Shown here piece by piece: positions 1 to 38,205 of a stretch of DNA of 38,205 bases. The notes under the pieces were generated by a model. That model worked only from the letters and a program-made list of their open reading frames with translations, ran no database searches and was not told where the DNA came from. A program made the translations under genes and the position numbers. Each line of letters starts with the position of its first letter. Position 1 is the stretch's first letter. Source of the stretch: Acetobacteraceae bacterium (GTDB lineage: Bacteria; Pseudomonadota; Alphaproteobacteria; Acetobacterales; Acetobacteraceae); the NCBI GenBank assembly GCA_020848935.1, contig JADLHF010000187.1:1-38205 (forward strand), given 5' to 3'.

Positions 1-313
1 GAAAACTAGCCTATTCTCCGCCCCGCTGCAAGGAAACTTCCCCGCGCCCGCCGCGCCGGCACGATGCCAAGTGATTGAAAGTTTTTGCTTCTTTTTTCAA
101 AAAGAAGCGCTTGTTCTTTTTTGAAAATAAGAACCAAAAAACTTTTGTCCCCTTCAGTCCGCGGCGGGCGACCGCGCCGGCCCCGCTGCTGGACGACGGC
201 ACGGTGCGCGGCTCTTTGCGACCCGGGGTGCCATTCCCCCTTGAACGAATCCCGCCCGCGGGCTTGTGTGCCATCCTGGCGGGGCGCTTCCCGCCTGATC
301 GGGGCAGGCCACC
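1..313. other. Non-coding window start upstream of the panE-like gene
   Basis: No gene is recognised here. The stretch holds one closed copy of the AT-rich modular repeat (76-146), followed by about 165 bases of GC-rich sequence leading to the first gene. Reading frames through it exist only because the DNA is GC-rich or because the repeat itself lacks stops. No convincing promoter could be picked out by eye. Confidence 0.5.
76..146. repeat. AT-rich modular repeat, closed form (A-B), locus 1
   Basis: Two hairpins sit back to back: type A at 87-108 (GCTTC stem, GAAGC return) and type B at 113-134 (GTTC stem, GAAC return). They are flanked by outer arms TGAAAGTTTTT and AAAAAACTTTT that also pair with each other, so the whole can fold as a stem carrying two hairpins. 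It is almost identical to the copy at 12197-12272; the main difference inside the hairpins is a T for A near 128. The element is strikingly AT-rich in GC-rich surroundings. The right outer arm is slightly degraded, lacking the CATT end. Confidence 0.9.
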
Positions 314-1294
314 ATGAAAGTCGCAATCTTCGGCGCCGGCGCGATCGGCGGCATGATGGGCGTGAAACTGGCATCCGCCGGTGCCGAGCTGTCCGTGGTC
401 GCGCGCGGCCCCCACCTCGCCGCCATGCAAGCCAGCGGCCTTACCCTCATCGAGGGCGAATCCCGCACCACCGTCCATCCCCGCGCCACCGCCGATGCCG
501 GCGAACTCGGCCCGCAGGACTACGTCATCGTCACCCTCAAGGCCCATTCGCTGCCCGCCGCCGCGCCCGACATCGCCAAGATGATGGGCCCGCATACCGC
601 CCTGGTCACCGCCATCAACGGCGTTCCGTACTGGTATTTCCATGGCCTGGACGGCCCGCATCGCGACCGGCGCGTGCAATCCGTCGATCCCGGCGGCACG
701 CTCTGGGACATCCTGCCGCCCGGCCAGGCCATCGGCTGCGTCGTGTACCCGGCCGCCGAAGTCACCGCGCCCGGCACCATCACGCATGGCTACGGCGACC
801 GCTTCTCCCTCGGCGAGCCCGACGGCACCCGCTCGCCGCGCGTGGAGGCGCTGTCGAAGCTGCTGATTTCCGCCGGCCTGAAGGCCCCGGTGCGCCCGCG
901 CATCCGCGACGAGATCTGGGTCAAGCTGTGGGGCAACCTGTGCTTCAACCCGGTTTCGGCCCTGACCGGCGCCACCCTGGCCACCATCACCGGCCGGCCG
1001 GATTTGCGCGCGCTGTGCCGCGCCATGATGCTGGAGGCCCAGGTGATCGCGGAATCCCTCGGCACCCGCTTCGCCGTCGCGCTGGAGAAGCGCATCGATG
1101 GCGCCGCCGAGGTGGGCGAGCACAAGACCTCGATGCTCCAGGACCTGGAGCGCGGCCGGCCGATGGAAATCGACGCCCTGCTCGGCGCCGTGGTGGAGCT
1201 GGGCACCATCACCGGGCATCCCACGCCGACCTGCGACACCGTGCTGGCCCTGGTCCGCCAGCGCGCCCGCGAGGCCGGCTGCTACGATAGATAG
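314..1294 (+). CDS. Ketopantoate reductase-like (ApbA/PanE family) oxidoreductase
   Basis: A 326-residue protein of the 2-dehydropantoate 2-reductase family, whose members reduce a 2-oxo acid with NADPH; the classical reaction makes pantoate for coenzyme A. It starts with a Rossmann motif GAGAIGG at residues 7-13. The family catalytic lysine is in VKLWGN (about K204), and the C-terminal domain has the conserved serine and glutamate region (KTSMLQDLERGRPMEID). Length is close to the usual 300-330. The start follows the GGGGCAGG-like sequence just upstream and leaves no N-terminal extension. No panB or panC is adjacent, and this family has many paralogues acting on other 2-oxo acids, so pantoate synthesis is not certain. 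It converges on the MFS gene, and its stop lies in an 18-bp tandem repeat. Confidence 0.85.
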   Translation: MKVAIFGAGAIGGMMGVKLASAGAELSVVARGPHLAAMQASGLTLIEGESRTTVHPRATADAGELGPQDYVIVTLKAHSLPAAAPDIAKMMGPHTALVTAINGVPYWYFHGLDGPHRDRRVQSVDPGGTLWDILPPGQAIGCVVYPAAEVTAPGTITHGYGDRFSLGEPDGTRSPRVEALSKLLISAGLKAPVRPRIRDEIWVKLWGNLCFNPVSALTGATLATITGRPDLRALCRAMMLEAQVIAESLGTRFAVALEKRIDGAAEVGEHKTSMLQDLERGRPMEIDALLGAVVELGTITGHPTPTCDTVLALVRQRAREAGCYDR

Positions 1295-1343
1295 CGCGGG
1301 ATCAGGGGATAGCGCGGGATCAGGAGATTGCGCGGGATCAGGC
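1290..1343. repeat. Three tandem 18-bp units across the convergent gene ends
   Basis: Three units of GATAGCGCGGGATCAGGG type lie head to tail at 1290-1307, 1308-1325 and 1326-1343. The second differs from the first in one base and the third in three. The panE-like gene stops inside unit 1 (TAG at 1292-1294) and the oppositely oriented MFS gene stops inside unit 3 (TGA at 1338-1340), so the array fills the whole intergenic gap. Confidence 0.9.
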
Positions 1344-2534
1344 CGGTGCCGGCTTGCGGCGCCCCAGGTTCAGCCAGGCCAGCCCGGCCAGCGCCAGCAC
1401 CACCATCACCAGCCCGATCCAGTTGATCGACGCCCAGCCCAGCTTCTCCTCCAGGTATCCCGCCAGGAAACTGGCGATCGCCGTGGTGCCGAAGATGAGG
1501 AAATCGTTCAGCGCCTGCGCCTTGCCCCGCTCCGCCGCGCGGTAGGTGGTGGTCACCAGGGTGGTGGCGCCGATGAACATGAAATTCCAGCCGAGGCCCA
1601 CCAGGGTCAGCGAGATGCGGAAATGCCACTCCGTCACCCCCATCAGCGCCGGCACGATCCCCAGGATCAGGATCGCCCCGCCCGCCGTCATGATCGGCAT
1701 GGTGCCGTAGCGATGGATCAGGTTGCCGGTGAACAGCGACGGCACGAACATGCCCATCACGTGCACGAAGATCACGAAATGCGCCTCGGTCTGCGGCAGC
1801 CCGCAGGCCACGATCGCCAGCGGCGAGGCGCTCATCAGGAACGACATCGTGCCGAAGGCGATCATCGCCGTCATCACCGCCACGGCATATTGCGGCTGGG
1901 TGGCGATCTGCCACAGCGGCCGCTGCTCCCCGGTCGTGGAGGCCTTGGTCTCGCCGGGCTGGATCGCGGGGAAGCGGATCAGCCACATCACCGCGAACAC
2001 GATGACATGCACGCTCATCATCGCGACATAGGTGCCCAGGTACAGCGGCACCAGCGTGTCATAGGTCAGCCGCACCACGCTCGGCCCGATGATCCCCGCC
2101 GCGATGCCGCCCGCCGTCACCCAGGAGATCGCCTTGGCCCGCATATGCCCGGGCACCAGCTCCACCGCGGCGAAGCGGTACATCTGCACGCTGGCCACCG
2201 CATAGCCCTGGATCAACCCGCCGAGGCACATCACCGCGATGCTGCCCATGACCAGCCCCAGCCCGCAGATCGTCGCCCCGACAACCCCGGTCAGCGACCC
2301 CAGGCGAAACCCGAAGCCACGGCCCATCCGCTGCATCAGCAGCGCGGTGGGGAACACGGCCAGCATCACGCCGAGGTGCTGCATCGTCACCGGCAGGGTG
2401 GCCAGCTCGCGGTGCTGCGGCAGGAAGGTGGCCACCGACAATGCCGTGGCGGCGAACATCATGGTGTTGGCGGCCTGACCCAACGCCTGGCAGGTCGCCA
2501 GCAGCAGCAGGTTGCGCCGCATCGGGCTGGTCAT
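1338..2534 (-). CDS. MFS transporter
   Basis: A 398-residue integral membrane protein with about twelve hydrophobic segments, of the major facilitator superfamily. A basic loop after the second segment (LLMQRMGRGFGFRLG) fits the conserved loop 2-3 of the superfamily. The substrate cannot be read from sequence. The frame is open further upstream, but the ATG at 2534 is preferred because GGGAGA lies about 11 bases before it and the hydrophobic N-terminus (MTSPMRRNLLLLATCQ) begins there; the extension would be an arginine-rich non-membrane stretch. It converges on the panE-like gene, and its stop codon lies in the third unit of the 18-bp repeat. The radical SAM gene lies upstream on the same strand, ending 123 bases away. 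Confidence 0.85.
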   Translation of the reverse strand: MTSPMRRNLLLLATCQALGQAANTMMFAATALSVATFLPQHRELATLPVTMQHLGVMLAVFPTALLMQRMGRGFGFRLGSLTGVVGATICGLGLVMGSIAVMCLGGLIQGYAVASVQMYRFAAVELVPGHMRAKAISWVTAGGIAAGIIGPSVVRLTYDTLVPLYLGTYVAMMSVHVIVFAVMWLIRFPAIQPGETKASTTGEQRPLWQIATQPQYAVAVMTAMIAFGTMSFLMSASPLAIVACGLPQTEAHFVIFVHVMGMFVPSLFTGNLIHRYGTMPIMTAGGAILILGIVPALMGVTEWHFRISLTLVGLGWNFMFIGATTLVTTTYRAAERGKAQALNDFLIFGTTAIASFLAGYLEEKLGWASINWIGLVMVVLALAGLAWLNLGRRKPAPA

Positions 2535-2657
2535 CACTGGCAGTGTCTCCCGGCGGCCGCAAATCGACCTCGCCGGGCACCTAACGCGGAAGCGGCGCCG
2601 ACACAACCGCCAGCGCCGCCGGGCACCGCTGCGCCGGCGGGGATCGGCACCGGCGCC

Positions 2658-3995
2658 TCAGAACAGCGACATCTGCGCCTCGGCCATGCCGGCCCGCGCC
2701 TCGGGGGGTGGGGCGAAGGCGGCGGTGTCCAGCGGCTCGGCACGGTCCAGGCCCCATTGCCGGGCCGCGCGGGCGAAGCGGCGGGCCAGCAGGTCGGCAT
2801 AGACGCCGGTGCCGGTGAGGCGCTGGCCGTACTTGGCCTCGTTCAGCGCGCCGGCGCGGGTCTGGCGGATCAGGTCGAGCACGCGGGCGGCGCGGTCGGG
2901 GAAATGGGCGGCCAGCCAGTCCTCGAACATCTGCTTCAGCTCGTGCGGCAGGCGCAGCAGGATGTAGCCGCCGGTGCGCGCGCCGGCGCGGGCCGCGGTT
3001 TCCAGGATGCGCTCCAGCTCGGCGTCGTTCAGCCCGGGGATCATCGGGGCGGCCATCACCCCGGCCGGGATGCCGGCGCGGGTCAGTTCCCCGATCGCCT
3101 GGATGCGCCGCATCGGGGCGGCGGCGCGCGGCTCCATCCGCCGGGCCAGCGCATTGTCCAGCGTGGTCACCGACAGGCAGACGCGCACCAGGTTGCGTTG
3201 CGCCATCGGTGCCAGCAGGTCGATATCGCGCAGCACCAGGGCGGACTTGGTGACGATGGTCACGGGATGGTTGAAGCGGTCGAGCACGCCCAGGATCGCG
3301 CGGGTCAGTTTCAAGGTGCGCTCGACGGGCTGGTACGGGTCGGTGTTGGTGCCCAGCGCAACCGGGCGCGGCACATAGCCGGGCTTGCGCAGCTCGCGCG
3401 CCAGCAGGTCCGCGACCTCGGGCTTGTAGACCAGCTTGGTTTCGAAATCGAGGCCGGGGGAGAAGCCGAGATAGGCGTGGGTCGGCCGCGCGAAGCAGTA
3501 GACGCAGCCATGCTCGCAGCCGCGATACGGGTTGATCGCGCGGTCGAAGCCGATATCGGGCGACTGGTTGTACGACATCACCGTGCGCGTGCTGTCGCGC
3601 AGAAGCGTGGTGGGCAGCGGCGGCAGGTCGGCGAAATCGGCCGCCATCGTGCCCCAGCCATCGTCGAACACCGCGGGGGCCTGCGCGTCGAACCGGTTCG
3701 GCGGATTGGTCACCGCGCCGCGCCCCTTGCGCGCCACCACCGCGGTGTCCGACCCTGGCGCGATGGCGACCGGCGGCACAACCATGGATCGCGCGGCACT
3801 GCGCGCCGGCAGGGAGCGCGCGGCACTGCGCGCCGGTGGCGGCGGGATGGCAAGGGCGGCTGCCCGCGCGGCGCGGCCACGGCCGGCCGGCGGGGGCATG
3901 TCGGGCTCGCCGGCCCGTTCCAGCGCCGCGACCTGCTCCGCGTCGATCTCGCGGGCATACTCGCTGCCCGAGGGGCTGTGCTGGTGTGCACCCAT
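2658..3995 (-). CDS. PA0069/Rv2578c-family radical SAM protein
   Basis: A 445-residue iron-sulfur protein. The radical SAM motif CX3CX2C is at C160, C164 and C167 (GCEHGCVYCF), which binds a 4Fe-4S cluster and S-adenosylmethionine. The motif context (NPYRGCEHGCVYCFARPTH) and the downstream text match the uncharacterised PA0069 family, related to spore photoproduct lyase folds; its reaction is unknown. Two ATGs are close together at 4001 and 3995. GGGGAA lies only one base before the first but seven before the second, so 3995 is chosen. The first 75 or so residues are low-complexity, rich in Ala, Arg and Pro, and contain a 9-residue tandem repeat (ARSAARS twice). It is divergent from the glycosyltransferase gene at 4081, with 85 bases between them. 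Confidence 0.85.
   Translation of the reverse strand: MGAHQHSPSGSEYAREIDAEQVAALERAGEPDMPPPAGRGRAARAAALAIPPPPARSAARSLPARSAARSMVVPPVAIAPGSDTAVVARKGRGAVTNPPNRFDAQAPAVFDDGWGTMAADFADLPPLPTTLLRDSTRTVMSYNQSPDIGFDRAINPYRGCEHGCVYCFARPTHAYLGFSPGLDFETKLVYKPEVADLLARELRKPGYVPRPVALGTNTDPYQPVERTLKLTRAILGVLDRFNHPVTIVTKSALVLRDIDLLAPMAQRNLVRVCLSVTTLDNALARRMEPRAAAPMRRIQAIGELTRAGIPAGVMAAPMIPGLNDAELERILETAARAGARTGGYILLRLPHELKQMFEDWLAAHFPDRAARVLDLIRQTRAGALNEAKYGQRLTGTGVYADLLARRFARAARQWGLDRAEPLDTAAFAPPPEARAGMAEAQMSLF
3791..3836. repeat. 27-bp period tandem repeat in the radical SAM gene
   Basis: The 19-mer GCGCGGCACTGCGCGCCGG occurs perfectly at 3791-3809 and 3818-3836, a period of 27 bases or nine codons. It encodes the duplicated ARSAARS block in the N-terminal tail of the radical SAM protein. 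Confidence 0.85.
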
Positions 3996-4080
3996 GGTCA
4001 TGTTCCCCGTTCGTTCAGGATGGAGAGTGCCGTGGGCGGGCGCGGCGGTCAAGAACGAATAGTGAACTGATGGTTCCGCG

Positions 4081-4743
4081 ATGCCAGTTTCCGTCGTCAT
4101 CCCGGCGTTGAACGCCGCCGCCACCCTGCCCGCCTGCATCGCCGCCCTGGGCCGCCTGCCGGGCGAGGTGGTGGTGGCGGATGGCGGCAGCACCGACGGC
4201 ACCGCCGAACTGGCCGCCGGGCTGGGCGCGCTGGTGGTCCGGGCGCCGCGCGGGCGCGGGGCGCAACTGGCCGCGGGGGTTGCGGCGGCACGCGGCGACT
4301 GGCTGCTGCTGCTGCATGCGGACACCGTGCTGGCGCCGGGCTGGGCCGGCGTGGCCTGTCCGTTCATGGCCGCCAACCCCGGCCGGGCCGGGTATTTCCG
4401 CTTCGCGCTGGATGCCGGGGAGCCCGCCGCGCGGGTGCTGGAACGGCGCGTGGCGTGGCGCTGCCGCCGCCTCGGCCTGCCCTATGGCGACCAGGGATTG
4501 CTGATCTCGCGCGCCCTGCTGGCCGGGATCGGCGGCATCGCCGCCCTGCCGCTGATGGAGGACGTGGCGCTGGCGCGCCGCCTGGGCCGTGCCCGGCTGG
4601 TGGCGCTGGACGCCGCCGCGGTGACCTCCGCCGCGCGCTACCGGCGCGACGGCTGGCGCCTTCGCCCGCTGCGCAACCTGCTGTGCCTCGGCCTGTATTT
4701 CCTCGGCGTGCCGCCGCGCCTGATCGCGCGGCTCTATGGCTAG
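4081..4743 (+). CDS. TIGR04283-type family 2 glycosyltransferase
   Basis: A 220-residue GT-A glycosyltransferase. It has the N-terminal nucleotide-sugar fold (SVVIPALNAA), the DGGSTDGT motif, and LLLLHADT in the position of the metal-binding DxD motif. This matches the family named TIGR04283, often labelled 'arsenosugar biosynthesis glycosyltransferase'. No arsM or arsS homologue lies in the window, so that role is not supported here. The C-terminal end has a hydrophobic stretch (LRNLLCLGLYFLGVPPRLIARL) that may touch the membrane. The gene overlaps the next by eight bases, which suggests translational coupling. Confidence 0.85.
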   Translation: MPVSVVIPALNAAATLPACIAALGRLPGEVVVADGGSTDGTAELAAGLGALVVRAPRGRGAQLAAGVAAARGDWLLLLHADTVLAPGWAGVACPFMAANPGRAGYFRFALDAGEPAARVLERRVAWRCRRLGLPYGDQGLLISRALLAGIGGIAALPLMEDVALARRLGRARLVALDAAAVTSAARYRRDGWRLRPLRNLLCLGLYFLGVPPRLIARLYG

Positions 4744-5311
4744 GGATACCGTGTTCGTCTTCACCCGCACGCCGCGCCTGGGCACGTCGAAACGGCGGCT
4801 GGCGCGCGATATCGGGGCGCGGGCGGCGCTGCGCTTCCACCTGGCCACGCTGCACCGCCTGGTGCGCGCGCTGGCCCGCGACCGGCGGTTCCGCACCGTG
4901 CTGGCGGTGACGCCGGATGGCGGCCATATCGCCGGGCTGCCCGGCATCCCCCGCGTGGGGCAGGGCGGCGGCGACCTGGGCGCGCGCATGGCCCGGGTGC
5001 TGGGCCGGGCGCGCCGCGGCCGGGCGGTGATCATCGGCAGCGACATCCCCGCCGCCGGGGCCGCCGACCTGCGCGCGGCGTTTCGCGCCCTCGGCCGGGC
5101 CGATGCGGTGTTCGGGCCGGCGGAGGATGGCGGCTACTGGCTGGTGGGGTTCGGGCCGCGGCGGGCGGCGCGGCCGTTCGACGGGGTGCGATGGTCGGGC
5201 CCGCATGCCCTGGCGGACACGCTGGCCAACATGGCGGGGCGCCGGGTGGCGCTGCTGCGGCGGTTGCGCGATGTGGATGGCGCCGGTGATTTGGTGCGGG
5301 TTGAGAAGTAA
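4736..5311 (+). CDS. TIGR04282/DUF2064 glycosyltransferase-like protein
   Basis: A 191-residue protein of the DUF2064/TIGR04282 family, which has a nucleotidyltransferase or GT-A-like fold. Visible marks are the VFTRTPRLGTSKRRLA N-terminus, IIGSDIPAA in the middle and VFGPAEDGGYWLVGF, a family-typical motif. Its ATG lies in ATGGCTAG, overlapping the stop of the TIGR04283 gene by eight bases, with no clear Shine-Dalgarno of its own. The two genes are commonly found as a pair, so they probably act in the same pathway. The biochemical role is not established. Its stop codon abuts an open AT-rich repeat at 5312-5443. Confidence 0.82.
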   Translation: MARDTVFVFTRTPRLGTSKRRLARDIGARAALRFHLATLHRLVRALARDRRFRTVLAVTPDGGHIAGLPGIPRVGQGGGDLGARMARVLGRARRGRAVIIGSDIPAAGAADLRAAFRALGRADAVFGPAEDGGYWLVGFGPRRAARPFDGVRWSGPHALADTLANMAGRRVALLRRLRDVDGAGDLVRVEK

Positions 5312-5443
5312 GAAAGACTTCTTTTTGTGAACAAAAAGAAGCAAAAAAACTTCATTCGTTGTTCATCGGGGGGTGCGAGCGTGCCGCCACACTCCAAGGA
5401 ATGAAAGTTTTTTGGTTCTTTTTTTCAAAAAAGAACGCCTTGC
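5312..5443. repeat. AT-rich modular repeat, open form (A'-spacer-B), locus 2
   Basis: A type A hairpin in reverse orientation (5318-5341) is followed by CAAAAAAACTTCATT (5342-5356). A GC-rich spacer of about 43 bases comes next, then AATGAAAGTTTTTTGG (5400-5415) and a type B hairpin (5415-5436), ending in GCCTTGC. The inward arms can pair around the spacer, giving A-tract, stem, loop, stem, T-tract, as in a bidirectional terminator. It begins at the base after one stop codon and ends 7 bases from the convergent moaB stop. Confidence 0.9.
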
Positions 5444-5450
5444 TTGCCTT

Positions 5451-5996
<546 letters not shown>

Positions 5997-6025
5997 GGCG
6001 ATGCTCCTTGGCGCTGGGCCGGCAC

Positions 6026-7894
6026 TCAGTGCAGCGTTTGCACCACGCGCGCGTTGCCATGGTAGCGCGGCCAGATGCCGGCGGCCAGTTCGTCCAGCGA
6101 CGGTGCCGGCAGGCGCAGCCGGGCGGCGTAGAGCCAGGTATGGGCCAGCACGCGCGGCACGAAGGCACGGGTCTCGTCGATCGGAATCGCCTCGATGAAC
6201 AGCAGCGGGTCGCCGTGGTCGTGCACCGCGGCACTCCAGCGCGCCATGGCGGTGGGGCCGGAATTGTAGCTGGCCAGCAGGCGGATCTTGTCACCCGCCA
6301 CCACCTCGGTCCCGGCCAGGAAGGCGAGGTAGCGCTGGCCGAGGCTGAGGTTCACCGCGGGGTCGTGCAGCGGCGGCAGGCCGGGGGAGTCGTCGTCCAT
6401 GCCGGCCAGGAAGCGCGCGGTGGCGGGCATGATCTGCATCAGCCCGCGCGCGCCGGCCGGGGAGACCACGGTGGGGTCGAAGTTCGATTCGGTGCGCGCG
6501 ATGGCATAGACCAGCGCGGGATCGACGGTGAAGCCGCCGGCCGGGCGCAGCCGCGGCACGGTGAAGCGGGTGCGCTCGCGGGTGCGGCCGTCGGCCATCT
6601 CGGCGATGTCGGCGAGCTGGGCGGCCAGCCCGTCCATCCCGGCCGCCTCGGCCACCAGCATCAGCGCGCGGCCCAGGCCGGGGGCGTGGCGCGCGGCGGG
6701 CCATAGCAGGCGCAATTCGGCCTCGGCGCGGTCGCGCTGGCCGATCTGCAGCAAGGCGAAGGCGCGCAGCCCGCCGGGATGGGCTGCCACCGCCTCCAGA
6801 TCGGCCTCGCCCAGGGTTTCGCGCGGTTGCCGGTCGTCTTCCGGCTCCATGCGCAGCAGGCGCCGGGCGATCAGGCCGTGGAAGGTGCGCGCCTCGTCGG
6901 CGGCGCGCAGCAGCCAGCGCGTCTCGGCCGCGGCATCGCCGAGGCGCTGATGCGCGCGCGCGGCCCAGAATGCCGCGCCGGCGCGCTGGGTGGAACTGGC
7001 GATGTCGGCGTTCCAGGCCAGTTCGAACATGGCGGCGGCCTGGGCGATGCGCCCGCTGCGCCATGCCGCCAGCCCGGCCCAGTAGCCGGCGCCGACCACG
7101 GTGACGCAGCTGTCGTCGCGCGCCCGCAGGCAGGATTCGGCGCCGATCGCCGCCACCTCGTAGGCTTCGCGGTCGCGGTTCAGGGCGAACAGGATCTGGC
7201 CGGCCTCGCCGCGCAGCTTGGCGGCATAGCCGGGGGGCAACCCTTTTGCCGCCAGGATGACGCGCGAGGCCGCGCCGTAGGTGCCGCTGCGGGCGGCGGC
7301 GCTCACCTGGCGGTCGATCTCCGGCAGGCGGGCCAGGGTGCGGCCGGGCGGCTCGCTTTCCTCCGGCACCGGCACCGGCTCGGCGGCCGGGGTCAGCGCC
7401 GCCAGCGCCGATGCCGCCAGGGCCGGGGCGGCGGTGCCGGCGGGCAGGCGGCGCTTCAGCAGGGCATGGATCGCCGCGGCGTCCGGCAGATCGGGCCAGC
7501 GCGCCAGCCAGTCCTGCAGATCGGCCGCCGCGGTGCGGGTATGGGGGCCAAGGTGGCGATCGGCCAGCAGGTGGCCGAGCACGCCTTCCACCACGGCATC
7601 GGCGCCGTCCAGCGCCAGCGACTGGCGCACCGCGGCCGCGATGTCGCCGCGGGCCTGGAGCTGGAACAGCCGCCGCAGCCGTGCGGCCTCGCTCGGGGCC
7701 AGCGGCTGCGGCAGCGCGGCGCTGCCGCCGCCGGCGCGCGGCGCCACGCGCGGGACCGCGAAGGCGGATTCCTCGGTGGATTCGTGGATTTGTCCAAACG
7801 CCTTCGGAGCCGCCATGGCGACCAACACCACCGCCCCGAAAACCAGGGCCCGCGCGGCGGGAAGGCGGGAGATCGTGTGACCGGCCCCTCGCAT
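6026..7894 (-). CDS. Periplasmic lytic transglycosylase (Slt-type)
   Basis: A protein of about 622 residues that cleaves peptidoglycan glycan strands to 1,6-anhydro-muropeptides. The N-terminus (LPAARALVFGAVVLVAMAAPKAFG) is a signal peptide. A long helical, TPR-like region follows, as in the superhelical domain of Slt. The catalytic SLT domain lies near the C-terminus, with IARTESNFDP carrying the catalytic glutamate (about E469) and AGARGLMQIMPATA after it, then LASYNSGP. The ATG at 7894 is chosen (GGCAGG just upstream); a GTG at 7918 would add eight residues and cannot be excluded. The gene lies between udg and moaB on the same strand. Confidence 0.9.
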   Translation of the reverse strand: MRGAGHTISRLPAARALVFGAVVLVAMAAPKAFGQIHESTEESAFAVPRVAPRAGGGSAALPQPLAPSEAARLRRLFQLQARGDIAAAVRQSLALDGADAVVEGVLGHLLADRHLGPHTRTAAADLQDWLARWPDLPDAAAIHALLKRRLPAGTAAPALAASALAALTPAAEPVPVPEESEPPGRTLARLPEIDRQVSAAARSGTYGAASRVILAAKGLPPGYAAKLRGEAGQILFALNRDREAYEVAAIGAESCLRARDDSCVTVVGAGYWAGLAAWRSGRIAQAAAMFELAWNADIASSTQRAGAAFWAARAHQRLGDAAAETRWLLRAADEARTFHGLIARRLLRMEPEDDRQPRETLGEADLEAVAAHPGGLRAFALLQIGQRDRAEAELRLLWPAARHAPGLGRALMLVAEAAGMDGLAAQLADIAEMADGRTRERTRFTVPRLRPAGGFTVDPALVYAIARTESNFDPTVVSPAGARGLMQIMPATARFLAGMDDDSPGLPPLHDPAVNLSLGQRYLAFLAGTEVVAGDKIRLLASYNSGPTAMARWSAAVHDHGDPLLFIEAIPIDETRAFVPRVLAHTWLYAARLRLPAPSLDELAAGIWPRYHGNARVVQTLH

Positions 7895-8016
7895 GACCCT
7901 GCCCGTAGCGTGCGCCACCGACCGCGTCGACTCCCACGAATGGGACGCTGCCCGGCTTTTGAAACGCCGCGAGGTGAATCAGCCGCTTGCCGGGCGGGGC
8001 TGCGGTGCGATTTTGC

Positions 8017-8820
8017 CTATCCGGCGTCGATGCTGCGGCGCAGCGCGCGCAGATCGGCCCAGGCATCGCGCTTGGAGCCGGGGCTGCGCAGCAGGTAGGC
8101 GGGGTGCAGCATCGGCAGGGTTGGGATGGCCGTCTCCAGCCCCGGCACCTGCACCCGGGTCCATTTGCCGCGGATGCGGGTGATCCCCGCGCTGTTGCCG
8201 GTCAGCGCGCGGGCGGCCGGCCCACCCAGCAGCACCAGGTGGCGCGGGCGCACCAGGGCGATCTGGCGATGCAGGAACGGCAGGCAGACCTGGGTCTCGG
8301 CTTCGGTGGGGGTGCGGTTGCCGGGCGGGCGCCAGAACACCGTGTTGGTGACCAGGCAGCGCGTGCGGTCGATGCCGATGCTGGCCAGCATCCGGTCCAG
8401 CAACTGGCCGGCGGCGCCGATGAAGGGCCGGCCGGCGCGGTCCTCCTCGGCGCCAGGGGCTTCGCCGACCAGCATCAGGTCGGACTCCGGGTTGCCGTCG
8501 TTGAACACCAGGTTGGTGGCGGTGGCGGCGAGCGGGCAGCCGTCGAAGGCGGCCAGGGCGGCGCGCAGCGCATCCAGCGTGGCGCAGGCGGCAGCGATCT
8601 CCTGTGCCCGGCGGACCTGGGCGGGGCCGGCCGGCGGGCGGGCGGGGCGCGGGGCAGGCAAGGAAGGGGAAGCGGGGGGCGGGGGAACGACCGGCGGGGC
8701 GGCGGGCGGCTGGCGCGCCGGCCGCGCATCGGGAGCGGCCAGGCGGTCCAGCGGCAGGTCGGCCAGCGCCTCGTCGGCGCCCCATTCGATTTGCAGGCGC
8801 AGGGCCTCAAGCGCGTCCAT
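8017..8820 (-). CDS. Uracil-DNA glycosylase, family 4-like, with incomplete Fe-S ligands
   Basis: A 267-residue DNA repair enzyme that removes uracil from DNA. It carries the family 4 motif GEAPGAEED (E120), [28 protein letters not shown] and the second active-site motif LHPAYLLR. Canonical family 4 enzymes hold a 4Fe-4S cluster with four cysteines. Here two of the four positions keep Cys (C95 and C179), but the first of the CxxC pair is Phe92 and the cysteine of KCRPPGNR is Trp163. The same pattern is, from memory, common in alphaproteobacteria. A proline-rich linker (residues 38-66) joins an N-terminal helix to the catalytic domain. The ATG at 8820 is chosen because upstream sequence is not conserved-looking. 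It is divergent from ETF-QO. Confidence 0.88.
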
Positions 8821-8965
8821 CGCACCAGCATAGCGGGGTGTGCGCGCGGCGGCGAGGTTTTGCGCATTGGCGCGTCTGTCCGTAACCTGCGCCGGGCCCA
8901 TCTATGTGGGTGGCACGAGAATGCGGTGGCGGGCAGGCGCTGCCCCGCCGGACCAAGGAGGATGC

Positions 8966-10603
8966 ATGTCAGACGCTCCCGCGCGCGAGCAGATGGAATT
9001 CGACGTCGTGATCGTCGGCGCCGGTCCGGCCGGGCTGGCCGCCGCGATCCGGCTCAAGCAGCTCGCCCCCGAGACCGCGGTCTGCGTGGTGGAGAAGGGC
9101 AGCGAGGTGGGCGCCCATATCCTCTCCGGTGCGATCATCGAGCCGCGGGCGCTGGCCGAGCTGATCCCGGACTGGCAGGAACGCGGCGCGCCGCTGGACA
9201 CGCCGGCCAAGATGGACAAGTTCCTCTACCTGACCGCGGTCGCCGACATCCGCCTGCCGACGCCGCCGACCATGCACAACGCGGGCAACTACATCTCCTC
9301 GCTGGGCAATGTCTGCCGCTGGCTGGCCGAGCAGGCCGAGGCGCTGGGGGTGGAGATCTACCCCGGCTTCGCCGCCGCCGAGGTGCTGGAGGAGGAGGGG
9401 CGCATCGTCGGCATCGCCACCGGCGACATGGGCATCACGCGGGACGGCACGCGCGGACCGAACTACGCGCCGGGCATGGAGCTGCGCGCGCGCTACACGA
9501 TCCTGGCCGAGGGCTGCCGGGGATCGCTGACCAAGAAGCTGTTGGTGCGCTTCAACCTGAACGAGGGGCGCAACCCGCAGACCTTCGGGATCGGCATCAA
9601 GGAGCTGTGGGAAATCCCGGCCGAGAACCACCAGCCCGGCCTGGTGATCCACACCATCGGCTGGCCGATGGATTCCGCGACGTATGGCGGCTCGTTCCTG
9701 TACCACTGGGGCAAGAACCTGGTGTCGTACGGCTACGTGGTGGGGCTGGATTATTCCAACCCGTACCTGTCGCCGTTCGAGGAGACGCAGCGGCTGAAGA
9801 ACCACCCCTCGCTGCGGCCGCATTTCGAGGGCGGGCGGCGCATCGCCTATGGCGCGCGGGCGATCAGCGAGGGCGGCATCCAGTCGCTGCCGAAGCTGAC
9901 CTTTCCCGGCGGCTGCCTGATCGGCGACACGGCGGGCTTCCTCAACGTGCCGAAGATCAAAGGCACGCATACGGCCATGAAATCCGGCATGCTGGCCGCC
10001 GAGGCGGTGGCGGAATGCCTGGCCGACGACGCCAACCCGGCCGAGCCGGTGCAGTACGAGGAGAAATTCCGCGAAAGCTGGCTGCATGACGAGCTGAGGA
10101 GCGTGCGCAACATCCGCCCGGCCTTTGCCAAATGGGGGCTGTATGGCGGGCTGGTGGCCTCGGCGCTGGATGCCTACGTGTTCCGCGGCCGTGCGCCGTG
10201 GACCCTGCGCCACCCGCACGCGGACCACACCACCCTGAAGCCGGCGGCGATGTGCCAGCCGATCGCCTATCCCAAGCCGGACGGCAAGGTGACGTTCGAC
10301 CGCAACTCCTCGGTGTTCATCAGCAACACCAACCACGAGGAGGACCAGCCGATCCACCTGCGGCTGCGTGACCCGGCAAAGGCGATCGCGGTGAACTGGG
10401 AGAAGTACCGCAGCCCGGAAACCCGCTACTGCCCGGCCGGGGTTTACGAGATTGTCGGCGAGGAGGAGGGCGCGCCGCGGTTGCAGATCAACGCGCAGAA
10501 CTGCGTGCACTGCAAAACCTGCGACATCAAGGACCCCACCCAGAACATCGACTGGGTGACGCCGGAGGGTGGCGGGGGACCGGCCTATCCCGGGGGAATG
10601 TAG
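8966..10603 (+). CDS. Electron transfer flavoprotein-ubiquinone oxidoreductase
   Basis: A 545-residue membrane-associated flavoprotein that passes electrons from reduced ETF, produced by fatty acid and amino acid dehydrogenases, to ubiquinone. The FAD-binding motif [15 protein letters not shown] is at the N-terminus. The C-terminal 4Fe-4S domain is intact, with CPAGVYE and NCVHCKTCDIKDPTQNIDW supplying the four cysteines. Length is that of the family. AAGGAGG lies five bases before the ATG at 8966. No etfAB genes are present in the window. It is divergent from udg across 145 bases, and a flavin monooxygenase follows on the same strand after 80 bases. Confidence 0.95.
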   Translation: MSDAPAREQMEFDVVIVGAGPAGLAAAIRLKQLAPETAVCVVEKGSEVGAHILSGAIIEPRALAELIPDWQERGAPLDTPAKMDKFLYLTAVADIRLPTPPTMHNAGNYISSLGNVCRWLAEQAEALGVEIYPGFAAAEVLEEEGRIVGIATGDMGITRDGTRGPNYAPGMELRARYTILAEGCRGSLTKKLLVRFNLNEGRNPQTFGIGIKELWEIPAENHQPGLVIHTIGWPMDSATYGGSFLYHWGKNLVSYGYVVGLDYSNPYLSPFEETQRLKNHPSLRPHFEGGRRIAYGARAISEGGIQSLPKLTFPGGCLIGDTAGFLNVPKIKGTHTAMKSGMLAAEAVAECLADDANPAEPVQYEEKFRESWLHDELRSVRNIRPAFAKWGLYGGLVASALDAYVFRGRAPWTLRHPHADHTTLKPAAMCQPIAYPKPDGKVTFDRNSSVFISNTNHEEDQPIHLRLRDPAKAIAVNWEKYRSPETRYCPAGVYEIVGEEEGAPRLQINAQNCVHCKTCDIKDPTQNIDWVTPEGGGGPAYPGGM

Positions 10604-10683
10604 GCTCGCCTGCGTTTGGCGTATTGTAACGCTCGAACTTGGATCCCGCACCGGGGCCAGCCAGACAGCGAGGACCGGACACG

Positions 10684-12189
10684 ATGAACGATACCGCCAC
10701 ACTCGCCCATCGCCCCGCCGCCCAGGGGGTGGAGCATTTCGACGTGCTGATCGTCGGCGCCGGCATCTCCGGCATCGGCGGGGCCTATCACCTGATCCAT
10801 CAGTCGCCCGGCACCAGCTTCGTGATCCTGGAGGCGCAGGAGACCTTCGGCGGCACCTGGTGGACCCACAAATACCCCGGCATCCGCAGCGACAGCGACC
10901 TCTACACCTTCGGCTACCGCTTCAAGCCGTGGACCGGCAAGCCGATCGCCACCGCCGAGGAAATCCGCGCCTATATGGGCGAGGTGATCGCCGAGAACGA
11001 CCTGGACCGCCACATCCGCTACGGCCACACGATCTCCGCGGCGTCGTGGTCCAGCGCGGAGAAACGCTGGACGGTGGAGGCGACCCGCACCGCCACCGGC
11101 GAGGCGCGGCGCTTCACCTGCAATTTCCTCTACATGTGCCAGGGCTACTACCGGCATTCCGAGGGCTACACGCCGCAATGGCCGGGGATGGAGAACTTCA
11201 AGGGCCCGATCATCCACCCGATGAAGTGGCCGGAAGACCTCGACTACACCGGCAAGAAGGTGGTGGTGATCGGCTCCGGCGCCACCGCGGCCACGCTGAT
11301 CCCGGCGATGGCCGACAAGGCCGGCCACATCACCATGCTGCAGCGCTCGCCGACCTATTTCCGCACCGGGCGCAACGCCATCGAACTGGCCGACGAGCTG
11401 CGCAAGCTGCAGGTGGACGAGAGCTGGATCCACGAGATCGTGCGCCGCAAGATCAACTACGAGAGCCAGGTGTTCACCAACCGCTCGTTCAGCGAGCCGG
11501 AAAAGGTGCGCGAAGAGCTGCTGGGGCTGGTGCGCGCGGCGCTGCCGGCGGACTACGACGTGGAGAAGCATTTCACGCCGAGCTACCGGCCGTGGCGCCA
11601 GCGCATTGCCTTCGTGCCCGATGCCGACCTGTTCCAGGGCATCTCCAGCGGCAAGGCCAGCGTGGTAACCGACGAGATCGAGCACTTCACCCAGGGCGGC
11701 ATCGCGCTGAAATCCGGCGAGATGCTGGAGGCGGACATCATCATCACCGCCACCGGCTTCCACATGAGCGTGATGGGCGACATCGCCTTCACCGTGGACG
11801 GCGCGCCGGTGGACTGGGCCGAGACGGTGACCTATCGCGGCATGATGTTCACCGGGGTGCCGAACCTGGCCTGGGTGTTCGGCTATTTCCGCGCCAGCTG
11901 GACCCTGCGCGCCGACCTGGTGGCCGATTTCGTCTGCCGCCTGCTTGGCCACATGAAGGCCATCGGCGCACAGCAGGTGGATATCGGTCTGCGCGACGAG
12001 GACGGCGACATGAAGATCCTGCCGTGGATCGACGAGGAGAACTTCAACCCGAACTACCTGCTGCGCTCGATGCATCTGCTGCCGAAGCGCGGCGAGAAGA
12101 AGGACTGGGCGCACACCCAGGACTACTGGGCGGAAAAGGACGAAATTCCGCAAATCGACCTGACCGACAAGGCATTTCGATACAGCTGA
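10684..12189 (+). CDS. Baeyer-Villiger-type flavin-containing monooxygenase
   Basis: A 501-residue FAD- and NADPH-dependent monooxygenase. The first Rossmann motif is VLIVGAGISGIGGAYHL and the second is VVVIGSGATAATL. Between them FKGPIIHPMKWP fits the Baeyer-Villiger fingerprint FxGxxxHxxxW(P/D) exactly, so it probably inserts oxygen next to a ketone, or oxidises a heteroatom. The substrate is not evident. GGTWWTHKYPGIRSDSD is also typical of the family. A GAGGA sequence about ten bases upstream supports the ATG at 10684. The gene ends eight bases before a closed AT-rich repeat, and the next gene begins after it. Confidence 0.9.
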   Translation: MNDTATLAHRPAAQGVEHFDVLIVGAGISGIGGAYHLIHQSPGTSFVILEAQETFGGTWWTHKYPGIRSDSDLYTFGYRFKPWTGKPIATAEEIRAYMGEVIAENDLDRHIRYGHTISAASWSSAEKRWTVEATRTATGEARRFTCNFLYMCQGYYRHSEGYTPQWPGMENFKGPIIHPMKWPEDLDYTGKKVVVIGSGATAATLIPAMADKAGHITMLQRSPTYFRTGRNAIELADELRKLQVDESWIHEIVRRKINYESQVFTNRSFSEPEKVREELLGLVRAALPADYDVEKHFTPSYRPWRQRIAFVPDADLFQGISSGKASVVTDEIEHFTQGGIALKSGEMLEADIIITATGFHMSVMGDIAFTVDGAPVDWAETVTYRGMMFTGVPNLAWVFGYFRASWTLRADLVADFVCRLLGHMKAIGAQQVDIGLRDEDGDMKILPWIDEENFNPNYLLRSMHLLPKRGEKKDWAHTQDYWAEKDEIPQIDLTDKAFRYS

Positions 12190-12196
12190 GAACACG

Positions 12197-12272
12197 AATG
12201 AAAGTTTTTGCTTCTTTTTTCAAAAAGAAGCGCTTGTTCTTTTTTGAAAAAAAGAACCAAAAAACTTTCATT
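12197..12272. repeat. AT-rich modular repeat, closed form (A-B), locus 3 (best copy)
   Basis: Perfect outer arms AATGAAAGTTTTT (12197-12209) and AAAAACTTTCATT (12260-12272) enclose two adjacent hairpins, type A at 12210-12231 and type B at 12236-12257, joined by four bases. Both strands contain a stop-free frame starting at the ATG in the arm (MKVF...). It lies between the monooxygenase stop and the DUF4139 gene. Confidence 0.93.
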
Positions 12273-12311
12273 CATTGGCTGCGGTGCCCAAGCGGAGGGA
12301 AGGGGGGTGCG

Positions 12312-14303
12312 ATGCGTGCAGTTTGGTTGATCGCGGCGGTGATGCTGGCGTCGCCGGCTTTGGCGCAAAGCGGCGAGCCTTCGCTGCGGCGGGTGATGCT
12401 GTCCTCCGGCGGCGTGGCCTATGTCGAGTATGCCGCCGAGGTGGCAGGCGATGCCACGCTGCGCCTGGCCGTGCCGCTGGCGCAGGTGGACGACGTGCTG
12501 AAGTCGCTGGTGGTGTTCGACAGCCGCGGCGGGGTTGGCGGCGCCACCCTGCCGGGGCTGGACGGCACGCAGGCGGCCTTCGGCGACGTGCCGTTCGGGC
12601 CGGAGGCATTGGGCGATCCGCTCGCCTACCTGAACGCGCTGCGCGGGGTGGCGATGGAGGTGCGCGGGCCGCGGCCGATGCAGGGCGTGCTGCTGCGCGC
12701 CGAGCGGGTGCCGGAACTGGCGCTGCGCGACGGCGCCGTGGAGCGCACGCGCGTCAGCCTGCTGACCGATGAGGGGCTGCGCCAGTTCGTGCTGGAGGAT
12801 GTCGAGGCGGTGCAGGTGGCCGACCCCGTGCTGCGCGCGCGCATCGCCGCCGCGCTGGCGGCGCTGAAGCGCGACGCGGCGCAATCCACGCGGCTGTTCA
12901 CCCTGCGCGCACCGGGGACAGGCAGCCGCACGGTGCGGGTGGGCTACGTGGTCGGCGCGCCGCTGTGGAAGGTCAGCTACCGCCTGGTGCTGCCGGGCCA
13001 GGACGGCGACAAGGCGCGGCTGCAGGGCTGGGCGGTGCTGGAGAACACCACCGGGGCGGATTGGAAGGATGTCGCGGTAGCGCTGCAATACGGCAACCCC
13101 GTCACCTTCCGCCAGGCGCTGTACCGCAGCTATTTCGTGCAGCGGCCGGAAGTGCCGGTGGAGGTGCTGGGCCGCATCCTGCCCGGCGTCGATACCCGTG
13201 CCTTCGCCGATGCCGCCAAGGCCGCGCCGCCACCGCCGCCGATGGCCCCGGCCTCGCGGGCGATGGGCGGGCTGGCCCTGGCCGAAAGGGCGCAGGCGCC
13301 GGCGCCGGTGATGGCCGCCCCGGCCGAAACCGCGGCGGCCACCGAGGGGGCGCAGGAGACGGTGTTCGAACTGCCCTCGCCGGTGACCCTGATGGCCGGC
13401 CACAGCGCCACCATGCCGATCCTGGACCGTGCCGCCACCGCAAGGCGCATCGGCCTGGTGCAGCAGGGCCGCCGCCACCCGCTGGCCGCGATACGTCTGA
13501 CCAACGACACGCCAACCAGCCTGCCGGCCGGGGTGCTGACGCTGTACGACCCCACCTCGCCAGCCATGTTCGCCGGTGACGCCCGGCTCGGCGGCCTGCC
13601 CTCCGGCGAAAGCCGGCTGCTGTCCTTCGCCGAGGATTTGCGCACCGACATCGCCTGGCGCCAGGAGGAGGCCACCAGCCTGGCCGCCGTCAGCGCCAGC
13701 CAGGGCGTGCTGCGCATCGACGAGCGGCTGCGCTGGACCACCCAGGCAACGCTGACCGCACCGGCCGGCGAGGCGCGCGACCTGCTGGTGGAGATCGCCA
13801 AGCGCGCGCAATCCACGCTGGTGCCCGACCCCGCGCTGGCGCCGGCCGAGGAAACCGCCACCGCCTGGCGCTTCGCCGTGACGCTGAAGCCCGGCGAGAA
13901 CCGCACGCTGGTGGTGCGGCAAGACCGCATCCAGCGCCAGTCCGTGGCGCTGATGACCGGCGAACAGGCGGTGCTGCGACTGATGGGGATGCAGGGGCTG
14001 GACCCCGCCGCCCGCGCCGCCCTGCAACGCCTGGTGGACCTGCGTGCCGCCCTGTCCGCCAAGTCCGCCGAGGTCACCCGGCTGCAGGCCCAGGGCGAGG
14101 AGGTGGAGCGCGACCAGGCGCGCACCCGCAGCAATCTCGGCGCGGTGCCCAGCGGCGACGCGCTGCACACCCGCCTGCTGCGCCAGCTGGAAGCCCAGGA
14201 AACCCGCATCGAGGCGCTGCGCCGCAGCCAGGAACAGGCCCGCGCCGCGGTGCAACAGGCACAGCGCGAGCTTGAGGCGGCGGTCGCGAAGTTCTCGCTG
14301 TGA
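12312..14303 (+). CDS. Secreted DUF4139 domain protein
   Basis: A 663-residue protein with a clear signal peptide (MRAVWLIAAVMLASPALAQ), so it is exported to the periplasm or beyond. The body resembles the DUF4139 family: an N-terminal beta-rich part, then a region with WKVSYRLVLPG and LENTTGADWKDVAVAL typical of that domain. A proline/alanine-rich linker follows (about residues 300-355). The last 100 or so residues are a predicted coiled coil rich in Arg, Gln, Glu and Leu. The function of the family is unknown. AAGGGGGG precedes the ATG by about five bases. Only 20 bases separate it from soxB, so it may be transcribed with the sarcosine oxidase operon, but no functional tie is known. Confidence 0.8.
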   Translation: MRAVWLIAAVMLASPALAQSGEPSLRRVMLSSGGVAYVEYAAEVAGDATLRLAVPLAQVDDVLKSLVVFDSRGGVGGATLPGLDGTQAAFGDVPFGPEALGDPLAYLNALRGVAMEVRGPRPMQGVLLRAERVPELALRDGAVERTRVSLLTDEGLRQFVLEDVEAVQVADPVLRARIAAALAALKRDAAQSTRLFTLRAPGTGSRTVRVGYVVGAPLWKVSYRLVLPGQDGDKARLQGWAVLENTTGADWKDVAVALQYGNPVTFRQALYRSYFVQRPEVPVEVLGRILPGVDTRAFADAAKAAPPPPPMAPASRAMGGLALAERAQAPAPVMAAPAETAAATEGAQETVFELPSPVTLMAGHSATMPILDRAATARRIGLVQQGRRHPLAAIRLTNDTPTSLPAGVLTLYDPTSPAMFAGDARLGGLPSGESRLLSFAEDLRTDIAWRQEEATSLAAVSASQGVLRIDERLRWTTQATLTAPAGEARDLLVEIAKRAQSTLVPDPALAPAEETATAWRFAVTLKPGENRTLVVRQDRIQRQSVALMTGEQAVLRLMGMQGLDPAARAALQRLVDLRAALSAKSAEVTRLQAQGEEVERDQARTRSNLGAVPSGDALHTRLLRQLEAQETRIEALRRSQEQARAAVQQAQRELEAAVAKFSL

Positions 14304-14323
14304 TGCAGCACCGGGCTGGCTGA

Positions 14324-15574
14324 ATGCGCTTCTCCCTGCTGTCCCTGCTGCGCGAATCCCTGCGCGGCCATCGCGGCTGGCCGGCGCAGTGGCGCGATGC
14401 CAGCCCGAAGCCGGCCTATGACGTGGTGATCGTGGGTGCCGGCGGCCACGGGCTGGCGACGGCCTACTACCTCGCCGCCGAATGCGGCCTGCGCAACATC
14501 GCCGTGGTGGAGAAGGGCTGGCTGGGCGGCGGCAATACCGCGCGCAACACCACCGTCATTCGCTCCAACTACCTGTGGGAGGAGTCGGAGGCGATCTACG
14601 AGCACAGCATGAAGCTGTGGCAGGATTTGTCGCACGCGCTGAACTACAACGTGATGTATTCGCCGCGCGGCGTGATGATGCTGGCGCACACTGTCCATGA
14701 CATGCAGGTGATCCGCCGCCACGTGCATGCCAACCGGCTGGCCGGCATCGACAACGAGCTCCTCTCGCCGCGCGAAGCCCAGGCATTCTGCCCGATCCTG
14801 AACATCGGCCGTGACATCCGCTACCCCGTGCTCGGCGCCGCACTGCAACGCCGCGGCGGCACCGCGCGCCACGACGCCGTCGCCTGGGGCTATGCCCGCG
14901 CGGCCTCGGCGCTGGGCGTGGACATCATCCAGAATTGTCCGGTCACCGGCCTGCGCCGCCAGCAGGACGGCGCGATCGCCGGCGTGGAGACCGCGCGCGG
15001 CTTCATCGCAGCCCCGAAGATCGGCGTGGTCGCCGCCGGCCACAGCTCGGTGCTGATGGCAATGGCCGGTGTGCGCATGCCGCTGGAAAGCTTTCCGCTC
15101 CAGGCCCTGGTCAGCGAGCCGGTCAAGTCGGTGATGCCCTGCGTGGTGATGTCCAACACCATCCACGCCTACATGTCGCAATCCGACAAGGGCGAACTGG
15201 TGATCGGCGCGGGGACCGACGCCTACCCCTCCTATTCCCAGGCCGGCGGGCTGCACATCGCCAGCGACACGCTGGAGGCGGTGTGCGAACTGTTCCCTAC
15301 CCTGCGCCGGCTGCGCATGATGCGGTCCTGGGGCGGCATCGTGGACGTGACGCCGGACCGCTCGCCGATCATCGGCCGCACCCCGGTGCCCGGCCTGTTC
15401 GTCAATTGCGGCTGGGGCACCGGCGGGTTCAAGGCCACCCCCGGCTCCGGCCACGTCTTCGCCCACACCATCGCCAAGGGCGAACCCCACCCGATCGCGG
15501 CGCCGTTCACGCTGGACCGCTTCCGCACCGGCAGGCTGATCGACGAGGCGGCGGCGGCGGCGGTGGCACATTGA
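14324..15574 (+). CDS. soxB: Sarcosine oxidase beta subunit
   Basis: A 416-residue subunit of heterotetrameric sarcosine oxidase, the one that carries the sarcosine-oxidising FAD and covalent FMN. The FAD motif is DVVIVGAGGHGLATAYYLA, followed by EKGWLGGGNTARNTT. The histidine of GGTARHDAVAWGY (H183) matches the covalent flavin attachment site. The C-terminal GWGTGGFKATPGSG is typical of the family. The complex demethylates sarcosine to glycine, giving H2O2 and, with tetrahydrofolate, methylene-THF. The gene is first in the soxB-D-A-G order, but an AT-rich repeat at 15583-15710 separates it from soxD. Confidence 0.95.
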   Translation: MRFSLLSLLRESLRGHRGWPAQWRDASPKPAYDVVIVGAGGHGLATAYYLAAECGLRNIAVVEKGWLGGGNTARNTTVIRSNYLWEESEAIYEHSMKLWQDLSHALNYNVMYSPRGVMMLAHTVHDMQVIRRHVHANRLAGIDNELLSPREAQAFCPILNIGRDIRYPVLGAALQRRGGTARHDAVAWGYARAASALGVDIIQNCPVTGLRRQQDGAIAGVETARGFIAAPKIGVVAAGHSSVLMAMAGVRMPLESFPLQALVSEPVKSVMPCVVMSNTIHAYMSQSDKGELVIGAGTDAYPSYSQAGGLHIASDTLEAVCELFPTLRRLRMMRSWGGIVDVTPDRSPIIGRTPVPGLFVNCGWGTGGFKATPGSGHVFAHTIAKGEPHPIAAPFTLDRFRTGRLIDEAAAAAVAH

Positions 15575-15582
15575 TGACAAGC

Positions 15583-15710
15583 AAGAAAGGAAGCACTTCT
15601 TTTTCTGTAGAAAAAGAAGCAAAAAGACTTTCATTCACTTCTCATCGTCGCACCGCACGTCTTACGGATGAAAGTTTTTTGGTTCTTTTTTTCAAAAAAG
15701 AACGCCTTCC
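15583..15710. repeat. AT-rich modular repeat, open form (A'-spacer-B), locus 4, inside the sox operon
   Basis: A reversed type A hairpin (15596-15619) is followed by CAAAAAGACTTTCATT (15620-15635). A spacer of about 31 bases, unrelated to that of locus 2, leads to GATGAAAGTTTTTTGG and a type B hairpin (15682-15703), ending in GCCTTCC. It starts nine bases after the soxB stop and ends 12 bases before the soxD ATG. It could attenuate transcription between the two genes. Confidence 0.9.
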
Positions 15711-15722
15711 CTTGGCTTCCCC

Positions 15723-15995
15723 ATGCTCCTGATCCCCTGCCCCTTCTGCGCCATGGACCGCCCGGAAGCGGAGTTCCGGCACGCCGGCGAGGCCCATCTC
15801 ACCCGCCCGCCGGACCCGGCAGCGGCGGACGACGCCGCCTGGGCTGATTTCCTCTACCACCGCGCCAACCCTCGCGGCGTGATCGCCGAACGCTGGCGCC
15901 ATGTTCATGGCTGCGGGCGGTTCATCAACGTGCTGCGCGACACGGTCAGCGACCGCATCCTGGCCAGCTACCGCCCCGGCGAGAAGCGGCCATGA
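15723..15995 (+). CDS. soxD: Sarcosine oxidase delta subunit
   Basis: A 90-residue small subunit of heterotetrameric sarcosine oxidase that binds zinc in characterised enzymes. The N-terminal CPFC and the C-terminal WRHVHGCGRFINVLRDTVSD with its His and Cys residues match SoxD. The start is set by homology (MLLIPCPFC), because no other in-frame start lies nearby. The 18 bases upstream are pyrimidine-rich and show no Shine-Dalgarno, which is odd for the first gene after a hairpin-rich repeat. Its TGA overlaps the soxA ATG in ATGA at 15992-15995, so soxD and soxA are translationally coupled. Confidence 0.93.
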   Translation: MLLIPCPFCAMDRPEAEFRHAGEAHLTRPPDPAAADDAAWADFLYHRANPRGVIAERWRHVHGCGRFINVLRDTVSDRILASYRPGEKRP

Positions 15996-18900
15996 TCGGT
16001 TCGCCGCGCCACGAGGGCATGATGCAGCGGCTGCTGGTGGGCCGGATGTTCCAGGGCCGGCTGTTGCCCGAAAGCATGCGCACCGCGGATGGCGGGCGGG
16101 TGGAGCGGCGGACCGACATCCGCTTCAGCTTCGACGGCGCCGACTATCTCGGCTGCGGCGGGGACACGCTGGCCTCCGCCCTGCTGGCCAATGGTGTGCA
16201 TTTGGTCGGCAGGTCGATGAAATACCACCGGCCACGCGGCATCGTCGCGGCCGGCGCCGAGGAGCCGAATGCGCTGGTCGCCGTGGTGCGCGGTGGCGGG
16301 CGCACCACCCCGAACCTGCGCGCCACCCAGGTGGAGCTGTTCGAGGGGCTGGAGGCACACAGCCAGAACCGCTGGCCCTCGCTGAACACCGATCTCGGCG
16401 CCCTGGTGGCGCTGGCGGCCCCGCTGCTGCCGGCGGGGTTCTACTACAAGACCATGATGGGGCCGCGCGGGCTCGGCCTGTGGCATCGCGTGTTCGAGCC
16501 GCTGGTGCGTCGCGCCGCCGGGCTGGGCCGCGCGCCCAGGGTGGCGGATCCCGACCGTTACGCCCGGTATTACGCGCATTGCGACGTGCTGGTGGCCGGC
16601 GCCGGCCCGGCCGGCATCGCGGCCGCGCTGGCCGCCGGGCGCGGCGGCGCGCGCACGATCCTGTGCGACGAACAGGCCGAACCCGGCGGCGCCCTGCTGA
16701 GCGAGATCGCGGCATTGATCGACGGCATCCCGGCGCGCGAGTGGCTGGCGCAGAGCCTGGCCGAATTGGCGGCGATGCCCCATGTGCGGGTGATGCCGCG
16801 CACCACCGCCTTCGGCTGCTACCCGCACAACATGGTCGGCCTGGCCGAACGGGTCACCGACCACCTGGCCGCGCCAAGCCCGGACCAGCCGCGCGAGCGC
16901 CTGTGGCGGGTGCGGGCGCGCCGCATCGTGCTGGCGACGGGGGCCATCGAACGGCCGCTGGTGTTCCCCGGCAACGACCGGCCGGGCGTGATGCTGGCCG
17001 GGGCGGCACGGGAGTACCTGCTGCGCTGGGGGGTGAAGGTCGGCAGCCGGGTGGTGATCGCCACCGCCTGCGACACCGCCTATCGCGCCGCGCTGGACCT
17101 GGCCACGGCCGGGGTGGCGGTGAAGCTGGTGGTCGATCTGCGCGCCGCCGCCGACGGTCCGCTGCCCCAGGCGGCCCGCGCGGCGGGGATCGCGGTGCTG
17201 GCCGGCGGGCGCGTTCTGGGCACCCATTTGCGCGGCAAGCGGCTGGACTCCGTGCTGCTGGGCCGCGGCGACGACGGCCGCCGCCGCTGGTTCGACTGCG
17301 ACGCGCTGCTGATGTGCAACGGCTGGACCCCCGCGGTGCACCTGCACGCCCAGGCGCGCGGCGCGCTGCGCTGGGAGGGGGAGCGCGGCGTGTTCCTGCC
17401 CGGCGAGCCGGCTCCGGGCGTGGAAAGCATTGGCGCCTGCAACGGTGCCACCGACCTGGCGATGGCGCTGGCCCAGGGTGCGGCATCCGGCGGCGGCGCC
17501 GTGCCGGTGGTCGAGGGCGAGGTGCCGGCGCTGCCCGGCCCCGCCCATGTCGATGCCGCGGTGGCCGGCGACGCCTTCGTCGATTTCCAGAACGACGTGC
17601 GCGCCGACGACGTGCGCCAGGCCGTGGCCGAGGGCTTCCACGCCATCGAGCATGTCAAGCGCTACACCGCCGGCGGGCTGGGCACCGACCAGGGCAAGAC
17701 CGGCAACATGAACCTGCTGGCGCTGGCCGCCGCCGCCCGCGGCACGCCGATCCCCGAGCTGGGCACCACCACCTTCCGCCCGCCCTACACCCCGGTCAGC
17801 TTCGGCACCCTGGCCGGCCCGGCGCGCGGCGAGATGTTCGACCCCGTGCGCACCACGCCGCTGCACGCCCAGGCGGTGGCCGAGGGCGCGGTGTTCGAGG
17901 ATGTGGGGCAATGGAAACGTGCCCGGTATTTCCCGCAGGCCGGCGAGGACATGCACGCCGCCGTGCGCCGTGAGGTCGCCACCACCCGTGCGGCCGCCGG
18001 CCTGTTCGACGCCTCGACCCTGGGCAAGATCGAAGTGGTCGGCCCGGACGCCGCCATCTTCCTGGACCGCCTCTACCTCAACGCCATCGCCACGCTGAAG
18101 CCCGGCCGCTGCCGCTACGGCGTGATGCTGTCCGAGGCGGGGTTCGTGATGGATGACGGCGTGATGGCCCGCCTGGCGCCCGACCGCTTCCACGTCACCA
18201 CCACCACCAGCGGGGCGGCGCATGTGCTGGCCCATATGGAGGATTACCGCCAGACCGAATGGCCGGAGCTGCGCGTCTGGCTGACCTCCACCACCGAGCA
18301 CTGGGCGGTGCTGGCGGTGCAGGGTCCGCGCGCGCGCGACGTGCTGGCCCCGCTGGTGGCCGGCGACATCTCGGCGGCCGCCCTGCCCCACATGGCGGTG
18401 CGCGACCTGAAGGTGGCCGGCATTCCCGCCCGGATGATGCGGGTCAGCTTCTCCGGCGAGCAGGGCTTCGAGGTCAACGCGCCCGCCCGCCATGCCCCGG
18501 CGCTGTGGGATGCGCTGCGCCCGCGCATCGCCGCCGCCGGCGGCACCGTCTATGGTACCGAGGCGATGCACGTGCTGCGCGCCGAGAAGGGCTACATCAT
18601 CGTCGGCCAGGAAACCGACGGCACGGTCACCCCCGGCGACCTCGGCATGGCGATCGGTCGCGGCAAGGGCGATTTCATCGGCCGCCGCTCGCTGGCCCGG
18701 CCCGACATGCTGGCCGCCGATCGCCGCCAACTGGTCGGGCTGTTGAGCGACGACCCGGCGCTGGTGCTGGAGGAAGGCGCGCAGATCGTCGCCCAATCCG
18801 CGCCGCCACCGGGCACGAAGGCGCTGGGGCATGTCACCTCGTCCTACTTCAGCCCGGCGCTCGGGCGCTCGATCGCGCTCGCCCTGCTGGCCGGCGGGCG

Positions 18901-19009
18901 CGAACGCACCGGCGAGCGCCTGTTCGTACCCCTCGCGCGCGGCAGCATCGGCGTCGCGGTGGCCGCGCCGGTCTTCCTCGATCCCCAAGGCGGGCGCCTG
19001 CATGTTTGA
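15992..19009 (+). CDS. soxA: Sarcosine oxidase alpha subunit
   Basis: A 1005-residue large subunit. In order it has a ferredoxin-like N-terminal domain without an iron-sulfur cluster (GCGGDTLASALLANGVHLVGRSMKYHRPRG region, about residues 54-83), a dinucleotide-binding Rossmann fold (VLVAGAGPAGIAAALAAG, about 199-216), a second nucleotide-binding part, and a GcvT-like tetrahydrofolate-binding aminomethyltransferase domain over the last 370 residues. The complex oxidises sarcosine, and this domain moves the one-carbon unit to THF. The ATG overlapping the soxD stop is used; the first 30 or so residues look variable and a start at an internal Met is possible. It overlaps soxG by eight bases. Confidence 0.95.
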   Translation: MIGSPRHEGMMQRLLVGRMFQGRLLPESMRTADGGRVERRTDIRFSFDGADYLGCGGDTLASALLANGVHLVGRSMKYHRPRGIVAAGAEEPNALVAVVRGGGRTTPNLRATQVELFEGLEAHSQNRWPSLNTDLGALVALAAPLLPAGFYYKTMMGPRGLGLWHRVFEPLVRRAAGLGRAPRVADPDRYARYYAHCDVLVAGAGPAGIAAALAAGRGGARTILCDEQAEPGGALLSEIAALIDGIPAREWLAQSLAELAAMPHVRVMPRTTAFGCYPHNMVGLAERVTDHLAAPSPDQPRERLWRVRARRIVLATGAIERPLVFPGNDRPGVMLAGAAREYLLRWGVKVGSRVVIATACDTAYRAALDLATAGVAVKLVVDLRAAADGPLPQAARAAGIAVLAGGRVLGTHLRGKRLDSVLLGRGDDGRRRWFDCDALLMCNGWTPAVHLHAQARGALRWEGERGVFLPGEPAPGVESIGACNGATDLAMALAQGAASGGGAVPVVEGEVPALPGPAHVDAAVAGDAFVDFQNDVRADDVRQAVAEGFHAIEHVKRYTAGGLGTDQGKTGNMNLLALAAAARGTPIPELGTTTFRPPYTPVSFGTLAGPARGEMFDPVRTTPLHAQAVAEGAVFEDVGQWKRARYFPQAGEDMHAAVRREVATTRAAAGLFDASTLGKIEVVGPDAAIFLDRLYLNAIATLKPGRCRYGVMLSEAGFVMDDGVMARLAPDRFHVTTTTSGAAHVLAHMEDYRQTEWPELRVWLTSTTEHWAVLAVQGPRARDVLAPLVAGDISAAALPHMAVRDLKVAGIPARMMRVSFSGEQGFEVNAPARHAPALWDALRPRIAAAGGTVYGTEAMHVLRAEKGYIIVGQETDGTVTPGDLGMAIGRGKGDFIGRRSLARPDMLAADRRQLVGLLSDDPALVLEEGAQIVAQSAPPPGTKALGHVTSSYFSPALGRSIALALLAGGRERTGERLFVPLARGSIGVAVAAPVFLDPQGGRLHV

Positions 19010-19490
19010 GATTGCCGAGGCCCCGCCCGCCACCCGCCTCATGCTGCGCGGCGCGCCCGAGGTCGCCGCCCGCGCCGGTGCCGCCTTCGGCGTGGTGCCG
19101 CCGCTGGAGCCCTGCCGCGCCAACCAGGCCGGCGAACGTGCAGCCTTGTGGCTCGGCCCCGACGAGTGGCTGCTGCTGGCCCCGTCCGACGCCGACGCGA
19201 CCAAGCTCGCCGCGGCGCTGGAGGGCCTTGTGCACAGCCTGGTCGATGTGTCCGACGGCACCGAGGCCCTGCTGCTGCACGGCGCCGGGGCCGCGCTGGC
19301 GCTGTCGGCTGGCTGCCCGCTGGATCTGCACCCCGACGCCTTTCCGCCCGGCATGGCCACCCGCACCGTGCTGGGCCGCATCGGCATCACGCTGTGGCGG
19401 CGCGGGGCGGCGGACTGGTGGGTGGAGGTGGCACGCTCCCAGGCCGCCTATGCCCGCGCCTTTCTGGCCGAGGCGGGGCGGGGGTGGTAG
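19002..19490 (+). CDS. soxG: Sarcosine oxidase gamma subunit
   Basis: A 162-residue protein in the position of soxG, with the family features WLGPDEWLLLAP, VDVSDGTEALLLHGAGA and a conserved C-terminal ADWWVEVARSQAAY. The gamma subunit is a small, weakly conserved part of the heterotetramer related to the GcvT/YgfZ fold. The ATG at 19002 lies inside the end of soxA, overlapping it by eight bases, so translation is probably coupled. The stop codon is three bases from an open AT-rich repeat that fills the gap to the convergent gene at 19627. Confidence 0.9.
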   Translation: MFEIAEAPPATRLMLRGAPEVAARAGAAFGVVPPLEPCRANQAGERAALWLGPDEWLLLAPSDADATKLAAALEGLVHSLVDVSDGTEALLLHGAGAALALSAGCPLDLHPDAFPPGMATRTVLGRIGITLWRRGAADWWVEVARSQAAYARAFLAEAGRGW

Positions 19491-19493
19491 GGT

Positions 19494-19626
19494 AGGAAGC
19501 AGTTCTTTTTTGAAAAAAAGAACCAAAAAACTTCAATAATTTCCATACTCTGGCACCAATGCCGTCACCATTTGAAATGGAGTGAAGTCTTTTTGCTTCT
19601 TTTTCTTCAGAAAAAGAAGGCCTTCC
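19494..19626. repeat. AT-rich modular repeat, open form (B'-spacer-A), locus 5
   Basis: A reversed type B hairpin (19502-19523) is followed by CAAAAAACTTCA. A spacer of about 46 bases holds its own small palindrome (CCATTT/AAATGG, 19568-19580). Then come GTGAAGTCTTTTTG and a type A hairpin (19596-19619), ending in GCCTTCC directly against the stop of the convergent gene. The module order is the reverse of loci 2 and 4. Confidence 0.9.
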
Positions 19627-19947
19627 TTAAATCCCTGCCTTCATCTTCGCAAACACCTGCCGATCCCGATTATCACGCATCAGCGCCGCGAAGCCGATGA
19701 TCGTCTCCAGCCCCAACCCCAGCGGCATGCCGCTCTCCTCCTCGGCGACCAGCTTGCCATAGGGCTGCCCGGTCATCTTCTCCCACTTCCCCGCCGGCTT
19801 CTTCACTTCCAGGTGCACCACGGTGGCCTTCATCACCAGGCGCACGATCGCCTCCTTCGGCGCGGATGGCTTGGTCAGGCTGGGGCAGCCGGCGATCATC
19901 TGCCAGCCATTGGTCAGCGCCCAGGTGGTGAGTTCTTCGCGGTCCAT
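19627..19947 (-). CDS. Conserved-looking hypothetical protein
   Basis: A 106-residue protein not recognised as a named family. It starts MDREELTTWALTNGWQMI, has a central beta-rich stretch (AIVRLVMKATVVHLEVKK) and ends with a helical region (MPLGLGLETIIGFAALMRDN). It has no signal peptide or membrane span. Three upstream Met codons are possible, but GGGGAG six bases before the ATG at 19947 decides that start. It stands alone, converging on the sox operon and divergent from gltB. Codon use is like its neighbours, which suggests a native gene. Confidence 0.7.
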   Translation of the reverse strand: MDREELTTWALTNGWQMIAGCPSLTKPSAPKEAIVRLVMKATVVHLEVKKPAGKWEKMTGQPYGKLVAEEESGMPLGLGLETIIGFAALMRDNRDRQVFAKMKAGI

Positions 19948-20161
19948 ACCCATCTCCCCCGCCCCCATCGGCGCACGACGCAAACGCAGAGCAGGCGCCG
20001 TCACGGGCGAAATTGCAACAGGGCAGCCATGGCCCTAGTGTGCGGTGCAGCAAGCCAGAACAAGCACCCGTGCCGACGACAATCCGTGTCGTGCCGGGGG
20101 AGCATTGCTGGCGATGGAGTGGTATCCCGCCGCACCGCGCGGCGGGTAGGGAGCATCTGCG

Positions 20162-23100
20162 ATGGACTTACTCGCGACAGGCGACCTGCCGGCCCGGCAA
20201 GGATTGTACGATCCGGCCAACGAGCACGATGCCTGCGGCGTCGGCTTCGTCGCCAACATCAAGGGCGCCAAGTCGCACGACATCATCCGCCGCGGCCTGC
20301 AGATCCTGGTCAACCTCGACCATCGCGGCGCCGTCGGTGCCGATCCGCTGGTGGGCGACGGCGCCGGCTGCCTGATCCAGATCCCCGACGCCCTGCTGCG
20401 CCACTGGGCCAAGGGGGCGGACATCGTGCTGCCGCCGCCAGGGCGCTATGCGGTGGCCATGTGCTTCCTGCCGCGCGACAAGGCCGCGCGCGAAACCGCC
20501 GTGGCACTGATCGCCCGGATCGCCAAGTCCGAGGGGCAGTCCGTGCTCGGCTGGCGCGACGTGCCCACCGACACCTCCGGCCTGGGCGAGCGGGTGATCG
20601 AGACGATGCCGGTGATCCGCCAGGCGATCATCGCCTGCAACCCGGCGATCCGCGACCAGGATGCCTTCGAGCGCAAGGTCCTGGTGATCCGCAAGCAGGT
20701 GCTGAACAACGTCCGCGACCTCGGCGCGCGCCACCAGATGCCGGGCCTGGGCGAGCTGTACATGCCGTCCTTCAGCACCCGCACCGTGGTGTACAAGGGC
20801 CTGCTGCTGGCCCCGCAGGTGCAGAGCTTCTACGCCGACCTGCGCAACCCGATGACCGCGAGCGCCCTGGCGCTGGTGCACCAGCGGTTTTCCACCAACA
20901 CCTTCCCGTCCTGGCGGCTGGCGCATCCGTTCCGCTTCATCGCCCACAACGGCGAGATCAACACGATGCGCGGCAACGTCAACTGGATGTTCGCCCGCCG
21001 CCATTCCATGTCCTCGCCGCTGCTGGGCGCGGACCTGGACAAGATGTGGCCGCTGATCCCGCACGGCCAGTCCGACACGGCGTGCCTGGACAACGCGCTG
21101 GAAATCCTGATCGCCGGCGGCTACTCGCTGGCCCACGCGATGATGATGCTGATCCCCGAGGCCTGGGCCGGCAACCCGCTGATGGACCCCGAGCGCCGCG
21201 CCTTCTACGAATACTACGCCGCCCTGATGGAGCCGTGGGACGGCCCGGCCGCCATCGCCTTCACCGACGGCCGCCAGATCGGCGCCACGCTGGACCGCAA
21301 CGGCCTGCGCCCGGCGCGCTACCTGATCACCGACGACGACCTGGTGATCATGGCCAGCGAGACCGGCGTGCTGCCGGTGCCCGAGGAACGCATCGTGCGC
21401 AAGTGGCGCCTGCAACCCGGCAAGATGCTGCTGATCGACCTGGAACAGGGCCGCATCATCGACGATGCCGAGATCAAGGCGACGCTGGCCAGCGAACACC
21501 CGTACGAGGAATGGCTGAAGGCCACCCAGGTGAAGCTGGAGGACCTGCCCGATATCGAGGAGCCGAACGGCACCGTGCGCGACAATGCCAGCGCCCTGAA
21601 CCGCCTGCAGGCCTTCGGCTACACCCAGGAGGACATGCAGTTCTTCCTGGCCCCGATGGCGCGCGAGGGCGACGACCCGATCGGCTCGATGGGCACCGAC
21701 ACGCCGATCGCGGTATTCTCGAAGAAGCCGAAGCTGCTCTACAACTACTTCAAGCAGAACTTCGCCCAGGTCACCAACCCGCCGATCGATTCCACGCGCG
21801 AGGCGCTGGTGATGTCGCTGGTCTCGATGATCGGACCGCGCCCCAACCTGCTCGGCCACCACGCCGGCACGCATTTCCGCCTCGAAGTCAGCCAACCGGT
21901 CCTGACCAATGCCGAACTGGCCAAGATCCGCGCCATCTCCAGCCAGATCGGCGGCGCCTTCCGTGCCGCCACCATCGACGCCACCTGGCCGGCCGGCGAA
22001 GGTGCGGCCGGGATGGAAAAGGCCGTCGAGCGCCTCTGCCGCGAAGCCACCGACGCGGTGCTGGCCGGGCAGAACATCCTGATCCTGTCCGACCGCGCGA
22101 CCTCCGCCGAGCGCATCGCCGTGCCCGCCCTGCTGACCACGGCCGCGATCCATCACCACCTGATCCGCCAGGGCCTGCGCACCGGCACGGGCCTGGTGGT
22201 GGAAACCGGCGAAGCGCGCGAGGTGCACCATTTCTGCGCCCTGGCCGGCTACGGCGCCGAGGCGGTGAACCCCTACCTCGCCTTCGACACGCTGGAGGCG
22301 CTGCGCATCTCCGAGGCGATGAAGCTGTCCGCCTATGACGTGCGCAAGAACTACATCAAGGCGATCGGCAAGGGCATCCTGAAGGTGATGTCCAAGATGG
22401 GCATCTCCACCTACCAGTCCTATTGCGGCGCGCAGATCTTCGACGCCGTCGGCCTGTCCAGCACCTTCATCGAGAAATGCTTCACCGGCACCGCCACCAC
22501 CATCGAGGGCGCCGGCATGGCCGAGATCGCCGCCGAAACGGTGCGGCGCCACCGGCAGGCCTATGGCGACGACCTGGTCTACCGCGACATGCTCGACCCC
22601 GGCGGCGACTATGCCTTCCGCCTGCGCGGCGAAGACCACGCCTGGGCGCCCGATACGGTGGCCGACCTTCAGCATGCCGTGCGCGGCAATTCGCAGGACG
22701 CCTATCGCCGCTTCGCCGCGCGCATCAACGATCAGGGTGCGCGCGATCCCTCCGGCCGCCTGCTGACCATCCGCGGCCTGATGGATTTCCGCCAGGCCGA
22801 GCCGGTGCCGATCGAGGAGGTCGAGCCGGCCAGCGAGATCGTCAAGCGCTTCGCCACCGGGGCCATGAGCTTCGGCTCGATCAGCCGCGAGGCCCACACC
22901 ACCCTGGCCATCGCGATGAACCGCATCGGCGGCAAGTCCAACACCGGCGAGGGCGGCGAGGAAGCCGACCGCTACGTGCGCATGGAGAACGGCGATTCCA
23001 TGCGTTCGGCCATCAAGCAGGTCGCCTCCGGCCGCTTCGGCGTCACCATGGAGTACCTGGTCAACGGCGACGACATCCAGATCAAGATGGCCCAAGGCGC

Positions 23101-24823
23101 CAAGCCCGGCGAGGGCGGCCAGCTCCCCGGCCACAAGGTGGACAAGAACATCGCCCGCGTGCGCCACGCCACGCCCGGCGTCGGCCTGATCTCGCCGCCG
23201 CCGCACCACGACATCTATTCCATCGAGGACCTCGCCCAGCTCATCCACGACCTCAAGAACGCCAATCCGCGCGCGCGCATCTCGGTCAAGCTGGTCTCCG
23301 AGATCGGCGTCGGCACCGTGGCCGCCGGCGTCTCCAAGGCGCGGGCCGACCACGTCACCATCTCGGGCTACGAGGGCGGCACCGGCGCCTCGCCGCTGAC
23401 CTCGCTGACCCATGCCGGCTCGCCGTGGGAGATCGGCCTGGCCGAAACCCAGCAGACCCTGGTGCTGAACGGCCTGCGCGGCCGCATCGCGGTGCAGGTC
23501 GATGGCGGCCTGCGCACCGGGCGCGACGTGGTGATCGGCGCCTTGCTGGGTGCGGACGAATTCGGCTTCGCCACCGCGCCGCTGATCGCCGCCGGCTGCA
23601 TCATGATGCGCAAATGCCACCTCAACACCTGCCCGGTCGGCATCGCCACGCAGGACCCCGTGCTGCGCGCCCGCTTCACCGGCACGCCGGAACACGTGAT
23701 CAACTACTTCTTCTTCATCGCCGAGGAAGTCCGCGAGATCATGGCCAGGCTCGGCTTCCGCACCGTCAACGAGATGATCGGCCGCGTCGACCGGCTGGAC
23801 ATGCGCCGCGCGCTGGATCACTGGAAGGCCGCCGGCGTCGACCTCTCCCGCATCCTGCACCAGGTGCCGGCCCGCGCCGACGTGGCGATCTGGAACAGCG
23901 AACGCCAGGCCCATGACCTCGAACGCGCCATGGATGTCGAGCTGATCGCCGCCGCCCGCCCGGCACTGGAACGCGGCGAGCGCGTGCGCGTCAGCCGCGA
24001 CATCCGCAACGTCCACCGCACCGTCGGCACCATGCTGTCCGGCGAAGTGGCGCAGCGCTTCGGCCATGCCGGCCTGCCGGCGGGAACCATCGAGATCGCC
24101 CTGCGCGGCACCGCCGGCCAGAGCCTCGGCGCCTTCCTCGCCCACGGCATCACGCTCGACCTGCAAGGCGACGCCAACGACTATGTCGCCAAGGGCCTGT
24201 CCGGCGGCCGTGTCATCGTGCGCCAGCGCAACGGCATCACCCGCGACCCCGCCCAGAACATCATCGTCGGCAACACGGTGCTGTATGGCGCCATCGCCGG
24301 CGAGGCGCATTTCGAGGGTGTCGCCGGCGAACGCTTCGCCGTGCGCAACTCCGGTGCCGTGGCCGTCGTCGAGGGCACCGGCGACCATGGCTGCGAATAC
24401 ATGACCGGCGGCGTTGTCGTCGTGCTCGGCGAGACCGGCCGCAACTTCGCCGCCGGCATGTCGGGCGGCATCGCCTATGTCCACGACGCCGCCGGCCGCT
24501 TCGCCCAGCTCTGCAACACCGCCCAGGTCGAGTTGGAACCGCTCGACCGCGACGGCGCCGCCGACGACCCCGAAGCGCCGGTGGCCGAGCCGCCCGATGT
24601 CGCCAACAACGGCATGGGCGACCCGCTGCGCTTCGACGCGCTGCGCCTGCGCATCCTGGTCGAACGCCATGCCCGCCTCACCGGCTCGGCCAAGGCCCGC
24701 GCCCTGCTCGCCGACTGGGACACGGCGCTGGGCCAGTTCGTCAAGGTCATGCCGAGCGACTACCGCCGCGCCATGCTCGACCTGCGGGCCGAGCAGAACG
24801 CCCTTTCCGTCGCCGCGCAGTAG
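20162..24823 (+). CDS. gltB: Glutamate synthase (NADPH) large subunit
   Basis: A 1553-residue enzyme of ammonia assimilation, making two glutamates from glutamine and 2-oxoglutarate. The class II glutamine amidotransferase domain would begin at Cys25 (HDACGVGF) after removal of a 24-residue propeptide, as in other GltB proteins. The FMN and synthase domain is in the second half, with the 3Fe-4S cysteines in [14 protein letters not shown] (around residues 1150-1165). The C-terminal GXGXG beta-helix includes [35 protein letters not shown] lies about nine bases before the ATG. gltD follows after 13 bases, so they form an operon. The preceding 157 bases give no recognisable nitrogen-control (sigma-54) promoter. 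Confidence 0.97.
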
Positions 24824-24836
24824 CAGGACGCCGAGA

Positions 24837-26288
<1,452 letters not shown>

Positions 26289-26305
26289 CGCTGCGATTGC
26301 GACGA

Positions 26306-26325
26306 CGGGCCTGCGGTGCGGCCCG
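26306..26325. terminator. GC-rich hairpin between the convergent gltD and chemoreceptor genes
   Basis: CGGGCC (26306-26311) and GGCCCG (26320-26325) form a six-pair stem with an eight-base loop in the 45-base gap between gltD and the oppositely oriented chemoreceptor gene. There is no T-tract on either side, so function as an intrinsic terminator is only possible, not shown. Confidence 0.35.
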
Positions 26326-26333
26326 CCCGCCCG

Positions 26334-28301
26334 CTAGGCCGCCACGGGGCGGGCCATGGGGCGGGCCATGGGGCCGGCTGGCGCTGCCTTGAGCGAGGCG
26401 ATGACGCGGGTGATGGCGCCCTGGCTGGCGTCGTCCTGCGGGAACAGCAGAACGACGCCAGCCTTGCCATGGCGCGCGATCCGGGTCGCCAGCGGCCCGC
26501 CGGCGCCGTCGATGGAAAGATCAAGCCGGGATCCCAGTGGCAAGTCGATGGGGGTATCCAACTGGGCACCGCCCGCGCCGATGTCCAGGATGGTCACCGC
26601 GACCTGATCGCCGTTGACCGGTATCCGGGCGGGGACGCGGCAGCTGATCCGTTCGAACCGCCGGCGCGATTCGCCGGCACCGATGCTTTGCACGAACGCT
26701 TCCACTTCGCCACGCAGCATGTCGGTCTGGCTGGCAAGGCCCGACGACGCATCCAGCATGCTTGAGGCGGCCTGCCGGCTCTCCTCGGTATCGGTGCGCA
26801 TCGCCACCATCCGGCGGCTGACATTGCCCGTCGCGGCAGCCACCTGGTGGACATTCTGCACGATGCTGCGCGTCGCCTCGCCCTGCACGATGATGGCCTC
26901 GGCGATGGCGGCGGCGATGAGGTTCACGTTGTTGATGGTCTGGCCGATCCGCGCAATGCGCCCGGTCGCGTCGACGGTGGATTGCTGGACCGCCTTGATC
27001 CGGACCACCACATCGCTGGTGGCCTGGGCCGTCTGCCCGGCGAGCGTCTTGACCTCGTTGGCCACCACGGCAAAACCGCGCCCGGCCTCGCCGGCGCGTG
27101 CCGCCTCGATCGTGGCGTTCAGCGCCAGCAGGTTGGTCTGGCCGGCGATCTGGCCGATCACATCGACAACCTTGCTGATCTCGCCCGCGGCCAGCTGAAG
27201 TTCGGCCACCGTCGCGTCGGCCTGCTTCGCCTCGGCGACGGCATCGGCCACGGCATCCGTCGCGCGCGCCACCTGGCGGGTCAGGTCCTCGATGCGGGTC
27301 TGAAGCTGTGCGGCAGCCTCGACCGCCTCGGCCAGGCTGCGCGCGCTTTCGTCGGCCCCGGACTCGACCTCGACGGTACTCGCCTGGGTGCGCAGCGCCT
27401 TCTCGGTCATCATTTCGGCCGCACCGCGCATGCCGGTGGACGATTGGGTCAGGCTGCCCAGCACGCCGCCGATGGACGAGGCGAAGTCGCGCGTGAGATT
27501 CATGGCCTCGCCCTGGCGGCGATCCTTCTCGGCCCGCTCGGCGACCACCTCGTCCTCCATCCGCCGCTTCTCCCGCCCGGCCGCCCGGAACGAGACCAGT
27601 GCGGCGGCCATGGCGCCGATATCGTCACGCCGGCCGGACTCGGGGATCTCGGCGTCAAGCTCGCCATCGGCCAGCCGCCCCATGCAGGCGGCAAGGCGGC
27701 GCAGCGGTCGCCCGGCCAGCAGCTGCAGGATCAGGGCGGTCAGCATGGCGACCAGCACGGTGCCGGCGGCACTGATCTGCACCAGCGTCATGCGCGCGGC
27801 GGCCACCGCGGCCTCGATGGGCGCGCGGCTCCATACCGCCACCAGGGTGCCCTGCCGTTCGTTGGCATTGCTGATGCCCGCCGGTACCGCCACCAGCAGG
27901 TGGGTGCCGAGGTCGCGCCGGACCACTCCGGGCGGGCCGGCGAGAAGCTCGGGCGGCGTGGCGATCGCATGGTCGGCGTGCCTGGCCGATTGCCAGTGGG
28001 TGATGCGCGTGCCGTCCTGGCGCCAGGTTTCGATCCGCGACAGCGCAACCTCGGGGTCGGCGACGAAATCGGCGTAGGCGCGCTCGATCGCATCGGTGCG
28101 GCCGAACCGCACGCCGCCGGCGACAACGCTGCCCAGCAGCATGGTGGTGTCGCTCATCGACTGGTCGGCCTGACGAAGCAGGGTCGCGCGTTGGCTGGCG
28201 GCGGCAACGTAGGCCACCAGCATGAAACCCACGGCAATGGCCAGGGCAACCGCCACCGAGGTCTTGATGGCGATCGGTACGCGCGCGAAGGAACGGATCA
28301 T
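26334..28301 (-). CDS. Methyl-accepting chemotaxis protein with C-terminal PilZ domain
   Basis: A 655-residue chemoreceptor. A first membrane helix (about residues 11-33) and a second (172-196) enclose a periplasmic sensor domain; a HAMP-like segment follows (197-245). The cytoplasmic signalling domain has the highly conserved hairpin tip ([41 protein letters not shown], about 381-421). Residues 546-636 are a PilZ domain, with [10 protein letters not shown] and ILDIGAGG in place of the RxxxR and DxSxxG c-di-GMP-binding motifs; the Ser is Gly here. A short tail repeats PMAR. Azospirillum Tlp1 has the same arrangement and binds c-di-GMP. A small periplasmic protein gene lies 28 bases upstream, probably in the same operon. 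Confidence 0.92.
26346..26369. repeat. Two 12-bp tandem units at the chemoreceptor 3' end
   Basis: GGGGCGGGCCAT is repeated perfectly at 26346-26357 and 26358-26369, with a partial third copy after it. It encodes the PMARPMARP tail that follows the PilZ domain. Confidence 0.85.
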
Positions 28302-28329
28302 GCTGAACGGCCTGCTGTGCTGATGCCTG

Positions 28330-28935
28330 CTATTCCGCCAGGCGCTCGATGCTGATGCCCACCGTCACGGCGCCGATGGACGCCTGGGTGGCCGGATCGA
28401 CCAGGGTGAAGCTGAGCTGCGCCTGGAATTCCTGGGTGGACTCGTCCAGCTCAACCTTGTCGACGAAGATGGCGTTGGGCCCCTTGTCGAAGGTCTTCTG
28501 GAACTTGGCCTCGTCGCCCTGCCAGTAGTCGGAGGTCACCTCCGACTGCGCGACGTTCAAGCCCTTGTTGTCCATCACGAATATCTCGGTGATCAGCCCC
28601 TTGCTGTCGGCCTGCACCGCCTTCAGCGCCGCCGAGACCGGGTGGGCCAGCACCGGGTCGATCAGCGGCCGCTTCGTGGCGGAGACCTCGGCGCGCCACT
28701 GCTTGTCCAGCCGGTCGATGTCGGCCTGGGTCAGGCTGGCATGGCGGATGTTCTGCTCCCGCACCGCGGCCAGGATGGCGGGCGTGGACAGTAGGGCGCG
28801 CAGCCGCGGCGCGATCTTCTCGATCGCGGCCACGTGCTCGCTCGCCGCGGCCGGCACGGGCATGATCGCAAGTGTTGCAAGGGCAGCCAGCGATGCGAGG
28901 AACGTGGCGCGACGGATACCGGCGTGGCGATTCAT
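28330..28935 (-). CDS. Periplasmic sensor-like (PDC/Cache-type) protein paired with the chemoreceptor
   Basis: A 201-residue exported protein. The N-terminus ([32 protein letters not shown]) is a signal peptide. The mature part reads like a PDC/Cache sensor domain: a long N-terminal helix, then strands with [35 protein letters not shown], and a final strand [11 protein letters not shown]. Similar phrases (visible 'DN.G' and 'SDYWQGDE') are typical of ligand-binding PDC folds. AGGAGG five bases before the ATG fixes the start. It precedes the PilZ chemoreceptor gene by 28 bases, so it may bind a ligand for that receptor, but this is inferred only from adjacency. Confidence 0.8.
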
Positions 28936-29005
28936 CAAAGCCTCCTGACGTTCGGCGACCCAGCACGCCGGGGCCTGATGCTCCTGCCGGGGGAGGTCGC
29001 TCTTC

Positions 29006-29021
29006 TGGCATGCACAATGCC
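29006..29021. promoter_or_regulatory. Inverted repeat GGCAT-N5-ATGCC in a divergent promoter region
   Basis: GGCAT (29007-29011) and ATGCC (29017-29021) are perfect inverted arms in the 248-base region between the chemoreceptor operon and the ABC exporter. The same bases resemble a sigma-54 -24/-12 element (TGGCAtG-N4-aTGC, correct 12-base phasing, two consensus mismatches) reading rightward. Either a small operator or a weak sigma-54 site is possible. Confidence 0.3.
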
Positions 29022-29183
29022 CCTGCAGGGTTAATCGACGCTGAAGGCGTGACTGTTCTTTACTGTCGCGGGCGCTCATTGTTGCCGCGGTGGCGCGGCG
29101 CTTTCCATGCCGGCGGGCGCAGCGCTGGCCAATCGGCCGCCGCGCGCCCAGCCTGCGACGTCCCGCACGATACAGGAGCGGCA

Positions 29184-30947
<1,764 letters not shown>

Positions 30948-31038
30948 AGAAAGCAGTTCCTTTTTGAAAAAAGAACCAAATAACTTTCGATCAGAAGTCT
31001 TCTTGCTTCTTTTTCTTCAGAAGAAGAAGCCCCTCCTT
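30948..31038. repeat. AT-rich modular repeat, open form (B'-A) with short spacer, locus 6
   Basis: A reversed type B hairpin (30955-30976) and a type A hairpin (31006-31029) are joined by shortened arms, ACTT and AAGT, around only a few bases. This is the most diverged and shortest open copy. It starts at the base after the ABC exporter stop and ends two bases before the convergent Rieske gene stop. Confidence 0.88.
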
Positions 31039-31039
31039 G

Positions 31040-31456
31040 CTACATCTCCACCACGACATACTGCCGCTCAACCGAAACCGACAGCGTCTCCGCCACGAAC
31101 GGCCCCTTGGCCAGCGTTCCCCCGGCCTCCACCGTCACGTTGAAGCTGCGCGCCTTGACATCATCCGGCTCGCACCAGCTCTGCCCGGTGCGGATATCGA
31201 ACTCCCAGCAATGCCACGGGCAGCGGATGATCTCCCCCGGCCGCGCCAACCCGTACTCCCCCGGCCCATTGCTCACCAGTTGGCTCACGATCGCCCCCTC
31301 GCACAGCTTCGCCCCCTGGTGCGGGCAGACATTGATCAGCGCGAAGAACTCGCCGCCAAGATTGAACACCCCGATCTGCCGCCCACGCACCGTGACGATC
31401 TTGCGCCCCCCCGGCGGAATCTCATCCGCCGCGGCCACCACATGCCGGCTCGCCAT
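31040..31456 (-). CDS. Rieske [2Fe-2S] domain protein
   Basis: A 138-residue ferredoxin-like Rieske protein. The cluster ligands are C44 and H46 (CPH) and C79 and H82 (CPWH). The 32 residues between H46 and C79 are about twice the usual 15-17, an insertion that includes GPGEYGLARPGE. It lacks a signal peptide or membrane anchor, so it is probably a soluble electron carrier or oxygenase partner. The ATG at 31456 overlaps the amidohydrolase stop by one base (TGATG), so it is translationally coupled and last in a three-gene operon. No terminal oxygenase is adjacent. Confidence 0.9.
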   Translation of the reverse strand: MASRHVVAAADEIPPGGRKIVTVRGRQIGVFNLGGEFFALINVCPHQGAKLCEGAIVSQLVSNGPGEYGLARPGEIIRCPWHCWEFDIRTGQSWCEPDDVKARSFNVTVEAGGTLAKGPFVAETLSVSVERQYVVVEM

Positions 31457-32565
31457 CAGTCCAGCCGATACAGCGCCAAGGCATTCTCGCGATAGATCAG
31501 CCGCGCCCAATCCTCCGGCAGCTTCACCTTGAACGCATAGCGCGGGTCATCCTGGTCCCAGTGCGGATAGTCGGTCGAGAACATCACCCGCTCCGGCCCG
31601 ATCCATTCGATCGTCCGCAGCATGTCCTCCGCCCGCTCCGGCTCCTCCATCGGCTGCGTCGTCACCCAGAAATGCTCGCGCACATACTCCGACGGCGCCT
31701 TCGCCAGCGGCACCTCCGCCCGCAGCCGCTTCCACGTCCGATCCAGCCGCCACGCCAGCGCCGGTAGCCAGGCGAACCCGCCCTCCACCATCACCACCTT
31801 CAGGTCGGGCACCTCATCGAACGCCCCCTCGCACACCAGCGACGTCACCAGCGTCTGCATCGACTGCACGTAGGACGGGTGCTCCTCGTGATAGAAGCTC
31901 GGCCACCCCGACCCGGTCGAGGCATGTCCGCTCGTCCCCCCCAGATGCAGCGAAATCGGAAACCCGTTCGCCGCGCACGCCGCCAGGATCTTGCGATACC
32001 GCCGCCGCCCCAGCGGCTCCAACCCCCGCGGCGGAATATTCACCTGCGCAAACCGCGGATCGCCCGCCCGCCGCTCGATCTCCGCGATCGCCGCGTCCTC
32101 GTGCTCCAGCGTGATCTGCACCGAGGCCTTCAGCCGCGGCTCGGGATCGCAGAACACCGCGCACTGCCACTCGTTCACCGCCACCGCCATCGCCGCGCCG
32201 AAATCCACGTTCCGGTCCCCGGCCGCCCCGCCCACCAGCGGCGCCAGCAGCCCATAGCGCACGTCGAACAAGTCCAGCAGCTGCTCGCGCATCATCGCCA
32301 GATCGCTGCCCGGCGGCCCGCCATCCGCCGGCCAGGCATCCATCCGCATCCCGTTCCCCGGCGACATCCGCGGATACAGCGACCCCTTCGCCAGCGGCTG
32401 GCGCGCCCGATTGCCGATCGTCACCCGATGCTCCCGCCACCGCGCCGACAGGAACGGATCGAAATCCGCCGGCGTGCGAAAGAACGGATGCACATCGCAA
32501 TCCACAAACCCCAAATGCTGCTGAGCCGGCTTCTCGATGCGCGTCTCGCGGAGCGTCACGTTCAT
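31456..32565 (-). CDS. Amidohydrolase family 2 (ACMSD-like) protein, copy 1
   Basis: A 369-residue TIM-barrel metal-dependent hydrolase or decarboxylase. Family metal ligands are visible: DCDVHPF at the N-terminus, ISLHLGG in the middle and MFSTDYPHWDQDDP near the C-terminus with the catalytic aspartate. Relatives include decarboxylases of aromatic acids (ACMSD, gamma-resorcylate decarboxylase) and hydrolases. The substrate is unknown. GGAG about nine bases upstream supports the ATG. It lies between a paralogue (21 bases upstream) and the Rieske gene (one-base overlap). Confidence 0.9.
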   Translation of the reverse strand: MNVTLRETRIEKPAQQHLGFVDCDVHPFFRTPADFDPFLSARWREHRVTIGNRARQPLAKGSLYPRMSPGNGMRMDAWPADGGPPGSDLAMMREQLLDLFDVRYGLLAPLVGGAAGDRNVDFGAAMAVAVNEWQCAVFCDPEPRLKASVQITLEHEDAAIAEIERRAGDPRFAQVNIPPRGLEPLGRRRYRKILAACAANGFPISLHLGGTSGHASTGSGWPSFYHEEHPSYVQSMQTLVTSLVCEGAFDEVPDLKVVMVEGGFAWLPALAWRLDRTWKRLRAEVPLAKAPSEYVREHFWVTTQPMEEPERAEDMLRTIEWIGPERVMFSTDYPHWDQDDPRYAFKVKLPEDWARLIYRENALALYRLD

Positions 32566-32586
32566 GGCGTCGTCTCCATTCCCAAT

Positions 32587-33669
32587 TCAGGCCGCTTTCA
32601 GCCGAGGATACGTCGCCCGCGCGTTCTCGACCATCATCTTCTGCAACATCCCCGCCGGAATCCCCGCCGGCACCGCATCCGCGCCGTCATACTGCCAATG
32701 CGGATAGTCGCTGGCGAACAGCAGCATGTCCTCGCTGCCCAGCTGCTCCAGCACCATGCCCAACCCTGCCGAATCCGCCGGCGCGTCCAGCGGCTGCGCC
32801 GTCAGCCGCACCCGCGCGCGAATGATGTCCGCCGGCAGCTTGTTCAGCCACGGCACCTCGCTGCGCACCCCCCGCCAGGTCTTGTTGATCCGCCACATGC
32901 TCGCCGGCAGCCAGGTCACCCCGCTCTCGATCAACACCACCTTCAAATCCGGAAACTTCTGGAACACCCCCTCCGCCAGCAGCGAATTCAACGCCGCCGC
33001 AAACCCCTGCGCGTAGGAGACATAGTCCTCCATCAACGTCGAACCCCACCCCCCCGCACTCGGCGGATGCCGGAACGTCGAGCCCGCATGCAGCCCGATC
33101 GGCAACCCATGCTTCTCCGCCGCGCGATAGATCGGCCACAACTGCCGCCGCCCCGGCGGCAACTCCGCCATCGCCAGCATCAGCACCTGCACGAACCGCC
33201 GGTCGCCGGCCATCCGCTCGATCTCCTCCGCCGCCAGCTCCCCGCTATGCTGCGGCACTAGGATCGACGCCCGCAGCCGAGGGTCCCGGTCCAGCCACTC
33301 CGCCGCCAGCCAGTTGTTCACCCCCCGGCACAACGCCGCCGACAAATCCTCCGACATCATCGCCTGCGCGCCATGCAGCACGTTGCAGATCGCCAGCCCC
33401 GTCCCCATCGGCTCCAGCACATGCGCCTGCATGTCGGCCAGCGAACTCCCCGGCGGCCCCTTCTCCAGCTTCCAGTCCGGCCGCACATTGATCGGCGCAT
33501 TCACCGGATACGCCGAAAGATCGAAATTCTCCCGCTCCAGCCCCCGCCGCAGCATGTGCTCGCGCCAGTATTCATCCATATGCGGCAGCAACGCCCGCGC
33601 ATTCGGCACCGCCGGATGAATGTCGCAATCGATCGCGCCCCCAAGGGCCGTCAAGGTGGTCGAACTCAT
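32587..33669 (-). CDS. Amidohydrolase family 2 (ACMSD-like) protein, copy 2
   Basis: A 360-residue paralogue of the next gene, with the same landmarks: IDCDIHPAVP, IGLHAGS and LLFASDYPHWQYD. The shared FPDLKVVLIESG / VPDLKVVMVEGG and the WLPA segment show that the two arose from a common ancestor, but they are clearly diverged, so they probably have related substrates or act as a heteromer. It is first in the three-gene leftward operon and is divergent from the CoA-transferase across 147 bases. A GGAAAGGG sequence lies upstream of the ATG. Confidence 0.9.
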   Translation of the reverse strand: MSSTTLTALGGAIDCDIHPAVPNARALLPHMDEYWREHMLRRGLERENFDLSAYPVNAPINVRPDWKLEKGPPGSSLADMQAHVLEPMGTGLAICNVLHGAQAMMSEDLSAALCRGVNNWLAAEWLDRDPRLRASILVPQHSGELAAEEIERMAGDRRFVQVLMLAMAELPPGRRQLWPIYRAAEKHGLPIGLHAGSTFRHPPSAGGWGSTLMEDYVSYAQGFAAALNSLLAEGVFQKFPDLKVVLIESGVTWLPASMWRINKTWRGVRSEVPWLNKLPADIIRARVRLTAQPLDAPADSAGLGMVLEQLGSEDMLLFASDYPHWQYDGADAVPAGIPAGMLQKMMVENARATYPRLKAA

Positions 33670-33816
33670 CCGCGCATCGCCCTTTCCCCCGGGGCACCCC
33701 CGAAGCCCAATTCCGCAACCCTGCCGGCCGGATTGTCAACATCCCGCCGCCACGGATTGACTCCCCCCCGCCCCGCGTCACGATACCGCCCCAGGGAAAC
33801 CACAAGGAGCCACCTC

Positions 33817-35034
33817 ATGCCCGGTGACACGCCGCTCTTCGCCGGCCTCAAGGTGATCGACTGCGCCAGCTACATCGCCGCCCCCACCGCCGCCACCGTC
33901 CTCGCCGATTACGGCGCCGACGTCATCAAGATCGAAGCACCCGGCGAAGGCGACCCCTGGCGCCTCGCCCACACCCGCCCGGGCCTGCCGAACTCCCCCC
34001 ACAACTACCCATACCTGGTGGACAACCGAAACAAGCGCGGCCTCGCCATCGACCTCAAATCCCCCGCCGGCCGCGAAGTCCTCGAACGCCTCATCGCCAC
34101 CACCGACGTCTTCATCACCAACCTGCCGCTGCCCGTCCGCGCCCGCCTGCGCGTCCGCTACCAGGACTTCGCCGAAAAATACCCCCGCCTCATCTACGGC
34201 TCCTTCACCGCATACGGCGAAGAAGGCGAGGAGTCCGGAAAAACCGGCTTCGACCTCACCGCCTACTGGGCCCGCTCCGGCCTCATGGACCAGGTCCGCG
34301 CCGACCCGAACACCACCCCCGCCCGCTCGGTGGCCGGCATGGGCGACCACCCCACCGGAATGGCCTTCTACAGCGGCATCCTCACCGCCCTCTACCGCCG
34401 CGAGAAAACCGGCCGCGGCGGCGAAGTCCGCTCCTCCCTCCTCGCCAACGGCCTCTGGGCCAACGCCTTCCTCGTCCAGGCCGCCCTCGTCGGCGCCGAA
34501 ACCCCCGTCCGCCCCCCCCGCGAACAAACCACCCACGCCCTCGGCGGCCTCTACCAGGCCGGCGACGGCCGATACTTCCTCCTGGCACTCACCAGCGAAC
34601 TCCGCCAATGGCCCGCCCTCGCCAAAGCCATCGGCCACCCCGAATTGATCGAAGACCCCCGCTTCATCGACCAACCCACCCGCCGCGCCAACGCCCGAGC
34701 CCTCCAACTCATCTTCGACGCCGCCTTCGCCCAACACCCCCTAACCCACTGGCGCAAAACCCTCGACGAAGCCGGCCTCACCTTCGGCATCGTCGGCACC
34801 GCCCAGGAAGCCGCCACCGACCACCAAGCCCGCGCCGCCGGAATCCTCAAACCCATGGGCGACAGCAACCTCCTGACCGTGGACAGCCCCTTCACCCTCG
34901 AAGGCTCCCCCAAAGTCCCCCCCACCCGCCACCCCGAACACGGCGAACACAGCCGCCAAATCCTCCGCGACGCCGGATACGGAGATGCCGAAATCGAAAC
35001 CCTCCACAACGCCGGCACCATCGGCGGGCCGTGA
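33817..35034 (+). CDS. Class III CoA-transferase (CaiB/BaiF family)
   Basis: A 405-residue enzyme that moves CoA between carboxylic acids. The N-terminal LKVIDCASYIAAPTAATVLADYGADVIKIEAPGEGDPWR and the GFDLTAYWARSGLM segment, with the likely catalytic D146, are typical of the family. Substrates vary (formyl-, carnitine-, succinyl-, mesaconyl-CoA). AAGGAG lies seven bases before the ATG at 33817; the frame extends upstream but without homology. It is divergent from the amidohydrolase-Rieske operon, which suggests a shared catabolic role such as activating an acid. Its sequence is very C-rich at third positions. Confidence 0.92.
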   Translation: MPGDTPLFAGLKVIDCASYIAAPTAATVLADYGADVIKIEAPGEGDPWRLAHTRPGLPNSPHNYPYLVDNRNKRGLAIDLKSPAGREVLERLIATTDVFITNLPLPVRARLRVRYQDFAEKYPRLIYGSFTAYGEEGEESGKTGFDLTAYWARSGLMDQVRADPNTTPARSVAGMGDHPTGMAFYSGILTALYRREKTGRGGEVRSSLLANGLWANAFLVQAALVGAETPVRPPREQTTHALGGLYQAGDGRYFLLALTSELRQWPALAKAIGHPELIEDPRFIDQPTRRANARALQLIFDAAFAQHPLTHWRKTLDEAGLTFGIVGTAQEAATDHQARAAGILKPMGDSNLLTVDSPFTLEGSPKVPPTRHPEHGEHSRQILRDAGYGDAEIETLHNAGTIGGP

Positions 35035-35324
35035 CGGAAGCCAAGCGGCAGAAAGGCGAGGGCTCTGCCCTCGACCCGCTGGGGCCGACGGCCCCAGACC
35101 CCCATCTCCAACCATCAGTGGCTACTCGGTTCCTTGGCCCTATATTTCATGAAAGAGGGCCAGTTATTCCCGAATTGTCTAAGTGGCTGTTTCGAAATTA
35201 ATTAGCAACGACTAGAGCGCCAATCCTGTCAATAGGTTGGTTCAGCCCCGTTGGAGCGGGTCAGGAGGAGGCAGAGGGTGTTTCATCGGCTTAACTCCAT
35301 GTCGCCATCGATTCGAGACAGACT
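35035..35324. other. 290-base non-coding gap at the edge of accessory DNA
   Basis: The first 65 bases are GC-rich and hold two perfect hairpins (see 35058-35097). The remainder is distinctly richer in A and T than the left flank and holds no supported gene. It marks the compositional boundary between the CoA-transferase and the low-GC gene at 35325. Confidence 0.5.
35058..35097. terminator. Twin GC-rich hairpins downstream of the CoA-transferase
   Basis: GAGGGC-TCT-GCCCTC (35058-35072) and CTGGGGCC-GAC-GGCCCCAG (35079-35097) are two perfect, tight hairpins 24 bases after the stop. There is no T-tract. Similar 'gggctctgccctcgacccgc' strings are common downstream of genes in alphaproteobacteria, from memory, so this may be a dispersed repeat acting as a terminator or mRNA stabiliser. 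Confidence 0.5.
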
Positions 35325-36068
35325 CTAAGCGATGTGGGGACTGTCTCGAAGGTTTGTCGCTTCGTTTAGACGGCCAATCAACGCTACAGCCCTCGCTTCA
35401 AATTCGGCGAATCCCAATGTTCGACTGTGCGCATCACACCCAATGAGTGTTGCGCTTGCCATTTGCGGGAGCATTGCTGATAAGGTGTACTTCTGCAGCA
35501 CCTCCTGCAAGTCCTTTCCGTCACCATCCGCCCCGACTATACCGTACATCAGCGAAAGCCCGGTGACGTGCGCGTGAAGTCCTGATAGAGATCTGTGTAG
35601 AGTATAAAAAACTTCGACTCCTCCTGCCTTGGATAGATCGCTCCAACTCAAAACCTTCGGCGGCCGTTCAGACGGAAGGCTATTCGCCATAGTCAGGAAT
35701 GTAGCTTTATACTGGCGCGCCATATCATAGGCACCATCATCCTCGTACATCTTCGATTGCCGCTTGATACTTTCTACCGCGTCCTGCCGCACCGTGAGCA
35801 CAAAATCATCCCCCAACGCAGCGTTGGCGGCCAGACAAATCGCGGCTTCAATTGCGGCTCGCAGTACGAGCGCGCCTTCCGTCAAGCGCTGATCGTTCCA
35901 TAGGAGTGCAAAACCTCTCTGGTTGCTCCATAACCGCCGGAATAGGGCAACGGAGAGCATCTTGGGGTCAGTGCTGAGCCCGTTCACACTTTCCGAGAGG
36001 TTCCACAAATCGCGGGCAAGGCTGGTCACGTCATTAAATATAGCACCAATTTCGTCAGAGCGTTGCAT
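35325..36068 (-). CDS. Hypothetical protein of low-GC, acquired character
   Basis: A 247-residue soluble, mainly helical protein. The text around LFRRLWSNQRGFALLWNDQRLTEGALVLRAAIEAAICLAANA and the later LHRSLSGLHAHVTGLSLMYG recalls DUF5677-type proteins, which are often found in defence or mobile islands, but I am not sure of the family. A segment at 35701-35760 is 29/60 G+C (48%), against 40/60 in the CoA-transferase at 34081-34140. GAGAAG four bases upstream supports ATG at 36068 over an upstream TTG. No neighbour reveals its role; the RES toxin pair lies upstream on the same strand. Confidence 0.65.
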   Translation of the reverse strand: MQRSDEIGAIFNDVTSLARDLWNLSESVNGLSTDPKMLSVALFRRLWSNQRGFALLWNDQRLTEGALVLRAAIEAAICLAANAALGDDFVLTVRQDAVESIKRQSKMYEDDGAYDMARQYKATFLTMANSLPSERPPKVLSWSDLSKAGGVEVFYTLHRSLSGLHAHVTGLSLMYGIVGADGDGKDLQEVLQKYTLSAMLPQMASATLIGCDAHSRTLGFAEFEARAVALIGRLNEATNLRDSPHIA

Positions 36069-36212
36069 TGCACTTCTCGATGAACACCATTCCAAATCGC
36101 ACTCAGGAATTCATGCCGAGCGTAAGGCGTAGTGCGCTTCGAATTGCACCATTCTGCACCTCACCCAACATTGCAGCCGCCACCACCCTCCGATAGCCTA
36201 CTTCCTGTCACG

Positions 36213-36698
36213 TCATCGCCCCTGCAACAACCGCCCATCAAAAACCCACTTCCGAACCTTCCTACACGCAATCCCCTCCGCCCCAGGATGCCCCGGATTG
36301 ATCAACACATTGAACTCCTCCGGCACCACCACCGAAGGCACCACCAACACCGCCGACCGCATCCCCGCGACCCAAGCCCCCCCAAACCCAACACTCGTCA
36401 AGCTCGCCGGCTCCGCATCCCACCCCACCGGCAAGCCCCCCGCCGTCTCCCGCCGCGCCGCCTTCCACACCGCCGCCGGAATGCTGATCTCCACCAGATA
36501 CCGGTTCAACGGCAGCCCACCCGCATTCAGATGCACCACCGTCTCCAGGCACGCCAGCGCCCGCGTCGTCGAGGCATAAACAACCGCCTGCCCCCGCGCG
36601 TTCCACCGTCCCCCCGTCGCCCTCGCCCCATTCCCCGACAGATCATCCGCCGGATACGTCGCCGTATCCGCCGCGATCCGCCAGACCACATGGCTCAC
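36213..36698 (-). CDS. RES domain toxin
   Basis: A 161-residue RES-family toxin. The core LSGNGARATGGRWNARGQAVVYASTTRALACLETVVHLNAG carries the Arg, Tyr and Glu residues of the family active site, and the C-terminal half has the expected LINPGHPGA and the conserved RKWVFDGRL end. Characterised RES toxins act on NAD+ (phosphorolysis by MbcT) or ADP-ribosylate a host enzyme (ParT). It begins at GTG in GTGA, overlapping the antitoxin stop by four bases (36695-36698), so the two are translationally coupled with the antitoxin first. Confidence 0.92.
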   Translation of the reverse strand: MSHVVWRIAADTATYPADDLSGNGARATGGRWNARGQAVVYASTTRALACLETVVHLNAGGLPLNRYLVEISIPAAVWKAARRETAGGLPVGWDAEPASLTSVGFGGAWVAGMRSAVLVVPSVVVPEEFNVLINPGHPGAEGIACRKVRKWVFDGRLLQGR

Positions 36699-37180
36699 GC
36701 GTAAGCGCCGCTGCCGATCTGCGCCAGCGTCTGCGACACCAGGCCCTGCCCCTCCATCGTCCCCATCAAATCAATCGGCCGCGCCCCACCCAGCGCCGGC
36801 ACCGGCGCCGTCAACCACTGCGCCAGCCATTCCCGCGCATCGAAATCCGCCGGCCCACCCGCCTCGTCGACCATCGCCTCAACCTGCCCCACCAGCCGCG
36901 CGAACCCGATCACCCGCTCGCTCTCCGCCTGCGACAGCCGCCCGCCCGCCTTCACCTTCTTGTTGAACGTCGCCACCGGCAGATCAAGCGCCGCCAACGT
37001 CGCATTCCGCCCCAGCGACGCAATCTCAAGCCACTTCTTGGCATCCTCCGCCCGCACCCCATCGGTAATCAGCCGAATCCGCTCCATCGCCGGCGTCCGG
37101 TACAGCGCGCGGTAGGACCCAGCGGCCCCGCCCCCAACCGGCGGCACCGTCCTGGCATGTCGCATTGTCATTCGGGCCAT
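36695..37180 (-). CDS. Xre/MbcA/ParS-type antitoxin
   Basis: A 161-residue antitoxin with an N-terminal helix-turn-helix region (LGRNATLAALDLPVATFNKKVKAGGRLSQAESERVIGFARL) and a C-terminal DUF2384 toxin-binding domain (FDAREWLAQWLTAPVPALGGARPIDLMGT). It would neutralise the RES toxin and repress its own operon. AAGGAG six bases before the ATG fixes the start. A perfect palindrome sits immediately upstream over the promoter (37191-37213), consistent with self-repression. Confidence 0.93.
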   Translation of the reverse strand: MARMTMRHARTVPPVGGGAAGSYRALYRTPAMERIRLITDGVRAEDAKKWLEIASLGRNATLAALDLPVATFNKKVKAGGRLSQAESERVIGFARLVGQVEAMVDEAGGPADFDAREWLAQWLTAPVPALGGARPIDLMGTMEGQGLVSQTLAQIGSGAYA

Positions 37181-37190
37181 CGAAAACTCC

Positions 37191-37213
37191 TTTGAGCAAA
37201 TAATATGCTCAAA
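37191..37213. promoter_or_regulatory. Palindromic operator of the RES/Xre operon
   Basis: TTTGAGCA (37191-37198) and TGCTCAAA (37206-37213) are perfect eight-base inverted arms around AATAATA. The arm ends overlap the Shine-Dalgarno AAGGAG of the antitoxin. This is the expected binding site for the antitoxin helix-turn-helix. Confidence 0.75.
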
Positions 37214-37229
37214 TGAGCCTCCCCGTCGA
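37200..37229 (-). promoter_or_regulatory. Candidate promoter of the RES/Xre operon
   Basis: On the minus strand a -10 box TATTAT (37200-37205, five of six consensus bases) lies within the operator spacer. A -35 box TCGACG (37224-37229, four of six) lies 18 bases upstream. Transcription would start around 37193, leaving a leader of about 12 bases. Binding of a repressor at the palindrome would block it. Confidence 0.5.
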
Positions 37230-37265
37230 CTATTTTTCAGCTCGCCAGCAGCCCGGGTCAGGTCA

Positions 37266-37502
37266 CTAGGGCGACTGCACCAGGTCCAGCCGCCGCTCGA
37301 TGCGGTCTATCCGGCCCTCGACCCGGTCAATCCGCCCGTGCAACTCAGCCACGCTGACCTGAACATGGCCGATCGCCGCTTCCAGCCCGGCCAACCGCGC
37401 CTTCACGCTGCCCATGTCGGCGGTCAGGCCGTCTAGCCGCTCATGCACGCGCGCGAAATTGGCGCGCAGGAAATCCAGAACCTCGGAGTTGGTGCCACTC
37501 AT
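37266..37502 (-). CDS. Small coiled-coil protein
   Basis: A 78-residue protein that is almost entirely heptad-patterned: VHERLDGLTADMGSVKARLAGLEA then AELHGRIDRVEGRIDRIERRLDLV. Such proteins trimerise or bind partners through coiled coils; no function is known. Its ATG at 37502 overlaps the stop of the cupin remnant in ATGA, with only a weak Shine-Dalgarno. It sits just upstream of the toxin-antitoxin operon on the same strand. Confidence 0.6.
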   Translation of the reverse strand: MSGTNSEVLDFLRANFARVHERLDGLTADMGSVKARLAGLEAAIGHVQVSVAELHGRIDRVEGRIDRIERRLDLVQSP

Positions 37503-37744
37503 GACCCGAGGATACGCGCAGGGCCGGCATCATTGCTAGCAGGTAGGGTGCAATGCCCTCCGCATTGCATCACCCCCGCCGGCACCTCCGCCACATCCCC
37601 GGCCCGCAGCACCCGCGCCGCCTTGCCCCCCACCTGCACCATCCCGGTCCCCAGCGTCGCCACCACGATCTGCCGCGTCGTACACGTGTGCCAATTGCCC
37701 CGCACCCTAGGCGTGAACGTCACCAGCGTGGCACGCGTCCCCCC
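37499..37744 (-). pseudogene. Decayed cupin fragment
   Basis: The frame reads VTFTPRVRGNWHTCTTRQIVV then RVLRAGDVAEVPAGVMQCGGH. This resembles the cupin core 'VTFEPGARTxWHTHPxGQxLxV ... RPGDVVxIPPGVxHWHGA'. The second metal-binding His of WHTH is Cys, the WHGA region is changed, and the N-terminal third is missing. The frame is bounded upstream by the OmpA stop at 37745-37747. A relic is more likely than a working gene, although its TGA overlaps the next start. Confidence 0.5.
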
Positions 37745-38205
37745 CTACCGCCGAACCGCCTCCACCCGCCGGTTCAGCGCCCGCCCGTCCGCCGTGTCGT
37801 TGCTGGCCACCGGGCTCGCCTCGCCCCGTCCCACCGCCTGCACCCGCCCGGCCGCGATGCCCTGCGCCACCAGCCACCCCGCCACCGTCTCCGCCCGCCG
37901 CTGCGACAGCGCCCGGTTGTAGTCATCGCCCCCCGCCGAATCCGTATGCCCCTCGATCACCAGCGACAGCGCGGCATCGCGCCGCAACAGGTCCAGCAGC
38001 ATGTCCTGCGCCCTGCGCGATTCCGGCCGCAGCGTCGCCTGGTCGAAATCGAACAGCAGCCCGTAAATGCGCACCCGTCCATCGCGGCGCAGCGCGTCGG
38101 CCATCGGGTTGGCCGGCACCGCCGCCCGGCTGCACGGCGTCGTCGTGCCCGCCGGCGCCTTGCCCCCGCCCCAGGCGCTGCGGCTCCGGTCGCGATAGCG
38201 CACCC
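37745..38205 (-). CDS. OmpA-family protein, C-terminal part (runs off the window)
   Basis: The visible 152 or so residues hold an OmpA C-terminal peptidoglycan-binding domain: GLLFDFDQATLRPES, then VIEGHTDSAGGDDYNRALSQRRAETVAGWLVAQGI and the ALNRRVEAVRR end. These features bind diaminopimelate of peptidoglycan and anchor an outer-membrane or lipoprotein. The start lies beyond base 38205, so the N-terminal domain, signal peptide and type are unknown. The stop is TAG at 37745-37747. Confidence 0.88.
   Translation of the reverse strand, partial: VRYRDRSRSAWGGGKAPAGTTTPCSRAAVPANPMADALRRDGRVRIYGLLFDFDQATLRPESRRAQDMLLDLLRRDAALSLVIEGHTDSAGGDDYNRALSQRRAETVAGWLVAQGIAAGRVQAVGRGEASPVASNDTADGRALNRRVEAVRR

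Follow-up and report, generated by a model that had tools for sequence, protein, structure and literature searches.

The intergenic DNA at positions 12197-12272 of this contig carries two AT-rich hairpins in opposite orientation, and the question it raises is what kind of unit such a pair represents. The window, by which we mean the whole stretch of 38,205 nucleotides that was analysed, is an entire contig (C187) of an Acetobacteraceae draft genome (4.60 Mb in 301 contigs, 95% complete, 70% G+C). It had been claimed from the letters alone that six loci in the window each hold one hairpin closed by CTTC/GAAG (A) and one closed by GTTC/GAAC (B), inverted to each other. The sequence confirms this arrangement at all six. 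The arm that precedes each hairpin is also beyond chance: six matches with at most one mismatch were found in the window, compared to none in 100 shuffles. Rfam gave no match at gathering score within the window. We refer to an arm and its hairpin as a module. The A modules fall into three sub-flavours, each with its own arm and loop, namely A1 (loop CTTCAG, arm GAAGTCTTTTTG), A2 (loop GTTCAC, arm GAAGTTTTTTTG) and A3 (loop TC, arm GAAAGTTTTTG).

Two layouts occur among the window elements, none of which has a strand assigned to it as a whole. In the arms-outward layout, seen near position 76 and at 12197, the hairpins lie 5 bp apart. The first of these elements spans 74-148, with an A3 hairpin at 88-107 (+), a B hairpin at 113-134 (-) and arms at 74-87 and 135-148; the second spans 12197-12272, with A3 at 12211-12230 (+) and B at 12236-12257 (-), and starts 7 nt past the stop of the gene 10684-12189. 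The other four loci (5312, 15583, 19494 and 30948) have their hairpins outward and separated by 29-73 bp. The element at 5307-5446 carries A2 at 5318-5341 (-) and B at 5415-5436 (+) and fills the gap between the convergent genes 4751-5311 and 5451-5996. At 15584-15712, A1 (15596-15619, -) and B (15682-15703, +) lie between soxB (14324-15574, +), a FAD-dependent oxidoreductase (DAO) that is the first gene of the sox cluster as judged by position and domain, and soxD, the sarcosine oxidase delta subunit gene (15723-15995, +). The element at 19491-19626, with B at 19502-19523 (-) and A1 at 19596-19619 (+), separates the convergent genes soxG (19002-19490) and 19627-19968. The last one, at 30948-31039, has B at 30956-30976 (-) and A1 at 31006-31029 (+).

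The pairing was then tabulated over 861 kb of the same genome. This sample consists of the window and 59 further stretches, drawn from 20 that were chosen for hits (L031-L050) and 40 chosen by contig number alone (L051-L090), with L050 dropped as part of the window. A custom scan for arm plus hairpin (score of at least 6, modules no more than 250 bp apart grouped into one locus) found 224 modules, and none in the reversed sequence. They form 127 loci, 97 pairs and 30 singles. Every one of the 97 pairs is inverted; 84 have their hairpins outward (gap mode 71-74 bp, range 29-215) and 13 their arms outward (gap -1 to 5 bp), and all 12 pairs that bear an A3 module follow the latter layout. By flavour, 92 pairs are A+B, three are A2+A2, two combine A with a T..A type, and B+B does not occur, while random pairing of modules at the observed 122:100 A to B counts would make about half of the pairs mixed. 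In the hit-independent subset (the 40 stretches and the window) there are 44 pairs, 41 of them A+B, two A2+A2 and one A1 with a T-type module, and 14 singles. A large excess of inverted A+B pairs, named beforehand as what would support the rule, is thus present in this sample. The strictness of the rule did not hold, given the three A2+A2 pairs, the two T-type pairs and the singles at 30 of 127 loci. The A2 modules account for 13 of the 30 singles and for all three A+A pairs; since they break the pair rule in this way, A2 may be a separate sub-family.

Sister species keep the orientation and widen the range of flavours. A sample of 871 kb from eight species, mostly contigs already known to carry copies, contains 155 modules in 67 pairs and 21 singles. 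Of these pairs 58 are A+B, five C+C, one G+G and three include a T type. Over both samples inversion is found in 164 of 164 pairs, and together with the 97 pairs against 30 singles in the genome itself this supports the inverted pair as the unit. In other genera we searched with exact T6/A6 patterns that require inverted pairs, so that flavour is tested while orientation is preset, and the pairs in G207, G158 and G111 were counted by eye among the matches listed, out of 268, 24 and 37 total strand matches, respectively. Among 49 listed inward pairs of G207, with matches on both strands present and two loci with a single match dropped, 42 are mixed, seven A+A and none B+B. The 12 listed in G158 comprise seven A+A and five mixed pairs, and the 14 listed in G111 comprise 12 B+B and two mixed pairs. 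Outward pairs in other genera, also counted by eye, are mixed in 13 cases, A+A in 12 and never B+B (n=25); identical outward A+A pairs make up 6 of 10 in G028, 3 of 11 in G207 and 3 of 4 in G111. In G026, CTTC is paired with GTCC in three of three cases. Hence the strict A+B rule fails outside this lineage, with identical pairs dominating in G111 and G158 and being common in G028. We also considered that A+B might be a functional law, in which unlike closing base pairs immobilise a four-way junction and keep the hairpins apart. This idea initially fitted the mix in G207 and the unequal lengths in three CTTC+CTTC pairs of G028, but G111, G158 and the identical outward A+A pairs disobey it, and it was rejected as a general rule. 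Because identical pairs are common in related genera, A+B is best explained by descent from a single composite founder in the genus and not by a rule of function. Spacers are alike within a genome, as in the shared spacer core visible among the G207 copies, and the flavour mix therefore seems to go back to the founder that was amplified.

The modules are widespread in the family. T6/A6 modules of type A or B were found in 65 of the 249 genomes of the family, in 33 of 102 genera, with a maximum of 1079 matches in G207. Of 60 relatives 15 have the B pattern, and the 24 genomes searched from other families of the class all lack it. A plasmid search gave one matching record, pL11-B of Pseudoroseomonas cervicalis (NZ_CP115853.1), which holds a full A1-B element (L255, 2501-2621) with 77% identity over 79% of the query; the 12197 element gave no plasmid match. 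The pL11-B element lies between convergent NAD(P)-dependent oxidoreductase genes, with its hairpins 4 and 9 nt past the two stops, and its central stem is GC-rich and nearly perfect. A search of 50,697 phage records gave, at the level used, a single match, a Microviridae sp. record from cattle blood that is marked UNVERIFIED (MG945182.1; L256, 601-636), in which one B hairpin with the arm AAAAGTTTTTTG lies between two annotated features. A check of 80 named loci returned no true module and one loosely module-like match of another sequence, and our searches of the open-access literature listed no paper that describes this family.

The arm and the hairpin of a module are tied to each other by a three-strand code. 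In every flavour the arm ends as a pyrimidine run followed by G. We compared this run with the purine strand, the stretch between the TC loop and the lower stem. The two have the same length in 193 of 218 parsed modules of the genome (permuted mean 87.8, maximum 113) and in 129 of 148 parsed sister modules (permuted mean 54.4, maximum 73), where six own and seven sister modules were unparsed and some of the misses are probably CTACAG-type loops that were miscut. The length classes include 5/5, 6/6 and 7/7, with 8/8 in the sisters; in other genera T5/A5, T6/A6 and T7/A7 are found, combined with several lower stems. The match extends to composition. The A1 arm TCTTTTT faces the purine strand AGAAAAA, which is a match in parallel register, and the A1 module of the window at 31006-31029 carries a matched double change in this register (arm TCTTCTT, purine strand AGAAGAA). 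In A2, with arm TTTTTTT and purine strand ACAAAAA, the C is left without a good third-strand partner. Read in parallel, the equal-length modules of the genome contain 64 C:G matches, 22 one-sided misses (T:G, C:A) and 29 T:C positions that belong to A2; for the sisters the counts are 38, 5 and 22. Read antiparallel, there is one C:G match with 148 misses in the genome and none with 81 misses in the sisters. An antiparallel Watson-Crick strand exchange between arm and purine strand, which would fit the length match equally well, fails on this composition. Pairing of the two arms with each other was likewise rejected as the cause of the arm sequence: the A1 arm contains a C while its usual partner B is all T, and the partner arms differ in length (T5/T6, T6/T7).

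Natural stem variants give the best test of this register. For AAGAAA with any pyrimidine arm, the nine genomes of the genus gave 25 matches. All 23 with the compensated stem TTTCTT have the arm TTCTTT, and the two with an uncompensated stem have the arms TTTCTT and TTTTTT. In 19 genomes of other genera, among 150 matches listed and counted by eye (100 of them from G207; this list covers G083 and G207 in part and does not extend to G074), 127, from five genera, have the stem TTTCTT, with 125 TTCTTT arms, one TTCTTC and one TTTTTT. The 23 listed with the uncompensated stem TTTTTT have the arms TTTTTT (18), TTTCTT (2), TTCTTT (1), TTTTCT (1) and TCTTTC (1); uncompensated stem changes thus mostly leave the arm all T, with a matched arm in one of these 23. 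Altogether, six genera contribute 150 listed modules with the stem TTTCTT/AAGAAA, and 148 of them have the arm TTCTTT. The purine strand AAAGAA behaves less clearly. Its three matches in the genus are all uncompensated with the arm TTTTTT, and among the matches listed from 24 genomes the compensated stem appears in 5 of 24, with the arm TTTCTT twice (parallel, G158), TTCTTT once (antiparallel, G111) and TTTTTT twice. Support for a third strand is therefore strong at purine position 3 and in A1 and weak at position 4. The AAGAAA variant may have descended from few events, which would make its counts non-independent.

This strand order is that of a known class of fold-back motifs. We scanned for class IV potential intrastrand triplexes by the rules of Holder et al. 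(Hoogsteen-pyrimidine-purine order, stems of 6-15, here at maximum 12, loops of 1-6, one mismatch allowed from 7 on). Of the 224 modules in the genome 183 pass these rules, as do 141 of the 155 in the sisters, and the modules make up 183 of all 192 class IV motifs in the own sample and 141 of 142 in the sister sample; the reversed controls gave 13 and 4 motifs. We consider it probable that the pairs are dispersed, non-coding, REPIN-like elements made of inverted modules, whose three-strand code fits a class IV triplex and which have a structural role at gene ends. In this reading an element consists of two inverted modules around a spacer, each module being a hairpin with a 5' arm, and the strands of a module follow in the order arm (the Hoogsteen strand), a 5-nt turn (G plus STTC), pyrimidine strand, TC loop and purine strand. 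As read from the sequence code, the three strands could form a triplex, and the pair would move as one unit. It might serve as a structural block at gene ends and between cistrons, be it a barrier to RNA decay, a pause or a partial terminator. Since each strand of an inverted pair reads one module forward, such a block would act on either strand.

The position of the elements relative to genes agrees with a role at gene ends. With codon-based gene calls and gaps of at least 60 nt as reference, 47 own elements lie in convergent, 68 in tandem and five in divergent gaps (seven are at stretch ends), while 71, 221 and 100 such gaps are available (n=392). The sister elements lie in 35 convergent, 46 tandem and three divergent gaps (four at stretch ends), with 64, 215 and 108 available. 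Divergent gaps are thus avoided (5 of 120 own elements against 100 of 392 gaps) and convergent gaps are overrepresented (47 of 120 against 71 of 392). The nearest hairpin edge overlaps the stop codon or falls no more than 20 nt from it at 86 of 162 gene ends in the genome and at 95 of 116 in the sisters. Where an element of the genome lies no further than 25 nt from a stop codon, that codon is TAG or TAA in 68 of 96 cases; among the genes overall 239 of 761 end in this way and 522 in TGA. We asked whether the elements supply these stops, and rejected the idea: tails away from stops show little CTA or TTA, and orthologs with and without an element show no clear difference.

Orthologous junctions show how the elements come and go. 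The element at 15574|15723 parts soxB from soxD within the sarcosine oxidase cluster. The element is absent from G002 and G008, in which soxB and soxD share a single nucleotide; in G005 and G007 they are separated by 70 nt without an element, and in G003 (L178) the junction carries an element oriented oppositely to that at window 15574-15723. The opposite orientations in two species suggest independent arrival, or inversion, at the same junction. At the 12189|12396 junction the place of the element is taken, in five sister sequences, by a GC-rich hairpin with a short terminal T run. At the junction of G008 (L179) orthologous to window 5311-5451, an unrelated GC-rich palindromic repeat replaces the AT-rich element. 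This looks like the exchange of one family of gene-end hairpins for another. Of 54 comparisons of orthologous junctions with an element on at least one side, which share junctions and are not independent, 31 are one-sided and 23 two-sided, 12 of the latter with the same arrangement. The claim that the pair is the unit is supported in that it behaves as a dispersed element, present or absent at orthologous junctions.

Bidirectional intrinsic terminators would resemble the elements in several ways. A stem formed by arm, spacer and arm, followed by the T runs of arm and hairpin, would halt RNA polymerase on either strand; like such terminators, the elements present an A-run, a stem and a U-run in both directions and sit behind stop codons, and their excess in convergent gaps as well as the ordinary terminator-like hairpin in the five sisters at 12189|12396 fit this reading. 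Spacers in the sisters also fold better than shuffles (mean z -2.57, n 62), those of the genome less so (-0.88, n 74), compared to -0.15 and -0.20 for random fragments of the two samples. When five whole elements of the window were folded, four were more stable than shuffles (z -4.07 to -4.95), which supports our structural reading; the element at 30948, no better than shuffles (z -0.83), counts against it. So does ordinary folding, which cannot model triplexes and in most pairs favours a long imperfect hairpin that joins both modules (128 of 164 strand folds of own hairpins-outward elements). Of nine terminator-like sites in window positions 1-20000 four fall on modules, but nine sites are no excess over the 8.9 in shuffles. 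The elements differ from terminators in that they also occur inside operons, have flanking AT hairpins and obey a code that terminators need not have and that termination leaves unexplained. In our genome and in G003 the genes soxB and soxD, which encode subunits of one enzyme, are separated by an element. Moreover, the start of the following gene is no more than 40 nt away in 21 of the 68 tandem pairs of the genome and in 25 of the 46 of the sisters, which leaves little promoter room outside the element. Overall, we regard termination as an unlikely explanation, and we favour a barrier over a strict terminator because of the soxB-soxD junction and because the following start is so often close.

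Alternatively, the elements could act as DNA, as mirror repeats that adopt H-DNA or cruciform structures under supercoiling, or as binding sites of a chromosome protein. Arm and 5' stem form a mirror repeat about a 5-nt centre, a hallmark of H-DNA, so that H-DNA is also possible. There is no strand preference either: the proximal module of tandem inward pairs is A in 37 and B in 48 cases, and single modules in tandem gene pairs run forward in seven and reverse in 16 cases relative to transcription. The lack of orientation of the singles with transcription argues against a purely RNA-level, strand-specific role and keeps a DNA-level role possible. However, the link to stop codons and gene ends fits a role in RNA equally well or better, and we consider an action as DNA doubtful.

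For the REPIN-like reading with a three-strand code, the further question is whether the code is under selection. Identity was taken from 120 random pairs of full-length A1-B elements (of 48 full-length A-B elements in total) and amounts to 93-96% in the modules, 47% in the spacers, 48% in the tails, 33-36% beyond the tails and 31% in shuffled spacers. Modules at about 95% next to spacers at 47% point to modules that are kept, or kept alike, after dispersal. The strands covary in parallel in at least six genera, and from this pattern in the sequences we tentatively conclude that selection may maintain a triple helix, with an intrastrand triplex in RNA or DNA as the selected trait; we hold this to be quite possible. 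The three-strand match might instead reflect shared descent only, where a few mirror-symmetric founder modules were copied without selection. Copies have clearly been amplified within lineages, as the similar spacers in each genome show, and there are few independent variant types. Yet the length match is kept with few exceptions by the founder types T5, T6, T7, A1, A1 with T6 and TTCTTT, and likewise with the lower stems CTTC, GTTC, TTTC, CTCC, TCCC and GTCC, and the difference in identity between modules and spacers also stands against it. Descent as the sole cause is therefore rather improbable in our view.

The original prediction had likened the pairs to REP/BIME elements and proposed to look for a RAYT-like (REP-associated tyrosine) transposase in the genome. 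No such gene turned up in the draft: PF01797 has no match there, while 5 of 14 control genomes match. It has none in the copy-rich genomes G002, G003, G004, G006, G008 and G028 either; six of the nine genomes of the genus lack a match, and presence of the domain does not track module copy number. The drafts already suggest that the Y1/HUH gene is absent from copy-rich species. One weak match each was seen in G001, G005 and G007, with no module in the 4.5-7 kb around these Y1 genes (L182-L184). The Y1 gene of G001 adjoins a GTAG-tagged GC-rich palindrome of the classic REP type, GTAGCCCGCATC...GATGCGGGC (L182, 2771-2827), and a similar GTAG-tagged palindrome follows one Y1 gene of G027 (L185, 3706-3753). 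Where we looked, the RAYT-like genes thus have a different repeat. A single module does lie 93 nt before this Y1 gene of G027, on one side only and 20 nt past the stop of the preceding gene; a second stretch of G027 (L186) has none, and no RAYT gene flanked by two inverted modules of the family was met around the Y1 genes of G001, G005, G007 and G027. A GTAG on either strand within 14 nt of the hairpin, always on the 3' side, accompanies only 20 of the 224 modules in the genome and 8 of the 155 in the sisters, where the reversed tag as control gives 11 and 22; in the genome this is above control but under a tenth of the modules. A CGTC tag was found near six own and two sister hairpins (control 21 and 4), and a published survey reports CGTC repeats as missing from Acetobacteraceae (PMC3733652). 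By eye, the target-site duplication that a MITE of a DDE transposase would leave was not clearly visible at the empty sites soxB/soxD (G002, G008) and L045/L242, nor was an autonomous relative with the same ends or a route of copying found in the stretches read. Although inverted pairs of two related palindromes with preferred spacing and mostly intergenic location are REPIN-like (PMC3116915), we consider it very unlikely that the pairs are REP/BIME elements mobilised by a RAYT.

The likeness to REPINs is nevertheless a structural one. The REPINs, or REP doublets, of Pseudomonas fluorescens SBW25 (PMC3116915) share with our elements an inverted pair of short palindromes, a less conserved spacer, intergenic spread, the pair as the unit and a preferred spacing; an inverted pair with a less conserved spacer, dispersed as a unit, is what we find here. 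The elements differ in that a RAYT was not found in the genome and a regular GTAG-type tag is missing, that their hairpins are AT-rich in a 70% GC genome, that the arm is tied to the hairpin by the three-strand code, and that they lie close behind stop codons. The second relative is the group of intrastrand triplex motifs, the PIT/BoxC/TM-ECO and ITxF classes (Holder et al. 2015, PMC4666352). That paper reports that such motifs are abundant and can fold in vitro and that no promoter or terminator activity was detected for the E. coli type. They share with the modules the tripartite fold-back order, the high copy number and the class IV rules. TM-ECO, as described there, is GC-rich and of the purine motif, whereas our modules are of an AT-rich pyrimidine motif, occur mostly as inverted pairs and have variants that keep the third strand matched. 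A word search of the main text of PMC4666352 found no mention of acetic acid bacteria.

For these bacteria, the hundreds of copies in a genome, among them natural variants changed in one, two or three strands, provide a ready test set for the three-strand code. The placement at gene ends makes an effect on expression measurable. As for how the elements disperse, the family would exemplify REPIN-like spread in which no RAYT is detectable.
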